A program made the position numbers and the translations under genes. From contig NC_014376.1 in the NCBI RefSeq assembly GCF_000144625.1, forward strand, positions 868,001 through 932,000: 64,000 nucleotides of DNA, read 5' to 3'. The notes under the pieces are model-generated. The model was not told the DNA's origin, ran no database searches, and saw only the letters and a program-made list of their open reading frames with translations. The DNA is from [Clostridium] saccharolyticum WM1. Its GTDB lineage: Bacteria > Bacillota > Clostridia > Lachnospirales > Lachnospiraceae. Of the stretch, positions 1 through 64,000 are shown piece after piece (the first letter of the stretch is position 1; each line of letters begins with the position of its first letter).

Positions 1-1340
1 GAGATGAAGTGGAACGCATTACGGAGATCGATACCCTGACCGGAGAGATTCGGGCGGAGTTGGGGCATGTGGCCATATTCCCGGCCTCCCATTACGTGGT
101 ATCAAGGGAGAAGATGGAGCTGGCAGCACAGACAATCCTGGAGGAATTAAAGGAGCAGGTGGCATATTTTAAAAGCGAGGACAAGCTGTTAGAGGCCCAG
201 AGGATATCAGAGCGGACAAATTTCGATGTGGAAATGATGAAGGAAACCGGCTTTTGCTCCGGGATCGAGAACTATTCCAGGCATTTAACCGGCGGCCGTC
301 CAGGAGACCCCCCCTATACCCTGATCGATTATTTCCCCGATGACTTTCTGATCATAGTGGATGAATCCCACATCACCCTGCCTCAGGTGCGGGGCATGTT
401 TGCTGGAGACCGATCCAGGAAGACCACTCTTGTGAATTTTGGTTTCCGCCTTCCCTCTGCCCTTGATAACCGGCCTTTGAATTTTGAGGAATTTGAGTCA
501 AAGATCAATCAGATGATGTTCGTTTCTGCCACACCTTCCGTATATGAGGCGGAGCATGAGCTTTTAAGGGTGGAGCAGATCATCCGGCCTACCGGGCTTC
601 TGGATCCTGAAATCGATGTAAGGCCGGTGGAAGGACAGATCGATGACCTGGTTTCCGAGGTAAATAAGGAAATTTCAAAGAAAAACAAGGTACTGATCAC
701 TACCCTGACCAAGCGGATGGCAGAGGATTTAACCGATTACATGAGAGAAGTAGGAATCCGGGTCAAATACCTCCATTCCGATATTGATACCCTGGAGCGC
801 TCTGAAATCATCCGGGATATGCGTCTGGATGTGTTTGATGTGCTTGTAGGGATCAACCTTCTGCGGGAGGGCCTTGATATTCCGGAAATCACTTTGGTGG
901 CGATCCTGGATGCGGACAAAGAGGGATTTCTCCGGTCTGAGACCTCTCTGATCCAAACCATAGGAAGGGCGGCCAGAAATTCCGAAGGCCATGTGATTAT
1001 GTACGCAGATAAGGTGACGGATTCCATGCGCGTGGCGATTGAGGAGACCAACCGAAGGAGAGCCATACAGCAGCTCTATAATGAAGAGCATGGAATCACA
1101 CCCACCACCATCAAGAAGTCGGTCCGTGACCTTATTGCCATCTCAAAAGCAGCCATTGAGGAAGAGAAGGACTTTAAAAAGGATCCGGAATCCATGGATG
1201 CAAAAGAATTGGAGAAGCTTGCAAAGGAGCTTACAAAGAAGATGCACCAGGCGGCAGCAGAGCTGAATTTCGAGGAAGCTGCCAGGCTGCGTGACCGGAT
1301 GGTACAGATTAAGAAAATGCTTCAGGATATGGAAGATTAA
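1..1340 (+). CDS. uvrB: Excinuclease ABC subunit B, 5'-truncated by window edge
   Basis: UvrB is the DNA-loading helicase-like subunit of UvrABC nucleotide excision repair in the cytoplasm. The frame is open from base 3, so the gene begins before the window; about 445 of the usual 660-670 residues are visible. Seen in order are the DESH Walker B region, SATPS (motif III), the [13 protein letters not shown] motif V region, QTIGRAARN (motif VI), and a C-terminal UVR domain ([14 protein letters not shown]) that binds UvrC. The N-terminal Walker A part and the beta-hairpin lie outside. The GTG at position 9 is internal and not a start. Identification is secure. Confidence 0.96.
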
Positions 1341-1420
1341 AAAATAATAAGAGTCATACGGTTCACTCATGAAGGAACCCTGTCTGGATAAATAAATTGT
1401 TCCGTATGGGCGGATTGGTA

Positions 1421-1449
1421 TTGACAATGATTCTCAATAAGAGTAAAAT
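1421..1449 (+). promoter_or_regulatory. feoAB promoter with overlapping Fur box
   Basis: A sigma-A type promoter is seen: TTGACA at 1421-1426, a 17-base spacer and TAAAAT at 1444-1449. Bases 1422-1436 read TGACAATGATTCTCA, matching the 7-1-7 Fur consensus TGATAATNATTATCA at 13 of 15 positions counting the free centre. The overlap with the -35 and spacer would let Fur-Fe(II) block RNA polymerase. The inference fits the ferrous uptake genes downstream. Confidence 0.75.
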
Positions 1450-1522
1450 CTCAATGGATGCATCTGAGGCAGAAGCCTTGGAACGCCGCCGGAGGAAGCG
1501 GCTGCATTCAGAGGAGATTATT

Positions 1523-1756
1523 ATGAAGCTTTATGAAGGAGAAATCGGAACAACCTACATTGTTTACAGCGTGATGGTGAAGGATGCCATTACCAGGCGA
1601 TTAGAAGCCCTTGGAGTCAATGAACAGACTCCTGTTACCCTGATGAATAAGAAAGGCAGCGGTACTGTGATCATCAAAGTCAGAGGTACCCGCCTTGCCC
1701 TTGGAAAAAGGATATCGGAAGGAATTGAAATCAGGGAGGCAGTGAAACATGAGTGA
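1523..1756 (+). CDS. feoA: FeoA ferrous iron transport accessory protein
   Basis: A 77-residue SH3-like cytoplasmic protein that assists FeoB in Fe(II) uptake. I chose the ATG at 1523 because GAGGAG lies 7 bases upstream, the protein then has the usual FeoA length (about 75), and the longer frame from 1397 would run through the promoter at 1421-1449. The C-terminal half (VTLMNKKGSGTVIIKVRGTRLALGK) has the FeoA beta-barrel pattern with the conserved RG.R.ALG stretch. Its stop overlaps the feoB start by 8 bases, implying translational coupling. Fur regulation is inferred from the upstream site. Confidence 0.9.
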   Translation: MKLYEGEIGTTYIVYSVMVKDAITRRLEALGVNEQTPVTLMNKKGSGTVIIKVRGTRLALGKRISEGIEIREAVKHE

Positions 1757-3746
1757 AGAAAATAGAATGATCCATGTCGGGTTTGTGGGAAACCCTAACT
1801 GCGGTAAAACCACCTTATTTAATGCATTTACAGGTGCAAAGCTAAAGGTGGCCAACTGGCCAGGCGTTACTGTGGAGAGAGTAGAAGGTGAAACAAGTTA
1901 TAAGGGACGTCCCATCCGAGTCGTGGACACGCCTGGAATTTACAGTCTGACCTGCTATACCCTGGAAGAAATCGTAACAAGGAAATGCCTGGAAAATGAT
2001 GAAGTGGATGTGATCATCAACGTAGTGGACGCTTCTTCGCTGGAACGGAATCTGTATTTAACCCTTCAGCTTCTGGAACTCAAAAAACCGGTGATCCTGG
2101 CACTGAACATGATGGATATCGTTGAGGACAGGGGAATGGAAATTGATCTGCACCGTCTTCCTGAGATGCTGGGATCCATTCCGGTGGTTCCGGTTTCCGC
2201 AAGAAAGCGGACAGGGCTTGATGTGCTGCTTCATGCGGTGGTACACCATTATGAAGAAGGCCCTCAAGGCGTGGTTGTAACCTATACGCCTAAAATTGAG
2301 AATAAAATTTCCAAGATAGAGACCATTTTAAAGGCTCATTACGGAGATTTGGATAATTTAAGATGGCACGCCATTAAGTTTCTGGAATATGACGAGGAGG
2401 TCTGGAATGACCATCCCTTAGATTTAAGCAATATCATTGACCATAATTATGAGAAGGAAATTATCAATCAGAAATATGACTATATAGAAGGAATTATCCG
2501 GGAATGCCTGGTGAATAAGGAAGAGAAAGCAGCATTTACGGATAAAATCGACGAGTATCTGACTCATCCCTTATTGGGAGTGCCTTTTTTCTTAGGTATC
2601 ATGGCTCTGGTGTTCTTTTTGACCTTTACGGTCGGCGATTTTTTAAAGGGGTATTTTGAGGCTGCGCTGGGCATGCTTTCCGTATCCATGCAGCAGGTCA
2701 TGGAAAATATCCATGCAGCTGCCTGGATTACTTCCCTGGTGGTGGATGGAATTGTAGCCGGAGTAGGGGGAATTCTCACGTTCCTTCCCAATATATTTAT
2801 CCTGTTCCTTGCCCTGGCGTTTCTGGAAGACAGCGGATATATGGCCAGAGTCGCCTATGTCATGAATGAAATCATGGGGCGGGTGGGGCTTTCCGGTAAG
2901 GCCTTCCTTCCCATGCTTCTTGGGTTTGGCTGCACCGTCCCTGCGGTTATGGCTGCCAGAGCTCTGCCAAGTGAAAAGGACAGGAAAAGGACAATCTTAA
3001 TAACGCCTTTTATGTCCTGTTCCGCCAGACTTCCTATTTACGTGCTGTTTTCCCAGATGTTTTTCCCGGACCATGCCCTGATTGTGGCCTATTCCCTGTA
3101 TCTCGTCGGATTATTGATGGCTATTGCCATTGCATATGTAACACACCGGCTGGCAAAGGCGGAGGAAGAGGATACCCTTCTTATTGAGCTTCCTGAATAT
3201 AAGACGCCAAATGGGAGAACAGTAGCCATATATGTATGGGACAAAGTAAAGGATTATCTGGGTAAGGCAGGAACTACTATTTTTCTTGCCACCATTGTCC
3301 TTTGGTTTGTTTTAAACAGCGGGACTTCGGGATTTGTCACGGATGTCTCACAAAGCTTTGCAGCTGCCGTCGGAAGGGTTCTGATTCCTGTGCTCCGCCC
3401 GGCGGGCCTTGGGGACTGGAGGATCGCAGTGGCCTTGATTTCCGGGCTTTCCGCAAAGGAAGTGGTGGTTTCCAGCTTTTCGGTCCTGTTTGGAATCAAC
3501 AATATAAATTCAGCGGCAGGAATGGGAGAACTGTCCAAGATTCTTGGAAGCTTTGGCTTCGGCGGTGTGAATGCTTATGCCCTGATGATTTTCTGTCTCC
3601 TGTATTCCCCATGCATTGCAGCTGTAGCAACGATTAAAAAGGAAACGGGCTCCCTAAGATGGACCATTGGCATGGTTTTCTTCCAACTGACAGTGGCATG
3701 GGTTGCTTCTGTACTGGTATATCAGATTGGAAGCCTGATCTTTTAA
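1749..3746 (+). CDS. feoB: FeoB ferrous iron transporter
   Basis: FeoB is the Fe(II) permease of the inner membrane, with a cytoplasmic G domain. In its 665 residues I see the G1 loop GNPNCGKTT near residue 12, the G2 Thr region GVTVE, G3 DTPG near 58, G4 NMMD near 120, then a helical insertion and about eight or more membrane segments with the Gate-type motifs (around GFGCTVPAV and the LSAKEVVVSS repeat). Length is normal for a Firmicutes FeoB. It is translationally coupled to feoA and shares its Fur-box promoter. No feoC follows. Confidence 0.97.
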   Translation: MSEENRMIHVGFVGNPNCGKTTLFNAFTGAKLKVANWPGVTVERVEGETSYKGRPIRVVDTPGIYSLTCYTLEEIVTRKCLENDEVDVIINVVDASSLERNLYLTLQLLELKKPVILALNMMDIVEDRGMEIDLHRLPEMLGSIPVVPVSARKRTGLDVLLHAVVHHYEEGPQGVVVTYTPKIENKISKIETILKAHYGDLDNLRWHAIKFLEYDEEVWNDHPLDLSNIIDHNYEKEIINQKYDYIEGIIRECLVNKEEKAAFTDKIDEYLTHPLLGVPFFLGIMALVFFLTFTVGDFLKGYFEAALGMLSVSMQQVMENIHAAAWITSLVVDGIVAGVGGILTFLPNIFILFLALAFLEDSGYMARVAYVMNEIMGRVGLSGKAFLPMLLGFGCTVPAVMAARALPSEKDRKRTILITPFMSCSARLPIYVLFSQMFFPDHALIVAYSLYLVGLLMAIAIAYVTHRLAKAEEEDTLLIELPEYKTPNGRTVAIYVWDKVKDYLGKAGTTIFLATIVLWFVLNSGTSGFVTDVSQSFAAAVGRVLIPVLRPAGLGDWRIAVALISGLSAKEVVVSSFSVLFGINNINSAAGMGELSKILGSFGFGGVNAYALMIFCLLYSPCIAAVATIKKETGSLRWTIGMVFFQLTVAWVASVLVYQIGSLIF

Positions 3747-3772
3747 ATTTCATATTTCAGAGGAAGAAGCCT

Positions 3773-4552
3773 ATGAATGATAAGCTGCTTGTGGAGACTG
3801 CGGTTCTGGCAGGTGAGATCATGCTGGTGAGCGGTGCGGAAATTTACCGGGTGGAAAATACCATTGACCACATATTGCGAAAGGCGGGAAGGGATACTGC
3901 AGAAGCCATTGTTTTTTCCACAGGGATCTTTGCGTCCCTTAACGATCCCTCCATTGAGGCCATAACAGTCGCCAGAAGAGTCACAGGAAGATCCACCAAC
4001 TTAAACAGGGTCTATCTGGTCAATGATGTTTCCAGAAGCCTGTGTGAGGACCGCATAACGGTTGAGGAGGCTTATGGAAGGCTGAAGGAGATCCGGAATG
4101 CTGTTCAGTACGGAAAAAGACGAAAGGATATTGGTATCATAGGTGTTGCAGTATTCTTCACTCTGCTTCTGGGCGGAAAATGGAGGGATTGCCTGGCGGC
4201 TGCGGTCACCGGAATTTCCTTAGCAGCGGCAATGGAGGTTTCCATAAGAATCAGGCTGAATGATTTCTGTGCCAACGGAGTCTGTGCATTTTTAATAGCC
4301 GTCTCCACTCTTTTCATGGAACGGTGGTTTATGCCGGGAATCAAAAGTGATATCATTATGATCGGTGCAATTATGCCTCTGCTTCCAGGTGTCATATTTA
4401 CTACGGCGATCCGGGACACGTTAAACGGAGATTATGCCTCAGGAACGGCAAGGATCATGGAGGCAGTTGTGATCGCTCTTGCGGTTGCCGCAGGTGTGGG
4501 AGCTGGTATGGGCTTATTTCAGTGGATAACAGGAGGCGGGCTGACATGGTAG
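3773..4552 (+). CDS. ThrE-type threonine/serine exporter, N-terminal-domain subunit (DUF1212)
   Basis: A 259-residue protein matching the first half of the ThrE exporter family: a soluble N-terminal region (VSGAEIYRVENTIDHILRKAG, with the family's R-E motif) followed by about four or five hydrophobic segments from residue 120 onward. In many Firmicutes ThrE is split in two genes, as here. The ATG at 3773 follows GAGGAAG; longer frames start inside feoB. It lies 26 bases after feoB and overlaps the next gene by 7 bases. Substrate is inferred from the family only. Confidence 0.85.
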   Translation: MNDKLLVETAVLAGEIMLVSGAEIYRVENTIDHILRKAGRDTAEAIVFSTGIFASLNDPSIEAITVARRVTGRSTNLNRVYLVNDVSRSLCEDRITVEEAYGRLKEIRNAVQYGKRRKDIGIIGVAVFFTLLLGGKWRDCLAAAVTGISLAAAMEVSIRIRLNDFCANGVCAFLIAVSTLFMERWFMPGIKSDIIMIGAIMPLLPGVIFTTAIRDTLNGDYASGTARIMEAVVIALAVAAGVGAGMGLFQWITGGGLTW

Positions 4553-4965
4553 TACAGACGATGGGGGCTTTTCTGGCAGTGATCAGTTTTTCCCTGATCC
4601 TGGAACTCCCAAGGAAGCACGTGGCTTTGGCGGGAGGAATCGGCGCAGCCGGCTGGCTTGTTTACCTTTTGGTAGATGCCGCGGCTGGGTCTGTCATAGC
4701 CGCGGCCTTTTTATCCAGTTTGCTGGTGGCCTTAGCCAGCCATATTTTTGCGCGGATTTTTAAAACGCCGGTTACGGTGTTTCTGGTGGCCGGTATCCTG
4801 CCATCGGTACCGGGAACCTCCATATACCGCAGCGTGTCTTATGTGATCAGCAATAACCCACAGCTTTCCAGCCATTATCTGGTGGAGACGCTCCAGGTGT
4901 CCGGCGCCATAGCAATGGCTATTTTTATCATGGATTCTTTGTTCCGATTGGGGCAGAAGAAGTAA
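4546..4965 (+). CDS. ThrE-type exporter, C-terminal-domain subunit (DUF3815)
   Basis: A 139-residue integral membrane protein with about four hydrophobic segments and the motif PSVPGTSIYR, typical of the second half of split ThrE exporters. It probably forms one transporter with the preceding gene, which it overlaps. The ATG at 4546 is preceded by AGGAGG at a normal distance. Its 3' end overlaps by 38 bases the end of the convergent DUF5688 gene, so there is no room for a separate terminator. Confidence 0.85.
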   Translation: MVVQTMGAFLAVISFSLILELPRKHVALAGGIGAAGWLVYLLVDAAAGSVIAAAFLSSLLVALASHIFARIFKTPVTVFLVAGILPSVPGTSIYRSVSYVISNNPQLSSHYLVETLQVSGAIAMAIFIMDSLFRLGQKK

Positions 4966-5893
4966 ATGAGATGGACAGCTTATTGCTGTCTTTGGAAAAG
5001 AAATAGATGTGATTGGACAGGCGGTCTTCTTCCGGGACTTCCTCCTGATTAATGGAGAATACAGTTTCTGCCAATTCATCAAGGGAAATCTCTTGATTGT
5101 ATGGAATGATGAGGACTTCGTGAATGCTGGAGGGCAGTATGATTAAATCGCTGCTGCAGCAGGAGGCGAAGTCTTTTAATATGCCCTCATAAAGCAGGCA
5201 CCCGGCTCCATTGATTCCGGAGGAGTTGGACAGCACATACATGGGAGGTGACAGAGGGGCAGTATCAAAGAATTCTTTCAAGGTATCTTCGTTTATTCCA
5301 TTGTCTGAGGATTTTTTTGCAATCTCTTTTATGGCATCTGGCAGAGAACGGATCCGGGCAGGGAAAAGGCGTGGAGTATTAGACTTAGCTGCCTGGTATA
5401 TTTCTTCTGTGGATAATTTCCAGGCTTTTTTATGACGGTTGTGGATGAGAGCGGTAAGAAGACTGTCTTCATCGTTTTGGAATGACAGGCAGAATATAAT
5501 GGAAAGTTCCAACTCCGGATAAGAAATGTGCGGGACTTCCTTTAGCAGCTCCCGGTTGGCTGGTTCGTTAATAAGGCGGAAGATGATTTTTTTCATGATC
5601 TGGTCCTGGGATAAGAATTCCTCAATAGGAAGCTGGACAGGCAGAGGGCTGTTTTGATAAAGGGCCATAATGTCATCCAGGATGGCATGAAAAGGTCTGC
5701 CATTTTGATATGATTCATAGAAATGGTTTAAATAGATAGTGGGTGCAGCACGTTCATCCGATTTTCCAATGCAAAGACCATGGAGAATTAGACCGTTGTT
5801 CTTGGTAATGGGCTGAAGCACCAGGGTGTACTCCGGCCCCAGCCTTTCGCTTAGGGAATGTTTGACTGTTTCCAGAAATGTTTCGTATACCAT
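4928..5893 (-). CDS. DUF5688 family protein, function unknown
   Basis: A 321-residue soluble protein without signal peptide or membrane segments. The N-terminus (MVYETFLETVKHSLSERLG) and the phrase I.YLN.FYE.Y..GRPF match the pattern I associate with DUF5688, a family frequent in Lachnospiraceae, with many copies per genome and no known function. The start has a strong AAGGAGGTATAC ribosome site on the minus strand. It converges with and overlaps the ThrE-type gene. No catalytic motif is recognised. Confidence 0.8.
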   Translation of the reverse strand: MVYETFLETVKHSLSERLGPEYTLVLQPITKNNGLILHGLCIGKSDERAAPTIYLNHFYESYQNGRPFHAILDDIMALYQNSPLPVQLPIEEFLSQDQIMKKIIFRLINEPANRELLKEVPHISYPELELSIIFCLSFQNDEDSLLTALIHNRHKKAWKLSTEEIYQAAKSNTPRLFPARIRSLPDAIKEIAKKSSDNGINEDTLKEFFDTAPLSPPMYVLSNSSGINGAGCLLYEGILKDFASCCSSDLIILPSSIHEVLIIPYNQEISLDELAETVFSINQEEVPEEDRLSNHIYFFSKDSNKLSISFTSSAPIGTKNP

Positions 5894-5995
5894 ATGTATA
5901 CCTCCTTAGATTTGTTTATGTAAACTGCTTGCGGCAGAGTTACAACAAGATAGAATGGGGGATGAAATTGATGGACCAGTGCTGAGAAATAAGAC

Positions 5996-6160
5996 ATGCC
6001 AGATTTTAGGCTCTTTCATTATAAAGGAGATGGCGGTAAAAAACAATATTATTTTTGGATGTTCGATGCTGATAAACTGAATTTCAAAGAATATCAATAT
6101 ACAAATGGTTATTTCAGACATCATGTTATGAACAGGAAGGAACCGCATATAATAGAATGA
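5996..6160 (+). CDS. Possible 54-residue small protein
   Basis: The 290 bases between the DUF5688 gene and the LysM gene hold one small open frame with protein-like composition, rich in aromatic residues (KKQYYFWMFDADKLNF). An in-frame stop sits two codons before the ATG, and no convincing ribosome site is seen. It may be a short gene or a remnant of a longer one. I do not recognise a family. Confidence 0.3.
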   Translation: MPDFRLFHYKGDGGKKQYYFWMFDADKLNFKEYQYTNGYFRHHVMNRKEPHIIE

Positions 6161-6182
6161 ATAAGACCATTTGAGAGAAGCC

Positions 6183-7475
6183 ATGATCATACACGTTGTT
6201 CAACCCGGTGAAACCATATTTTCAATATCAGAGTATTATAAAATTCCTGTTAACAGGTTAATATTGGAAAACGGAATTGAAAACCCTAACAATTTAGCAG
6301 TTGGCCAAACCATCGTGATTGTTCAACCGGAAACACTCTACACGGTCCAGGCCGGCGATACTTTGGAGAGTATTGCGGAGCAGTACGGTGTTTCACCAAT
6401 GGAATTGTTAAGAAATAATCCCTATCTTTCCGATAGGAAAATTTTATACGTCGGTGAAACCATAGTTATAACCTATCAAACGACTAAAACAAGAACAACT
6501 GCCACCAGTGGATATATCTTTCCTTTTATTGATCATTCTGTTTTAATAAAAACACTTCCTTTTTTATCCTATCTTACCATATTTAATTATAGGGCTACGA
6601 TGGATGGAGAAATTGTCTCCAGTGATGATGACACGGAACTTATCCAACTTGCTAAAACATATGGTACTGCACCCATGATGTTTGTCTCCACAATGATGGA
6701 AGAGGGAATCGTCAGCCGTGAGGTGACCTTTAATATTTTAAATAATCCTGCTGTGCAGGAGAGCCTGATTGAAAATGCTCTTCAAATCCTGAAAACAAAA
6801 GGCTTTTATGGTATAAACATATATACTGAATCCATTACCTATGAAAATATAGACAGCTTTGCAGTTTATTTGGAAAGGGCCGCAGCAATCTTTCATTCAC
6901 AAGGTTTCAGGGTAGTAATTACCATAACACCGGCTACGAATATTGATACCCCAAACGTTGGTTTTGAAAAAATTGACTATTCTAAATTGTCTGATTTTGT
7001 AGATGGGATCATATTTTCTTCTTACGATTGGGCTAGGTCTTACAGTTATCCAAGCGCCATTTTTCCGGTTAATATCTTAAGAGATTTGTTGGATTACATG
7101 GTAAGTATTATTCCGTCTGAAAAAATTTTTTTGGGAGTCACTGCTCTGGGTTATGATTGGACACTTCCCTATGTTCCCGGTGCCACAGAAGCTACTGTAA
7201 TATCATACAATGGTGCGGTACAAATTGCAGCGGAAAATGGCATACCAATACAATATAATGAAGCAGCACAGTCGCCTTTTTTCTATTATACAGATAATGA
7301 TGGAATTATGCATGTCGTATGGACGAAGGATGCAAGAAGCTTCGACGCAAGGGCAAGACTGGTAGAAGAATATAATCTTCAGGGCTTATCTTTTTGGACC
7401 GTTATGAGATTCGTTGCACAAATGTGGTTTATTATTAATAATCAATATTACATCCAGAAGTTTATCTTTGATTAA
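6183..7475 (+). CDS. LysM-LysM-GH18 protein of the spore cortex hydrolase (YaaH/SleL) type
   Basis: A 430-residue protein: two LysM domains (HVVQPGETIFSISEYYKIP at residues 3-50, YTVQAGDTLESIAEQYGVS at about 55-100) followed by a GH18-like barrel (about 115-430). Relatives in spore formers are N-acetylglucosaminidases acting on spore peptidoglycan fragments. There is no signal peptide, as in SleL/YaaH. The usual DxxxDxE active site aligns with YGINIYTE near residues 212-219, so both Asp appear replaced by Tyr and only Glu remains. ATG 6183 is preferred over the TTG at 6171 because the LysM domain starts immediately and GAGAGAAG precedes it. Confidence 0.85.
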   Translation: MIIHVVQPGETIFSISEYYKIPVNRLILENGIENPNNLAVGQTIVIVQPETLYTVQAGDTLESIAEQYGVSPMELLRNNPYLSDRKILYVGETIVITYQTTKTRTTATSGYIFPFIDHSVLIKTLPFLSYLTIFNYRATMDGEIVSSDDDTELIQLAKTYGTAPMMFVSTMMEEGIVSREVTFNILNNPAVQESLIENALQILKTKGFYGINIYTESITYENIDSFAVYLERAAAIFHSQGFRVVITITPATNIDTPNVGFEKIDYSKLSDFVDGIIFSSYDWARSYSYPSAIFPVNILRDLLDYMVSIIPSEKIFLGVTALGYDWTLPYVPGATEATVISYNGAVQIAAENGIPIQYNEAAQSPFFYYTDNDGIMHVVWTKDARSFDARARLVEEYNLQGLSFWTVMRFVAQMWFIINNQYYIQKFIFD

Positions 7476-7487
7476 ACATTACATAGA

Positions 7488-7516
7488 GCCGATGAATGCC
7501 GGCTCTTTTGTATATA
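7488..7516 (+). terminator. Rho-independent terminator after the LysM/GH18 gene
   Basis: GAGCCG and CGGCTC form a 6-bp stem with an 8-base loop followed by TTTTG, 13 bases after the stop codon. Confidence 0.7.
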
Positions 7517-7637
7517 AAAATTTATGAAAGTGGGAAAAATACAGCTATCCGCTAAATGGTTTGGGATAAGCAGCAGAATAATTGTTAAAAATATTGCTAT
7601 ACTTATTTGATCTTTAAAAGAAGGAGTAATTCAATCT

Positions 7638-8072
7638 ATGATAGAACAGGATACTATAAAACTCCTGCGTGAGTGTGATGCTGGTGTAAAAATGGGGATT
7701 GCATCAATCGATGATGTTTTGGATTATGTTTGTAATAATACCTTTAAGCATTATTTGAATGAATGTAAAAAGGAACATGTAAAATTAATGGTAGAAATAC
7801 AATCATTGCTGGATGAATCTCATGATGATGGCAAAGAACCTAATCCAATGGCAAAGGGGATGTCTTGGTTGAAAATAAATGCGAAGATGGTCATGAACGA
7901 ATCAGATCATACCGTTGCGGATTTGATAACAGAAGGGTGTAATATGGGAGTGAAATCTCTTAACAAATATTTAAATCAATATAAAACAGCTGACGAAAAA
8001 TCCAAAGACATTGTAAAACGGTTAATTCATCTGGAAGAAAGACTTGCTGAAGATATTCGTCAGTTTTTATAA
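7638..8072 (+). CDS. Helical protein, possibly ferritin-like (DUF2383-type)
   Basis: A 144-residue soluble protein predicted by eye to be nearly all helix, with amphipathic repeats at 1-35, 38-60, 75-105 and 110-144 (for example VKSLNKYLNQYKTADEKSKDIVKRLIHLEERLAEDI). The arrangement resembles four-helix ferritin-like or PA2169/DUF2383 proteins of unknown function, but I see no clear metal-ligand set. The ribosome site AAGAAGGAG lies at a normal distance. It stands alone between terminators. Confidence 0.55.
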   Translation: MIEQDTIKLLRECDAGVKMGIASIDDVLDYVCNNTFKHYLNECKKEHVKLMVEIQSLLDESHDDGKEPNPMAKGMSWLKINAKMVMNESDHTVADLITEGCNMGVKSLNKYLNQYKTADEKSKDIVKRLIHLEERLAEDIRQFL

Positions 8073-8158
8073 CTGCAAAGATAGACGATTGGAATTATTT
8101 TTCAAACAAAGGTTTCGTTGATAACATCACTACACTAAAGCTAAGCGGATTTGAAAGA

Positions 8159-8193
8159 AAAATACCCCCAAAATGAACTTGGGGGTATTTTTC
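8159..8193. terminator. Strong bidirectional-type terminator hairpin
   Basis: AAAATACCCCCAA and TTGGGGGTATTTTT form a stem of about 13 bp with a 7-8 base loop; A- and T-runs on both sides would allow termination in both directions. It lies 87 bases after the helical gene and downstream of the small minus-strand ORF. Confidence 0.8.
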
Positions 8194-8225
8194 GAACTAA
8201 GGTTTCAGCTGTTAACAATACTTCG

Positions 8226-8261
8226 CTAACAGCTAACTGTTATTTCCGCATTGCCATCCAT
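8226..8261 (-). CDS. Possible 11-residue leader peptide (minus strand)
   Basis: On the minus strand GGAGGTG is followed 7 bases later by an 11-codon frame reading MDGNAEITVSC and a stop. The stop region lies in a hairpin (GCTGTTA / TTAACAGC), and the strong terminator at 8159-8193 follows. This has the shape of a leader-peptide attenuator, but no structural gene follows on that strand. It may be a relic of a mobile element. Confidence 0.25.
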   Translation of the reverse strand: MDGNAEITVSC

Positions 8262-8387
8262 AGCCTGACACCTCCGTTTTTTATAATGTGTTATTATTAA
8301 CCACAATAGTATTATGAGCATTATTTATAATAATATGATGGAAATAAATAGAAAGACAGATGTGGATTAAAGAACGTTATCATATCT

Positions 8388-8463
8388 TTACAAGTCTTTT
8401 ACCAGTGTAAAAAACGAAAGCGTAAAATTAAGGAATATAATCAGGACAGGAAATCAGTACATA
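8388..8463 (+). pseudogene. Tyrosine-integrase N-terminal relic (copy 1)
   Basis: Reading across one frame change gives KSFTSV..ERKIKEYNQDRKS, matching the arm-binding / SAM-like start of a phage-type integrase (KTERELKRKIKEYNEDR in the copy at 11711-12156). Bases 8421-8451 are identical to 11872-11902 except for one base. Only about 25 codons remain, so the gene is dead. Confidence 0.6.
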
Positions 8464-8556
8464 TATCCACGTAACGTAAAACCATTGTTCTAAGCGTTTT
8501 TAATAACAATTTGACCACTTATATGGTTGGATACCTAAATCAGTCCATATGCTTGT

Positions 8557-8760
8557 ATGAAAAATATGAGTATGTGGGCTTATTTTAGTGCCTCAAACTC
8601 CGGCAAAACTAGGAAGGACAGCCGTGATGATGCGGCAGATGAACCCAGGAAAGTAATCAGAAGCAAAACAAAGAAGGAATTCAAAGGACTGGCGGACCGT
8701 CTGGAAGAGTATCTGGAGGGTGAAACAGGAGTAAAAAGAATCAGGGAAGCCAGGGAATAA
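8557..8760 (+). CDS. Small charged hypothetical protein
   Basis: A 67-codon frame coding for a highly charged protein (KTKKEFKGLADRLEEYLEGETGVKRIREARE), with a likely C-terminal helix. The ribosome site is poor and the N-terminus (MKNMSMWAYFSASNSGK) is doubtful, so it could be the tail of a degraded gene. It ends just before the promoter of the Cys-rich peptide. No family recognised. Confidence 0.35.
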   Translation: MKNMSMWAYFSASNSGKTRKDSRDDAADEPRKVIRSKTKKEFKGLADRLEEYLEGETGVKRIREARE

Positions 8761-8763
8761 ATA

Positions 8764-8792
8764 TTGACATATGGGTTATTGAATTATATAAT
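8764..8792 (+). promoter_or_regulatory. Consensus sigma-A promoter of the Cys-rich peptide locus
   Basis: TTGACA at 8764-8769, a 17-base spacer and TATAAT at 8787-8792 give a perfect consensus promoter. Transcription would start near 8799, leaving a 65-base leader before the peptide start. This is the best promoter seen in the window. Confidence 0.85.
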
Positions 8793-8863
8793 ACAGTGGT
8801 AATATATTCCTTTTTGAAGATAGCTATTGTGCTAATATTTATTTTGTGAAGGAGGTTTATGCT

Positions 8864-8992
8864 ATGTATGAATTTGAATGTTTAACTACGAGTGAGGTAG
8901 TATCTGTTAATGCGGAGGATTGTTCACCATTTTTAGGAGGATGTTATCCAGAAGCAGAAGGTTGTTGTGGTCCTGATTGCAATCCTAATTAA
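8864..8992 (+). CDS. Cys-rich RiPP precursor candidate (42 residues)
   Basis: A 42-codon gene with a strong GGAGG ribosome site and a consensus promoter. The N-terminal half (MYEFECLTTSEVVSVNAED) looks like a leader; the C-terminal half carries five Cys (CSPFLGGCYPEAEGCCGPDC) ending in NPN, for six Cys in total. It sits directly before two radical SAM genes, so it is probably their substrate, giving thioether or related Cys crosslinks. The layout resembles clostridial Cys-rich peptides with dedicated radical SAM maturases (Clo7bot/CLI_3235 and CcpM-type systems). Family membership and the final product are not proven; no protease or exporter gene is adjacent. Confidence 0.75.
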   Translation: MYEFECLTTSEVVSVNAEDCSPFLGGCYPEAEGCCGPDCNPN

Positions 8993-9018
8993 GGAGTGTT
9001 TATTAGTAAATTAGAAAC

Positions 9019-9055
9019 AGCGCATTGTCAAGAGTTTGTGAAAAGACAATGCGCT
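9019..9055 (+). terminator. Attenuating terminator between precursor and maturase
   Basis: AGCGCATTGTC and GACAATGCGCT make a perfect 11-bp stem with a 15-base loop, followed by AATTTTTATAT. Placed 27 bases after the peptide stop and 33 before the first radical SAM gene, it should let most transcripts end, giving more peptide than enzyme. Confidence 0.75.
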
Positions 9056-9087
9056 AATTTTTATATATCATAATTTAAGAAAGAAAA

Positions 9088-10320
9088 GTGAAGATTATGT
9101 TTTATACATTGAATAGTAATGTTTATTTGGTTAAAGGAAAAGCACGTAGTTGTATCTATGATTTAAATAGTTTTAAATTATATAGTGTAAACGATGCGTT
9201 GGCAAAGAAAATAGAGTTGGCAAATATAAGAGGAATTGAGATTAATGCTGTAGATGGAGACTTAAAATCAATATTCGATGAGTTAGCCAGAATAGGTGTT
9301 TTGGTATTATCAGAAACAGCATTGCCACACGGAATTGACGAAATAAAAAGTCCTGATTATGGATGTGTTTTTGCTTGGATCGAAATAACAAGCAGATGTA
9401 ATTTGAGATGCTTGCATTGTTACAATGTATCAGATGCTCATTGTGACGTTATTATGTCATTGGACAATTATAAGAAAGTAATTGATAATCTCATAAATAT
9501 GGGTGTAAAAAAGGTTCAACTTATTGGAGGAGAGCCATTATTTGAGAAGCAATTTCTTAAGGATATGCTTGAGTATACGATCAGTAAATTTTCATTTATT
9601 GAAATATTTACAAATGGAACATTATTATCTGAAGAATGGTTCAATTATTTTTCCGAGAATAATATTCATGTAGCGCTATCTGTTTATTCATATAGTGAAG
9701 ATGAGCACGATAAAGTTACAGGTATGAAAGGGTCATGGGAAAGAACAAACAAAACGATAGAGGAATTAAAAAAACGAGATATTGCCTATCGAGTATGTAA
9801 TGTATTGATGAAAAATGTGTCATTAGGAGAAAGGCATACAGATCTTTACAAATTAAGTAATGAAAAAGATATTGTAAGAATGTCTGGCCGTGCAAACTTT
9901 TCCTTGTTGTCAGATGAATTAATTAGAAAAAAGCTTATTACAAAACAAAAATTTCAAGAACCAATCAAAAGGGGATTTTGTAGTTCCTTAGTATCAGGTC
10001 ATAATTGTTTTAGGAATAAAATATACATATCAGCTGACATGAAAGTGTTCCCTTGTGTAATGGAGCGAAGATTAATGCATTGTGATATAGGCAATGGAAA
10101 AGAAATCACTTTAGATGAATCTATTCGAAATCTAAATAAGGATCGGATAAAAGAGTGCTGCGATTGTGAATATAGATATGCTTGCCATGATTGTAGACCT
10201 AATTCATTATCAGGCGATATTATAGAAAAGCCGTGGTATTGTACATATAATCCATTAATGGGTGAATGGGAAGATGTTGATGAATTCATAGTAAAACTCA
10301 ATCAACGATGGGGAAACTGA
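9088..10320 (+). CDS. Radical SAM/SPASM peptide maturase (CcpM-like)
   Basis: A 410-residue enzyme. Residues 1-95 look like a peptide-recognition or PqqD-like region. The radical SAM motif CNLRCLHC (CX3CX2C) is near residue 108, with GGEP near 148 binding SAM. The C-terminus has many Cys (CSSLVSGHNC, FPCVMERRLMHC, ECCDCEYRYACHDC, WYC), a SPASM-type domain for extra 4Fe-4S clusters. This is the layout of enzymes that crosslink Cys in peptides. GTG 9088 is taken as start; ATG 9097 is possible. The gene is AT-rich compared with the core genes around it, suggesting transfer. Confidence 0.8.
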   Translation: MKIMFYTLNSNVYLVKGKARSCIYDLNSFKLYSVNDALAKKIELANIRGIEINAVDGDLKSIFDELARIGVLVLSETALPHGIDEIKSPDYGCVFAWIEITSRCNLRCLHCYNVSDAHCDVIMSLDNYKKVIDNLINMGVKKVQLIGGEPLFEKQFLKDMLEYTISKFSFIEIFTNGTLLSEEWFNYFSENNIHVALSVYSYSEDEHDKVTGMKGSWERTNKTIEELKKRDIAYRVCNVLMKNVSLGERHTDLYKLSNEKDIVRMSGRANFSLLSDELIRKKLITKQKFQEPIKRGFCSSLVSGHNCFRNKIYISADMKVFPCVMERRLMHCDIGNGKEITLDESIRNLNKDRIKECCDCEYRYACHDCRPNSLSGDIIEKPWYCTYNPLMGEWEDVDEFIVKLNQRWGN

Positions 10321-10411
10321 TTTTCAATAAATATAGACATGATTTACCCCTTCGGAATATAGAAGGGTACGTTATTTGACTAAAATATGTTTATATTATT
10401 TGAGGTGACTG

Positions 10412-11455
10412 ATGAAAGAGCAATCAAAGTATCTAAAAATACTAGGCAATATAGATTCACAAAATGAAAAAGGGGTAAATCAGGCACTAGAAAAAGAAGG
10501 GTTTTATTCAAAAAATCAAGGATTTCCAATTGCCTCATTACAATTTGAGTTAACATCGCATTGTAACCTTGCCTGTAAACATTGTTATAATAATTCTGGG
10601 ATTAATAACATATCAGACGCAATGACTTCTCAAAATTGGATTTCCTTTTCCCAGTATCTAGTGGAGCATGGAGGAATTTTTGAGTGTATTATATCTGGTG
10701 GGGAACCATTGCTATTTGGCAATGATTTGTTTAAAATAATGGATATTCTACACGAAGACGGTACTTTGTTTTTTTTAATTACCAATGGTTATCTATTAAC
10801 GAAAGAAATAGCAGATCAATTGAGAAAATATCGTTATCATAAGATTCAAGTTTCTATTGATGGGGTTACTTCAGAATATCACGATTCGTTTCGTCAAAGA
10901 AATGGAAGCTGGAAAAAGGCAGTAGATGGGGCATTTGCTATTGCTAATAATGGGATTCCACTTAAAATAGCGCATTGTGTTACCCCATATAATATACATG
11001 ATATTGATGATATGTGCGCACTTGCGTATTCGCTTGGAGCTTCTAGTATTATGGTTGGGGAACTATGTCTTAGCGGAAGGGCAGCGATTAATAAAGATTT
11101 GTTACTCTCTAATGAGCAGAGAGAATTGCTTTTTCAGAAAGTGCGAGAGAATATTTCCAGGTACAAGGGAAAAATGGGCGTTAAATGTTCACATAGTGTA
11201 AAAGAGGGGTTGGAAAGACATTATAAGTCTCCGAATTCTGGAGCAATTATTAGACCAAACGGAGATGTTAGAATTGATGGTATGGCACCGTTTGTTGTTG
11301 GAAATATTTTAACTGATGATTTTGCTGAGATTTGGACAAAGAAAATTTTTGATTCATGGAATAGCCCGCAAGTGTTGGAATTTATTAACAGTTTTGATAA
11401 AGAGGATAGAAATTACTCTTTTATTAATTATGTTGAAGGTGATGTTTCTATATAA
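10412..11455 (+). CDS. Second radical SAM enzyme with degenerate SPASM-like tail
   Basis: A 347-residue radical SAM protein with CNLACKHC near residue 55 and GGEP near 95. The region where SPASM proteins have Cys ligands reads IIRPNGDVRIDGMAPFVVGNI: the fold signature PNGDV...GNI is kept but the Cys are gone, leaving only one upstream Cys (VKCSHS). So it should carry only the SAM cluster, or a partial one. GAGGTGA precedes the ATG. It probably acts on the same peptide, in a second modification. A small hairpin without T-run lies between the two enzymes at 10346-10369. Confidence 0.75.
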   Translation: MKEQSKYLKILGNIDSQNEKGVNQALEKEGFYSKNQGFPIASLQFELTSHCNLACKHCYNNSGINNISDAMTSQNWISFSQYLVEHGGIFECIISGGEPLLFGNDLFKIMDILHEDGTLFFLITNGYLLTKEIADQLRKYRYHKIQVSIDGVTSEYHDSFRQRNGSWKKAVDGAFAIANNGIPLKIAHCVTPYNIHDIDDMCALAYSLGASSIMVGELCLSGRAAINKDLLLSNEQRELLFQKVRENISRYKGKMGVKCSHSVKEGLERHYKSPNSGAIIRPNGDVRIDGMAPFVVGNILTDDFAEIWTKKIFDSWNSPQVLEFINSFDKEDRNYSFINYVEGDVSI

Positions 11456-11662
11456 TTATTAGCATTTATATAATCAATGATGTATCTTTAAATCTGCAAT
11501 GGAATTGTAGGTTACCACAAGTTGGCCGGACGAATAGAGGTTATTGGGAAATTCTTATATGTACGTTTGATTTTATAGAATGGTTGAAGGATTGGCTCGG
11601 AAGGGTCTAAGAAGAAAAATTCTGGAAAAGCTATTAAAATCTGACTTATTTTGATAAAATAT

Positions 11663-11699
11663 GAGCATGGTCAAATTGATTGCCTATGCTCTATTATTT
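11663..11699 (+). terminator. Likely terminator downstream of the radical SAM genes
   Basis: GAGCAT (11663-11668) and ATGCTC (11686-11691), extended by GG/CC, form a hairpin followed by TATTATTTT. The 200 bases between the second radical SAM gene and this hairpin show no gene. Confidence 0.45.
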
Positions 11700-11710
11700 T
11701 GGAAAGGATT

Positions 11711-12156
11711 CGATATAATGAGCGATATGCAAACAAAAAGAATGAGAAAGGTGAAGGTTCAACAAGATTAAGGAAGGATGGACGATATGAATACTGCCAT
11801 GGAACAGGAAAAGACCAGACGGAAAGGCGTTATACAAGTCATTTACCGCTAAAACCGAAAGAGAACTTAAACGTAAAATTAAGGAATATAATGAGGACAG
11901 GACAAAATATACTGTAAAAGCAGAATCCACATCCTTTCGCAACTATGCAGAATTTTGGATGAAGACAGTAAAATATCCTATATTAAAGACAGTATCATAT
12001 GACTGTATTCAACTTGGAAGCGTGACCACAGAGGACATACAGACCATGATAAATGATTTATCGGCCACAAAGGCATATTCTACGGTATAGAAGCATTATG
12101 AATTTGTAAAAGGGGTTTTCCAATATGCCTATAACTCACAAAAAGACAGCCTTTGA
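11711..12156 (+). pseudogene. Truncated tyrosine integrase (copy 2) next to tRNA-Arg
   Basis: Read with one frameshift near 11820 and one internal TAG at 12088, this gives an integrase N-terminal half: KGEGSTRLRKDGRYE (arm-binding domain), KSFTAKTERELKRKIKEYNEDR, then the SAM-like core-binding domain (SFRNYAEFWMKTVKYPILK, VTTEDIQTMINDLS, KHYEFVKGVFQYAYNSQK). The catalytic R-H-R-Y domain is missing; the frame stops 40 bases from the tRNA-Arg 3' end. This is a relic of an element that used the tRNA gene as attachment site. Confidence 0.75.
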
Positions 12157-12195
12157 TCCATGCCCCCCGTTCAATAAAAATGGATAAAAAAATAG

Positions 12196-12267
12196 TGCAT
12201 CTGATAGGAATCGAACCTACGCACGCGGCTCCGGAGGCCACTGCTCTATCCACTGAGCTACAGATGC
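12196..12267 (-). tRNA. tRNA-Arg (anticodon CCG)
   Basis: The minus strand folds as a full cloverleaf: acceptor GCATCTG/CAGATGC, D arm GCTC/GAGC, anticodon stem GTGGC/GCCGC with loop CTCCGGA (anticodon CCG), a 4-base variable loop, and T arm GTAGG-TTCGATT-CCTAT. The discriminator is A at 12196; CCA is not encoded. The 3' end faces the integrase relic, consistent with use as an attachment site. Confidence 0.95.
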
Positions 12268-12314
12268 ATCTTTTATATTCTACTATAGATTCTTTTAAAG
12301 TGCAATAGTATTTG

Positions 12315-12343
12315 TTGATTTTTGTCTGTTTTTTTGTTAGAAT
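12315..12343 (+). promoter_or_regulatory. Probable promoter of the 12380 gene
   Basis: TTGATT at 12315-12320, a 17-base spacer and TAGAAT at 12338-12343, 37 bases before the start codon. Confidence 0.55.
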
Positions 12344-12379
12344 GAAAAGGAGATTGATTCTCCAGGAGGTCAAGCCCAT

Positions 12380-13132
12380 ATGAAGGACTTAATAGAAAAA
12401 TGGAAGAAGGCTTTGAAGGAAGATACCAGACGACTTCTGAAATTCCTGGTCATTCCCTTGGCGGCGATACTATTGATTGCTGCCGTTGTTGTATTAGATA
12501 AGCCTGAGCAGGCAGGAAATGATCCGGCTCTTGTTTTAGAAGAAACAGGAGAGGCTGAAAGCACAGCGCCGGACCCTGAAAATGTAGAGGTCACTTTGCA
12601 GGAAGAGGCCATACCCCCCATCCATGATCTGATGGAAGCTTATTTTAAAGCCAGAAGGACCTGCGATTTGGAGGCGCTTTCTAAGGTATATGGCGGTACT
12701 TGTTCTGAAGAGACACTGAGAGAACAGGGTGCCACAATGGAGGAAGAAGTGAAATTTTACCAGAGTTTTGAGAACCTGGTATGTTATACGGCTCCGGGGT
12801 TGGAAGACGGAGAATATGTGGTATATGCCAGATTTGACATAAAGTTTCGGCAGGCGGAGACCCTGGCTCCCAGTCTGGTGGTGTGCTATGCAAAAACTGC
12901 AGCAGACGGAAGCAGCTATCTGGTTGCGGATATCAGTGCGGAACAGTCTGAATTTATGGAGAAGGCGAACCAGTCTGAGGCTGTGCAAAAGCAGGCGAAA
13001 GAGGTAAACAATGGTCTTGAAAACGCTTTAAAATCGGATGAAAATCTTTTGGCTGTTTATCATATTCTCATGGATGAGAAGGAAGAGCCGGAGGCGGCAA
13101 CGGATTCAGGCAGCCCGTCAAATAATACGTAA
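12380..13132 (+). CDS. Membrane-anchored hypothetical protein
   Basis: A 250-residue protein. It has a positively charged N-terminus, one membrane segment at about residues 20-40 ([21 protein letters not shown]) and an extracytoplasmic domain. The acidic linker ([18 protein letters not shown]) is followed by a region starting [22 protein letters not shown], which recalls NTF2-like or conjugal-transfer-type extracellular folds in outline only. AGGAGG precedes the ATG. A terminator follows at once. No family is recognised. Confidence 0.7.
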
Positions 13133-13137
13133 AACAG

Positions 13138-13175
13138 ATGCTTCTCTGCGTGGCACCCTGCAGAGGAGCATTTTT
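13138..13175 (+). terminator. Terminator between the hypothetical gene and queA
   Basis: ATGCTTCTCTGC and GCAGAGGAGCAT pair over 12 bp (one G-T) with an 8-base loop and are followed by TTTTT. It starts 5 bases after the preceding stop. Confidence 0.8.
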
Positions 13176-13194
13176 GGCAAAGGAGAGCTATTTT

Positions 13195-14244
13195 ATGAAC
13201 GTTAGGGACTTTAATTTTAATTTGCCTCAGGAGTTGATTGCCCAGGATCCCCTGGAAGACCGTTCTGCCTCCAGGCTTCTGGTATTGGATAAACATACAG
13301 GAGAGATCCAGCACAGGCATTTTCGGGACATCCTTTCTTATTTACGGAAGGGGGATTGTCTGGTCATTAATGATACCAAGGTCATTCCTGCCAGACTGTT
13401 TGGTGTAAAAGAAGGAACAGAAGCAAAAATAGAGATCCTTCTATTAAAGAGAAGGGAAAATGATATTTGGGAAACCCTTGTAAAACCCGGAAAAAAAGCA
13501 AAGATGGGGACAGTGATCTCCTTTGGGGAAGGCCTGTTAAAAGGAACCGTGATCGATGTTGTGGAAGAAGGAAACCGGCTCATTCAGTTTTCCTATGAGG
13601 GGATCTTTGAAGAAATACTGGACCGTTTGGGTCAGATGCCTCTTCCGCCTTATATCACCCACCAGCTAAAGGATAAGAACCGATACCAGACGGTTTATGC
13701 AAAGCATGAGGGATCGGCAGCAGCACCCACAGCCGGACTGCACTTTACAAAGGAGCTGCTGAAGGAAATCGAGGATATGGGAGTGTCGATTGCACATGTG
13801 ACTCTTCATGTGGGACTTGGAACCTTTCGCCCGGTAAAGGTGGATGAGATCGAGGCCCATCACATGCACTCTGAATTTTATATGGTGGAAGAGGAAGAGG
13901 CCAGAAAGGTCAACGATGCGAAGAAAAACGGCGGACGGATTGTCTGTGTGGGAACTACAAGCTGCCGCACGGTGGAATCGGCATCCGGGTCAGATGGGAT
14001 GTTACGTGCCGGAAGCGGGTGGACGGAGATATTCATTTACCCTGGCTACCGTTTTAAGCTGTTGGATTGCCTGATCACAAATTTCCACTTGCCGGAATCC
14101 ACACTGGTGATGCTTGTATCCGCCCTGGCTGGTCGTGATCATGTGCTCCATGCCTACGAGGAGGCCATTAAGGAGCGTTACCGTTTCTTTAGTTTTGGTG
14201 ATGCTATGTTTCTTACAGACCTGCAGGATGGACAAACATCCTGA
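13195..14244 (+). CDS. queA: S-adenosylmethionine:tRNA ribosyltransferase-isomerase
   Basis: QueA transfers the ribosyl part of SAM to preQ1 in tRNA, the penultimate step of queuosine synthesis. The 349 residues match the family from end to end: [31 protein letters not shown] at the start, [41 protein letters not shown] and [22 protein letters not shown] 13195 follows AAAGGAGAG; the longer frame from 13138 would lie in the terminator. No tgt follows directly. Confidence 0.97.
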
Positions 14245-14314
14245 AAATGGAATCAGGATAACATCTTAAGATAAAAAACGGGGAAATCTGTTGTTAAAAA
14301 AGAGGTAGGGGTAT

Positions 14315-14983
14315 ATGCATATGGAAGAGAAAAAAAACATGGTGGGAGGAATTTCCAGAAAGACTCTGGAACGTCTTCCGATGTATCATCATTATCTGGA
14401 ACAGAAATGCCGGGAAGGAACAGAAACCATATCAGCGCCGGTCATTGCACTGGATCTTCGGCTTAATGAGGTCCAGGTGCGCAAGGATCTGGCAATGGTG
14501 GCAAAAACAGCCGGAAAACCTAAAATGGGTTATCTGGTCAATGACTTAATCAGAGACATGGAGGAGTTTTTAGGGTTTCATAATACCAACCAGGCGGCTC
14601 TGGTAGGGGTAGGGTCTCTGGGGAAGGCCCTTCTGTCCTATAAGGGATTTGAACAGTACGGAGTGGAGATTGTCCTGGCTTTTGATTCCGATGGCAGAAA
14701 AGTGAATACAAAAATAGGGGGAAAGCCGGTTTTTCCTGTGGAAAAGCTGGAAAACCTCTGCCAGAGAATGAATATTCACATCGGTATTATCACAGTCCCT
14801 GCAGAATATGCCCAGGAGGCATGCAACCGGCTGGTGGACGGCGGTGTGAAGGCCATATGGAATTTCGCTCCCACCCACTTATCGGTGCCGGATCATGTGC
14901 TGGTACAAAATGAGAACATGGCCGTGTCACTGGCCGCCCTGTCCAAATATCTTTATGAGGCAGACAAGGAAGGAAGGCAGTAG
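14315..14983 (+). CDS. rex: Redox-sensing transcriptional repressor Rex
   Basis: A 222-residue protein with an N-terminal winged helix (SRKTLERLPMYHHYLEQ...ISAPVIALDLRLNEVQVRKDLAMV) and a Rossmann domain with VGVGSLGKALLSY that binds NAD(H). Rex leaves its operators when NADH rises, switching on fermentation and NADH-consuming genes. Start at 14315 or 14321; GAGGTAGGGG precedes. A single half-site TTGTTAAAAA lies 25 bases upstream, perhaps autoregulatory. A better Rex-type site is found at the gap promoter (32314-32331). Confidence 0.95.
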   Translation: MHMEEKKNMVGGISRKTLERLPMYHHYLEQKCREGTETISAPVIALDLRLNEVQVRKDLAMVAKTAGKPKMGYLVNDLIRDMEEFLGFHNTNQAALVGVGSLGKALLSYKGFEQYGVEIVLAFDSDGRKVNTKIGGKPVFPVEKLENLCQRMNIHIGIITVPAEYAQEACNRLVDGGVKAIWNFAPTHLSVPDHVLVQNENMAVSLAALSKYLYEADKEGRQ

Positions 14984-15000
14984 GCAAAGGAGGAAGATGA

Positions 15001-15918
15001 TTGAATACCGTGTTGTTGCAATACGCCCTTGAGGTGGAAAAAACAGGTTCCATAACCCAGGCGGCTGCCAACCTATATATGGACCAGCCTAATTTAAGCA
15101 AGGCCATTAAAACACTGGAAGAAAGCCTTGGGGCACCAATTTTTAAACGGACATCCAAGGGAGTGGTTCCTACGGCAAGAGGAAGTATATTTCTGGAACA
15201 TGCAAGAAATGTACTGGTACAGATTGAGAAAATGGAACATCTATACAAACCGGATCAGGTGAAGGGAGTGGAATTTTCTCTTTCCATGCCAAGAGCAAGC
15301 TATTTAAGCCTGGCATTTTCCCGGTTCATAAAAAATCTGAACCAGGAGGAAGGGATGAACGTGTGGCTGCGGGAGACAAATTCCGCAGATACCTTAAAGG
15401 ATGTGGAAAACGGAGAATACAATCTTGGAATCATCCGCTTTTCGTCCGCTTTGGAGGGGCATTATACCCAGACAGCCGCTGCTAAGGGTCTTTTGCTGGA
15501 GCCGGTTTTCCAATTTTCTTTAAGGCTTCTTATGTCCGCAGATCATCCCCTGGCAGAAAAAGAGGAAATTACAGCGGAAGATCTGATGCCCTATATAGAA
15601 ATTGCCCATGGGGATGGAACCACGGGCCGCCGGGAGGGCTTGGAAAGGAAAGGAAGACTGCTGGAGTCTGCCAGGCGTGTTTATGTATTTGAGCGGGGAA
15701 GCCAGTTCAACCTTTTAATGGAGGATCCCCGTACCTATATGTGGGTTTCTCCTATGCCGGAGGAGATCCTTTCAAGGTGGCACCTGGTGGAACGTCAGTG
15801 CAGAAAGAGGACCGGGATGTTTCGGGATGCTCTGATCTGCAGGAAGGGATATTCCTTTACGGCCTGGGATAAGGAGTTTTTAAAAGAGCTGGAATCAGTG
15901 AAGAATATTTTTTTATAA
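15001..15918 (+). CDS. LysR-family transcriptional regulator
   Basis: A 305-residue LysR protein: an N-terminal winged helix (LQYALEVEKTGSITQAAANLYMDQPNLSKAIKTLEESLG, residues 5-45) and a periplasmic-binding-type effector domain from about 90. The start is a TTG at 15001 with AAAGGAGG 7 bases before; no in-frame ATG lies near. It is 17 bases after rex and probably co-transcribed with it. Target genes and effector are unknown. The neighbouring alcohol dehydrogenase is separated by a terminator. Confidence 0.9.
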   Translation: MNTVLLQYALEVEKTGSITQAAANLYMDQPNLSKAIKTLEESLGAPIFKRTSKGVVPTARGSIFLEHARNVLVQIEKMEHLYKPDQVKGVEFSLSMPRASYLSLAFSRFIKNLNQEEGMNVWLRETNSADTLKDVENGEYNLGIIRFSSALEGHYTQTAAAKGLLLEPVFQFSLRLLMSADHPLAEKEEITAEDLMPYIEIAHGDGTTGRREGLERKGRLLESARRVYVFERGSQFNLLMEDPRTYMWVSPMPEEILSRWHLVERQCRKRTGMFRDALICRKGYSFTAWDKEFLKELESVKNIFL

Positions 15919-15931
15919 TAGAATGTTAAAT

Positions 15932-15967
15932 ATATATCAGTATTTATATACTGATATATGTTTTTTT
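15932..15967 (+). terminator. Terminator after the LysR gene
   Basis: A perfect 12-bp stem (ATATATCAGTAT / ATACTGATATAT) with loop TTAT is followed by GTTTTTTT. Confidence 0.85.
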
Positions 15968-16047
15968 ACCTTTGTATTTCCCTTTTGGTTGAGATACAAT
16001 ACTTTATAGATCATACTGAACTGGAAATTCATAAGGAGGAATTTACG

Positions 16048-17238
16048 ATGGCTAGATTTACATTACCGAGAGACTTATATCACGGAAAGGGAGCCCTAGA
16101 AGAGCTTAAGAATATAAAAGGCAAAAAGGCGATCGTGGTGGTCGGCGGCGGTTCCATGAAACGTTTTGGATTTCTTGACAGGGTAGAAGCCTGCCTGAAG
16201 GAAGCCGGAATGGAAGTAAAGCTGTTTGAAGGCGTAGAACCGGATCCCAGTGTGGATACGGTGATGAAGGGCGCCGAAATAATGAGGGAGTTTGAACCGG
16301 ATTGGATCGTTGCCATCGGCGGAGGTTCTCCTATTGATGCGGCAAAGGCTATGTGGGCATTTTATGAGTATCCGGAAACCTCATTTGAAGACTTATGTAT
16401 TCCCTTTAACTTCCCGACATTAAGGACAAAAGCAAGATTCTGCGCGATTCCGTCTACTTCCGGTACGGCTACCGAGGTAACGGCATTCAGCGTAATAACA
16501 GATTATAAAAAAGGAATCAAGTATCCCCTGGCAGATTTCAATATCACACCGGATATTGCCATCGTTGATCCGGATCTGGCGGAGACCATGCCTCAGAAGC
16601 TGACTGCTCATACCGGTATGGATGCCATGACTCATGCGGTGGAAGCTTACGTATCCACGCTTCACTGTGATTACACGGATCCTCTGGCACTTCATGCAAT
16701 CAAGATGATACATAATGATCTGATCGACTCCTTTAACGGGGACAAGGAAGCCCGTGCCCGTATGCATAATGCCCAGTGTCTGGCTGGTATGGCATTTTCC
16801 AATGCTTTATTAGGCATTGTTCACTCCATGGCTCATAAGACAGGGGCCGCTTATTCCGGCGGACATATTGTCCATGGCTGTGCAAACGCCATGTACCTGC
16901 CAAAGGTAATCAAGTTTAATTCCAAGGCTCCGGAGGCCGCTAAGCGCTACGCAGAGATTGCCCGCTTTATCGGTCTGCAGGGAGGAGATGAGAATGAACT
17001 GGTGGATGCATTGATTACAGAGATCCGTTACATGAATAAAAAGCTGGATATTCCAACCTGTATCAAGGAATATGAAGGCGGAATCATTGACGAAGCAGAG
17101 TTCAATGAGAAATTAGTGTCAGTAGCTGAGCTGGCAGTAGGTGATGCATGCACCGGCTCCAATCCAAGGCCTATCACTCCGGCTGAGATGGAGAAACTGC
17201 TGACCTGTTGTTACTATGATAAAGAGGTAGATTTTTAA
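16048..17238 (+). CDS. Iron-containing alcohol dehydrogenase (butanol dehydrogenase-like)
   Basis: A 396-residue group III NAD(P)-dependent alcohol dehydrogenase. It has GGGS near residue 32, GGGSPIDAAKAMW near 95, a metal-binding region HTGMDAMTHAVEAY near 195, and HSMAHKTGA...GHIVHGCANA near 260-280 with the Fe-ligand His residues. Relatives reduce acetaldehyde or butyraldehyde at the end of fermentation. AAGGAGG lies 7 bases before ATG 16048. It is monocistronic, between a terminator and a strong stem-loop. Substrate is not decidable from sequence. Confidence 0.93.
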   Translation: MARFTLPRDLYHGKGALEELKNIKGKKAIVVVGGGSMKRFGFLDRVEACLKEAGMEVKLFEGVEPDPSVDTVMKGAEIMREFEPDWIVAIGGGSPIDAAKAMWAFYEYPETSFEDLCIPFNFPTLRTKARFCAIPSTSGTATEVTAFSVITDYKKGIKYPLADFNITPDIAIVDPDLAETMPQKLTAHTGMDAMTHAVEAYVSTLHCDYTDPLALHAIKMIHNDLIDSFNGDKEARARMHNAQCLAGMAFSNALLGIVHSMAHKTGAAYSGGHIVHGCANAMYLPKVIKFNSKAPEAAKRYAEIARFIGLQGGDENELVDALITEIRYMNKKLDIPTCIKEYEGGIIDEAEFNEKLVSVAELAVGDACTGSNPRPITPAEMEKLLTCCYYDKEVDF

Positions 17239-17266
17239 TAATCTCCAGTAAATGAATGCAATGTGT

Positions 17267-17306
17267 GCAGCAGGCGCAGAACCTTATGGTTTTGCGCCTG
17301 CTGTGC
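17267..17306 (+). terminator. Strong stem-loop after the alcohol dehydrogenase gene
   Basis: GCAGCAGGCGCA and TGCGCCTGCTG(TGC) pair over at least 11 bp with an internal AACC/GGTT extension and TTAT loop. No T-run follows, so it may act as an mRNA 3' stabiliser rather than a pure intrinsic terminator. Confidence 0.55.
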
Positions 17307-17318
17307 GTGAAAAGGAAT

Positions 17319-17347
17319 TTGACAGCAAAGTTCATCTGTGATATGGT
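17319..17347 (+). promoter_or_regulatory. Promoter of cbiK-apbE
   Basis: TTGACA at 17319-17324, a 17-base spacer and TATGGT at 17342-17347, 37 bases before the cbiK start. Confidence 0.6.
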
Positions 17348-17383
17348 AATCGGGAAAATGAAGAGAAAGCAAGGGATATCAGG

Positions 17384-18181
17384 ATGAAGCAGGCGATTTT
17401 AGTGGTGAGCTTTGGCACCAGTTATCATGATAGCAGAGAAAAGACTATAGAAGCCATTGAACAGGACATCAAAGAAACATTTACGAAATATGAGGTGCGC
17501 CGGGCATTTACCAGCCGGATCATCATAGGAATCTTAAAAAAGCGGGATAACATCTACATAGACAGCGTGGATGAGGCTTTGGAGAAATTAGCAGCGGAAG
17601 GCTTTGAGCGTGTGATCGTTCAGCCCACCCTGGTCATGGGCGGGGAAGAATACGACACCATTCTGGCCGCTGTAAAACAGTATGAGAACCGGTTCCGCCG
17701 GATCGTATGCGGAAAGCCGCTGCTTTCTGAGGAGGAGGACTTTAAAAGGCTTATCCGTGTGATGGCAGAGGATACAAAGGAATATGACAGGGAAGGAACG
17801 GAAATCCTATTCATGGGACATGGAACGGAGCATGAAGCCAATGTTTGTTATTCCCGCCTGAAGGAGATCTTCCGGGAGAACGGATATGGCAGGTATCATG
17901 TGGGTACTGTAGAAGCAGAGCCAGGCTTGAAAACCGTAAAGGAAGAAGTGAAAAAAACCGATTCCAGCCGTATCGTACTGCAGCCCCTTATGATCGTGTG
18001 CGGCGACCATGCTCATAATGACATGGCAGGAGAGGATAAGGATACCTGGAAGAGCCAGTTGGAGTCTGAAGGCTATCAGGTGGTCTGCCGGTTAAAGGGT
18101 ATGGGAGAATTGGAGGGAGTCCGCCGGCTGTTTCTGGATCATGCAGGAGAAGCCAGAAAGAGGCTGGAGGCAATGGGATGA
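17384..18181 (+). CDS. cbiK: Sirohydrochlorin cobaltochelatase, anaerobic CbiK type
   Basis: CbiK inserts Co(II) into sirohydrochlorin in the anaerobic cobalamin pathway. The 265 residues match CbiK closely: AILVVSFGTSYHDSREKTI at the start, QPTLVMGGEEYD, and the two metal-site His regions FMGHGTEHEAN (about residue 145) and VCGDHAHNDMAGE (about 207). The rest of the cobalamin pathway is not in the window. It overlaps the next gene by 4 bases (ATGA). Confidence 0.95.
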   Translation: MKQAILVVSFGTSYHDSREKTIEAIEQDIKETFTKYEVRRAFTSRIIIGILKKRDNIYIDSVDEALEKLAAEGFERVIVQPTLVMGGEEYDTILAAVKQYENRFRRIVCGKPLLSEEEDFKRLIRVMAEDTKEYDREGTEILFMGHGTEHEANVCYSRLKEIFRENGYGRYHVGTVEAEPGLKTVKEEVKKTDSSRIVLQPLMIVCGDHAHNDMAGEDKDTWKSQLESEGYQVVCRLKGMGELEGVRRLFLDHAGEARKRLEAMG

Positions 18182-19179
18182 AAAAAGGATGGGGCGTTGT
18201 ATTGATGGCAGGTATGGCAGCGCTTTTGCTTGCGGGCTGCGGAAGAGGGGTGGAGCCGGTAACTCAATCCGGTTTTATGCTGAACACCTTTGTGACTGTG
18301 ACCATTTATGATAAAAACGATCCTGGGATTTTATCGGAATGTCTTGATTTATGCAGGTCCTACGAAAATATGTTCAGTAAAACCATTGAGGGAAGTGAGG
18401 TTTATAAGCTGAATCACAGGATGGCCGGTGAAACAGCCGTAACCTTGTCCCCGGATGTGGCAGATCTCCTTTCCAGGGGTCTTTATTATTCCCAGATCTC
18501 AGAAGGAGCTTTTGATATCACGGTTGAGCCTCTGTCCTCCCTGTGGAATTTCACATCAGAACATCCTGCAGTCCCCCCTGCAGAGAAGATAGAAGAGGCC
18601 AGAAAAAAAGTGGATTACCGGAATTTAAAGCTTGAGGGCAATACGGTCACCTTTTTATCCCCGGATACTTCCCTTGATTTCGGTGCGATTGCCAAGGGAT
18701 ATATTGCAGACCGGATGAAGGATTTTCTGTTGGAAAAGGGAGTAAAAAGCGCAATAATCAATCTGGGGGGAAATGTCCTCTGTGTGGGACAGAAGCCAGA
18801 GGGCAAGCCATTTAAAATCGGTCTTCAAAAGCCTTATGCAGACCGGAATGAAACCATAGAAACCCTGGATATCAAGGACATGTCTGTGGTATCCTCCGGA
18901 GTATATGAGCGTCATTTTGTAAAGGATGGCGTAAACTATCACCATATATTGAATCCCAGGGACGGTTATCCCTATGAAAACGGGCTTGTGTCTGTTACCA
19001 TCCTGTCAAAGCTGTCTGCAGACGGAGATGCGCTATCCACCACCTGCTTTTCCCTTGGGCTGGAAAAGGGGATGAAGCTTTTAGAATCCATTGACGGGGT
19101 ATACGGCGTGTTCATAACAGAGGCTGGGGAAGTTCTTTATTCCCAGGGAGCCAGGGAGTTTCTGGCATCAGAGCCTTAG
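18178..19179 (+). CDS. apbE: FAD:protein FMN transferase, lipoprotein
   Basis: ApbE moves FMN from FAD onto Thr of extracytoplasmic proteins such as RnfG/RnfD and NqrC. The 333 residues start with a lipoprotein signal (MAALLLAGC). The family features follow: FMLNTFVTVTIYD, the DFGAIAKGYIAD motif near residue 165, INLGGNVL near 195, HHILNPRDGYP near 260 and GDALSTTCFSLG near 287. It is coupled to cbiK by an ATGA overlap, an unusual pairing with no known functional link. Confidence 0.95.
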   Translation: MKKGWGVVLMAGMAALLLAGCGRGVEPVTQSGFMLNTFVTVTIYDKNDPGILSECLDLCRSYENMFSKTIEGSEVYKLNHRMAGETAVTLSPDVADLLSRGLYYSQISEGAFDITVEPLSSLWNFTSEHPAVPPAEKIEEARKKVDYRNLKLEGNTVTFLSPDTSLDFGAIAKGYIADRMKDFLLEKGVKSAIINLGGNVLCVGQKPEGKPFKIGLQKPYADRNETIETLDIKDMSVVSSGVYERHFVKDGVNYHHILNPRDGYPYENGLVSVTILSKLSADGDALSTTCFSLGLEKGMKLLESIDGVYGVFITEAGEVLYSQGAREFLASEP

Positions 19180-19321
19180 AATCCCTTTACAATTTCCTCT
19201 CCCTATAATACAATAGAAGAAATGCAATTTTGCAGGAAGATACAACCTAAGCTTGGCTATGGCAGGAAACACCCTTGGGGTATTCCTTGGCCCAAAGCAT
19301 GGCGAAGAAAGAGGATAGCAG

Positions 19322-19747
19322 ATGATTAGAAAAATTTGGGACAAGGTCATGAACCGGGAAGTCATTTCCTATCTGATATTTGGAGTACTGACGACTCTGG
19401 TAAACTGGGTTGTCTATTGGATCATGGTGAGGGAAGCCATAGACTACCGGGCCGCAACTGCGGCGGCATGGGTGGTTTCCGTCCTGTTTGCCTTTATCGT
19501 AAATAAAATCTTTGTATTTCAAAGCTATGACCTGCATCTGAGAATTGTCAGGAAGGAGATAGTTTCGTTTACCGCATGCAGAGCAGCGTCAGGCGTCATG
19601 GAAATGGTTCTAATGGTGATAATGGTTTCCTGGCTCAAAATGGATGAATACGTAAGCAAAATACTGGTATCCGTAGTGGTAGTGGTTGCCAATTATGTGT
19701 TCAGTAAGGTTTTTATATTCCAAAAGAGTGAGGAAAAACCCCTGTAA
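19322..19747 (+). CDS. GtrA-like membrane protein
   Basis: A 141-residue protein with four hydrophobic segments and the GtrA signature (SYLIFGVLTTLVNWVVYW near residue 17; FIVNKIFVFQ near 60; NYVFSKVFIF at the end). GtrA-like proteins are thought to flip or present polyprenyl-linked sugars for surface glycosylation. It lies 15 bases before the YfhO-type glycosylation gene, with which it likely works. AGAGGATAGC precedes the ATG. Confidence 0.88.
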   Translation: MIRKIWDKVMNREVISYLIFGVLTTLVNWVVYWIMVREAIDYRAATAAAWVVSVLFAFIVNKIFVFQSYDLHLRIVRKEIVSFTACRAASGVMEMVLMVIMVSWLKMDEYVSKILVSVVVVVANYVFSKVFIFQKSEEKPL

Positions 19748-19762
19748 AGAGAGGTAAATGAA

Positions 19763-22645
19763 ATGGAACACGATGACGAGATTGAAAAGATATCGAAAGA
19801 ACTAGAGGATATGCTGAAGATGACATCAGGTGAAAAAGAAGATACTACAGGGGAAAAGGCCTTAAAACCAGGAAACAGGGAGGCTTACGGTCCCCGGGAG
19901 GAACAGACAAAGCAGGAATTTGATCCGGCTGACGCACCCCGGATTCGACTGGATCTTCCGGTTGACGGAATGGAGGAACTGTTTGATGAGAGCATGGAAT
20001 ATGGAGGAGATCCGGAGTTCGTGACGGAGGATGCTCCTGATCCCGATTCCATGGGATTTCAGGAGGAACCGGAGGAAGATGTAAATGAGGAAGCATGGGA
20101 AGTAGAGCAAATCAAGGAATTTAATAAAAGGCCTCCAGAAAAGAAGGAAGGGAAAGCTGCCAGCCTTGTAAAGCCTTCCGACGGCCTGTTGGCCGCGTTT
20201 TTTGTGCCAATGGTGATCATGATCATCATATTTGCCCAGAGGGGGATCTTTCCTTTTGGCGAGGAAAGCTTTCTGCGTACCGATATGTATCATCAGTATG
20301 CCCCGTTTTTTTCGGAATTCCGTTATAAGCTGACCCACGGAGGCAGCCTGCTGTATAGCTGGGATGTGGGTATGGGAGTGAATTTTGCAGCCCTTTATGC
20401 TTACTACCTGGCAAGTCCCTTAAACTGGCTGCTGGTTCTTTGCCCTAAAAACCTGGTCATAGAGTTTATGACCTATATGATCGTATTAAAGATCGGACTG
20501 AGCGGTCTTTCTTTTTCCTGGTATTTGCGGAAGCATTGCCGTACCAGGGACTTTGGAGTTGCCTTTTTTGGCATCTTCTATGCCCTGTCCGGATATATGG
20601 CGGCTTATAGCTGGAATATCATGTGGCTGGACTGCATCCTTCTCTTTCCTCTTATTATGCTGGGACTTGAGAGGCTGGTTAAGGAAAAAAAGTGCCTCCT
20701 TTACTGCGTAACACTGGGATTATCTATTTTATCAAATTATTACATATCGATTATGATATGTATTTTTATGGTGTTATACTTCATTGCTCTTCTTATATTA
20801 GAGGGCTGGAAATCCTGGAAGGATGTGCTGATCCATTCGGGGCTGTTTGCCTTGTTTTCTCTGCTGGCCGGAGGTCTTTCCGCTGTTGTATTGCTCCCGG
20901 AAATATATGCTCTGCAGTCCACTGCTTCGGGAGACTTTAATTTTCCCCAGACCATCAGCTCCTACTTTTCCATATTTGACATGATTGCCAGGCATCTTCC
21001 TGCGGTGGAGCCGGAAATCGGGCTGGATCACTGGCCGAATATTTACTGCGGTGTGGCAGTTCTTATGTTTTTCCTTCTATATCTGGGCTGCCGGAAGATC
21101 AGACAAAGGGAAAAGATCGTTATGTGCTCCATGCTGCTGTTTTTCTTTGCAAGCTTTTCCTTTAATGTACTGAACTTTATCTGGCATGGGTTTCATTATC
21201 CGAACAGCCTGCCATGCAGACAATCCTTTATTTATATCTTTCTTATTCTGCTGGCGTCCTATGAAGCCTATATCCATATACACGAGATTCCCTGGAAGCA
21301 TGTTGTGATCGCCTTTTTTGCTTCGGTGATCTTTGTTCTCCTGGCTCAGAAACTCATTACTGACGAAGCCTACCATTTTTCTGTATTTTATGTGGCTATA
21401 TTATTCCTTTCCATTTATGCGGGCCTTGTGGGCCTTTACCAGAAAGGAATCAGCCGAAATGTTCTGGTGTTATTGGCTCTTGGCGTAGTTTCCCTGGAGG
21501 CTGCAGTGAATACCACGGTCACCAGCGTGACAACAACCAGCCGCACCGGCTATATAAAGGACAATCAGGCCTCATCGGAGCTGGCGTCCAGCCTGATTCC
21601 GAATACCTCCTTTTACCGGATCGAAAAGGTCAGCCGTAAAACCAAGAATGACGGAGCCTGGATGAATTTTCCGACAGTATCCCTGTTTTCTTCCACGGCC
21701 AATGCGGATCTTACGGCCTTCTTTAAAAAGCTGGGCTGCGAAAGCTCTACCAACGCTTACAGCATTACAGGAAGCACGCCTCTTGTGGATTCCCTTTTTG
21801 CAGTTAAATATGCCCTGTACTCCGAAGAAACAGCGGATGACGGCGTATCTGTGCCGGTTTCCTCAAAGGATGAGATGTATCTTAAGGAAAATACCTATGC
21901 CCTGTCTCTTGGTTTTCTGGTGCCTTATGATCTTGAAAACAACTGGCAGCTGGACTTAACAAATCCGGCGGAGGTTCAGAATGATCTTTCCGTGGTATTG
22001 GGAGCCAGTCCGGTGCTTTCAGAGGTTCCAAGCGAAATAAACGGTACCAGTTTTACCTTCACTCCGGAAAAAGACGGGGACTATTATGTCTATGTCAGTA
22101 ACAAGAAGGTAGAAAAGGTAAACGCCCAATTAGGAGAACGGTCCCAAAACTTTGACAATGTAAGCCGGGGATATTTGCTGGAACTGGGTTATTTAAAGGC
22201 AGGAGAAACCAATACCCTGCGAAATGACGACAATGATCAGGATCTGGTAGCGGTTGCCTACCGCTTTCTGCCGGAAGGACTGGAGTCGGTATATAACATT
22301 TTAAACAAAAATTCCATGAAGCTGACGAAATGGACGGATACCCAGATCCAGGGAACGGTAACGGCCGAAAAGGCTGGTCTGCTGTTTTTAAGCATTCCAT
22401 ATGACAAAGGCTGGACCATCAAGGTTGACGGGAAAGCGGTGGAGCCTTATAAAGTATTTGATACGTTTTTAAGTGTGCATATGACTGCCGGAACCCATGA
22501 TATTTCTCTGGAATATATGCCCCAGGGATTGAAAACAGGCGGTGTGATTACGGCAGGAAGTCTGGCTGTTTTGCTGGCTCTTACAGGTTTATCCGCTGCA
22601 AAAAAGAAAAAGCGCAGGCCCATGCGGGTTCATGATATAAGTTAA
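19763..22645 (+). CDS. YfhO family membrane protein with acidic N-terminal extension
   Basis: A 960-residue integral membrane protein. Residues 1-130 are soluble, very acidic and low-complexity, which is not usual for the family. From about 140 there are a dozen or more membrane segments with the YfhO signatures ([39 protein letters not shown]), then an extracytoplasmic C-terminal domain (about 600-930) and a final membrane helix with a KKKKRR tail. YfhO-type proteins glycosylate lipoteichoic or wall polymers. It pairs with the GtrA-like gene. Start taken at the ATG after GAGAGG. Confidence 0.88.
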
Positions 22646-22713
22646 ATATCCCATGGCAGCATTACGGGTATGGACAGTGCCTGCAGAAATTTAGGAAAGA
22701 GGAGATTTCAATT

Positions 22714-24087
22714 ATGAAACTATGGGGCGGACGCTTCACAAAGGAAACCAATCAGCTGGTACACAATTTTAATGCATCCATATCGTTTGATCAGAAATTC
22801 TATCATCAGGATATTGAGGGCAGCATCGCTCATGTGAAGATGCTGGCAAAACAAGGAATTCTTAAGGAAGCTGACAAGGATAAAATCGTAAAAGGCCTTA
22901 TGGAGATCCGGCAGGATCTGGAACGGGGAGACTTGGTAATAACGGCCGAGCATGAGGACATTCATTCCTTTGTGGAGGCGGTTCTTACGGAACGGATCGG
23001 GGAGGCCGGTAAGCGCCTTCACACGGGACGCAGCCGAAATGACCAGGTGGCTCTTGATATGAAGCTGTATACCAGAGATGAAATAGACGAACTGTCTTCC
23101 CTGGTAAAAGGGCTTCTTAAGGAACTTTTAAAGCTTATGGAGGAAAATCTGGATACCTATATGCCTGGATTCACCCATTTGCAAAAAGCCCAGCCCATTA
23201 CCCTGGCTCATCACGTAGGCGCTTATTATGAAATGTTTGACAGGGATTGCTCCCGCCTTTTTGATATCAAAAAAAGGATGAACTACTGCCCTCTTGGCTC
23301 CGGTGCTCTGGCCGGGACAACCTATCCTCTGGACCGGGAATATAGTGCAGGGCTTCTGGGATTTGACGGACCAACGTTAAACAGCATGGACTCTGTGGCT
23401 GACAGGGATTACTTGATTGAGCTTTTAAGCGCTCTGTCCACCATAGCCATGCATTTAAGCAGATTTTGTGAAGAGATCATTATCTGGAATACCAACGAAT
23501 ACCGGTTTGTGGAGATCGATGATTCCTACAGCACCGGAAGCAGCATCATGCCTCAGAAAAAGAACCCGGACATTGCGGAATTAATCAGGGGAAAGACCGG
23601 AAGAGTCTATGGAGCACTGGTTTCCCTGCTGACCACCATGAAGGGGATCCCCCTCGCCTATAATAAGGATATGCAGGAGGATAAGGAGCTGACCTTTGAC
23701 GCCATTGATACGGTAAAGGGATGCCTGGCCTTGTTTACAGGGATGATCTCCACGATGACCTTCCGAAAAGATGTGATGGAAGCCAGTGCTAAGAACGGCT
23801 TTACCAATGCAACGGATGCGGCTGATTATCTGGTCAATCATGGAGTGGCCTTCCGGGACGCCCATGGGATCGTCGGCCAGCTTGTTCTGTTCTGCATTGG
23901 AAAGGGGATTGCCTTAGATGATATGAGTCTGGAAGAATTTCAGGCCATCAGCCCGGTATTTAAAGAGGATATCTATGAGGCCATCAGCTTAAAGACCTGT
24001 GTGGAAAAGAGGATGACAATCGGAGCGCCGGGTCAGGAAGCAATGAGAAGGGTCATAGAGATTTATAAGCGTAAGCTTGTTGAATAA
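22714..24087 (+). CDS. argH: Argininosuccinate lyase
   Basis: ArgH cleaves argininosuccinate to arginine and fumarate, the last step of arginine synthesis. The 457 residues are full length, with MKLWGGRF at the start, [13 protein letters not shown] near 107, [13 protein letters not shown] near 155 and the fumarase-superfamily signature [12 protein letters not shown] near 278 (catalytic Ser loop). AGAGGAG precedes the ATG. argG is not adjacent. A strong terminator follows. Confidence 0.98.
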
Positions 24088-24100
24088 CATACGAATAAAC

Positions 24101-24159
24101 AAAAAAGAGAAGCACCGTCCATGACAGCAGGAGAGTCACCGGACGGTGTTTCTCTTTTT
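24101..24159 (+). terminator. Terminator after argH
   Basis: AAAAAGAGAA-CACCGTCC and GGACGGTG-TTTCTCTTTTT form a long stem with a roughly 20-base loop and T-run. Confidence 0.85.
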
Positions 24160-24343
24160 GCAGATTTTTCTAATTACTGGAAAAGGGGAGGATATCCGGC
24201 TAATACAGGGATATACTAATTTTTTGTAAAGATATATTGGTTTTTAGTTAAGAAGATGTTAAAAAAATACTAGGATTCTTAAAAATTTACGATAGTTTCA
24301 CATGCTGTTCCATGATAGGATGAAAAAAAAGGAGGGTATTAAC

Positions 24344-25429
24344 ATGAAAAAAAGAGCAATCAGTGTTTTACTGTTGGCTGCACTGGCAGCCGCATCTTTG
24401 TCTGCCTGCGGTGGTTCCAATAAAAATGAATCAACGACCGAGGCGGCTACTACGGCAGCTGCCGGGGAAACCACAAAAGGAGAGGAATCCAAGGAGGCTG
24501 CATCGGAAGATCCTCAGGTCACACTGGTGTATGCAGAAGTAAATCCTCTGGATACCATAGTTGGAAAGACTGATCAGGCATTTAAGGATAAAGTAGAGGA
24601 ATTATCCGGCGGATCCATTAAGATTGACTTGCAGGCCAGCGGTGTTCTGGGAGCGGAAAATGACGTTCTTGATACCATGCTTGGCGGCGGCGGAACCATT
24701 GATATGTCCCGAATCTCTGCCTTCGCACTGACCAGCTACGGTGCTACCAAATCCAAGCTGTTATCGATTCCTTATACTTTTGCAGGTAGGGATCATTACT
24801 GGAAATTTGTAAGCAGTGATCTGGCACCTCAATTCTTAATGGAACCAAATGATCTTGGATTGGGAGTAAGAGGCCTGTTTTATGGGGAAGAAGGCTTCCG
24901 CCATTTCTTCTCAAAGAATCCGGTAAACAGTATGGAAGACTTAAAGGGAATGAAGATCCGTGTTTCCAGTGATCCTGTTATGACAGGCATGGTAAGCGCT
25001 TTGGGTGCGAACCCTACCGTAGTCAGCATGAACGAACTTTATTCTGCTCTTCAGACCGGCGTTGTAGATGCCGCTGAGCAGCCCATCGCAAACTATAAGG
25101 GCAATGCTTTCCAGGAGGTTGCTCCTAATCTGATACTGGACGGACATACTCTTGGTGCCATTCAGGTTATTATTACGGATGAAGCCTGGGACAAACTGAC
25201 CGAGAATCAGCAAAAGATTATGGCTGAGGCAGCCGAATACGCATCTGACTTTAATAAAAAGCTTTCCCAGGATGCGGAAAATGAGGTATTGGATGAGCTG
25301 AAGGCCGCCGGTGTTAATGTGGTAGAGGTTACCGACATCACACCATGGCAGGAGGCCTGCAAGGATGTGATTGCTGAAAATACGAAGGAAAACGCAGATT
25401 TATATCAGCAGATCCTTGATATGAAATAA
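24344..25429 (+). CDS. dctP: TRAP transporter substrate-binding protein, DctP family lipoprotein
   Basis: A 361-residue extracytoplasmic solute receptor. The signal peptide ends in LSAC (lipid Cys at residue 22), followed by a Ser/Thr/Glu-rich linker and the DctP fold with its conserved KIRV..DP...LGA.P..... ELY.ALQ.GVVDAAE stretch. It captures an organic anion for the DctQM permease. AAAGGAGGG precedes ATG 24344. The ligand (dicarboxylate, sugar acid or other) cannot be told. A hairpin follows before dctQ. Confidence 0.93.
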   Translation: MKKRAISVLLLAALAAASLSACGGSNKNESTTEAATTAAAGETTKGEESKEAASEDPQVTLVYAEVNPLDTIVGKTDQAFKDKVEELSGGSIKIDLQASGVLGAENDVLDTMLGGGGTIDMSRISAFALTSYGATKSKLLSIPYTFAGRDHYWKFVSSDLAPQFLMEPNDLGLGVRGLFYGEEGFRHFFSKNPVNSMEDLKGMKIRVSSDPVMTGMVSALGANPTVVSMNELYSALQTGVVDAAEQPIANYKGNAFQEVAPNLILDGHTLGAIQVIITDEAWDKLTENQQKIMAEAAEYASDFNKKLSQDAENEVLDELKAAGVNVVEVTDITPWQEACKDVIAENTKENADLYQQILDMK

Positions 25430-25444
25430 TTCGTTTTGAAAGAA

Positions 25445-25473
25445 GGGCACAGAAGCCTAAGCCTTCTGTGCCC
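25445..25473 (+). promoter_or_regulatory. Intercistronic hairpin between dctP and dctQ
   Basis: GGGCACAGAAG pairs perfectly with CTTCTGTGCCC (11 bp, 7-base loop) without a T-run. It probably stabilises or processes the dctP mRNA so that more receptor than permease is made. Confidence 0.6.
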
Positions 25474-25496
25474 TAATCATTAGAAAGGGGATCTTT

Positions 25497-26021
25497 ATGC
25501 CAGAAATATTTAATAAGATTGACAAAATAAAGCCTGCTTATGACATAACTTATAAAGCTGTTCTGCTCATTTGCAAGCTGCTGTTGATCGGTGACGTTCT
25601 GATCACCAGTATGTCAGTTGCGGGCCGGTACATTTCCTTTATTCCAGATCCCGCCTGGAGTGAAGAGGTCGTTCTGACCTGCATGGCCTATATGGCAGTT
25701 CTTTCCGCGGCCCTTGCGATCCGGAATGGCTCCCATATCCGTATGACCGCTTTGGATTCTTATCTGCCGAAAAGTCTGAAAAAAGCCCTGGATATCCTGG
25801 CGGATATAGCTATTTTTGCGCTGGCGGTCATCATGCTTACCGTTGGCTGGAAATATGCTTCCGGTATTGGGGCCAAGGGATTTTATACCAGTATGCCGTG
25901 GCTTTCCAGGTTCTGGATGTATTTCCCGATTCCGCTGGCAGGTGCTGCTATGATCATTTTTGAATCAGAGGCTTTGTATAATCATATAAAAAGTCTTTTT
26001 GCAAAGGAGGAAAATCTGTAA
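25497..26021 (+). CDS. dctQ: TRAP transporter small permease, DctQ
   Basis: A 174-residue protein with four membrane segments and the DctQ features (W.EE V..Y..Y...L..A.A.R...H near residues 55-82: WSEEVVLTCMAYMAVLSAALAIRNGSHI). It forms the membrane complex with DctM. GAAAGGGG precedes the ATG. Its last base is the first base of the dctM start codon. Confidence 0.92.
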   Translation: MPEIFNKIDKIKPAYDITYKAVLLICKLLLIGDVLITSMSVAGRYISFIPDPAWSEEVVLTCMAYMAVLSAALAIRNGSHIRMTALDSYLPKSLKKALDILADIAIFALAVIMLTVGWKYASGIGAKGFYTSMPWLSRFWMYFPIPLAGAAMIIFESEALYNHIKSLFAKEENL

Positions 26022-27313
26022 TGAGCGGAAATATCATAATCCTTATTTTACTGGGCAGCTTCTTTCTGATGGTTCTCCTGCGTTTTCCCATTGCTTATGC
26101 AGTTGCTCTTTCCGCAGTGTTCTGTCTGCTTGCCCAAGGCAAATCCTTCACAATCATCTGTCAGCAGATGGTGAAAGGAATCAGCTCCTTCAGTCTTATG
26201 GCGGTACCGTTCTTTATTACCATGGGTGTTTTAATGGGGTCCGGCGGTATTTCGGAGAAACTCATTGCTTTGGCCAATGCATGCGTAGGATGGATGCGGG
26301 GCGGAATGGCAATGGTTAATATCGTTGCTTCTTATTTCTTTGGAGGAATTTCCGGTTCCGCCGCTGCTGATACGGCTTCTTTAGGTTCCATTTTGATCCC
26401 TATGATGGTGGATCAGGGCTATGATGATGACTTTTCAACAGCTGTAACCATAACCTCCTCCTGTGAGGGGCTTTTGGTCCCTCCCAGCCACAATATGGTT
26501 ATTTATGCCACTACGGCAGGCGGAATCTCTGTAGGAAGCCTGTTCCTTGCAGGATATATTCCCGGAGCCCTTCTTGCCCTGTCTCTTATGGTGGGTTCTT
26601 ATATTATCTCAGTAAAGAGAAACTATCCTAAGGGAGATAAATTCAGCATTAAAAATCTTATAAAACAGCTTGGAATCTCATTCTGGGCACTTGCAGCAGT
26701 ACTGATTGTTGTGTTTGGTGTAGTAGGAGGCGTTTTCACGGCAACGGAATCTGCTGCCATTGCAGTTCTCTATAGCCTCATTGTCAGCGTATTCATTTAT
26801 AAAGGACTGGACTGGAAAGGTGTCTGGAGGGTTATGGATGATTGTGTCAATACTCTTGCCATCGTTCTGATCCTGATTGCAACCTCCAATGTATTTGGGT
26901 ATTGCCTGACAACTCTCCATGTTCCGGATCTGGCCGCAAGCGCCATAACCGGTATCACCGACAATCCGATCCTCCTGGCACTGCTTCTGAATCTGATTCT
27001 TTTGGTATTAGGCTGTATTATGGATATGTCACCCATTATCCTGATTGCAACGCCGATTTTACTTCCGATTGCAACCTCCATCGGCATTGATCCGGTCCAG
27101 TTCGGTATTATCGTCGTGTTAAACTGCGGCATCGGTCTTTTGACCCCTCCGGTTGGCGCCGTGTTATTTATTGGCTCTGCTGTGGCAAAGCTTCCTATGG
27201 AAAAGGTAGTAAAGGCAACACTCCCCTTTTACATTTGTATGATTATCACCCTCTTGCTGATCACCTTTGTTCCGGCTATCAGTATGGGACTGCCTTCCCT
27301 GTTGGTTAAATAG
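26021..27313 (+). CDS. dctM: TRAP transporter large permease, DctM
   Basis: A 430-residue permease with about twelve membrane segments, the sodium-coupled transport channel of the TRAP system. Typical features are the F..LLRFPIAYAVALSA start, GGISGSAAADTASLGSILIP near residue 107, TATESAAIAVLYSL near 240 and LLTPPVGAVLF near 375. It overlaps dctQ by one base. A terminator follows at 27371. Confidence 0.95.
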   Translation: MSGNIIILILLGSFFLMVLLRFPIAYAVALSAVFCLLAQGKSFTIICQQMVKGISSFSLMAVPFFITMGVLMGSGGISEKLIALANACVGWMRGGMAMVNIVASYFFGGISGSAAADTASLGSILIPMMVDQGYDDDFSTAVTITSSCEGLLVPPSHNMVIYATTAGGISVGSLFLAGYIPGALLALSLMVGSYIISVKRNYPKGDKFSIKNLIKQLGISFWALAAVLIVVFGVVGGVFTATESAAIAVLYSLIVSVFIYKGLDWKGVWRVMDDCVNTLAIVLILIATSNVFGYCLTTLHVPDLAASAITGITDNPILLALLLNLILLVLGCIMDMSPIILIATPILLPIATSIGIDPVQFGIIVVLNCGIGLLTPPVGAVLFIGSAVAKLPMEKVVKATLPFYICMIITLLLITFVPAISMGLPSLLVK

Positions 27314-27370
27314 TGATCCTGTACCGGCACAACCGCCAACAGCAGCAGGATTGCCAAAAGACAGGTTATG

Positions 27371-27409
27371 GAATCAGGCATTTTTTCTATGAATGCCTGA
27401 TTCTTTTTT
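27371..27409 (+). terminator. Terminator after dctM
   Basis: GAATCAGGCAT and ATGCCTGATTC pair over 11 bp, followed by TTTTTT. Confidence 0.9.
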
Positions 27410-27459
27410 CATAATAAAGCGCGCTTTGGAGAAATTGAATGATGAAAGGAAGGAATGCA

Positions 27460-27942
27460 ATGAAATATGAATACAGATACCGGAATACGGCGGCGGATAT
27501 CTGGCAGTTATCCATGTATTATATTTATGGTTCCCTGGTTGGAGTGTGCAATGTGATTTTTACAATCGCAGTTTTTGCCCTTGGGGTTTCCAGATGGAAT
27601 TCATCCGGTCCTTTTTTTAAGACCTTTGTTATACTTGGCTGCTGTCTGTTTCCATTGATCCAGCCTGTATTCGCATACAAAAAAGCCAGAAAACAGGCAG
27701 AATCCATCAGCCTGGATACCCATATGGGCTTTGATGACTGGGGAATCCATGTGAAGCAGGGAGAGAATCATTGGGACATCAGATGGGAAAAAATCAGGAG
27801 AATTGCCAGAAAGCCTAATATGATCCTGATTTTTTCCGATTCCACTCATGGCTTTGTACTGGCAGACCGTGTTTTAAAGGAAGAAAAAAATGAGTTTTAT
27901 AACTACGTTGCCTCAAAAATCAAGGCAGCCGGTAAGAAATAG
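27460..27942 (+). CDS. YcxB-like membrane protein
   Basis: A 160-residue protein: two membrane segments near residues 25-47 and 57-75, then a C-terminal PH-like domain. The pattern HMGFDDWGIHVKQGENHWDIRWEKIRRIARKPNMILIF is typical of YcxB-like proteins of unknown function. ATG 27460 follows AAAGGAAGG and is preferred over the ATG at 27439. It converges with sdaAA, 8 bases apart. Confidence 0.75.
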   Translation: MKYEYRYRNTAADIWQLSMYYIYGSLVGVCNVIFTIAVFALGVSRWNSSGPFFKTFVILGCCLFPLIQPVFAYKKARKQAESISLDTHMGFDDWGIHVKQGENHWDIRWEKIRRIARKPNMILIFSDSTHGFVLADRVLKEEKNEFYNYVASKIKAAGKK

Positions 27943-27950
27943 ACCCATGA

Positions 27951-28841
27951 TCAGGCCGGATCAGAACCAAAGATCTGCCTGCGCAGGCGGCAGCCGGTGG
28001 GAGTTGCGGCAAGGCCTCCCTCGGATGTTTCTTTTAAAGAGGAAGACATAAGGTCGCCTACCTGCTTCATTGCCAGGATCACTTCGTCTGCAGGAATAAC
28101 ACTGGTAATTCCGGCACAGGCCAGCTCTGAAGCGGTAAATGCATTGGCAACTCCCATGGCATTCCGCTTGATGCAGGGGACTTCCACCAGGCCTGCCACA
28201 GGGTCACATACCAGGCCCATGGTATTTTTGAGGGCAATGGCACAGCTGTCGGAGACCATCTGTGGCGTACCTCCGAAGATTTCCGTCAGGGCAGCCGCCG
28301 CCATGGCGGAGGCAGAACCTACCTCCGCCTGGCAACCGCCCTCTGCACCGGCGATGCTGGCGCACTTGGCAATGACCATTCCAATGGCCGATGCGGTAAA
28401 CATGGACATGATGATGTCATGTTCCGGAAGGTCAAATTCCTCCATTACGGAAATCAGGGCAGCAGGAATGACTCCGCATGAGCCTGCCGTGGGAGCCGCC
28501 ACGATCTGTCCCATACAGGAATTGTATTCCGTCACGGCAAGTGCCATGCTTATGGCATTTCCAAGGAGATGACCGTAATGGTTCTTGCCTTCCTCCACGG
28601 CTTTTTTTAATTTGGCAGCAGCGCCGCCGGAAAGCCCGCTGGAAGAGCGGAGGCTTTCATCCATTCCGTTTAAGACAGACTCCCTCATAACCGTAAAGCT
28701 GTTTTTCATATTGGCGTAAAGGGCTTCCTCGGTGGTCTCCATATCCCAGGCCTGCTGCGTTAAGACGATTTCCGATAGTTTCTTATTGGAAGAGGAAGCG
28801 GCTGAAACAAGTTCTTCCACGGATTTATATTTTAATTGCAT
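27951..28841 (-). CDS. sdaAA: L-serine dehydratase, iron-sulfur dependent, alpha subunit
   Basis: The 296-residue catalytic subunit of the two-subunit Fe-S serine dehydratase, which turns L-serine into pyruvate and ammonia. The signatures GSCGVIPA, EGGCQAEVGSASAMAAAAL and CDPVAGLVEVPCIKRNA (cluster Cys) are all present. AGGAGG precedes the start on the minus strand. It lies 14 bases after sdaAB and is in the same operon. Confidence 0.96.
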   Translation of the reverse strand: MQLKYKSVEELVSAASSSNKKLSEIVLTQQAWDMETTEEALYANMKNSFTVMRESVLNGMDESLRSSSGLSGGAAAKLKKAVEEGKNHYGHLLGNAISMALAVTEYNSCMGQIVAAPTAGSCGVIPAALISVMEEFDLPEHDIIMSMFTASAIGMVIAKCASIAGAEGGCQAEVGSASAMAAAALTEIFGGTPQMVSDSCAIALKNTMGLVCDPVAGLVEVPCIKRNAMGVANAFTASELACAGITSVIPADEVILAMKQVGDLMSSSLKETSEGGLAATPTGCRLRRQIFGSDPA

Positions 28842-28855
28842 TGGTTCCTCCTGGT

Positions 28856-29515
28856 TCAGTTCAGTTTTAACAGAATAGTATTGTATACATGAGGGATGGC
28901 CTTGATCTCACGGACTAAGGACTGGTCAAAATCAGAATCCATTTCAATGGTCATGATGGCAAGCCCGCCTTTTTCCTGCCGGTTTAAGCGGAAATTACAG
29001 ATGTTGGCCTTGCCGACAGCAACCAGGTTGGTAACATGGGCGATGATGCCGGGAAGATCCTGATGCATGACGATCAGGGTGGTGTTCTGGCCCGTAAAAT
29101 AAACCTCCATATCATTTACCTTTGTTATAACAATGTTGCCGCCTCCCACAGATGCTCCCTGAACGGTAATGCTGCTTCCATCCGCCGAAGTAAGGGTGAC
29201 CAGGGCTGTGTTTGGATGGGCATTTTCAATGGTACCGGTACGGATTGAGACGGATACCCCTTGTTCTTCCGCCGTCTCAAGGCTTGTGCGGATTCCCGGA
29301 TCCCAGGGATCCAGTTTTAAGATCCCCCCTACAATGGCCTTGTCGGTCCCATGCCCCTTAAAGGTTTTAGCAAAAGAACCGTGAAATAAGATCTCTGCCT
29401 TTGCCACCGGAGCGCCTAAAAGCAGGGCGGCCGTTTTGCCGATACGGGCGGCTCCTGCCGTATGGGAGCTGGAAGGCCCGATCATAACTGGGCCGATAAT
29501 ATCAAATACATTCAT
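28856..29515 (-). CDS. sdaAB: L-serine dehydratase, beta subunit
   Basis: The 219-residue partner subunit: the SDH beta domain (FDIIGPVMIGPSSSHTAGAARIG at the start, HGSFAKTFKGHGTDKAIVGG) and a C-terminal ACT domain (about 145-219, LIVMHQDLPGIIAHVTNLVAVGKANI) that may sense serine. First gene of the sdaAB-sdaAA pair. GGAGAATTGAT precedes the ATG. Confidence 0.96.
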   Translation of the reverse strand: MNVFDIIGPVMIGPSSSHTAGAARIGKTAALLLGAPVAKAEILFHGSFAKTFKGHGTDKAIVGGILKLDPWDPGIRTSLETAEEQGVSVSIRTGTIENAHPNTALVTLTSADGSSITVQGASVGGGNIVITKVNDMEVYFTGQNTTLIVMHQDLPGIIAHVTNLVAVGKANICNFRLNRQEKGGLAIMTIEMDSDFDQSLVREIKAIPHVYNTILLKLN

Positions 29516-29553
29516 ATCAATTCTCCAATTCCGGGTATTGTTCGATCCTTCGT

Positions 29554-30351
29554 TTACAGAGGCTTAAATTCCGGCTTCCTTCTATAAAATTCCGTATAAT
29601 AGGAAAAACCGCATTGCTTTAAAAGCTCTCTTGCTGCTTGAAAATCTGCGCCTATATCCTCCGGTATGTGGGCATCAGAACCGATGGTTATGATCTCACC
29701 TCCTAATTCCCTATAGCGCATCAAGATCCTGTCACATGGGTTGGGCTGGCCGATCCCTTTTCGAAGACCGGCTGTGTTGCATTCAATTCCTTTTCCCCGT
29801 TCAATGACCGCTCTTAAAATTTGGTCAAGTATGTCCCGGTACGCTTCATAGCTGTAATATGCGGCTTTGTTGGGACCATAACGGACAATGTAGTCGATGT
29901 GGCCTGCCACGTCGTAGGTATTTAAATTTTTTACATTATCCAGTGTGGCCTGGAAATACTGAAGATATGCTTCCTGTTCCCCTCTGCCCTCAAAAAATTC
30001 CGGATAAGCAGGATCTTTTCGATTGATAAAATGGGTGGAGCCGATAACAAAATCAAAGGGATGGCTTGAAAGCAGCTCATGGTAATACTTTTTTAAATGG
30101 GGCTGAAGTCCCAGTTCGATCCCGATCCGGAGGTCGATCCGGTCCTTGTATTCTTCTCTCAGGGCGGACATCGTATTAAAGTATTTGTCCGTCGGAAGGG
30201 TAAAATCAATGACAGAGTCCACATCATAATCATGATGGTCCGTAACACAAAGGGAAGTCATTGAAAGGTTAATGGCCTGTTCCAGCTGAGCCCGCATGGG
30301 GGTGTTGGAATCACCTGAAAAATCTGTGTGAAAATGATAATCTGGCAGCAT
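29554..30351 (-). CDS. PHP-domain histidinol-phosphatase (HisJ/HisK type)
   Basis: A 265-residue PHP phosphoesterase. The metal ligands are seen in DYHFHTDFSGDS, VTDHHDYD, a Glu near residue 79, GSTHF near 106, GHIDY near 153 and IGSDAHIPED near 223. This is the pattern of HisJ, which dephosphorylates histidinol phosphate. No his genes are near, so the role in histidine synthesis is inferred from family only. It lies 38 bases upstream of sdaAB on the same strand and may be co-transcribed. Confidence 0.85.
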   Translation of the reverse strand: MLPDYHFHTDFSGDSNTPMRAQLEQAINLSMTSLCVTDHHDYDVDSVIDFTLPTDKYFNTMSALREEYKDRIDLRIGIELGLQPHLKKYYHELLSSHPFDFVIGSTHFINRKDPAYPEFFEGRGEQEAYLQYFQATLDNVKNLNTYDVAGHIDYIVRYGPNKAAYYSYEAYRDILDQILRAVIERGKGIECNTAGLRKGIGQPNPCDRILMRYRELGGEIITIGSDAHIPEDIGADFQAARELLKQCGFSYYTEFYRRKPEFKPL

Positions 30352-30573
30352 GAGGTTCTCCTTTCAAAAATTAAATCCATTATAATCAATCGAGGGGAGA
30401 AAAGCAACGCAGTGAAGGGGCGGTTTTACCTAAATTTCACCAAAATTTTACATAATTTATAAAAAGCGTTGAAAAAGAGATTCTGCCTATGCTATATTTT
30501 AAACGGTGCGCCTGTGCAGAACGTCCGGCGTACCGGAATAAAACCATGTTCAGTGGTTATAAGGAGGTTATAC

Positions 30574-32244
30574 ATGTCTATAAATGACATATCGAGTTTG
30601 TTTGGCTTTATGGGTGGACTGGGAATGTTCCTGTATGGCATGAATACCATGGCAGACGGTATGCAAAAGAGCGCAGGAAGCCGGATGAGCCGTTTTCTGG
30701 GGATGCTCACAAACAACCGTTTCCTGGCAGTGATCCTGGGGGCACTTATAACGGCCATCATCCAGAGCAGCGGAGCGACCACGGTTATGGTGGTAGGCTT
30801 TGTAAGTGCGGGAGTGCTTAATCTGACCCAGGCGGTGGGCGTTATTATGGGAGCCAACATCGGTACCACCATTACAGCCTGGATCGTATCCATGAATCAA
30901 CTGGGTGATGCATTTTCCATATTGCAGCCTTCCTTTTCCGCCCCTCTTTTCATTGGAATCGGTGCAGTTCTTCTGTTATTTGGAAATAAGCAGAGGGCGA
31001 AAACCATAGGGGAGATCCTGGTGGGGCTTGGGATGCTGTTTGTTGGCCTTGATTTTATGTCGGGAGCCATCTCCCCCTATACGGATGCCCCTGTTTTTTC
31101 CGAGGCATTCCGGCTTTTGGGAAGGAATCCCTTACTGGGCATGCTCATCGGAGCCCTGGTAACGGCTCTGCTCCAAAGCTCTTCTGCATCGGTGGGCATT
31201 CTTCAGACCCTTGCCATGAACGGAGTGGTGACTACCAATGCCGCTATTTTTATCACCTTGGGACAGAACATCGGTTCCTGCGTCACCGCACTTATTTCCA
31301 GCATCGGCGGTTCCAGAACCGCAAAGCGGGCGGCAGTGATCCACTTGTCCTTTAATGTGATGGGGGCCCTTATTTTCGGCATTGGCTCTATTGTCCTTTT
31401 TATGGCTGCTCCGGCATTGGCTGCCCATAACATTACAGCGGTCCAGATTTCCATATTCCATACATTCTTTAACCTGACCAATACCTGTCTGCTGTTCCCA
31501 TTTGCAAAGCAGCTGGTTCATTTTTCCGGATTTGTGATTCCGGAGAGTAAAACCGGCGATTTAGAAACGGCAGGGGAAGAAGCTGTGACCATGAAGCACC
31601 TGGATGAGAGAATTTTTGAGTCCCCGGCATTTGCGGTGGAAACAGCCGCAATGGAAGTCGTACATATGGGACAGATCACCCTGGATAATGTAAAGCGGGC
31701 CATGGATGCGGTTCTCACGAAAAATGAGGAAGAGACGAGAGAAGTGTATAAAACAGAGAAGACGATCAATAATATGGAAAAGATGCTGATCGAATATCTG
31801 GTCAAAATCAACAATTTATCCCTGACGGAGGAGCAAAAACTGGTAGTCAACAACTTATTTTACAGCGTCAATGATATCGAACGGGTGGGAGATCATGCGG
31901 AAAACCTTGCGGAGCAGGCGGAATACATGATCCGGCATGAAATCAGCTTTTCCGATACAGGTGCTTCTGATTTAAAGATCATCTGTGAGGCGGCTTACCA
32001 ATCCTTTTTCCATTCCATAGAAGCCAGAAGAAAAGGGGACATGGAGGAGGTCCGGAAGGTGAACCAGTGTGAGGATGAGGTGGATCTTTTGGAAGAGGAG
32101 CTGAGAGAAAAGCATATTGAACGGCTTTCCACAGGGGAATGCAATACATCGTCAGGGGTTGTGTTCCTGGAGCTTATCAGTAATCTGGAACGAATTTCCG
32201 ACCATTCCTATAATCTGGCCAGCTATGTGAAGAATGAGATTTAG
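30574..32244 (+). CDS. Na/Pi cotransporter family protein with PhoU-like tail
   Basis: A 556-residue protein. Two inverted transport repeats carry the family motifs AIIQSSGATT (about residue 64) and ALLQSSSASVG (about 200), with about eight membrane segments, followed by a PhoU-like helical domain (350-556). It is expected to import or export phosphate with Na+. ATG 30574 follows AAGGAGG; the longer frame from 30469 has no support. It is alone on the plus strand before gap. Confidence 0.92.
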   Translation: MSINDISSLFGFMGGLGMFLYGMNTMADGMQKSAGSRMSRFLGMLTNNRFLAVILGALITAIIQSSGATTVMVVGFVSAGVLNLTQAVGVIMGANIGTTITAWIVSMNQLGDAFSILQPSFSAPLFIGIGAVLLLFGNKQRAKTIGEILVGLGMLFVGLDFMSGAISPYTDAPVFSEAFRLLGRNPLLGMLIGALVTALLQSSSASVGILQTLAMNGVVTTNAAIFITLGQNIGSCVTALISSIGGSRTAKRAAVIHLSFNVMGALIFGIGSIVLFMAAPALAAHNITAVQISIFHTFFNLTNTCLLFPFAKQLVHFSGFVIPESKTGDLETAGEEAVTMKHLDERIFESPAFAVETAAMEVVHMGQITLDNVKRAMDAVLTKNEEETREVYKTEKTINNMEKMLIEYLVKINNLSLTEEQKLVVNNLFYSVNDIERVGDHAENLAEQAEYMIRHEISFSDTGASDLKIICEAAYQSFFHSIEARRKGDMEEVRKVNQCEDEVDLLEEELREKHIERLSTGECNTSSGVVFLELISNLERISDHSYNLASYVKNEI

Positions 32245-32275
32245 GGTAAGGGCATAATATAAAATAAAAAAGGAC

Positions 32276-32304
32276 TTGCTATTTACTGGAATATTAGGTA
32301 AAAT
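32276..32304 (+). promoter_or_regulatory. gap promoter
   Basis: TTGCTA at 32276-32281, a 17-base spacer and TAAAAT at 32299-32304, 61 bases before the gap start codon. Confidence 0.6.
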
Positions 32305-32313
32305 AAAGGGTAG

Positions 32314-32331
32314 TTGATTATTATTTAACAA
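32314..32331 (+). promoter_or_regulatory. Probable Rex operator at the gap promoter
   Basis: TTGATTA-TTAT-TTAACAA fits the Rex consensus TTGTTAA-N4-TTAACAA at 12 of 14 fixed positions, with a perfect right half. It begins 9 bases after the -10, covering the transcription start, a position suited to repression. Rex itself is encoded at 14315-14983. Confidence 0.6.
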
Positions 32332-32365
32332 TCAAATTAATTTTATTCTTAGGAGGAATTGAATT

Positions 32366-33397
32366 ATGGCAGTAAAAGTGGCGATTAATGGTTTCGGCCG
32401 TATTGGCCGTCTTGCATTCAGACAGATGTTTGGCGCAGAAGGCTATGAAGTAGTAGCTATTAACGATTTAACAGATCCAAAGATGTTAGCGCATTTATTA
32501 AAATACGACACTGCACAGGGCGGATACGCTGGATACTATGGTGAGGGGATTCACACCGTAGAGGCTTCCGAGGACTCCATTACTGTAGATGGAAAGACAA
32601 TTAGAATTTATGCCCAGGCAAAGGCTGCTGAGCTTCCATGGGGAGAGATCGGTGTTGATGTAGTTCTTGAGTGTACAGGATTCTATTGCTCCAAGGATAA
32701 GGCCCAGGCTCACATTGATGCAGGTGCTAAGAAGGTGGTTATTTCCGCTCCGGCTGGTAATGATCTTCCAACCGTTGTTTACAGTGTAAACGAGAATATC
32801 TTAACCGCTGATGACAAGATCATCTCTGCTGCTTCCTGTACAACAAACTGCCTGGCTCCTATGGCAAAAGCTCTTAACGATTATGCACCGATCCAGTCCG
32901 GTATCATGAGCACCATCCATGCTTACACAGGAGATCAGATGATTCTTGACGGACCTCACAGAAAAGGCGACTTAAGAAGAGCAAGAGCAGGCGCAGCCAA
33001 CATCGTTCCCAACTCTACCGGTGCGGCAAAGGCAATCGGTCTGGTTATTCCGGAATTAAACGGCAAGTTAATCGGTTCCGCACAGCGTGTTCCGGTTCCC
33101 ACAGGCTCTACCACCATCTTAACCGCAGTTGTTAAGGGTGCAGACGTCACCAAGGAAGGCATCAACGCAGCTATGAAGGCAGCATCAAGCGATTCCTTCG
33201 GATACAATACAGATGAGATCGTTTCCTCTGATGTTGTTGGCATGAGATTCGGTTCCTTATTTGATGCTACTCAGACCATGGTTTCCAAGATCGGCGATGA
33301 TTTATATCAGGTTCAGGTTGTTTCATGGTATGATAATGAGAATTCCTATACAAGCCAGATGGTTCGTACCATTAAGTACTTTGCTGAATTAGGCTAA
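32366..33397 (+). CDS. gap: Glyceraldehyde-3-phosphate dehydrogenase, type I
   Basis: The glycolytic NAD-dependent enzyme. 343 residues with [17 protein letters not shown] at the start, catalytic Cys in [12 protein letters not shown] near residue 157, [14 protein letters not shown] near 190, [18 protein letters not shown] near 208 and [16 protein letters not shown] near the end. AGGAGG precedes the ATG. First gene of gap-pgk-tpiA; a hairpin lies after it. A Rex-type operator suggests NADH control. Confidence 0.98.
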
Positions 33398-33405
33398 TGA
33401 TCCAC

Positions 33406-33437
33406 AAAGGGTCCGGTCGTTATGGACCGGACCCTTT
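33406..33437 (+). terminator. Intercistronic hairpin gap/pgk
   Basis: AAAGGGTCCGGTC pairs perfectly with GACCGGACCCTTT (13 bp, 6-base loop); only a short T-run follows. It could be a leaky terminator or a processing/stability element that lifts gap over pgk. Confidence 0.7.
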
Positions 33438-33487
33438 ATCTCTATAAATGTATGAAAGAACAGTAAACCTGAAAGGAGCATTGAAAT

Positions 33488-34699
33488 ATGCTTAATAAGA
33501 AAACAGTTGATGATTTATCCGGGTTACAGGGAAAGAAAGTTTTAGTAAGATGTGATTTCAACGTGCCGTTAAAAGAAGGTGTGATTCAGAACTTTAACCG
33601 TATCGACGGAGCCGTTCCTACGATCAAGAAATTACTGGATCAGGGTGCAAAAGTGATCCTCTGCTCCCACCTTGGAAAACCAAAGGGCGAACCTCTTCCC
33701 GAGATGTCACTGGAGCCGGTAGCTCCCGCTTTAAGCGAAAGACTTGGGGTGGAAGTGAAATTTGTAAACGATCCGAAGGTAACAGGTTCTGAGACCAGAA
33801 AGGTTGCCGGGGAATTAAAGGATGGGGAAGTTCTGCTGCTTCAAAACACCCGCTACAGAGCCGAAGAGACAAAGTACGGCAAGGATGAGAATGCAGAAGA
33901 GTATGCGAAAGAGCTGGCATCCCTTTGTGACGGTATTTTCGTAAACGATGCTTTTGGCACCGCTCACAGAGCTCATTGCTCGAATGTAGGTGTTACCAAA
34001 TATACCACCACCAATGTGGTAGGCTACCTGATGGAAAAAGAAATCAAATTCCTGGGTCAGGCAGTGGAGAATCCGGTACGTCCTTTCGTGGCAATCCTGG
34101 GTGGGGCAAAGGTTTCCGATAAGATCAACGTGATCAATAACCTCCTTGATAAGGTTGATACCTTAATCATCGGCGGCGGTATGGCTTATACCTTTGAAAA
34201 GGCTCAGGGCAAGGAAATCGGAAATTCCTTATGTGAAGAGGATAAGCTTGATTATGCGTTGGAGATGATCAAGAAGGCGAAAGACAAGGGAGTAAACCTT
34301 TTGCTTCCGGTAGATAACGTGGAAGGCCTGGAGTTTTCCAATGATACGGAAAGAAAAGTCGTTGAGGTCATAGACGCAGGCTGGTCAGGATTTGATATCG
34401 GACCGAAAACCATTGAGCTTTTCAAGGCCGCGTTAAAGGATGCCAAGACCGTTGTTTGGAACGGACCGATGGGCGTATTTGAATTTTCCAATTTTGCTGA
34501 GGGTACTTTGGAAGTTTGCCGTGCAGTTGCAGAGCTTTCTGATGCCACAACGGTAATCGGAGGCGGCGACTCTGTCAATGCGGTAAAGAGACTTGGTTTT
34601 GCTGACAAGATGACTCATATCTCCACAGGCGGAGGCGCTTCTCTTGAATTCCTGGAAGGCAAGGAGCTGCCAGGTGTGGCTGCTGCAGACAATAAATAA
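33488..34699 (+). CDS. pgk: Phosphoglycerate kinase
   Basis: Makes ATP from 1,3-bisphosphoglycerate in glycolysis. 403 residues, full length: [13 protein letters not shown] near residue 15, HLGKPKG near 60, [10 protein letters not shown] near 160, [14 protein letters not shown] near 200 and a C-terminal GGGDSVNAV...[14 protein letters not shown] nucleotide region. AAAGGAGC precedes the ATG. It lies 90 bases after gap, with a hairpin between. Confidence 0.98.
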
Positions 34700-34739
34700 A
34701 AGGAAGTCTTCATAATGTAAATCCGTTAGAGAGGATATC

Positions 34740-34768
34740 GGCCCGGACAAAGAAAGACTGTCCGGGCC
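34740..34768 (+). terminator. Intercistronic hairpin pgk/tpiA
   Basis: GGCCCGGACA pairs with TGTCCGGGCC (10 bp) around a 9-base loop; no strong T-run, so partial termination or stabilisation is likely. Confidence 0.65.
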
Positions 34769-34825
34769 TTGAAAGACAGGAGATTCCGGTCTTTTGAATG
34801 ACGAACATAAAGGAAGGTTGATACT

Positions 34826-35578
34826 ATGTCCAGAAAGAAAATTATAGCAGGTAACTGGAAAATGAATATGACTCCCTCTGAGGCTGTGGAGCTGGTGAAC
34901 ACCTTAAAGCCTTTGGTGGCAAATGATGATGTAGACGTTGTTTTCTGTGTCCCGGCTATTGACATCATACCAGCTATGGAAGCTGCGAAAGGAACCAATA
35001 TCCATATCGGTGCTGAAAACATGTATTACGAGGATAAGGGGGCTTATACCGGAGAGATTTCTCCTGCCATGTTAAAGGATGCAGGTGTAAACTATGTGGT
35101 GATCGGCCATTCCGAGAGAAGGGAATATTTTGCTGAAACAGATGAAACGGTGAACAAAAAAGTTCTCAAGGCATTTGAATACGGCATTACTCCCATTGTT
35201 TGCTGCGGAGAATCCCTGACTCAGAGAGAACAGGGAATCACCCTTGACTGGATCCGCCAGCAGATTAAGATCGCTTTCTTAGGTATTCCGGCAGAGAATG
35301 CGGCAAAAGCAGTTATCGCTTATGAACCGATCTGGGCCATTGGCACCGGAAAAGTGGCGACTACGGAGCAGGCCCAGGAGGTTTGCAGTGCAATCCGCTC
35401 ATGCATCTTAGAAATCTATGACGAAGCTACCGCCGAAGCCATCCGCATTCAGTACGGCGGTTCCGTATCTGCTGCAAGCGCTCCGGAGCTGTTTGCACAG
35501 CCTGATATTGACGGCGGCCTGGTTGGCGGGGCATCCTTAAAGCCTGAGTTTGGTAAAATTGTAAACTACAACAAATAA
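34826..35578 (+). CDS. tpiA: Triosephosphate isomerase
   Basis: Interconverts dihydroxyacetone phosphate and glyceraldehyde-3-phosphate. 250 residues with the catalytic Lys in AGNWKMN (residue 13 region), His in [11 protein letters not shown] near 95, Glu in [12 protein letters not shown] near 168 and the phosphate loop GGLVGGASL near 232. AAGGAAGG precedes the ATG. Follows pgk after 126 bases including a hairpin. Confidence 0.98.
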
Positions 35579-35585
35579 GCAGATA

Positions 35586-35631
35586 AAAGCTGCTGCCTCC
35601 TTTTCTTATCCGGTAGGGGGCGGCAGCTTTT
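35586..35631 (+). terminator. Terminator after tpiA
   Basis: AAGCTGCTGCCTCC pairs with GGGGGCGGCAGCTT over about 13 bp (one mismatch), followed by TTTTT. It ends the gap-pgk-tpiA unit. Confidence 0.85.
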
Positions 35632-35685
35632 TCCGACAGGAAGAAAACGAGGGAAAAGTCCTGTTTTTATTTCATCATTCACCGG

Positions 35686-35714
35686 TTGCAAGAAATGTGC
35701 AAATCATGTAAAAT
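35686..35714 (+). promoter_or_regulatory. gpmI promoter
   Basis: TTGCAA at 35686-35691, a 17-base spacer and TAAAAT at 35709-35714, about 115 bases before the start codon. Confidence 0.55.
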
Positions 35715-35828
35715 ATGATTTGTGAGACAATGATTTCCATAAGATTTCCCACACTTTGGGGCATGATGATAAATTTCCAGGATGCTACCATTACAATAGA
35801 ATGTAAAAGAGATAAAGGAGAACTAGTT

Positions 35829-37367
35829 ATGAGCAGAAAACCGGTTGTATTAATGATACTTGATGGTTATGGATTAAATGATAACTGCGACCATAACGCT
35901 GTTTGTGAAGGCAAGACCCCTATCATGGACCAGCTTATGAGCCAGTGTCCTTTTGTCAAGGGAAACGCCAGCGGACTGGCAGTAGGTCTTCCTGACGGAC
36001 AGATGGGCAACTCAGAGGTAGGACATCTGAATATGGGAGCAGGACGCATCGTATATCAGGAACTTACCAGAATTACAAAGTCCATTGAAGACGGCGATTT
36101 TTTTGAGGTGGCAGGATTTTTACAGGCAGTGGAAAACTGCAAGAAAACCGGGTCAGCTCTTCATATGTGGGGCCTTGTATCAGACGGCGGGGTGCACAGC
36201 CACAATACCCATATTTACGGCCTTTTAGAGCTGGCAAAGAGAAAAGGCCTTGATAAGGTTTATGTTCATTGCTTCCTGGACGGACGTGATACGCCTCCCG
36301 CTTCTGGAAAGAACTTCGTGGAAGCGCTGGAAGAAAAGATGAAAGAGCTTGGCACAGGGAAAGTGGCGTCTGTCATGGGCCGCTACTATGCCATGGACCG
36401 GGATAACCGCTGGGACCGTGTGGAACGGGCATATAATGCTCTGACAAAGGGCGAAGGAAACCATGGGGATTCGGCTACAGCCGGAATCCAGGCTTCCTAT
36501 GACAAAGAGATTTATGATGAATTTGTGGAGCCTTTTGTTGTGACGGAGGATGGAAAACCGGTTGCTACCGTAAAGGACGGCGACTCCGTGATCTTCTTTA
36601 ACTTCCGTCCTGACCGGGCAAGAGAGATTACACGAGCCTTCTGCGATGATGAGTTTAAGGGATTCGGAAGAGAAAAACGCCTGGAGCTGACCTATGTATG
36701 CTTTACGGATTACGATGAAACCATTCATAACAAACTGGTCGCCTTTAAGAAAGAAAGCATTGCAAACACCTTCGGCGAATTTTTGGCTCAGAATGACCTG
36801 ACCCAGGCCAGGATTGCGGAAACGGAAAAATATGCCCATGTAACCTTTTTCTTTAACGGCGGCGTGGAAGAGCCTAATAAGGGGGAGGACAGGATCCTGG
36901 TTCCGTCTCCAAAGGTAGCCACTTATGACCTCCAGCCTGAGATGAGCGCCCCCATGGTATGCGATAAGCTGGTGGAGGCCATTCAATCCGGTAAATATGA
37001 TGTAATCATCGTGAACTTTGCAAATCCGGATATGGTTGGCCATACGGGTATTGAGGCTGCAGCCATCAAGGCCATTGAGACGGTGGATGCATGTGTTGGA
37101 AGAACCGTAGAAGCCATCAGGGAAGCCGATGGAATGCTGTTTATCTGTGCGGATCATGGTAATGCGGAGCAGCTACTGGATTATGAGACAGGAGAACCCT
37201 TTACTGCCCATACCACCAACCCGGTTCCGTTTATCCTGGTAAATGCAGATCCAGCCTATCAGCTGAGAGAAGGCGGATGCCTGGCTGATATCGCTCCCAC
37301 CCTCATCCAACTTATGGGATTAAAACAGCCGGAAGAGATGACAGGAAGATCGTTACTTGTGAAATAA
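35829..37367 (+). CDS. gpmI: 2,3-bisphosphoglycerate-independent phosphoglycerate mutase
   Basis: The Mn-dependent glycolytic mutase. 512 residues: [13 protein letters not shown] near 5-17 (metal Asp), the phospho-Ser in [13 protein letters not shown] near 62, [11 protein letters not shown] near 150, [10 protein letters not shown] near 260, and [11 protein letters not shown] near 440. ATG 35829 follows AAAGGAG; the longer frame from 35715 crosses the promoter region. It has its own promoter, apart from gap-pgk-tpiA. Enolase is not in the window. Confidence 0.98.
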
Positions 37368-37380
37368 ATAATGCCAAAGC

Positions 37381-37423
37381 AATAAGAGCTTTCCGGTGAC
37401 AGCACTGGAAGGTTCTTATTTTT
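37381..37423 (+). terminator. Terminator after gpmI
   Basis: AATAAGAGCTTTCC and GGAAGGTTCTTATT pair with small mismatches, followed by TTTG. Confidence 0.75.
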
Positions 37424-37554
37424 GTTGTCTTTGCACAAAAGACATGATAATTTTATGTAAACTAGAAAATTAAATGCATCCTTATTCGTTTTATGCTTCC
37501 ATTTCTTATGAAAATACGATAGAATAGAGAAAGATATCTTAGGAAGGGTTTCAG

Positions 37555-38773
37555 ATGAGCATTCGAATCAGGTTTTCTTTGGAGCCAAAGAAAAAAATTT
37601 TTTCAGGGATTAGCTGGAATTGCCAGTCAGCGGAGAGCATGGCAAAAAAGCTGGCAAAGGAAATGGGATACCATTGTTTCCGGGTAGAAGGTTTTTTGCT
37701 TGTTCAGCTATGCCAGGAAGGCTATATTTGGCTTAAATGGAGCAGGAAAAAGCTTCAGGGGGAGAGCCAGACCAACATTGCCGGTCCCGGCTTCCATGCG
37801 GCGGCCATCAGTTTTCTGGAGCGGCTGGCTAAAGAAGAAAGGCTAAGGCTCAAGGTCGAGGACAGGACCGGGTATTATATAAAAAGGGATTTTCTTGCCA
37901 TGAGACAGAAGTACTTTTACCTGTGGTTTTCTGATCTTATGAAGCTGGTGTCCGGTTGGGGCGAAGATGGGGAATACATGTTTTGCTGGCCTTCGGTTTA
38001 TTATGTACCGGATCGTCAGGTGGGAAAACTGATCACCCATATTCGGTCATTTTCTTTTAACGAGATCAAAGGGATGATACATTCTGGTATAGGCGTTGCA
38101 TTTGCCAGGGATTTTTTTGTTTTACAGGAACAGCGCCATGGTCCTGCTACACCAGTTCTGCTATTACATGCCGTCAGGACGCAGCGGGCAGGATGAAAAG
38201 ATAAACCGGGAGATCATTGAGCTTCTGGAACGGGCGCTTTCCATGGACCGGAAGCTGCCCTTTCCCAAGAAAGAGTATCTGGAGGTGTGCAGCCTTGACG
38301 GGCATATTCCTGTGGATTTAGAAGGAGTGACTTTCCTGCCGGAGGATGTTATGATCGGCTGCAGAAAGCATCTGGTTTACCGGAAGATCGGCAACATGAG
38401 CTTTGGGTTACCGGGAAATTTCCTTTACGACGAATCATATAACGGCAGCATGGATCACTACTATGACGGGGAGGATTATGGGGGCCATGATTATTACGTT
38501 TATGCGGCAGTATTTGAAGGGCGTAAGGCAGAATTTAAAAACCAGTGGTTTGAGCAGGGAAAAGGGCCGGAAATTATGGATTTTGACATAGGAAAGGCCG
38601 TGGCCCGTGCGGCATTCTATGAGCCGGAGGAACGGGATGGGGAAATTCTTTATGGGATGTCGGCACAGGTTCTTTATAAGGAACAGCGCATGAACATCAA
38701 TATAATCAGCAGAAAGCAGGGGGAAAAAGATTGGGCCTTAGGGCTGATTAAAAATATTAAGATTACAGAGTAG
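37555..38773 (+). pseudogene. Hypothetical gene split by a frameshift at a T7 run
   Basis: Two overlapping frames (37555-38196, 213 codons; and the frame open from about 38096 to 38773) look like one protein of about 405 residues. The first frame is protein-like to ...GIGVAFARDFF and then turns odd (HGPATPVLLLHAVRTQRAG). The second becomes protein-like exactly there (YRNSAMVLLHQFCYYMPSGRSGQDEKINREIIELLERAL). The junction is the run of seven T at 38112-38118; six T would join them. It may be a real mutation, slippage or a sequence error. The product has no membrane segments; family unknown. The second frame's ATG at 38096 has no ribosome site. It is followed 9 bases later by the ABC gene. Confidence 0.65.
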
Positions 38774-38781
38774 AGGATAGT

Positions 38782-40560
38782 ATGAAACAGAAAGAGATGA
38801 GAACGGGCACATTGTTAAGACGCTTTGTGCCCTACTATAAAAAATATACCAAAGTTATGGCCATGGATTTATTCTGTGCGTCGCTTACCACCATATGTGA
38901 AATGGTATTGCCTTTGATTCTGCGCTATATCACCAATCAGGGACTTAAGGATTTGACGTCCCTTACGGTACAGATGATCATGGCGATCGGCGCACTTTAT
39001 TTTGGTCTCAGGATCATTGACGGAATGGCCAGCTTTTACATGGCTTACACAGGCCATGTTATGGGCGCCGCCATTGAGACCGATATGAGGCAGGATGCAT
39101 TTGCCCATTTGCAGAAGCTGTCGGATAACTATTTTAACAATACAAAGGTTGGACAGATCATGTCCCGGATCACCAGTGACTTATTTGACGTGACGGAATT
39201 TGCCCACCACTGCCCGGAGGAATTTTTTATTGCCTTCTTAAAGACAGTGGTGTCATTTCTTATACTGGCAGGGATCAATCTTCCTCTGACGCTGATCATC
39301 TTCCTGCTGATTCCGGTTATGGCAGTGTCCTGTACCTACTTTAACCTGCAGGTGAGAAGAGCGTTTAAGCACCAGAGAAACCACATCGGGGAGCTGAATG
39401 CCAGGATCGAGGACAGTCTTTTAGGAAACCGGGTTGTCCGGGCCTTTGCCAATGAAAAGATTGAGATCGAAAAGTTCAACAAGGATAATCTGGAATTTTT
39501 GGAGATCAAAAGAAAAACATATAAATACATGGCCGCTTTCCAGAACACCATTCGTATGTTTGACGGCCTGATGTATGTGGTTGTCATCGTTGCAGGCGGA
39601 ATATTCATGATAAAGGGACTGATTGAGCCGGGAGATCTGGTGGCGTATACCCTGTATGTGACTACGTTGCTTGCTACTATCCGCAGGATCATCGAATTTG
39701 CGGAGCAGTTCCAGAGAGGAATGACCGGAATCGAACGTTTTATGGAGTTAATGGATGCCAGCGTGGATATCTTTGACGAAGAAGGGGCAAAGCCGCTTCA
39801 TGATGTTAAAGGTGAGATTCGGTTTCAAAAGGTATCCTTTGAATACCCGGATGACCATAATCCTGTGCTGACCAACATTGACCTTACGATCAGACCGGGA
39901 GAACGGGTGGCTCTTGTAGGGCCTTCCGGAGGCGGAAAGACCACCTTATGCAACCTAATCCCCCGTTTCTATGATCCCACGGAAGGGGGGATTCTCATAG
40001 ACGGCCAGGACATTAAAAATGTAACCCTGGAGAGCTTAAGAAGCACTGTAGGCGTGGTGCAGCAGGATGTGTACCTGTTTTCAGGAACGGTATTTGAAAA
40101 CATTGAATACGGCCTTCCGGGTGCTTCCAGAGATGATGTGATTCAGGCAGCAAAGCTGGCCGGAGCTCATGAGTTCATTACAGGGCTGAAGGATGGCTAT
40201 GACACCTATGTGGGAGAGCGGGGCGTAAAGCTTTCAGGAGGACAAAAGCAGCGAATCAGCATTGCCAGGGTATTCCTTAAAAATCCCCAGGTGCTGATCC
40301 TTGACGAAGCCACCTCTGCTCTTGACAACGAGAGCGAGCATCTGGTTTCCCAGTCACTGGACCGGCTGGCAGTCGGCCGCACCACACTGACCATTGCCCA
40401 CCGCCTTACTACCATCCAGAATGCGGACCGGATACTGGTGCTTTCTGACAGCAATATTGTGGAAGAAGGAAATCATGAGGAACTGCTTTTAAAGCGGGGA
40501 TTGTATTATCAGCTTTATACATCTGCAGGTGAGGATGAGCCGTCTGCCCTGACAGTGTAG
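38782..40560 (+). CDS. ABC exporter, fused permease-ATPase (MsbA/BmrA type)
   Basis: A 592-residue half-transporter: six membrane segments in residues 20-310, then an ATPase domain with Walker A GPSGGGKTT near 382, Q-loop VVQQD, signature LSGGQKQRISIARV near 487, Walker B VLILDEATSALD near 510 and H-loop IAHRL near 543. Such proteins act as dimers to export lipids, peptides or drugs. The single gene suggests a homodimer. AGAGTAGAGG precedes the ATG. Substrate unknown. Confidence 0.93.
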   Translation: MKQKEMRTGTLLRRFVPYYKKYTKVMAMDLFCASLTTICEMVLPLILRYITNQGLKDLTSLTVQMIMAIGALYFGLRIIDGMASFYMAYTGHVMGAAIETDMRQDAFAHLQKLSDNYFNNTKVGQIMSRITSDLFDVTEFAHHCPEEFFIAFLKTVVSFLILAGINLPLTLIIFLLIPVMAVSCTYFNLQVRRAFKHQRNHIGELNARIEDSLLGNRVVRAFANEKIEIEKFNKDNLEFLEIKRKTYKYMAAFQNTIRMFDGLMYVVVIVAGGIFMIKGLIEPGDLVAYTLYVTTLLATIRRIIEFAEQFQRGMTGIERFMELMDASVDIFDEEGAKPLHDVKGEIRFQKVSFEYPDDHNPVLTNIDLTIRPGERVALVGPSGGGKTTLCNLIPRFYDPTEGGILIDGQDIKNVTLESLRSTVGVVQQDVYLFSGTVFENIEYGLPGASRDDVIQAAKLAGAHEFITGLKDGYDTYVGERGVKLSGGQKQRISIARVFLKNPQVLILDEATSALDNESEHLVSQSLDRLAVGRTTLTIAHRLTTIQNADRILVLSDSNIVEEGNHEELLLKRGLYYQLYTSAGEDEPSALTV

Positions 40561-40714
40561 TCATTTGCTCTCAGCTTGCCGAAGGGAATTTGTCCCAAAG
40601 CAGGCTTTGAGCGATTTGACCCTTGCAGCATGGCCGGATGCAGGAGCGGAAACATTCCTGGGTTGGCTCATTGCTTTCGAAGTCAGACAGCCCTAGCAAT
40701 AAAGGAGAACGGAA

Positions 40715-41581
40715 ATGAAAGTAGCGATAGTAACAGACAGCAACAGCGGAATCACTCAGAGGCAGGGAGAGGAAGCCGGGATTTTTGTAGTGCCCATGCC
40801 CTTTATGATGGCTGGGGAAACATTTTATGAGGATATCAGTCTGACACAGAAGGACTTTTACGAAAAGCTGGAGGAAGGTGTGGATATTTCCACTTCTCAG
40901 CCGTCTCCTGCCGATCTTCTGGACCTATGGAACAGGCTTTTGGAGGAATATGAGGAAATTGTGCATATTCCCATGTCCAGTGGTTTAAGCAGTGCCTGCC
41001 AGACGGCCCTTATGCTGGCAGATGATTATGAGGGAAAGGTATATGTGGTCAACAACCAGAGGATTTCAGTGACTCAAAGACAGTCGGTTCTGGAGGCCAG
41101 GAAAATGGCGGATACGGGAATGACTGCTGCTGCCATTAAGGAGAAGCTGGAAGAGACGAAGATGGATTCTACTATTTACATTACCCTGGATACCCTGGAA
41201 TATTTAAAAAGGGGCGGAAGGATCACGCCGGCAGCAGCACTTTTAGGGACCTTTCTAAGAATCAAGCCGGTTCTCACCATTCAGGGGGAGAAGCTGGATG
41301 CTTTTGCCAAGGCAAGAACCATGAAGCAGGCCAAAGCCATGATGATCACGGCTGCGAAAAAGGATATGGAGGAGCGCTTCGGTGATCCGGAAGGAATCCG
41401 TACCGGCATTGCCATCGCCCATACCAACAATGAAGCGGCTGCCATGGAATTTAAAAAGGAGCTGGAGGAGATTTTTCCAAAGACAGGAGAAATCTACGTA
41501 GACAACCTTTCTTTAAGCGTATCCTGCCACATCGGGCCGGGAGCGCTGGCAATCGCATGCACCAAAAGGCTGGATGTATGA
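40715..41581 (+). CDS. DegV family fatty-acid-binding protein
   Basis: A 288-residue DegV (FakB-like) protein that binds a fatty acid, usually presenting it to the kinase FakA. Seen: KVAIVTDSNSGITQ at the start, TSQPSPADLLD with the TSxPS motif near residue 58, IPMSSGLSSACQTA near 87 and the C-terminal SCHIGPGALAIA. AAAGGAG precedes the ATG. The 154 bases before it show no gene or clear signal. Confidence 0.93.
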   Translation: MKVAIVTDSNSGITQRQGEEAGIFVVPMPFMMAGETFYEDISLTQKDFYEKLEEGVDISTSQPSPADLLDLWNRLLEEYEEIVHIPMSSGLSSACQTALMLADDYEGKVYVVNNQRISVTQRQSVLEARKMADTGMTAAAIKEKLEETKMDSTIYITLDTLEYLKRGGRITPAAALLGTFLRIKPVLTIQGEKLDAFAKARTMKQAKAMMITAAKKDMEERFGDPEGIRTGIAIAHTNNEAAAMEFKKELEEIFPKTGEIYVDNLSLSVSCHIGPGALAIACTKRLDV

Positions 41582-41608
41582 CGGGGATAAAGTTGGAGGT
41601 GGGCGGTC

Positions 41609-43051
41609 ATGTTCCAGATAAAGATTTTTAATCAGAAACATGCCATGAGCCTGCGGGTAACCCTGATCATTGTCTTTCTGTTGGTGGGATGCATCCCCGT
41701 AATGATCCAGAATTCAGTTATGCTGGGGGCTTACCGGCAGAATCTCATTGATAACAGGATGCAGGAAATTCAAAACCAGTGCTGGATCCTAAGCAACAAG
41801 ATGACGAGGATCGGATATTTGACCATGGAGCCAAGGGACCCGCTTTTGGACAATGAAATGTCTGTCAAGGCAGACATGTTCAATGGACGGATCGTGGTAG
41901 TGAACCGGAATTTCAGGATTATCAGCGATACCTTCTCCCTTTCTGTGGGCAAGCTTAACGTATCTGAGGAGGTCATCCGGTGCTTTGACGGAGAAAACAG
42001 CAGCAAGTATAATTCTGAAAAGCATTATTCGGCTCTGACCATCCCTATTTATTCCAACAGCCAGGAAAAGGAGATTGCAGGCGTCATGATTGTGACGGCA
42101 TCTACGGAGGACCTGCTGAACCGGATTTCCATTGTATCGGAAAAGGGAGCATTTCTTCAGCTAATGATTTTCTCTGTTCTGGCCATATTTGTGGTTCTCC
42201 TTGTGAAGCTTTTGATAAAGCCCTTCCGGGAACTGCAGCGGATGTTAAACCGGGCGGCAGAAGGAGAGATGGATGAGGAAGTCAGTTCCTATGCTTATAA
42301 AGAAACCATGCAGATTACGGAAACTATTAACATGACCTTAAAGAAGCTAAAGGCGGTGGATCAGTCCAGGGAGGAGTTTGTGTCCAATGTGTCCCATGAA
42401 CTGAAAACCCCTATAACGTCCATCCGGGTTCTGGCCGATTCCCTTATGGGAATGGAGGATGTTCCGGAAGAGCTTTACCGGGAGTTTTTAAGTGACATAT
42501 CCGATGAAATCGAGCGGGAAAGCAAGATCATTGATGACCTGCTGTCTCTGGTCCGCATGGACAAGATTTCCGGAGGAAATTTAAATATTGCCCAGGTAAA
42601 TATTAACGGACTCATGGAGCTGATCTTAAAGAGGCTGCGCCCAATTGCCGGAAAGCGCAATGTGGAGCTGACGTTTGAAAGCATCAGGGAGGTCACTGCC
42701 GATGTGGATGAGATGAAGCTGTCCCTGGCATTAAGCAATCTGGTGGAGAATGCCATCAAGTACAATGTGGAAGGCGGCTGGGTCCGGGTAACTCTTGATG
42801 CTGACCATAAGTTTTTTTACGTAAAGGTAGCTGATTCTGGAATCGGGATTTCGGAAGAGTTTCAGGAGCATGTATTTGAACGGTTCTACCGGGTGGATAA
42901 AGCCAGATCCAGAGAAACAGGAGGCACAGGCCTTGGTCTTTCTATTACTAAAAAGATAGTGCTGATGCACCAGGGTGCATTGAAGCTTCAAAGCAAGGAG
43001 GGGGAGGGAGCCACATTTACCGTACGAATTCCTCTCACTTATATTTCTTAG
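41609..43051 (+). CDS. Membrane sensor histidine kinase with HAMP domain
   Basis: A 480-residue kinase: a membrane segment at about 15-36, an extracytoplasmic sensor domain to about 185, a second segment at 186-206, HAMP (about 207-258), HisKA with SNVSHELKTPITS near 268 (phospho-His), and the ATPase boxes NLVENAIKY, DSGIGI and GGTGLGLSI. It belongs to the PhoR/ResE/WalK class. No response regulator is adjacent in the window, so its partner is unknown. It lies 17 bases before the GerMN lipoprotein gene, its likely operon mate. Confidence 0.93.
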   Translation: MFQIKIFNQKHAMSLRVTLIIVFLLVGCIPVMIQNSVMLGAYRQNLIDNRMQEIQNQCWILSNKMTRIGYLTMEPRDPLLDNEMSVKADMFNGRIVVVNRNFRIISDTFSLSVGKLNVSEEVIRCFDGENSSKYNSEKHYSALTIPIYSNSQEKEIAGVMIVTASTEDLLNRISIVSEKGAFLQLMIFSVLAIFVVLLVKLLIKPFRELQRMLNRAAEGEMDEEVSSYAYKETMQITETINMTLKKLKAVDQSREEFVSNVSHELKTPITSIRVLADSLMGMEDVPEELYREFLSDISDEIERESKIIDDLLSLVRMDKISGGNLNIAQVNINGLMELILKRLRPIAGKRNVELTFESIREVTADVDEMKLSLALSNLVENAIKYNVEGGWVRVTLDADHKFFYVKVADSGIGISEEFQEHVFERFYRVDKARSRETGGTGLGLSITKKIVLMHQGALKLQSKEGEGATFTVRIPLTYIS

Positions 43052-43068
43052 AAACAGGAGGCGATTAG

Positions 43069-44061
43069 ATGAAACGCCTGATGAAGCGGCTGAAGGCTGT
43101 TCTGCTCTTAGCGTGTGCCCTATGCCTGGCCGGCTGTGGTAAAAAAGAAGGAGAGGGAACAGAAACCATTGATGAGGTTTATCAGATTTATTATTTAAAT
43201 TCTGCCATGACGAAGATGGAACCACAGGAGTATCAAATGCCCAGGAAGCCGGAGGGGGACTTGGAAGAGCTGACAGACTGGAGGATCCGGAATCTTATGG
43301 AACAGCTTCGGACCGTTCCTAAGGACCTGGACCGGCAGGCTGCGGTTCCGGATAAGGTGGGCTTTGACCGGTATAAGCTGGAGGATACGGTTCTTTATCT
43401 TTATTTTGATAACAATTACGCCATGATGAACGGAACCAGGGAGATCTTATGCAGGGCTTCCCTGGTAAGAACGCTGACCCAGGTGAAAGGAGTGGATTAT
43501 GTTGCGGTATATACAGCGGAACAGCCCCTCATGGACAGCTCAGGAAGTCCGGTAGGCCCTATGGCCAACTCAGACTTTATTGACAACATCAGCAACGTCA
43601 ACTCTTATGAGAAGACGGAGCTTCCTTTGTATTTTGCCGATGATACCGGGGAGAAGCTGGTCAAGGAAACCAGGGAAGTGGTGCATAACGTAAACACATC
43701 TCTGGAAAAGCTGGTTATAGAGCAGCTGATCGCAGGACCTGGCAGGCCGGGGATGAATCCCACCCTTCCCAAGGATACAAAGCTTCTTAATGTGTCGGTC
43801 AATGAAAATATTTGTTATATTAATTTTGATTCCGCATTTCTTAACAACACCCTGGAGGTAAAGGAATACATTCCCATTTATTCCATTGTAAATTCCCTGG
43901 CTGCGGCCTCCTCCATCAATAAGGTGCAGATCACGGTAAATGGTTCCCAGGAAGTCATGTTTAGGGATTCTATTTCCTTAAACCAGCTTTTTGAACGCAA
44001 CCTGGATTACAATGCGGAGAATGAAGAAGCATCCAATGAAATAGGAGGAACAGAACAATAA
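43069..44061 (+). CDS. GerMN-domain lipoprotein
   Basis: A 330-residue lipoprotein (LCLAGC, lipid Cys near residue 23) with two GerMN-type domains. The first (about 70-150, LYLYFDNNYAMMNG..REILCRASLVRTLTQVKGVDYVAVY) is diverged. The second (about 185-305, LYFADDTGEKLV...LEKLVIEQLIAGP...INFDSAF) is canonical. GerM-like proteins act in spore formation and germination or bind the cell wall. Probably co-transcribed with the kinase. Its stop TAA overlaps the proposed ATA start of comEC. Confidence 0.88.
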   Translation: MKRLMKRLKAVLLLACALCLAGCGKKEGEGTETIDEVYQIYYLNSAMTKMEPQEYQMPRKPEGDLEELTDWRIRNLMEQLRTVPKDLDRQAAVPDKVGFDRYKLEDTVLYLYFDNNYAMMNGTREILCRASLVRTLTQVKGVDYVAVYTAEQPLMDSSGSPVGPMANSDFIDNISNVNSYEKTELPLYFADDTGEKLVKETREVVHNVNTSLEKLVIEQLIAGPGRPGMNPTLPKDTKLLNVSVNENICYINFDSAFLNNTLEVKEYIPIYSIVNSLAAASSINKVQITVNGSQEVMFRDSISLNQLFERNLDYNAENEEASNEIGGTEQ

Positions 44062-46571
44062 AACGACCATTATGTCTGATCGCAGGGGGATTTGTACTTG
44101 GAGAGGCTGCCGCTTTGCTGGTTATGACATCCTGGCTTTTGATTCCGGCTTTCCTAGCTGCCGGGATTGTTCTTTATGGTTATTGGAGAGGCAGAAACCG
44201 GCTTTGGGTTCTTTTGCCTCTTCTTTTTTTGTACCTGGGTGCAGCCTGGGCAGGATATGACAAAGGAAGATGGAGGGAACGGGAAGAAAAGACAGAACGC
44301 ATGTTAGGAAACTATGTGGAGGTTCAGGGAAAGGTGGCTGCTCTGGAAGAGGAACATGGAGCTCTGAGGATCACCTTAAAGGGAAATCAGGTGTGGGAAT
44401 ACGGGAACGGAGGAAGGACGGAGGCCTCTCCGATTCAACTTCCCGGCCTTCTTGTGACAATGAAGACTTCTCTACCGATGAAAAAAGTAACTTTGCGTCT
44501 GGGACAGACAGTAAGGATCAGAGGAGAAATTCAGCCTTTTTCCCAGGCCAGAAATCCGGGGGAATTTGATTCCAAAGCCTATTATCAGGCTCAGGGACTG
44601 GATTGCAGACTTTTAGGAGAGGAACTTGTGATGATTGATCCCCATCAGGCTCCTGTTGCCCAGAGACTCCACCTCATCAGGGAATGGGGAAAAGAGATCC
44701 TTTACCGGTACGGGGAAGAGGAGGATGCCGGAATTTTTACGGCGGCGGTGCTAGGAGATAAACGGGGGGTTTCCAAGGAAATAAAAACTCTGTATCAGAA
44801 AAACGGGATCGCTCACCTTCTGGCCATCAGCGGCCTTCACATGTCCTTTGTAGGGATATTCCTATACCGGATCCTTAGAAAAGCCGGGCTTGGTTACGGG
44901 GGGTCCGGTCTGGCCGGTATGGTTCTGATCTTCCTCTACGGACTTTTAACCGGGGGAGGTCCTTCGGTCATGAGAGCAGCTATGATGATGAGTACGGGAT
45001 TTTTGGCCTCCTATCTTGGAAGAACGTATGATTTATTGTCCTCTGCCTCTCTGGCACTACTTTTTTTGGCCTTTCAATCGCCCCTTCTGATTACCCAGGG
45101 CGGGTTCCAGCTATCCTTTGGGGCTGTTTTTGCCATAGGATGGGTGAGTCCTGTGATTGCAGACTGGATCGGGAAAGAAAAGCCTCTCGCCGCTGCTGTT
45201 TCCGCCTCCTTTGCCATACAGGTGGTCACCATGCCGGTTCTGCTCTATCATTTTTACCAAATCCCACTTTATAGTATTTTTCTGAATCTTCTTGTGATTC
45301 CCCTGATGGGGGGCGTGCTCTGTTCCGGGTTCGGTACGATTATCCTTGGTAGTTTAAGCCCAGTCATGGGAGTATTTGCAGCTGGAACGGGACACTATAT
45401 TCTGGCTTTGTACGAGTTCCTTTGCCGGAAGGTGGCCGCACTTCCCGGTGATAGCCTGACGACTGGAAGGCCGGGGGCGGCGCGGATGACGGCATATGGC
45501 CTGCTGCTGATGGTTGGACTGGTGTCTTTGACATTGACAGGAAAGAACCAGGGAGAGGCTGATGGGGAAGAGGGTGCGGAAACAGCAAAAGAAGAGGGGA
45601 ATGGAACGAAAAGGGAAAAGAAAAAAGAAAAGGAAAAGAAGCAGAGACAGAAACAGAAACAGGGATTACGGGGGAGTTCTTATCTTGGTAAATTGCTTAT
45701 TCTATTCGCAATGTATTGCCTATGCATACTTTTCTTCCGGCCGGATCCGGTCCATGGGCTGGAAGCCCTGTTCCTTGATGTTGGACAGGGGGATGGCATT
45801 TTGCTGCGGACGGAGAGGTATGCGGTACTGGTGGATGGGGGAAGTTCTTCAAAAAAGTCTTTGGGTGAATATACTCTTGAACCGTGCTTAAAGAGCCTGG
45901 GAGTTTCCGTGATCCATTACGCATTTATCAGCCACGGGGATCTGGATCATTTAAGCGGGGTAGAATATCTTCTGGACTCCTGTGACGACATAAGGATAGA
46001 AAACCTCATGCTTCCTTATCATGGGAGAGAGGATAAGTCCCTGATCAGGATGGCTGATCTTGCCAAAAAGCGGGGGACAAAGGTGCGGTACTTGGCCGGG
46101 GGTGAGAGAATCCAGGTTGGAAGGCTTGGGATTGCCTGCCTTTACCCTAACATATGGGATGTGCCGGAGAACACCAATGAGGAATCAGAGGTGCTTAAGA
46201 TGGATTACGGAAACTGTCATATGTTGTTTACCGGTGATATGGGTGAGGCGGGAGAGGAAAGGCTTCTTCAACGGCCCATGGAAACCAGACTGTTAGGGGA
46301 GGTCAATGTGTTGAAAACTGCACATCACGGCTCCAGATATTCTTCCAGTCAGGCATTTCTGAATGCAATAAAGCCCCGATGGGCCGTTATATCCTACGGT
46401 GAGGGAAACTCCTATGGCCATCCTCACGAAGAGGTATTGGAACGTCTGGAGAATCAGAAGACAGAAGTTTTAAAAACCGGAGTGAGCGGGGCCGTTAAGA
46501 TGTGGACGGATGGGGAAATGGTCCGGTTTACAAGTTTCATTGACGGAGATGGATTCTCCCGGTATAATTAA
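44058..46571 (+). CDS. comEC: DNA internalisation protein ComEC/Rec2, apparent ATA start
   Basis: Membrane channel for single-stranded DNA uptake. It has an N-terminal OB-type region (DUF4131), a Competence domain with about nine membrane segments (from TAAVLGDKRGVSKEIKTLYQKNGIAHLLAISGLHMSF) and a C-terminal metallo-beta-lactamase domain (ALFLDVGQGDGILLR, SHGDLDHLSG, TAHHGSRYSSS). From ATG 44115 it is 818 residues and lacks the first membrane helix. The frame is open upstream and reads KRPLCLIAGGFVLGEAAALLV from 44061, preceded by ATA (44058) with AGGAGG 9 bases before, so an ATA start (837 residues) is likely. A Lys/Glu-rich insert (codons near 45540-45675) separates the membrane and lactamase parts. 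Confidence 0.9.
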   Translation: MKRPLCLIAGGFVLGEAAALLVMTSWLLIPAFLAAGIVLYGYWRGRNRLWVLLPLLFLYLGAAWAGYDKGRWREREEKTERMLGNYVEVQGKVAALEEEHGALRITLKGNQVWEYGNGGRTEASPIQLPGLLVTMKTSLPMKKVTLRLGQTVRIRGEIQPFSQARNPGEFDSKAYYQAQGLDCRLLGEELVMIDPHQAPVAQRLHLIREWGKEILYRYGEEEDAGIFTAAVLGDKRGVSKEIKTLYQKNGIAHLLAISGLHMSFVGIFLYRILRKAGLGYGGSGLAGMVLIFLYGLLTGGGPSVMRAAMMMSTGFLASYLGRTYDLLSSASLALLFLAFQSPLLITQGGFQLSFGAVFAIGWVSPVIADWIGKEKPLAAAVSASFAIQVVTMPVLLYHFYQIPLYSIFLNLLVIPLMGGVLCSGFGTIILGSLSPVMGVFAAGTGHYILALYEFLCRKVAALPGDSLTTGRPGAARMTAYGLLLMVGLVSLTLTGKNQGEADGEEGAETAKEEGNGTKREKKKEKEKKQRQKQKQGLRGSSYLGKLLILFAMYCLCILFFRPDPVHGLEALFLDVGQGDGILLRTERYAVLVDGGSSSKKSLGEYTLEPCLKSLGVSVIHYAFISHGDLDHLSGVEYLLDSCDDIRIENLMLPYHGREDKSLIRMADLAKKRGTKVRYLAGGERIQVGRLGIACLYPNIWDVPENTNEESEVLKMDYGNCHMLFTGDMGEAGEERLLQRPMETRLLGEVNVLKTAHHGSRYSSSQAFLNAIKPRWAVISYGEGNSYGHPHEEVLERLENQKTEVLKTGVSGAVKMWTDGEMVRFTSFIDGDGFSRYN

Positions 46572-46577
46572 GTAGAA

Positions 46578-46616
46578 GTAAGGTTGAAGGAGATTATCTA
46601 TCAGCCTTACATTTTT
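46578..46616 (+). terminator. Terminator after comEC
   Basis: GTAAGGTTGA pairs with TCAGCCTTAC (10 bp, one G-T) and is followed by ATTTTT. Confidence 0.8.
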
Positions 46617-46659
46617 CAGAAAGCTGGATATATAAGCTAGAAATGAGAGGAAGAACACC

Positions 46660-47631
46660 ATGCAGACGCTGACCCAGGATATGAAAAATCACAGCTTCAA
46701 GCCGGTCTATCTTCTTTATGGAGAGGAAGCATTTTTAAAGAACAGCTATAAAAATCAAATGAAAGCGGCTGTCACTGCAGGTGATACCATGAACTTCAAC
46801 CAGTTTGAAGGAAAGGGGATCGATGTGCGTGAAATTATCAGTCTTGGGGATACTATGCCTTTTTTTGCGGAAAAGCGACTGATCCTTGTGGAAAACAGCG
46901 GTTTTTTTAAGTCAGCTTCGGAGGAAATGGCCTCTTATCTGTCCCAGATCCCTGACACGACCTGCCTGATCTTTGTGGAATCAGAGGTGGATAAAAGGAG
47001 CAAAATGTTTAAGAAGGTAAAGGAACTGGGGTATGCGGCTGAAATGGAGCGCCAGGACATGGCCCAGCTTTCCAGATGGGCGGGAACTTTGCTTTCCAGA
47101 GAGGGAAAGAAGATTACAGGCCATACCATGGAACTGTTTCTCAACATGACCGGAGATGATATGGAGAATATCCGCATGGAGCTGGAAAAGCTCATAAGCT
47201 ACACTTTGGGTCGGGAAATCATTACGGATGAGGATGTGGAGACGATCTGTACGGTTCGGACCACCAATAAGATTTTTGACATGGTAGCGGCAATCGTGAA
47301 CCGGCAGACAAAGAAGGCCATGGACCTTTATGAAGACCTGCTCACCTTAAAGGAACCACCCATGAGGATCCTGTTTCTTATTGCCAGGCAGTTCAACCAG
47401 CTATTACAGGTAAAGGAGCTGATGGGAAAAGGAATGGATAAGGGCGGTATTTCCTCAAAGCTTAAAATCCCCCCCTTTGCGGCGGGGAAGATTATGCCCC
47501 AGGCAAGAACCTTTTCCAGGGAACAGATCCTGTCTTATGTAAATCTATGTGTGGAAGCGGAGGAAGCTGTGAAGACTGGAAGACTCAATGACAGAATGGC
47601 GGTGGAATTGCTGCTGACACAAAAGTATTAA
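46660..47631 (+). CDS. holA: DNA polymerase III subunit delta
   Basis: HolA opens the beta clamp within the clamp loader. 323 residues with the family start (FKPVYLLYGEEAFLKNSYKNQMK), FFAEKRLILVENSGFF near 68, the IFDMVAAIVNRQTKKAMDLYEDLL region near 210 and a collar domain at the C-terminus. GAGAGGAAG precedes the ATG. In many clostridia rpsT follows holA; here the phage-tail locus follows. Confidence 0.95.
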   Translation: MQTLTQDMKNHSFKPVYLLYGEEAFLKNSYKNQMKAAVTAGDTMNFNQFEGKGIDVREIISLGDTMPFFAEKRLILVENSGFFKSASEEMASYLSQIPDTTCLIFVESEVDKRSKMFKKVKELGYAAEMERQDMAQLSRWAGTLLSREGKKITGHTMELFLNMTGDDMENIRMELEKLISYTLGREIITDEDVETICTVRTTNKIFDMVAAIVNRQTKKAMDLYEDLLTLKEPPMRILFLIARQFNQLLQVKELMGKGMDKGGISSKLKIPPFAAGKIMPQARTFSREQILSYVNLCVEAEEAVKTGRLNDRMAVELLLTQKY

Positions 47632-47679
47632 GCTTTTATTTGGTATCAGGTTTTCCGGTATGACTAATAAAATGTTAAG

Positions 47680-47710
47680 AAAAGCAGATTCCTGGTAACC
47701 TGCTTTTCCG
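47680..47710 (+). terminator. Terminator after holA
   Basis: AAAGCAGATT and AACCTGCTTT form a stem with a short loop, followed by TCCGTTT. Confidence 0.6.
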
Positions 47711-47825
47711 TTTGAAATGTAAGAATGGAGCGCTGCTTTTTAAGATGATTGTCATCTGTTTAGCAATGCTCCATTCTTTATGGATCGGATTTCATGAAAT
47801 CCCCTTATTACAACAGTCATTACCA

Positions 47826-48008
47826 TCAGTTGGTATCTTTATCATCCCCGCTATCACAGCAAAGGTCCCGATGGGCTGTAATGGTACTCAGCGTGTCACC
47901 TAGCTGGGAAAATATGGTGCTTAACAGAGCAATTTCATCGGAAGACCGGCCTTCTGCGATGCAGCAGGCCAGGGAAGATACAAACATTACAAGTTCGCAG
48001 GACTGCAT
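47826..48008 (-). CDS. DUF6774-like small protein
   Basis: A 60-residue protein reading MQSCELVMFVSSLACCIAEG, then DEIALLSTIFSQLGDTLSTI. It matches the small Firmicutes family I know as DUF6774, of unknown function. AGAGGTGAT precedes the ATG at 48008 on the minus strand; a longer start at 48050 is unlikely. It lies at the edge of the tail locus, 54 bases after the stop of the ImmA-like gene, in the same direction. Confidence 0.65.
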   Translation of the reverse strand: MQSCELVMFVSSLACCIAEGRSSDEIALLSTIFSQLGDTLSTITAHRDLCCDSGDDKDTN

Positions 48009-48062
48009 AAATATCACCTCTGGATAGTATATGTGGCAGAGAGGCGGCAAGACAGAAAAAAC

Positions 48063-48524
48063 TCATACTAGTTTATAGATGTTAAAGGGTTCGAATAGTA
48101 TGAGATAATCGTCTTTCTGCAATCCTTTTCCGTATTTGGCCTGATAGCAGTGAATTGCTTCCTGCAAAAACTCTTCCGTCACATTCAGGTGTTCCGCAAC
48201 CTCGTACCTGTTTCTGCAGCCGGCCTCCTTTGCAGCCACCAGCCTTTCCAGAGTTATCATCTTATGGTAGGCCCATAGCCTGGCGGTGCGTTCCTGTTTC
48301 TGGTTGGATGCTTCAGACTGGTCCAGGATGTCCCCGGTGGTGGTATGATAATGCCCCAGCTCCTCCGCCAGGACACAGGCCTTCTGGCAGTCCGGCATAT
48401 CCTGGCGGATCAGAATCTGAGTCCCTCTGATCCTGCCGTCATTGGCTAACAGCGGCCGTTCCTTGATGATAATTCCCTGGGAATCCGCTTCTTCTAATAA
48501 AGATTCATAGTTCAAATAAATCAC
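48063..48524 (-). CDS. ImmA/IrrE family metallopeptidase-like protein
   Basis: A 153-residue protein with the metallopeptidase helix CVLAEELGHYHTT near residues 49-61. The usual HExxH reads EELGH, so the first His is absent, as in a number of phage-encoded ImmA relatives. ImmA-type proteins cleave the neighbouring cI-like repressor to induce a mobile element. It lies 14 bases downstream of the XRE repressor gene, in the same operon, which supports that role. Activity is not certain. Confidence 0.8.
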   Translation of the reverse strand: MIYLNYESLLEEADSQGIIIKERPLLANDGRIRGTQILIRQDMPDCQKACVLAEELGHYHTTTGDILDQSEASNQKQERTARLWAYHKMITLERLVAAKEAGCRNRYEVAEHLNVTEEFLQEAIHCYQAKYGKGLQKDDYLILFEPFNIYKLV

Positions 48525-48538
48525 CTCAATGAGTTATC

Positions 48539-49021
48539 TTATTCATCAAAAAAGGCATCATCATGCTGTTTCATTTCCTCGGTTACCTTGATGTCAGTTC
48601 TTTCATGGGCAGCAACCGGCTCTAGGTAAGCTCTGTTATTTCCATCAGAAAGTTTTACAATGCTGCTGTCTTTGCTGTATTCGGGGATATGGACCATCTC
48701 CTTTACCCGTTTTAAGGCTTCTTTTTGACCTTTTTCATTTAAACGTTGAAAGTTCTCAAGCATCTCTCCTGCATATTCTCCGAAACAGCCGCTTACGTAG
48801 CTGAAAGCGGAAGCGTTATCGCTCTCCCAGCCCATAAGATAAGCCGGGGTTGTTTTCAATGCGCTGGCGATGGCTATGATCTTTGATTGGGGAAGTCCTC
48901 TTCCGTCTACCTCGATCTTGTTTATAGAAGAACGTGATTTATAGCCTGCCTTCAAAGCCAGTTCTTCCTGGGAGATTCCCAGCTCTTCCCGCCTTCTTTT
49001 AATGATCTGTCCTATTTCCAT
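48539..49021 (-). CDS. XRE-family cI-like repressor
   Basis: A 160-residue DNA-binding protein: helix-turn-helix in residues 3-60 (IGQIIKRRREELGISQEELALKAGYKSRSSINKIE), and a C-terminal helical/acidic region without the Ser-Lys dyad of LexA-type repressors. A perfect GGAGGTGATC ribosome site precedes it. It is divergent from the Cro-like gene, with shared operators between. It likely keeps the tail operon off until removed by the ImmA-like partner. Confidence 0.88.
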   Translation of the reverse strand: MEIGQIIKRRREELGISQEELALKAGYKSRSSINKIEVDGRGLPQSKIIAIASALKTTPAYLMGWESDNASAFSYVSGCFGEYAGEMLENFQRLNEKGQKEALKRVKEMVHIPEYSKDSSIVKLSDGNNRAYLEPVAAHERTDIKVTEEMKQHDDAFFDE

Positions 49022-49041
49022 AGGATCACCTCCATAGGAGC

Positions 49042-49070
49042 ATTATATCACGGTGTAGAAGAATATTCAA
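49042..49070 (-). promoter_or_regulatory. Leftward promoter of the repressor
   Basis: On the minus strand, TTGAAT (49070-49065), a 17-base spacer and TATAAT (49047-49042), about 20 bases before the repressor start. Confidence 0.7.
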
Positions 49071-49088
49071 CAAAATATCGAAATGCTG

Positions 49089-49117
49089 TTGACAAATGTG
49101 ATACATAGGAGTATCAT
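49089..49117 (+). promoter_or_regulatory. Rightward promoter with TGATAC-N6-GTATCA operator
   Basis: TTGACA at 49089-49094, a 17-base spacer and TATCAT at 49112-49117. A perfect 6-6-6 palindrome, TGATACATAGGAGTATCA (49099-49116), fills the spacer and touches the -10, the expected place for a cI/Cro-type repressor. Confidence 0.75.
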
Positions 49118-49123
49118 AACAAA

Positions 49124-49142
49124 TGTAGACGAAATGACTACA
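49124..49142 (+). promoter_or_regulatory. Operator-like palindrome, copy 1
   Basis: A 19-bp partial palindrome with arms TGTAG / CTACA, just after the rightward -10. A near-identical copy (17 of 19) lies at 49371-49389. Confidence 0.6.
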
Positions 49143-49161
49143 AGAAAAAGGGGGGAGAGGT

Positions 49162-49380
49162 ATGACAGATACGGTTCGGCTAAATGATGAAATTAAAAAC
49201 TCCGGACTGAAAAAAGGGTGGATCGCAGCAGAACTGAGCCTGTCAAGCTATGGTTTTCGACGAAAAATAAACAATGAAAACCAGTTTAAGGCAGGGGAGA
49301 TCAAGGAGCTGTGCAGGCTGCTTAAAATTACATCACGGAAGAAGAAGGATGAAATTTTTTTTGTTGATAATGTAGACTGA
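49162..49380 (+). CDS. Cro-like small DNA-binding protein
   Basis: A 72-residue helix-turn-helix protein (DEIKNSGLKKGWIAAELSLSSYGFRRKINNENQFKAGEIKELCRLLKI), of the type found at the start of phage early operons (DUF739-like). GGGGGAGAGG precedes the ATG. It is divergent from the repressor and is probably the opposing switch. An operator copy overlaps its stop codon. Confidence 0.8.
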   Translation: MTDTVRLNDEIKNSGLKKGWIAAELSLSSYGFRRKINNENQFKAGEIKELCRLLKITSRKKKDEIFFVDNVD

Positions 49381-49389
49381 ATGACTACA
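49371..49389 (+). promoter_or_regulatory. Operator-like palindrome, copy 2
   Basis: TGTAGACTGAATGACTACA, the second copy of the 19-bp site seen at 49124-49142; it includes the stop codon of the Cro-like gene and precedes the tail operon. Confidence 0.55.
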
Positions 49390-49415
49390 TTGGGCAGATG
49401 GGAAAGGAAAGGTTG

Positions 49416-49496
49416 ATGAGAATGAAGGGCTTGGGAAAGGTGAGGAGTCCCACTAATGAGAGAAGAAATAAAGAATATGTTAGGAGGATGGAATGA
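49416..49496 (+). CDS. Possible 26-residue basic peptide coupled to the tail operon
   Basis: A short frame (MRMKGLGKVRSPTNERRNKE...) with AAAGGAAAGG before its ATG and an ATGA overlap with the next gene. It could serve translational coupling. No family. Confidence 0.3.
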   Translation: MRMKGLGKVRSPTNERRNKEYVRRME

Positions 49497-49996
49497 CAAT
49501 CAATGAACTGCAGGATCATTTGATGAAAGAAATTAAAAACCTGACAAAGGATATGTACATAACTGATTCACAAGGGGAGTTTACAGAACTTAAAGGATAT
49601 CTCCAGTCAGCAGATGCAAAAGCTCTATCTGGAAGAGGAGCAGCCGATGCTGATGAAGGAATGGAACAGCCAGGGGAAAAGTACTTTCCTTACTTCGTGG
49701 TCAGGCTGGACAAGGTGGAATACAGAAAAAAAGAAGCAGAGAATGCAAACCAGGCACACATTTTTGTTGAATTCAGTATCTGCAACTCTAATTCTGACAG
49801 AAAAGGCTTTTATACGCTGTCGGCTGTTCTGGAAAAGGTCATAGGGCGTTTTCAGAATGATTCGCTATTGGGACCTTTCTGGTGTGAGCGCGCGATGGCG
49901 GCAATCTTTCATAAGGAGGATGAGTTTCCGTATTGCAGGGGAGAGCTTGAAATGTTCTGGAATCTTCCGGATATTGAAATAGGAGATGTTTCATGA
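49493..49996 (+). CDS. Tail terminator/neck-like protein, first gene of the tail operon
   Basis: A 167-residue protein, alpha/beta in appearance (KYFPYFVVRLDKVEY...HIFVEFSICNSNSDRKGFYTLSAVLEKVIGRFQ). Position just before sheath and tube, and the pattern of a beta-strand pair followed by a long helix, fit phage tail terminator or completion proteins, but I do not recognise the family with certainty. AGGAGG precedes the ATG. It overlaps the next gene by 4 bases. Confidence 0.55.
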   Translation: MTINELQDHLMKEIKNLTKDMYITDSQGEFTELKGYLQSADAKALSGRGAADADEGMEQPGEKYFPYFVVRLDKVEYRKKEAENANQAHIFVEFSICNSNSDRKGFYTLSAVLEKVIGRFQNDSLLGPFWCERAMAAIFHKEDEFPYCRGELEMFWNLPDIEIGDVS

Positions 49997-50235
49997 AAAA
50001 TAAAAGTTCTGTAATATATGTGGGTCCTTCTCTGGAACATATTGTCCGGGAAGGAAGTGTATTTCGGAATGGGTATCCTCAGAAACTGAAGGAGTTAATG
50101 AAGGAGCAACCATTTCTGGAGGAATTATTGGTGCCAGTCGATTTGCTGGCTGAAACAAAAAAAGCGATCCGGAATCCAGAGAGTAGCATGAGAATGTTGT
50201 ACCGGAAAGCAGAAAAAATCAGGAGGAAAGAATAA
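49993..50235 (+). CDS. Small protein preceding tail sheath
   Basis: An 80-residue protein (IYVGPSLEHIVREGSVFRNGYPQKLKELMKEQPFLEELLVP), charged at the C-terminus. Small genes of this size are common directly before the sheath gene in clostridial contractile tails. The role is unknown, perhaps assembly. It overlaps its upstream neighbour and ends one base before the sheath start. Confidence 0.6.
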   Translation: MKNKSSVIYVGPSLEHIVREGSVFRNGYPQKLKELMKEQPFLEELLVPVDLLAETKKAIRNPESSMRMLYRKAEKIRRKE

Positions 50236-50236
50236 T

Positions 50237-51703
50237 ATGACATACAAACATGGTATTGAAGTAATTGAAAATAAAACATCGTTTCCCAATCCGCTTTCTA
50301 CCCGATATGGGGTACAGGTTGTATTAGGAACTGCGCCTGTAAACCTGGCTGAAAATCCTTATGGGATGACTAATAAGCCTGTGAAAGCAGCAAGCTTTGA
50401 AGAGGCGGCAAAGCTTTTGGGATATAGTGAAGACTGGAACAATTTTACACTTTGTGAAAGTATGTACGCCAGCTTTAAAGTATTTCAGGTATCACCGGTT
50501 ATCTTTATCAATGTTCTGGATGCGAAAAAACACAGTAAGGATGTACAGGAGGCCAGTTATCAGGTATCCAGTCATCAGTTAACTCTTAAGAACTCAGGTA
50601 TTTTAAAAGACACAGTTAAAATCTCTGCTTTACCGGGAGGAGAGGAGAAGACACTTTCTGAAAACAAGGATTTTATTATGGATTTTAATGATACCGGATA
50701 CCTGGTTATCACGTTATTGAGTACAGGAAGTGCCTATGAGGCCAGTGAAGTAAAAGCATCTTTCAAAGTTATTGCACCAGATATGGTAAAAGAGGAAGAC
50801 TTAATCGGTTTCTACAATGTCGAAACTGGAGAAGAAACCGGTATGGAAGTATTGCGCCAGATCTATCCGAAATATGGACTCGTTCCAGGGGCTCTTTTAG
50901 CTCCGGGCTGGACGGTAAAGCCCAGCATTGGAGCGGCTCTTCAGGCAAAATGTGAAGGAATCAGCGGGATTTTCAGAACCATGTGTCTGCTTGATTTAGA
51001 TACGAAAAGGGCTAAAAAATATACGGATTGCCTTATGGTGAAAAAAGAAATGGGGTATGACGAGGAACATTCCATTGTACTGTGGCCAAAGGTTATTAAG
51101 GACGGAAAACAATACAGCTATTCAGCCATTTATGGGGCAATGATGAGCTACTATACAGTCATTAACGGTGATGTTCCGTATGTGTATCCATCCAATAAGC
51201 TGTTAAATGTGGATGGTGCCGTACTCGCTGACAGTACAGAAATACTTCTTGATCAGGTCCAGGCAGGAGAATTGAACGGCAGCGGTATTGTGACCGCCTT
51301 TCACGACAATGGTTGGAAATCATTTGGAAATAATACCGGCTGTTATCCGAACAACACGGATCCTAAGGACCGTTGGATAGGCTGCCGTAGAATGTTTGAT
51401 TTTGTGGCTAACTATTTTATTACCGTATATCGCGCAAAGCTTGATGAGGGTATGAATAAAAGGATGGTGGATGACATCATCAACAGCTTTAATATTTGGG
51501 GAAACAGCCTGATGGCATCAGGTATGTGTGCAGGACTTTACGCTGAATACCGTAAGGATGAGAATACAATAGCAGATATTCTGGCTGGGCATATGAAGGT
51601 GAGAATACATTTTGCACCTTATACACCGGCAGAATATATTCAGGCAATAGAAGAATTTGATGTAACAGCATTTGAATACGCAATGGCAGCGAAGGAGGAA
51701 TAA
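50237..51703 (+). CDS. Phage tail sheath protein
   Basis: A 488-residue sheath subunit, the contractile outer tube. The N-terminal part has the typical KHGIEVIENKTSFPNPLSTRYGVQVVLGTAPVN. The C-terminal core (GCRRMFDFVANYFITVYRAKLDEGMNKRMVDDIINSFNIWGNSL) matches sheath C-termini that build the handshake interaction. AGGAGG precedes the ATG. It defines the locus as a contractile (myovirus/R-type) tail. Confidence 0.93.
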   Translation: MTYKHGIEVIENKTSFPNPLSTRYGVQVVLGTAPVNLAENPYGMTNKPVKAASFEEAAKLLGYSEDWNNFTLCESMYASFKVFQVSPVIFINVLDAKKHSKDVQEASYQVSSHQLTLKNSGILKDTVKISALPGGEEKTLSENKDFIMDFNDTGYLVITLLSTGSAYEASEVKASFKVIAPDMVKEEDLIGFYNVETGEETGMEVLRQIYPKYGLVPGALLAPGWTVKPSIGAALQAKCEGISGIFRTMCLLDLDTKRAKKYTDCLMVKKEMGYDEEHSIVLWPKVIKDGKQYSYSAIYGAMMSYYTVINGDVPYVYPSNKLLNVDGAVLADSTEILLDQVQAGELNGSGIVTAFHDNGWKSFGNNTGCYPNNTDPKDRWIGCRRMFDFVANYFITVYRAKLDEGMNKRMVDDIINSFNIWGNSLMASGMCAGLYAEYRKDENTIADILAGHMKVRIHFAPYTPAEYIQAIEEFDVTAFEYAMAAKEE

Positions 51704-51704
51704 T

Positions 51705-52220
51705 ATGTTAAAACTTCATTTAATCAACAGATATACTGTATACAGAGGTGGGAAGGAATTAATCGGTACTGCCGAAGAAGTGAAACTCCCGGAAATTACT
51801 AATTTAACAGACAGCCTGGAAGGCGCCGGTGTAGGCGGAACCATGGCAGTGCCGGTAATCGGGCTGGTAGATGATATGGAAATGGAAATTCCGTTCATGT
51901 CACTTTGCAATGATATTTTTTCTCTCATGGACCCGACCCAGACCGCAGATATTACCTTAAATGGAGCCCTGCAGGGAATGGATGGGGGGAATGGAAGTGT
52001 GGGCTACAAGCCGGTTTCTATTACTGTACGTGGAGTTGTCAAAAAGTTTGCACCGGGATCCATGAAATCCGGAGCTAAGATGGGCTCCAGTGTGACCCTC
52101 GGACTCAGCTACTATAAGATTGTACTGGATGGAAAGACAGTGCTTGAAATTGATAAGTTAAACGGCGTTTATGTGGTCAATGGAAATGATGTCCTCAGTC
52201 AAGTAAGGGACATGTGTTAA
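51705..52220 (+). CDS. Phage major tail tube protein
   Basis: A 171-residue tube subunit (FII-like of P2). Seen: LINRYTVYRGGKELIGTAEEVKLPEITNLTDSLEGAGVGGTM at the start, MEMEIPFMSL, and the C-terminal LGLSYYKIVLDGKTVLEIDKLNGVYVVNG, the P2 tube pattern. AAGGAGG precedes ATG 51705. It follows sheath as in all such operons. Confidence 0.92.
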   Translation: MLKLHLINRYTVYRGGKELIGTAEEVKLPEITNLTDSLEGAGVGGTMAVPVIGLVDDMEMEIPFMSLCNDIFSLMDPTQTADITLNGALQGMDGGNGSVGYKPVSITVRGVVKKFAPGSMKSGAKMGSSVTLGLSYYKIVLDGKTVLEIDKLNGVYVVNGNDVLSQVRDMC

Positions 52221-52232
52221 GGAGAAGGTAAA

Positions 52233-52577
52233 ATGGAAAAAGAGAAAAAAGTGATGGAATCAGTAGAAACAGATATTAAACAGGAATGGCTGAAGATTAA
52301 ATTGAAAACTCCGGTAGAGTATCAGGGAATCCAGGTGGAAAGTCTTGATATGTCCGGTATGGAAACCCTGACTGGTCGGGATCTAAATGCTATTTATGAT
52401 CTTTATGCCAATATGGGGGGAAGCGGGATTATTATGCAGGAGGCAACCCTTTTGTTTGCCCAGCTGATTGCCTCTAAGGTAACCGGATTTCCTCTGGAAC
52501 TGTTCTATGCCATGAAGGCAGGAGATTCCGTGAAACTTAAAAACCGGGTATACCGTTTTTTCTTCCTCGAGGGATAG
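52233..52577 (+). CDS. Tail assembly chaperone, short form (gpE/XkdN-like)
   Basis: A 114-residue protein between tube and tape measure, the place of tail assembly chaperones. Its start is charged; the core is LKTPVEYQGIQVESLDMSGMETLTGRDLNAIYDLYA, a pattern seen in P2 gpE-like chaperones. AAGGAGAAGG precedes the ATG. Near the 3' end the in-frame heptamer T-TTT-TTC (52556-52562) should direct part of the ribosomes into the -1 frame, adding the extension at 52562-52747. Confidence 0.85.
   Translation: MEKEKKVMESVETDIKQEWLKIKLKTPVEYQGIQVESLDMSGMETLTGRDLNAIYDLYANMGGSGIIMQEATLLFAQLIASKVTGFPLELFYAMKAGDSVKLKNRVYRFFFLEG
52556..52562 (+). promoter_or_regulatory. -1 programmed frameshift slippery site
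   Basis: The heptamer T-TTT-TTC lies in the zero frame as ..CGT TTT TTC. Both codons can re-pair in the -1 frame as TTT TTT. The zero-frame stop TAG is 13 bases downstream, and the -1 frame is open for 61 codons. This is the usual design for tail chaperone genes. Confidence 0.75.
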
Positions 52578-52747
52578 GCTGCGCAGAGGATATCCGGAAG
52601 GTGAACAAGGCATTTATATTTGCGGGCCGGTATACCAAAGCCGGCCCGGAATTCTACTTTTCCCTTCCCTTAGGACAAGCAGCCAGGCTGATCAGGGATG
52701 TAGCGGAAACAGCCAGGGAAGAAAACAGGGAAAGAAAGACGAGGTGA
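52562..52747 (+). CDS. Tail assembly chaperone, -1 frame extension (gpE'-like)
   Basis: This open frame has no start codon or ribosome site of its own. After slippage it reads LPRGIGCAEDIRKVNKAFIF and continues with AGPEFYFSLPLGQAARLIRDVAETA, ending at TGA 52745-52747, six bases before the tape-measure start. The fused product would have about 171 residues. Composition is protein-like, and it fills the gap exactly. Extended chaperone forms bind the tape measure in other phages. Confidence 0.7.
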   Translation, partial: LPRGIGCAEDIRKVNKAFIFAGRYTKAGPEFYFSLPLGQAARLIRDVAETAREENRERKTR

Positions 52748-52753
52748 TAAAAT

Positions 52754-53050
52754 ATGTCAAATAGTAATGGCATGGATAAAGGGATTAAAGTCCTTAGTCA
52801 GGCTTCGGATAAGTTTTTTAAAACAGCAGCAAAAGGCGGAAAATTGGCAGTTGATAAAACTACTGATTTTATAGAAGACTCAGTCTCAGCCGGTATGGAA
52901 TTAGAATCTAAGATGAATTCAATCCAGACAATAACAATGTCTTCTTCCTATGGAATGGAGCGCCTCTATTCACTGGCCAGAAAAGTGGGAGAAACCACGG
53001 GTTTTTCCGCCGAAGCGGCAGGCCAGGAGTTGGAGCGCATGGCAAAGGCT
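52754..53050 (+). CDS. Tape measure protein, exon 1 (N-terminal 99 residues)
   Basis: N-terminal part of the tail length-determining protein. It reads SVSAGMELESKMNSIQTITM and continues to TGFSAEAAGQELERMAKA, a canonical start of the TP901-type tape measure core domain. Here the frame meets TGA directly after GCT (53048-53050). Homologs continue AGW, which resumes exactly at 53371, so the break is an intron and not a stop. AGGTGATAA precedes the ATG. The spliced protein would have 1037 residues. Confidence 0.85.
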
Positions 53051-53370
53051 TGACATCGGGCCGGCTGTATAGAAATATACAGCGCATACCGGGGAAAATC
53101 GGTGAAAGCTAAAACTGTTAAAGGTGAAAACAATGACAGTCATGCCAATACCGAGAGAGCTGCGAATCAGGCAGTTTTTGTAACGCATAGGAGTTGAGCG
53201 CTAAGGAGAGCAAAAATACTCCCAAGAGTCTCCGGCACGATTGCCTATAGGGCATTCTGAGATAGTATACCGCTATCAAACCTAACGTACAACGAGGGTG
53301 AAGATATATGCTGAACTTGCAGGAAACTGCAAGAAGTAAGGGATAAAAAACCTTTACGGTAACAGGAATG
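53051..53370 (+). ncRNA. Group I self-splicing intron in the tape measure gene
   Basis: 320 nt, no ORF. The last exon base is U and the last intron base is G, as group I requires. P1: exon 53047-53052 GGCUUG pairs with 53057-53062 CGGGCC, with the U-G at the splice site. P2: 8 bp at 53064-53071/53076-53083 with GAAA loop. P3: 53089-53094 CCGGGG with 53230-53235 CUCCGG. P4: 53099-53103 UCGGU with 53150-53154 ACCGA. P5: 53108-53118/53136-53145. P6: 53156-53163/53171-53178. P7: 53185-53189 GCAUA with 53307-53311 UAUGC, preceded by the conserved AAGAUA. P9: 53316-53322/53327-53333 with GAAA loop. P10: 53054-53057 with 53372-53375. The hairpins between P7 and P3 suggest subgroup IA. P8 is not resolved. 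Confidence 0.87.
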
Positions 53371-56187
53371 GGATGGAAAACAGAGGACATGTTAAAAGGC
53401 CTGCCTGGAGTTATGAACCTGGCTGCGGCCTTTGGAGAAGATTTAGAAAGTGTTTCCGTAATTGTAACAAGTACTATGGATTCCTTTGGTATTCAGGCAG
53501 GAGAGTCTGCACGCTTGGTTGATGTTCTGGCACAGGCCTCTATAAGCTCTAACACTAGTTTGGATATGATGGGAAAAACGTTCCATGGAGCTGCTCCTGC
53601 CGCCGCCGCGTTTGGCTACAGTATGGAAGATGTAGCGATAGCCGCCGGGCTTATGGCCAATGCCGGTATTCAGGGGGAGGCGGCCGGCGAATCTATAAAA
53701 ACGATTTTAACCAATCTGTCGGAGCCAACAAAATCCATGGAGCAATATATGCAAAAGTTTTCTGTATCATTAAAGGACAGCGCAGGTGAAATAAAGCCTC
53801 TCGGTGAATTATTGGAGAAATTACGGTCCGGCTTTTCGGGACTATCCGAGGCGCAAAAGGAAGAGTATGCAGAAGGGATTGCAGGAAAAGATGGTATGGC
53901 AGGTTTGCTTGCCATCATGAATGGATCAGATGAGGAGTTTTTAAGACTGAAAGAAGCCATAGACCATAGTACCGGAGCCGCTGAAAGGTTATCAGCTATC
54001 CGAATGGATAATTTGGCAGGGGATCTCTCTCTTTTTAAAGGGGCTTATGACAATATTAAACTTCAAGTATACAGTGGCATTTCAGAAGAACTTAGGGAAA
54101 TTGTACAGGAAGCTACAAAATGGATCTCAGGTTTTGCAGAAAGCCTTGAAGAAGGCATTCCCACCGCCCTCAGGATTATAAAACAGTTTGCTAATGGGCT
54201 AAGAGAGTCTTTTGGATCAGTTCTGGATACAGGTAAATGGTTCAAGAACCATTCGGAGGAGGTAAAAGGCGGTATAACCGGAATTGTAACTGCTTTGGCA
54301 ATCTTTAAAGTAGCTAATGCTGGTATTGGCTTAGCAGGCGGAATGTCAGGCGCTATTAATGCATGGCCTGTAGCTTTAGCTGGGATTGTGATAGGTGGAA
54401 TTGCTGGAATTGGAGCTGCTATAAAAGAGGCAAATGACCAAGTTATTAAAAGTAATTTAAAAGAACATTTTGGCGATTTAACGCTGTCGGTCAAGGAACT
54501 TAATGAAGCGGCAAAAAATACACTGGGGGCAGGACTATTTCAAACAATTGATCAATTCAAAGGTGCAGGTGCTAAATCAAAAGAAATATATCAATCTATG
54601 AAGCGCGATTTTCATGAAATTGCCAAGACAAAATGGAAATTGTCTGTAGGAGTTGAATTCGATGAGGAAGATACTGAGACTTATGAGATTGCTATTAAGA
54701 ATTATTTACAAGGTGCCCAGGATTATGTAGACAGTAAAGGGTATGAACTTAGTCTTGCAATAGATTTAGTATTTGGAAGCAGCAAAGAGGGAGAACAATT
54801 AAAAGATAGCAGCGGAACCTTTTATCAATCTATGAAAAAGGACCTGTATCAGAAGAGAAATGAAATAAATGAGCTTTTGGATAAGAAAGCGAATGATGGG
54901 CTATCAAAAGAGGAAGAGGAAGGGTTACAAGTAAAGCAGGATGAAGCCCTGAAATTAGTGGAATTAATTACACAGTCTGAGAATCAAGCCAATTTTGAAA
55001 TGCTCCAGTGGCAGATAACTGATCCGGATCTATCCGATGATTCCTACCAGAACTATCAGCAGGCAATTTTAGATTATAATAGCAAAGCAATGGAGAATAT
55101 TGACGATGCTTACTATTCAATAATTACTTCATTATTCGTTCAAAGGAAAGCCGGAGAAAATGGTTTAAAAAATGGAATAGATGAAGAACAGTACAATGAG
55201 CTGATGAAGAATACTAAGCAGTCTTATTATCGGCAAAAGCTTCAGGTGACAATGAATGGTTATTCCGCAATGAAAGGTGTTATTACAGAGAAATATGGAC
55301 CGGAAATAGAGCCTGTGTTAGCAGAGGTTCAAAATCGTATATCTGAAGAAATTGGAGCAATGGTTGATAAAGGTAATATTTATACCCCTGAAGCATGGCA
55401 GGAGGCATTTAATAAAGTATTAATCGAAGCAACAGAGACCACGGACCCGTTGGATTCTACTAAAGGGGCCGTATACACGCTTCTTAAAAATTTGTTAGAG
55501 CCAGAACAGACAATGGGGAAGATAATTGAACTTTACAAAAATTCTGGAGGAAATGTTTATGACAAAGATATTTTAGCTGCAGAGCAGTCAATGGACAATA
55601 CAAAGGCATGGAGAGCAGTGAGTGGTTCTGATATCGAAATGTGGAAACTTATCGGAGATAAAGTTGGTGAAGATACCGCACTATCCACTGTAGTAATGTC
55701 TACCAGGGAATCCGGCGCTATATACTTGGATGAATTTATTAGTGCTATTCGAGAAAAATTACCACAAGTAGAATTAGTTGCTAAAGACTTAAATGTTGAT
55801 TTAAGAAAATATGGAGAAGATAGTGATGGAATACCAATTCCAGTGAATTATGAAACAGCAAAAAAGTTCACAGAAACAAATACTGTAGATGGCATACCTA
55901 AGCAGACCCCAGAAAGCATCCTTTGGAAGAATTTTGAATATTTAAAAAATATTTATCAGGCAAACAATTATAGCAATTTATATAATTCAATGATTTCTTC
56001 AGGATCACCAGTTATTAACGAAGATAATACTTCTTTTGCGCCAGTGTTTAGTCCAACCATTTACATGAATGGTAACCCAACACCTTCTGGACAAATACCT
56101 GAAGTAGTACGTACGACTTATGAACAATTTAAGGCTTATTTGGAGCGATATAATCATGAACAGTTTAGAGTAGCATTTATGAGGTAA
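53371..56187 (+). CDS. Tape measure protein, exon 2 (C-terminal 938 residues)
   Basis: Continues exon 1 as GWKTEDMLKGLPGVMNLAAAFGEDL. The TP901 core follows (LAQASISSNTSLDMMG, FGYSMEDVAIAAGLMANAGIQGEAAGESIKTILTNLSEPTKSM, LSGLSEAQ-type motif and MDNLAGDLSLFKGAYDNIKLQ), then a short hydrophobic stretch (about 54290-54420) and a long charged, helical, more AT-rich tail. An ATG at 53368 would give 939 residues, but it is part of the intron end and has no ribosome site. The tape measure fills the tube lumen and sets tail length. Confidence 0.88.
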   Translation, partial: GWKTEDMLKGLPGVMNLAAAFGEDLESVSVIVTSTMDSFGIQAGESARLVDVLAQASISSNTSLDMMGKTFHGAAPAAAAFGYSMEDVAIAAGLMANAGIQGEAAGESIKTILTNLSEPTKSMEQYMQKFSVSLKDSAGEIKPLGELLEKLRSGFSGLSEAQKEEYAEGIAGKDGMAGLLAIMNGSDEEFLRLKEAIDHSTGAAERLSAIRMDNLAGDLSLFKGAYDNIKLQVYSGISEELREIVQEATKWISGFAESLEEGIPTALRIIKQFANGLRESFGSVLDTGKWFKNHSEEVKGGITGIVTALAIFKVANAGIGLAGGMSGAINAWPVALAGIVIGGIAGIGAAIKEANDQVIKSNLKEHFGDLTLSVKELNEAAKNTLGAGLFQTIDQFKGAGAKSKEIYQSMKRDFHEIAKTKWKLSVGVEFDEEDTETYEIAIKNYLQGAQDYVDSKGYELSLAIDLVFGSSKEGEQLKDSSGTFYQSMKKDLYQKRNEINELLDKKANDGLSKEEEEGLQVKQDEALKLVELITQSENQANFEMLQWQITDPDLSDDSYQNYQQAILDYNSKAMENIDDAYYSIITSLFVQRKAGENGLKNGIDEEQYNELMKNTKQSYYRQKLQVTMNGYSAMKGVITEKYGPEIEPVLAEVQNRISEEIGAMVDKGNIYTPEAWQEAFNKVLIEATETTDPLDSTKGAVYTLLKNLLEPEQTMGKIIELYKNSGGNVYDKDILAAEQSMDNTKAWRAVSGSDIEMWKLIGDKVGEDTALSTVVMSTRESGAIYLDEFISAIREKLPQVELVAKDLNVDLRKYGEDSDGIPIPVNYETAKKFTETNTVDGIPKQTPESILWKNFEYLKNIYQANNYSNLYNSMISSGSPVINEDNTSFAPVFSPTIYMNGNPTPSGQIPEVVRTTYEQFKAYLERYNHEQFRVAFMR

Positions 56188-56188
56188 T

Positions 56189-56389
56189 ATGGGGAATTAT
56201 AAAACAGTTCAAGGCGATACCTGGGACATGATTGCAAAAAAAGCGTATGGAGCTGAGAAATACCTTGATCATTTAATGAGAAACAATTTTGGTTTGCTGG
56301 ATTATTTTGTATTTCCGGCAGGGATTCTGGTAAACACCCCGAGCTTGCCAAACAGGGAGATCATCGGTTTGCCGGAATGGAGAAAATGA
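56189..56389 (+). CDS. Tail protein X-like LysM protein
   Basis: A 66-residue protein that is one LysM-type domain (YKTVQGDTWDMIAKKAYGAEKYLDHLMRNN...FPAGILVNTPSLP), matching P2 gpX. It sits between tape measure and gpD-like genes as in P2-type tails, and is thought to form part of the baseplate hub. It starts one base after the tape-measure stop; its own ribosome site lies inside that gene (GAGGTAATATGG). Confidence 0.85.
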   Translation: MGNYKTVQGDTWDMIAKKAYGAEKYLDHLMRNNFGLLDYFVFPAGILVNTPSLPNREIIGLPEWRK

Positions 56390-56425
56390 AAGCAGTGATA
56401 TATGGTATGAAAGGAGGGAAAGTCT

Positions 56426-57658
56426 ACGAGCAATCCAAGAAAGAAATATTTAAATGTTGTATACAATGGAGTGGAGGTATGGAAAGATTTATCTGCGTAC
56501 ATAGAGAGTTTTTCATATGAAGATTCCGTTGACGAATCGGATAATATATCCATTTCATTAAGTGACCGTGATTTAAAATGGAGCCGTACCTGGCTGCCTG
56601 AAAAAGGGGACAAGATTTCCCCTTCCATCATTCTTGAAAACTGGAACTATGAGGGAGAAAAAATGACTGTGATGTGTGGTGCTTTCCTGGTAGATGATTT
56701 CTCCTTTTCCTGCCCTCCGTTTTCCTGTTCCATCAATGGGGTCTCAGCACCGGTGGATACCGGTTTTAAAGAAACAGAAAATACAAAAACTTGGGAAGCT
56801 GCTACTGTAAGGCTGATTGCCTCTGAAATTGCAGGAAAATATGGTTTGGAGCTGGTTTACGAATCAGAGGATATCCAGGTAGCAAAAACCGAGCAGGACA
56901 ATCAGCCGGACAGTGACTTTTTAAAAAGTATTTGCGAAAGGTATGGATTAGGGATGAAAATCTTTTTCAACCGACTGGTAATATGGGACTTAAAACAATA
57001 TTTTGATAAGCCTACGGTTATGACAATCGTACCTGAAATGGTTTCAAAATGGTCTTATAACAGCACTATGCAGGGAACCTACACCGGAGTAAAGGTAAGT
57101 TATACGAATCCCAGCAACAGTCAAACCGTTGAAGTCATGGTAGGAACAGAAGAACGGCTCTATAAAACAAGCCAAAAGGCAGACAATGAGGTGGATGCCA
57201 GACGAATCGGAGATAGTATTTTAAGGAATGCGAATAGAAAAGAGAAAACTATGAAGCTGACGATTCCGCCCAAAATGTCTTTGTATGCAACTGCCAATGT
57301 TCTACTGTCAGGTTTTGGAAATCTGGATGGAAAATATTTTGTAGAGAGGATTTCTCACAGTCTGTCAGATCGAACTTATGATATGCAGGTCAGCTTAAGC
57401 TTTATTTCTAAAGACAATGATCAGAGGGGAAATGCAGAGAAGACAGACGGCAGCAGCAAAGAAGTAAATAATTATACGGTACAAAAAGGTGACAGTTTAT
57501 GGAGTCTTGCAAAACGTTTTTATGGGGATGGAGCCAGATGCCGGGAGATTTACGAGGCAAATCAGAAAGTCATTGAGGCGGAAGCAAAAAGACGCGGAAA
57601 GAGGGACTCCAATAATGGGTATTGGATTTATCCGGAATTGATTCTTTTAATACCATGA
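56426..57658 (+). CDS. gpD-like baseplate hub protein with C-terminal LysM; apparent ACG start
   Basis: From the first ATG (56471) it has 395 residues, but the frame is protein-like upstream: SNPRKKYLNVVYNGVEVWKDLSAYIESFSY. A perfect AAAGGAGGG lies 7 bases before ACG at 56426, where ATG would be expected; in-frame TGA is at 56408. So ACG seems to be the start (410 residues). The ATG at 56471 has GGAGG only one base before it. The body matches phage late control gpD/hub proteins (TGFKETENTKTWEAATVRLIASEIAGKYGLEL, EQDNQPDSDFLKSICERYGLG). A LysM domain (VQKGDSLWSLAKRFYGDGARCREIYEANQ) is at the end. Confidence 0.85.
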   Translation, partial: TSNPRKKYLNVVYNGVEVWKDLSAYIESFSYEDSVDESDNISISLSDRDLKWSRTWLPEKGDKISPSIILENWNYEGEKMTVMCGAFLVDDFSFSCPPFSCSINGVSAPVDTGFKETENTKTWEAATVRLIASEIAGKYGLELVYESEDIQVAKTEQDNQPDSDFLKSICERYGLGMKIFFNRLVIWDLKQYFDKPTVMTIVPEMVSKWSYNSTMQGTYTGVKVSYTNPSNSQTVEVMVGTEERLYKTSQKADNEVDARRIGDSILRNANRKEKTMKLTIPPKMSLYATANVLLSGFGNLDGKYFVERISHSLSDRTYDMQVSLSFISKDNDQRGNAEKTDGSSKEVNNYTVQKGDSLWSLAKRFYGDGARCREIYEANQKVIEAEAKRRGKRDSNNGYWIYPELILLIP

Positions 57659-57671
57659 GAGGAGGAAAAGT

Positions 57672-58085
57672 ATGAAGGATGTGATTCGGGTTGGACGGAT
57701 ATCATCGATAAATCCTGAAACCGGTTCGGTAAGAGTATATTATCCGGATAAGGACAGCACAACCTCTGAATTGCCATTGTTTCATTTTCACCGGGAATTC
57801 AAGCTTCCTAAAGTGAACGATCAGGTGATTGTGCTTCATTTATCTAATGATACCAGTTCAGGAGTGGTATTGGGGGGATTCTGGCACGAAATCGATCAAC
57901 CGCCAAAACAGGCGGAATACAGAAAGGATCTGGAAGACGGCTCCTACGAAATGCTTCAGAATGGGAATTTTTTAATCCATTCCCCGCAGATTAGTTTAAG
58001 AGGTGAAGCAGGGACAGTTACGTTATCAGAGATTTTAGAAATGAAAAGCAGGCTGGAGACACTGGAAAGGAGGCTGGAAGAATGA
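57672..58085 (+). CDS. Baseplate assembly protein V-like (spike)
   Basis: A 137-residue protein with the gpV N-terminal OB-type fold (RVGRISSINPETGSVRVYYPDKDSTTSELPL...LPKVNDQVIVLHLSNDTSSGVVLGGFW) and a short C-terminal coiled coil. gpV-like proteins form the membrane-piercing tip of contractile tails. The usual beta-helix is short here. AGGAGG precedes the ATG. It overlaps the next gene by 4 bases. Confidence 0.85.
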   Translation: MKDVIRVGRISSINPETGSVRVYYPDKDSTTSELPLFHFHREFKLPKVNDQVIVLHLSNDTSSGVVLGGFWHEIDQPPKQAEYRKDLEDGSYEMLQNGNFLIHSPQISLRGEAGTVTLSEILEMKSRLETLERRLEE

Positions 58086-58471
58086 TTGGACTTTTAGGTG
58101 GACTGCGATTCCGGGTAAATGACAGTCGGGTTTTCACATTTCAGAATTTTAGAAGAGAGATTTCAGCTTCATGGAATACGATGAATCGGATCGGCCAGAA
58201 ACCGCTGTGCGAATTAGGAGGGGCAGATTTACAGACAGTAACCTTTGACATAACTCTGGATGCCTCTCTGGGAGTAAAACCCAGGGCGCTTTTAGGAATC
58301 ATGGAGCGAATGACGGAGTCAGGAGAAGCCAATGAACTGGTTATTGGAAGGCAGTTAGTAGGGAAAAACAAATGGGTAATAACGAAATGTTCTCAGGCCT
58401 GGGAAGTTATATTAAGAGGCGGAGAATTATATCGTGCCAATGTTACCCTGACGTTACAGGAATATGTGTGA
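58082..58471 (+). CDS. Phage tail protein U-like (gpU)
   Basis: A 129-residue protein matching the gpU family (GGLRFRVNDSRVFTFQNFRREISASWNTMNRIGQKPLCELGGADLQTVTFDITLDASLGVKPRALLGIM). gpU has been linked with tail termination or the proximal tail. In this operon it lies among baseplate genes, as in related prophages. ATGA overlap with the gpV-like gene. Confidence 0.82.
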   Translation: MIGLLGGLRFRVNDSRVFTFQNFRREISASWNTMNRIGQKPLCELGGADLQTVTFDITLDASLGVKPRALLGIMERMTESGEANELVIGRQLVGKNKWVITKCSQAWEVILRGGELYRANVTLTLQEYV

Positions 58472-58481
58472 GGTGGCGGCA

Positions 58482-58781
58482 ATGGAAAGATATGAAGTGT
58501 CCATCTCGGACGTATGTGGAGAGCAGGCAGAGGAACTAAAACGTAACCTGACCACTCTGTTTGGAACAAGGGCCGGCGCTCAACCTGCCGACAGAGAGTT
58601 TGGTATTTCTTGGGAATGTCTGGATGAAATGCCGGAAGCAGCAGAAAGCCTGTTTTTTCTGGAAGCTGCAAAAAAGGTGGAGCGGTATGAGCCAAGAGTA
58701 AGGATCCATGACATCGTGTTTGAGCAGAAAGAGGGAATGTTGGTCCCTCACATATATTTTAAAGGAAAGGAGGAACCTTGA
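58482..58781 (+). CDS. Baseplate wedge protein gpW/gp25-like
   Basis: A 99-residue protein of the gp25 (lysozyme-like) wedge family: LKRNLTTLFGTRAGAQPADREFGISWECLDEMPEAAESLFFLEAAKKVERYEPRVRI carries the typical T..GT..G.RP..REFG pattern and the RYEPRV motif. ATG 58482 follows GAGGTGGCGG; a longer start at 58464 is less likely. It overlaps the gpJ-like start by one base. Confidence 0.87.
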   Translation: MERYEVSISDVCGEQAEELKRNLTTLFGTRAGAQPADREFGISWECLDEMPEAAESLFFLEAAKKVERYEPRVRIHDIVFEQKEGMLVPHIYFKGKEEP

Positions 58782-59929
58782 TGAAAAACATGAACAACAG
58801 GTTTTCCGATTATCCGGAGGTCAGTTTTATTGAAGATACCAGTTTTTCAGACCTTCAGGCACGGCTTATAGAAGATTATGAGAAAAAGTATAAGGAATTG
58901 ACCGGAAAAAATATTTCACTGTCATTGGCAGATCCGTACCGCCTGATTTTATATTCCTGCGCAGTTGCAATTTACCAGGGATACCAATATGAGGACAGAG
59001 CGGGAAAAATGGGATTGCTAAAATACAGTACCGGCGAATTTCTGGACAATCTGGCGGCCTTTAAGAAGGTAAAAAGGAATGAGGCATCTCCTGCCCGCAC
59101 CATGATACGTTTTACTCTGTCGGCTGCAGTTGAAAGAAAGGTTGTAATTCCAAAGGGAACCAGGGTAAAAGGCCCGGAGCTGTATTTTGAGACATCGGAT
59201 ATAGGGGAAATAATGCCGGGCCAGCTTTATGCAGATATTCCGGCAAAGTGCCAGATTACCGGAATAAAAGGAAATGGTTATTTGCCTGGTGAGATTAGAA
59301 CGCTCACTGACTTGCTTCCCTACACTCTTAAGGTATCTAACCTGACTCAGACCAGCGGAGGCGCAGACCGGGAAAGTGATGAGGAGTTGGCGGAACGGAT
59401 TTATCTGGCGCCAATCAGCTATTCAACGGCTGGACCGGAGCGTGCTTATGAGTACTGGGTAAAGACATTCAGCCCTTCGGTAGGGGAATGCCGGATTACT
59501 TCAGAAGCTCCTGGTGAAGTAGATATTTACGTAACTATGGCGGATGGGACGATTCCTGATGACGGTTTCCTTAAAGAGCTGGAAGAATATTTGGAAAATA
59601 GCAACGTACGGCCTTTAACAGACCATGTTGTTGTGAAAAAACCCAGGCCAATAGAATATAATATTGATTTTGTTTATTATATCCGCAATGAGGACAGTGA
59701 TAAGGAAGAAACCATAAAGTACGCAGTACAGACAGCCTGTGATAATTACATAGCATGGCAGAAGAAGGTAGGCAGAGATATTAATCCTTCAAAACTGATT
59801 TATCTGGTAATGGAAGCTGGAGTAAAGATGGTAGAAGTACAAACGCCGGTATTTACGGAAACACCTGATTCTGCGATGGCGTTTCCCGGAAAGATTGCCT
59901 TGAATTACGGAGGAAGAAAGGATGATTGA
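58781..59929 (+). CDS. Baseplate protein J-like
   Basis: A 382-residue wedge protein: TIRFTLSA-type beta region after residue 100 (ERKVVIPKGTRVKGPELYFETSD), the conserved GGADRESDEELAERIYLAPISYSTAGPERAYEYWVKTFSPSVGECRI near 195-240, and a C-terminal domain. This is the gpJ/Mu gp47 pattern. AAAGGAGG precedes the ATG at 58781. It overlaps the gpI-like gene by 8 bases. Confidence 0.9.
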   Translation: MKNMNNRFSDYPEVSFIEDTSFSDLQARLIEDYEKKYKELTGKNISLSLADPYRLILYSCAVAIYQGYQYEDRAGKMGLLKYSTGEFLDNLAAFKKVKRNEASPARTMIRFTLSAAVERKVVIPKGTRVKGPELYFETSDIGEIMPGQLYADIPAKCQITGIKGNGYLPGEIRTLTDLLPYTLKVSNLTQTSGGADRESDEELAERIYLAPISYSTAGPERAYEYWVKTFSPSVGECRITSEAPGEVDIYVTMADGTIPDDGFLKELEEYLENSNVRPLTDHVVVKKPRPIEYNIDFVYYIRNEDSDKEETIKYAVQTACDNYIAWQKKVGRDINPSKLIYLVMEAGVKMVEVQTPVFTETPDSAMAFPGKIALNYGGRKDD

Positions 59930-60857
59930 TTTTTATAAAGGTGAAATGAAAGATATTATGCCGGTTAATCTGATTTCTCCGGAAACAAAAGCAATCAGCT
60001 TTGCAATAGGTCAGGCGATGAAAAAGCTGCAGGAGTTTTCCAGAGCGTGTTATATATATGGAGAATTAGGTAAGGTGCCGGAGCCGGTGCTTGATCTCCT
60101 CGCATTGGAGCTGAATACCCAATATTATGATCAGACCATGCCGAGAAATTTGAAGGAGCAGTTGATCACACAGACAACCGCCTGGTATATGCATGCAGGT
60201 ACACCGGGAGTTCTGGAGGAATTTTTAGATACAGCGCTGGATGGCGGAGAAATACGAGAATGGTTTCAATATGAGGGAAAACCTTACTATTTTAAAGTGC
60301 TGGTACAGGTGGGGGAACATGAAATCCCGTTAGGTTATGGATTGGAAGTTAAAAGGCAAATAGAACTTTATAAAAATGCCCGATCCTGGCTGGAGCATGT
60401 GGCGTTTGTAATAAAATCCAAGGCTGATTGTAAGATTGATCTTGAAAATGCGGTTCGTTTTAGAGGGAAGTTTTATCCTCGCCTCAATACTCCTTATTTA
60501 AAGCTGGATGGTTTTTGGAAGCTTGATGGTAAAAGATTAAGTGGATATGACAGTGATGAAAAGATAGATTTTTATCCGGTAAAGCAAAATTGGGAAATAA
60601 GAATTTCAGAGAATATTCTTTTGAAAGAACAGTGTCATGTGATTTATTCGGTACCAGAAAATATGGACACAGAAGAAAGAATGAGGTTTTCTGGCCGGAC
60701 AGCATCGATGGCTGGGACAAAGAATGCAATGTTTTTTAAAGCTAAAGTTGGTGAGTATGTGAGGCCAAGTGTGAGAGTTACAACTATCAACCGATTATCC
60801 TCGGGATGGAAATTAAATGGTAACAGAGCTTTAAATGGTGGCCTGTCAATACTTTAA
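59922..60857 (+). CDS. Tail protein I-like
   Basis: A 311-residue protein whose first 180 residues match the P2 gpI family (FYKGEMKDIMPVNLISPETKAISFAIGQAMKKLQEFSRACYIYGELGKVPEPVLDLLALELNTQYYDQTMP). The C-terminal part (KLDGFWKLDGKRLSGYDSDEKIDFYPVKQ ... WKLNGNRALNGG) has repeats of the W-L-DG/NG type seen in fibre-attached regions. It links baseplate and fibres. Overlaps gpJ-like by 8 bases. Confidence 0.85.
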   Translation: MIDFYKGEMKDIMPVNLISPETKAISFAIGQAMKKLQEFSRACYIYGELGKVPEPVLDLLALELNTQYYDQTMPRNLKEQLITQTTAWYMHAGTPGVLEEFLDTALDGGEIREWFQYEGKPYYFKVLVQVGEHEIPLGYGLEVKRQIELYKNARSWLEHVAFVIKSKADCKIDLENAVRFRGKFYPRLNTPYLKLDGFWKLDGKRLSGYDSDEKIDFYPVKQNWEIRISENILLKEQCHVIYSVPENMDTEERMRFSGRTASMAGTKNAMFFKAKVGEYVRPSVRVTTINRLSSGWKLNGNRALNGGLSIL

Positions 60858-60903
60858 TCAATACTTGAAATAAAAATAATGAATGATGAAAGGAAGAAAG
60901 AAT

Positions 60904-61299
60904 ATGGCAGAAAGTTCAAACGGTGTAATGACTGTAATAGCCAGAAAAAAATTATGTGAGGCACATGCCGGAGACCGGCAGTTGCCGAAGATTAAAAAAA
61001 TAGCCTGGGGTGACGGAGGGGTAAATGAAGCGGGAACTCCTAAGAACACGACGGGAAATGAAATTGGACTTTATAATGAGCTGATGAAAAAGGATGTGGA
61101 AGCTTATGTGTATGTAAGTGAAGACCATACCAGTTGCCGATATACAGCTACTTTGGAAGCAGGAGATCTGACTGGTAAGGAAATATCAGAAATGGGACTC
61201 TTTGATGATGATGGAGATTTGGTGGCTTACCGGACATTTTTGCGTAAGGGCAAAGATGAAGATATTCCTCAGATTTATGATATGGATGAAGTATTTTAA
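60904..61299 (+). CDS. Tail-collar fibre N-terminal-like protein (DUF3751 type)
   Basis: A 131-residue protein resembling the N-terminal attachment domain of gpH-type fibres: GVMTVIARKKLCEAHAGDRQLPKIKKIAWGDGGVNEAG, then LTGKEISEMGLFDDDGDLVAYRTF, the EIGLFD.DG pattern. In larger phages this domain is fused to a long fibre; here it is a separate short gene. ATG 60904 follows AAAGGAAGAAAG. About 46 bases lie between it and the gpI-like gene. Confidence 0.75.
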   Translation: MAESSNGVMTVIARKKLCEAHAGDRQLPKIKKIAWGDGGVNEAGTPKNTTGNEIGLYNELMKKDVEAYVYVSEDHTSCRYTATLEAGDLTGKEISEMGLFDDDGDLVAYRTFLRKGKDEDIPQIYDMDEVF

Positions 61300-61317
61300 C
61301 AAAAGGAGGTATATGGA

Positions 61318-61752
61318 ATGGAATTTTGTAAAATAAAAAATCCACCGGAATATACACTGGAGGTGGAGCATTGGACCAGAGATACGGATGCAGACGGTGA
61401 TCAGATGGCAGTAGTAATTGAACAGTTATTGAATAATACATTTTACAACAAGACGCTGGAGGAAAGTCGTCAGCTGCCGGTTTTGGTTAATCTCCCTGCT
61501 TCCGGATGGAGCAGTGAAGCTCCATATTGTCAAAAGGTCGTGGTGACTGGAGTTCAGGCAACTGATAACCCAACCGTTCATCCCTGTACTCCAAAGGAAT
61601 TAGGTCCTACAGAAGTGAAATTAAAAAGGAAACTGATTAGTATGATTACAGACGGCGAATCAGGAGATGGCTATGTAATATTTTATTGCGGAGAAAAAAA
61701 GCCAACAGAAGATTTTAGTGTGTATTTGAGAGGGGTGAGTGTCAATGGGTAA
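61318..61752 (+). CDS. Tail-fibre-associated hypothetical protein
   Basis: A 144-residue protein (FCKIKNPPEYTLEVEHWTRDTDADGDQMAVVIEQLLNNTFYNK ... TEVKLKRKLISMITDGESGDGYVIFYCGEKKPTEDFSVYLRGV). The final part looks like a beta-rich attachment domain. Context suggests a fibre connector or baseplate accessory; the family is not recognised. AAAGGAGG precedes the ATG. It overlaps the fibre gene by 8 bases. Confidence 0.6.
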   Translation: MEFCKIKNPPEYTLEVEHWTRDTDADGDQMAVVIEQLLNNTFYNKTLEESRQLPVLVNLPASGWSSEAPYCQKVVVTGVQATDNPTVHPCTPKELGPTEVKLKRKLISMITDGESGDGYVIFYCGEKKPTEDFSVYLRGVSVNG

Positions 61753-62806
61753 AGTGATTATTGCCGGGGGTAGTGGATCAGGAGCAGGGTCTGACGAATG
61801 CACGGCCACAAAAGCTGAGGTATTAAAGGGATATAGTGTAATTTCAGCTGATTCCGATGATGAAGTGGTAGAGGGTTCATTGGAACTTACTGGTGACGCA
61901 TCAGATAGTCAGGTACTGGAAGGAAAAACATATTATAACACTAATCCAAAGATTAAGAGAAATGGTTCCATGGTAAACCATGGCGCTGTATCCCTGAGTT
62001 TGAATGCTGGTACATCCTATACAGTGCCTGCCGGTTTTCACAATGGGGGAGGTAAGGTGGTTGCTAACAGTTTGGTAAGCCAGACCAGCGCAACGGCTAC
62101 ATCTGCAAAGATATTAAGTGGGCAGACAGCTTGGGCGAATGGAAGTAAAGTTACAGGGACCATACCCATTCAAGGAGCGGATGTATCCGGCACTGATCGG
62201 GCTTGGGCTACCAACATGAGTAATTGGGCAGGTACCGTTAATTTAGGAGTCAGGAATGGACATTACTTAAATGGTGTCAATTGGATTCAGGCGAATATTC
62301 CAGAATATCAGCCATGGAATATTAAAAAGGGTGTGAATATAGGGGGTATAGTAGGTACCTTTGAGGGTTATGTACCAACAGCAAATGACCTTTATATAAG
62401 AGGGAATAATATATCAGGATTTACTTCAACCGACAAAAATAAATTCTCTTTTGAAACTGGGCAGATTAATTATTCGGGCGTAGTGAATGGATCTTGGGGG
62501 AGTTATGCTTCAATGTCAGTAGATAATATTAATTTAACTGGGAAATCCTATCTTAATATTCAATTTTCTTTAACTAAAACAGATGATTCTGGGGAGAATT
62601 TTAATTTAGCAATAGTTAAGCCTGGAACCACTCTGTATAATAGTCAGCTTGGTCTCGTTTCACATCCAACCAACACGTATGTAGTAGATAAAGTACTGAG
62701 TATCCCTTTGTCACAAATACAAATGGTTGTAAAGATTGGGGTATACTTTTACACTAAGTCAGGTACATCCTTTAATGGAACTATTCAGAGAATTTGGTTA
62801 AATTAA
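61745..62806 (+). CDS. Tail fibre protein (receptor-binding candidate)
   Basis: A 353-residue, Gly/Ser/Thr-rich protein. Residues 1-60 hold the motif KAEVLKGYSVISADSDDEVVEGSL, and repeats of the type SGQTAWANGSKVTGTIP occur near 125-140, typical for clostridial tail fibres; the C-terminal 130 residues look like a beta-sandwich. ATG 61745 preferred (GAGAGGGGTGAG before it); GTG 61739 possible. This would be the specificity determinant of the particle. A 135-base gap follows with no gene. Confidence 0.78.
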   Translation: MGKVIIAGGSGSGAGSDECTATKAEVLKGYSVISADSDDEVVEGSLELTGDASDSQVLEGKTYYNTNPKIKRNGSMVNHGAVSLSLNAGTSYTVPAGFHNGGGKVVANSLVSQTSATATSAKILSGQTAWANGSKVTGTIPIQGADVSGTDRAWATNMSNWAGTVNLGVRNGHYLNGVNWIQANIPEYQPWNIKKGVNIGGIVGTFEGYVPTANDLYIRGNNISGFTSTDKNKFSFETGQINYSGVVNGSWGSYASMSVDNINLTGKSYLNIQFSLTKTDDSGENFNLAIVKPGTTLYNSQLGLVSHPTNTYVVDKVLSIPLSQIQMVVKIGVYFYTKSGTSFNGTIQRIWLN

Positions 62807-62941
62807 TTTCTACACTGACGCAGTTAAATGCAGTTAAATATCCTTTATAAATATACTAAATTTCTTTAAAGGCAATTTGGCAGAAATTAAAGTAATTGAT
62901 TAATTGATGAAACGCTATCTATTTTAATGAAAGGAGACTAT

Positions 62942-63346
62942 ATGAAGATATATGTAAATGAACAATATGAAATAATCGCATTAGATGTAGAGCCAGAAAA
63001 CTACTCACATTTATTTGAGGTTGAAAGAACGAGAATAGAGATGTTTGGAGACCTTTGTGATTCCTGTATTCAAGGGTATAAATACGAACCTCAATACGAA
63101 ATGCTGTTTAATATGGATGGAACCAATGCCAGAAACGAAAAAACCGGAGAATTGCTATATAAATTAGATGAGTCTGGTCATAAAAATTTTATTGGTTATG
63201 CATGTTATCCCTTTATAGATTATAAAATGCTTACGTTAATACAAAAACAATATGAGGAATCTTCAAAACAGTTACTTGTGCTGAGTGCACGAATGGCGTA
63301 TCTGTCCATGATGGCCGGTATTGAAATGGAGGCAGGTCATGAGTAA
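62942..63346 (+). CDS. Hypothetical protein before XkdX
   Basis: A 134-residue protein (IYVNEQYEIIALDVEPENYSHLFEVERTRIEMFGDLCDSCIQGYKYEPQYEMLFNMDG), ending in a helix (LSARMAYLSMMAGIEMEAGHE). Proteins of this layout lie before XkdX in Firmicutes prophages and tailocins. Their role is unknown. AAAGGAGACT precedes ATG 62942. It overlaps the XkdX gene by 8 bases. Confidence 0.6.
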   Translation: MKIYVNEQYEIIALDVEPENYSHLFEVERTRIEMFGDLCDSCIQGYKYEPQYEMLFNMDGTNARNEKTGELLYKLDESGHKNFIGYACYPFIDYKMLTLIQKQYEESSKQLLVLSARMAYLSMMAGIEMEAGHE

Positions 63347-63479
63347 AAAGTTTGAACAGGTAAAGAGATATTACGATGTAGGTCTTTGGTCAGAGGGAAT
63401 GGTTTGGAACGCCGTCGGACGCTGGATCAATGCATATGAGTTTCAGGAGATCGTCGGAAAAGAATATAGAAAGAGTTAG
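63339..63479 (+). CDS. XkdX family protein
   Basis: A 46-residue protein reading MSKKFEQVKRYYDVGLWSEG and then MVWNAVGRWINAYEFQEIVG. This is the XkdX pattern (phi..VK.YY..GLW....V..AV....IT..EY.EI.G), a marker of Firmicutes phage tail loci just before the lysis genes. GGAGGCAGGTC precedes the ATG, and it overlaps the previous gene. Confidence 0.85.
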   Translation: MSKKFEQVKRYYDVGLWSEGMVWNAVGRWINAYEFQEIVGKEYRKS

Positions 63480-63489
63480 GATAGTGAGA

Positions 63490-63909
63490 ATGAAAAATAT
63501 ATTATGTACATCAGCGGGGGTAGCAGGTAGTTTTATAGTATCATTATTTGGGGGGTGGGATAACGGGATAGGAACTTTAATGCTTTTTATGGCCATTGAT
63601 TTTCTTTCAGGCCTAGCAGTAGCCGGAATATTCCATAAAAGCGCAAAGACAGAATCTGGAACACTGGAGTCCAAAGCCGGCTTTAAAGGTTTATGCAGGA
63701 AGTGTATGGCACTCCTGTTCGTACTGGTGGCCCACCGCCTAGACCTATCCCTAGGCACCCCATACATACGCGACACAGTCATCATCGGCTTTATGGCAAA
63801 CGAGCTAATATCCATAGTAGAAAATGCAGGCCTCATGGGCCTGCCTCTCCCAACAGCCCTAATTAATGCCATAGATATTTTAAACAAAAAATCACAAACA
63901 TTACAATAA
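63490..63909 (+). CDS. Phage holin (TcdE/holin-4 type)
   Basis: A 139-residue protein with about three hydrophobic segments (GSFIVSLFGG; TLMLFMAIDFLSGLAVAGIF near 35-55; VIIGFMANELISIVENAGLMGLPLP near 95-120) and the FL.G...G signature of the TcdE/holin-4 family. It would permeabilise the membrane to release particles together with an endolysin that should lie just beyond the window. Codon use changes after about 63730, with many C-ending and CTA codons. The longer frame from 63430 lies in xkdX. Confidence 0.83.
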   Translation: MKNILCTSAGVAGSFIVSLFGGWDNGIGTLMLFMAIDFLSGLAVAGIFHKSAKTESGTLESKAGFKGLCRKCMALLFVLVAHRLDLSLGTPYIRDTVIIGFMANELISIVENAGLMGLPLPTALINAIDILNKKSQTLQ

Positions 63910-64000
63910 CAACTAAAATCCCACCCCCCGGTACATTCCCGCCCCATCCATCATATGATAAATCAAAAAGGACAAGGTAACGTTATGGTCAAAAGCGAGG

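Follow-up and report, generated by a model that had tools for sequence, protein, structure and literature searches.

How could the ruler protein of an antibacterial particle be made from a gene whose reading frame, left unspliced, terminates after 99 residues? This question is raised by a tape measure gene in the 64,000-nucleotide stretch of the [Clostridium] saccharolyticum WM1 chromosome analysed here (hereafter the window, whose positions are used unless genome positions are stated).

The interrupted gene lies in a chromosomal tailocin

The gene belongs to a 17-kb contractile tailocin locus with regulators, sheath, tube, chaperone, tape measure, baseplate, a fibre region, a holin and an amidase. 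Apart from the tape measure gene itself, the locus comprises:

48063..49021, minus strand: tailocin regulators, Peptidase_M78 and HTH_3 (Pfam)
50237..52577, plus strand: tail sheath (PHROG only), tail tube (Pfam tube; head closure in PHROG) and tail assembly chaperone
56189..60857, plus strand: Phage_tail_X, LysM/tail protein, Phage_base_V, P2 GpU, gp25, Baseplate_J and Tail_P2_I
60883..63909, plus strand: fibre-region genes (some without any family) and holin
genome 932142-932972, beyond the window end: amidase

The features by which a tailocin is recognised (sheath, tube, tape measure, baseplate, lysis genes and a regulator) are all present, and no capsid, portal, terminase or integrase was recognised among the ORFs scanned (48063-63909); further downstream, up to genome position 945000, the amidase was scanned and the remainder judged from the ORF list. 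Two labels run contrary to this picture: the ORF at 49493 matches a head-and-packaging PHROG (1.2e-13), and the tube matches the PHROG called head closure. ORFs 61318, 62927 and 49162 matched no family. As judged from its genes, the locus is a chromosomal contractile (R-type-like) tailocin, and this gene content bears out the first-pass annotation, which had placed the interrupted gene in a chromosomal tailocin. In the relatives L181 and L182, 19 of the 21 tail-locus query proteins were matched, the exceptions being 62927 and the holin. The upstream neighbours of the locus encode a ComEC-like competence protein and DNA polymerase III delta (holA), and the downstream neighbours, as seen in L208, are S20 (rpsT), a germination protease and SpoIIP. 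A small DUF6774 ORF (47826-48050, minus strand), also present in several other Lacrimispora loci, lies between holA and the tailocin regulators.

Position and boundaries of the insertion

The tape measure frame runs through ATG GCA AAG GCT (53039-53050) into an in-frame TGA (53051-53053) and picks up again at GGA TGG AAA from position 53371. The first-pass annotation had proposed exactly this, a 320-nt insert following GCT, without an ORF of its own, in a tape measure gene; both the reading frame and the intronless homologues described below agree with it. The gene is laid out as follows:

52754..53050, plus strand: tape measure exon 1, 99 aa, ending ...MAKA, with U at the 5' splice site
53051..53370, plus strand: group I intron, 320 nt, without its own ORF, in-frame UGA first and G last
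53371..56187, plus strand: tape measure exon 2, beginning GWKTEDML, with PF10145 (positions 29-201) and PHROG tape measure families

Exon 1 by itself matched no Pfam family. With exon 2 as the query, 160 tape measure loci were gathered (the best 80 of 171 from genome contigs and the best 80 of 462 from viral contigs). The codon is uninterrupted in 146 of them, which read ...MAMA-GWKTEDM (with one MAMS and one MSMA), and the other 14, including the window's own record (L089) and duplicates, are interrupted directly before GW. These 14 are the loci at least 62% identical to the window; the next best, at 49%, are intronless. When the protein was joined from 53050 to 53371, its junction aligned free of gaps in all 23 intronless loci tested, drawn from the 146, and the boundaries therefore rest on homology, beyond the motif alone.

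All eight distinct introns (315-320 nt) share these boundaries: exon 1 ends in GCT with its final U paired to a guide G, the first intron codon is an in-frame TGA or TAA, and the terminal G is followed by GGATGGAAA, the 3' boundary reading G-GGATGG in 8/8. A ninth intron (L270), found later, occupies the same site and scores 346.8 bits with the intron model R1 described below. Since all eight inserts open with an in-frame stop, none is a coding version of the insert, and a reading as coding sequence or intein is ruled out.

Group I identity and fold

In a permissive search, RF00028 matched positions 53042-53333 of the plus strand (37.1 bits, E 5.9e-8, model positions 1-253); this match to the covariance model named in the first-pass annotation spans the whole model but stays below the gathering cut-off of 50. 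At gathering scores, Rfam finds nothing in the window but one tRNA, far from the intron. Across the whole genome, RF00028 gave two matches at E<=10, the second of which (16.8 bits, E 0.16) was set aside as chance, and in a control search it matched in 8 of 14 control genomes, above the cut-off in two. The minimum free energy of the intron has a z-score of -5.3, with none of 100 shuffles as good. A group II intron was rejected, no such family appearing among the Rfam matches up to E 10. The assignment to group I is supported by the RF00028 E-value together with the helices and pair counts given here. Every element named in the initial reading of the sequence (P1 with its U.G pair, P2 and P9 with GAAA loops, P3, P4 UCGGU/ACCGA, P5, P6, P7 GCAUA/UAUGC and AAGAUA) was recovered, all on the plus strand:

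53047..53062: P1, exon GGCU/U (slash at the splice site) with guide GGGCC (53058-53062), U53050.G53059 at the splice site
53064..53083: P2 hairpin with GAAA loop, two pairs changed on both sides
53089..53235: P3 (53089-53095/53229-53235), enclosing P4, P5, P5a and P6
53099-53103/53150-53154: P4
53107-53109/53144-53146: P5, outer pair A-C in the window
53114-53120/53134-53140: P5a
53156-53163/53171-53178: P6
53185..53311: P7, GCAUA 53185-53189 with UAUGC 53307-53311, unchanged in 8/8
53190..53222: P7.1-like stem GGAGU/ACUCC, between P7 5' and P3 3'
53236..53299: P8 region, three hairpins, any of which could be P8 proper
53301..53306: J8/7, AAGAUA
53316..53357: P9 (GAAA loop) and P9.1, one both-side-changed pair each

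Standard pairs fill 98.8% of the 720 pair cells in the alignment of the eight distinct introns, and 35-44% when the helices are slid; eight pairs change on both sides (in P2, P5, P5a, P9 and P9.1), compared with 0-2 for slid helices. Among 500 shuffles the paired percentage was never reached, and eight both-side-changed pairs occurred in six. The number of pair types, which 371 of the 500 shuffles matched or exceeded, is for that reason no support for the fold. The sequences behind these counts are closely related and not independent: seven of the eight changed pairs represent one difference, that between the window plus its nearest relative L090 and the other six, and the remaining one (in P5) lies within the six. 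P3, P4, P6 and P7 pair in all eight, J8/7 is of the AAGAUA type, and the outer pair of P5 fails in two. No pair changes on both sides in P3, P4, P6, P7 or the P8 hairpins; covariation speaks neither for nor against P4, P7 and the hairpin at columns 247-266, in which nothing varies. Two elements were discarded: a first-drafted P8a helix, whose strands failed to pair and for which the alignment consensus was substituted, and a conserved P10, the pairing of 53054-53057 with 53372-53375 being found in the window and L090 and missing in all other relatives. The GGAGU/ACUCC stem between P7 5' and P3 3' pairs in 8/8, with one side varying once. One or more extra stems at this place are a hallmark of subgroup IA, to which the intron probably belongs.

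The intron is conserved beyond neutral sites

In six distant relatives the intron is 83-84% identical to that of the window, and its unpaired positions (the paired/unpaired split being taken from the first structure draft) are 80-81% identical. The fourfold-degenerate sites of the same relatives are 32-41% identical in exon 2 (100-110 sites) and 37-47% in exon 1 (27-30 sites). In the nearest relative, L090, the intron is 94% identical, and the fourfold sites 52% in exon 2 and 75% in exon 1 (32 sites). Both exons display ordinary protein constraint across codon positions; in exon 2 of the six relatives, for example, second positions are 86-89% identical to the window and third positions 43-47%. 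Both exons and the intron are maintained, as would be expected if the exons get joined. Since its conservation far exceeds that of neutral exon sites, the intron is, on this comparison, a maintained functional RNA and not a decaying relic. The first-pass annotation had offered, as one of two readings, a fixed relic whose splicing the particle requires: the necessity of splicing stands as the better of the two alternatives, and the relic does not, given that the intron exceeds neutral exon sites in conservation.

J8/7 reads AAGATG in L009, L010, L011 and L013, where the window has ATA. This variant places an ATG behind GAGGGTG, in frame with exon 2, from which a tape measure protein lacking its N-terminal part might be translated on unspliced RNA.

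Tail modules across Lacrimispora

We located holA in 24 of 25 Lacrimispora genomes and inspected the locus in all 25, over at most 20 kb per genome. Regulators occur in 23; they are absent in G014, and the G015 contig starts inside the module. Tail module A, that of the window, was found in six genomes (G000, G003, G015, G017, G018 and G019). In 16 others the tail genes form module B, which is not homologous to A and has a sheath and a tape measure gene of its own (names from PHROG for G004; partial match in G005 and G023). The remaining three possess no recognised tail genes in the fetched locus: G008 and G020 retain regulator, holin and amidase, and G014 the amidase alone. A tape measure gene of the window's type is thus confined to six of the 25 genomes, with the intron at the same codon in 6/6. 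The intron model matched all six module A loci and none of the 19 others, where another kind of intron could escape it; Rfam at its cut-off gave no match in six of these 19. The 16 module B loci being among those unmatched, the tailocins there appear to do without this intron. The genomes closest to G000 by holA (97% and 93%) carry module B, which suggests that module A, intron included, may have been transferred between lineages.

The tail-module loci compared were L179, L181, L182, L208-L213 and L348-L363. Taken as a whole, shared regulators and lysis genes with exchangeable tail modules A and B at one holA-downstream locus amount to cassette exchange of a killing particle.

Related introns in phage tape measure genes

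With stricter filters, the intron model found in 299 Lachnospiraceae genomes the window's own genome and one other, with two matches near 39 bits. A scan of viral contigs with an exact-site pattern returned eight stretches, each from a contig in which the intron had been found before, and blastn against phage records matched the 3' end of the intron alone, about one fifth of the query, among the matches listed. Model R1, built solely from the eight module A intron sequences, scored 100.8 bits in phiJH1301-1 (KX077891), a phage of S. suis, where the match lies between two ORFs both annotated as tape measure, and 87.6 bits in Staphylococcus phage PT1-1, directly following an ORF assigned to tape measure in PHROG (3e-58). 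Phages phiS10, Javan576 and others align to phiJH1301-1 in two pieces, fitting empty sites. RF00028 at E<=0.01 missed both the phiJH1301-1 intron (L169) and the upstream PT1-1 intron, and only R1 finds the two. Like the window's intron, that of phiJH1301-1 lies in a tape measure gene, but it occupies another position within the gene and is not annotated as an intron; the gene is annotated as two genes around it (L169 2311-2604). In MissB1, two differently named tail genes lie beneath the match, and in Javan355 a homing endonuclease.

A 3' signature pattern derived from P9.1 was found in at least 120 IMG/VR stretches (L214-L333), at no fewer than 123 sites; the 21 sites followed by no 3' ORF of 50 aa or more were dropped, leaving 102, and 82 remained after removal of near-duplicates, the sample including Lacrimispora-group members themselves. 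Among the matches listed, 28 of the 82 non-redundant downstream ORFs fit the tape measure family phrog_28 (E<=0.001), with coiled-coil cross-matches possible, and most of the best 25 of 175 rows of the PHROG result are tape measure families. Pfam, for the same 82 and again among the matches listed, gave 10 PhageMin_Tail, 2 TMP repeat and 1 TMP_3, along with about nine capsid and about five terminase assignments. Single-linkage BLAST clustering, among the matches listed, united 42 of the 102 ORFs in one tape measure cluster with eight start-position groups, four of them single; 29 of the 42 listed members share the start position before TMWEDQG. As the pattern was drawn from this intron and the sites are the matches listed, the tape measure share is valid for this subfamily sample only. 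At E<=1e-8, R1 matched 117 of the 120 pattern loci among those listed (none in L265, L306 and L331), some only at the 3' end, the matches being counted per locus and not by overlap with the pattern site. By these assignments, tape measure genes are the largest host-gene class in the sampled subfamily, among the matches listed.

Published cases point in the same direction. Excerpts of PMC10448857 describe three introns in the tape measure gene of the Vibrio phage ICP1, supported by RNA-seq and RT-PCR, and call the gene frequently interrupted. The ICP1 introns resemble that of the window in their host gene, and their splicing has been shown; they differ in number, in the HNH-3 endonuclease genes of one or two of them and in belonging to a virulent phage, and the likeness is one of spliced introns in a tape measure gene, whatever their type. 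The first-pass annotation regarded a tape measure gene as an unusual place for such an intron, a view contradicted by ICP1, by the S. suis and Staphylococcus phages and by the 28 of 82 listed phrog_28 matches.

A recent spread of the intron through the tailocins of Lacrimispora, as a mobile element set in motion in trans by an endonuclease encoded elsewhere, is an explanation that we consider unlikely. In most pairwise comparisons among relatives the intron is indeed more alike than the exons, but a constrained RNA yields the same excess of similarity. The similarities of exon 1 and exon 2 conflict in some pairs (81% and 96% for L010/L009), which suggests recombination inside the tape measure gene; intron, exon 1 and exon 2 nevertheless all place the window with L090, apart from the rest. 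The motif around the site is very conserved, and in L325 (about 9580-10090) an intron with a small ORF of 88 codons sits about two codons from it. An intron in L299 (about 1630-2160), some 12 codons upstream in the same tape measure motif, also contains an 88-codon ORF; neither ORF has a clear Pfam domain. Against recent spread, the window's genome holds a single copy of the intron, no Pfam endonuclease was found in the tail-locus ORFs scanned, and no intronless allele of this tape measure clade was seen among the 160 loci (best 80 of 171 and best 80 of 462) and 25 genomes compared.

Proposed splicing and its consequences for the tailocin

The reading that we hold with high confidence, from the comparisons above, is that a functional ORF-less group I intron of phage origin is spliced from the tailocin tape measure transcript and is inherited with module A. 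Production of the full-length tape measure protein would require removal of the 320-nt intron. The guide sequence would pair with the terminal GGCU of exon 1, guanosine would attack after U53050, and exon 1 would in turn attack after G53370, producing ...MAKA-GWKTEDML. The stop at the first intron codon may keep ribosomes off the catalytic core: in-frame stops near the 5' splice site are common and thought to shield folding from ribosomes, according to excerpts of PMC3984707 and PMC3073962. Particle formation would depend on splicing by way of the full-length protein. The intron presumably originated in the phage pool, where tape measure genes seem to be a recurrent home; its endonuclease gene would have been lost or never present, and it would now be inherited with tail module A of the genus-wide tailocin locus. 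Its retention is likely explained by the rarity of precise loss and by a site within a highly conserved tape measure motif.

A regulatory role was also considered, in which splicing efficiency, responding to exon 1 translation, growth state, GTP or temperature, would gate tailocin assembly and be selected for that; the intron would be kept as a switch making killing conditional on the ribozyme. We regard this as quite improbable. Conservation of the whole intron beyond neutral sites would suit a switch, but is equally expected of an intron that merely must splice and is hard to lose precisely. The in-frame stop at intron codon 1 in 8/8 would couple ribosomes to folding, yet a stop of this kind is found in most group I introns (PMC3073962, in the part available). 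A study cited in reviews reportedly links T4 intron splicing with translation and growth state. The window contains no other RNA family above cut-off save the distant tRNA, and the 16 module B loci show no match to the intron model. The dependence of splicing on GTP or temperature suggested in the first-pass annotation finds no support here. If a switch did exist, it would represent a group I intron domesticated by the host within a host-beneficial particle, with tail length control made conditional.

That a dead intron has broken the gene and the tailocin is no longer made, as the 99-residue unspliced frame and the three of 25 genomes without tail genes in the fetched locus might suggest, is hardly credible and was rejected, considering the codon-position constraint in both exons, the conserved intron, the 19 of 21 proteins matched in L181 and L182, and the splice-site bases and core helices kept in 8/8.

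Comparison with known introns

The mycobacteriophages BAKA and Optimus carry a 265-nt endonuclease-free intron in a tail gene, supported by RT-PCR in BAKA, which resembles the window's in its virion tail gene, its U and G boundaries and the missing endonuclease, and differs in residing in a minor tail protein gene rather than a tape measure gene (PMC3706429, excerpts). The introns of Twort orf142 and Bastillevirinae are likewise self-splicing phage introns, but in other genes; the same source, in the passages available, asks why its introns occupy only nucleotide and DNA metabolism genes (PMC11878797). The tailocin locus of Burkholderia cenocepacia J2315 also contains an intron of a self-splicing class, which differs in being group II, 1.9 kb long and placed between two regulatory genes (excerpts of PMC5411513). 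This was the only paper retrieved in the literature searched for an intron with an R-type bacteriocin and a tape measure, and none of the papers in that literature joined a group I intron with a tailocin or Lacrimispora with a tailocin. Related introns in phage tape measure genes are already known; the tailocin setting was not found in the literature searched.

The prominence of tape measure genes as the largest host class in the sample contrasts with the apparent preference for nucleotide and DNA metabolism genes stated in the available part of a 2025 paper (PMC12350094), and may matter more than the intron itself; split tape measure annotations are worth a second look. The tailocin, an antibacterial particle inherited with the chromosome, offers a clean case in which a ribozyme should be needed to make the ruler protein, with built-in controls, namely an exact site, intronless homologues and sister tailocins at the same locus without this intron.
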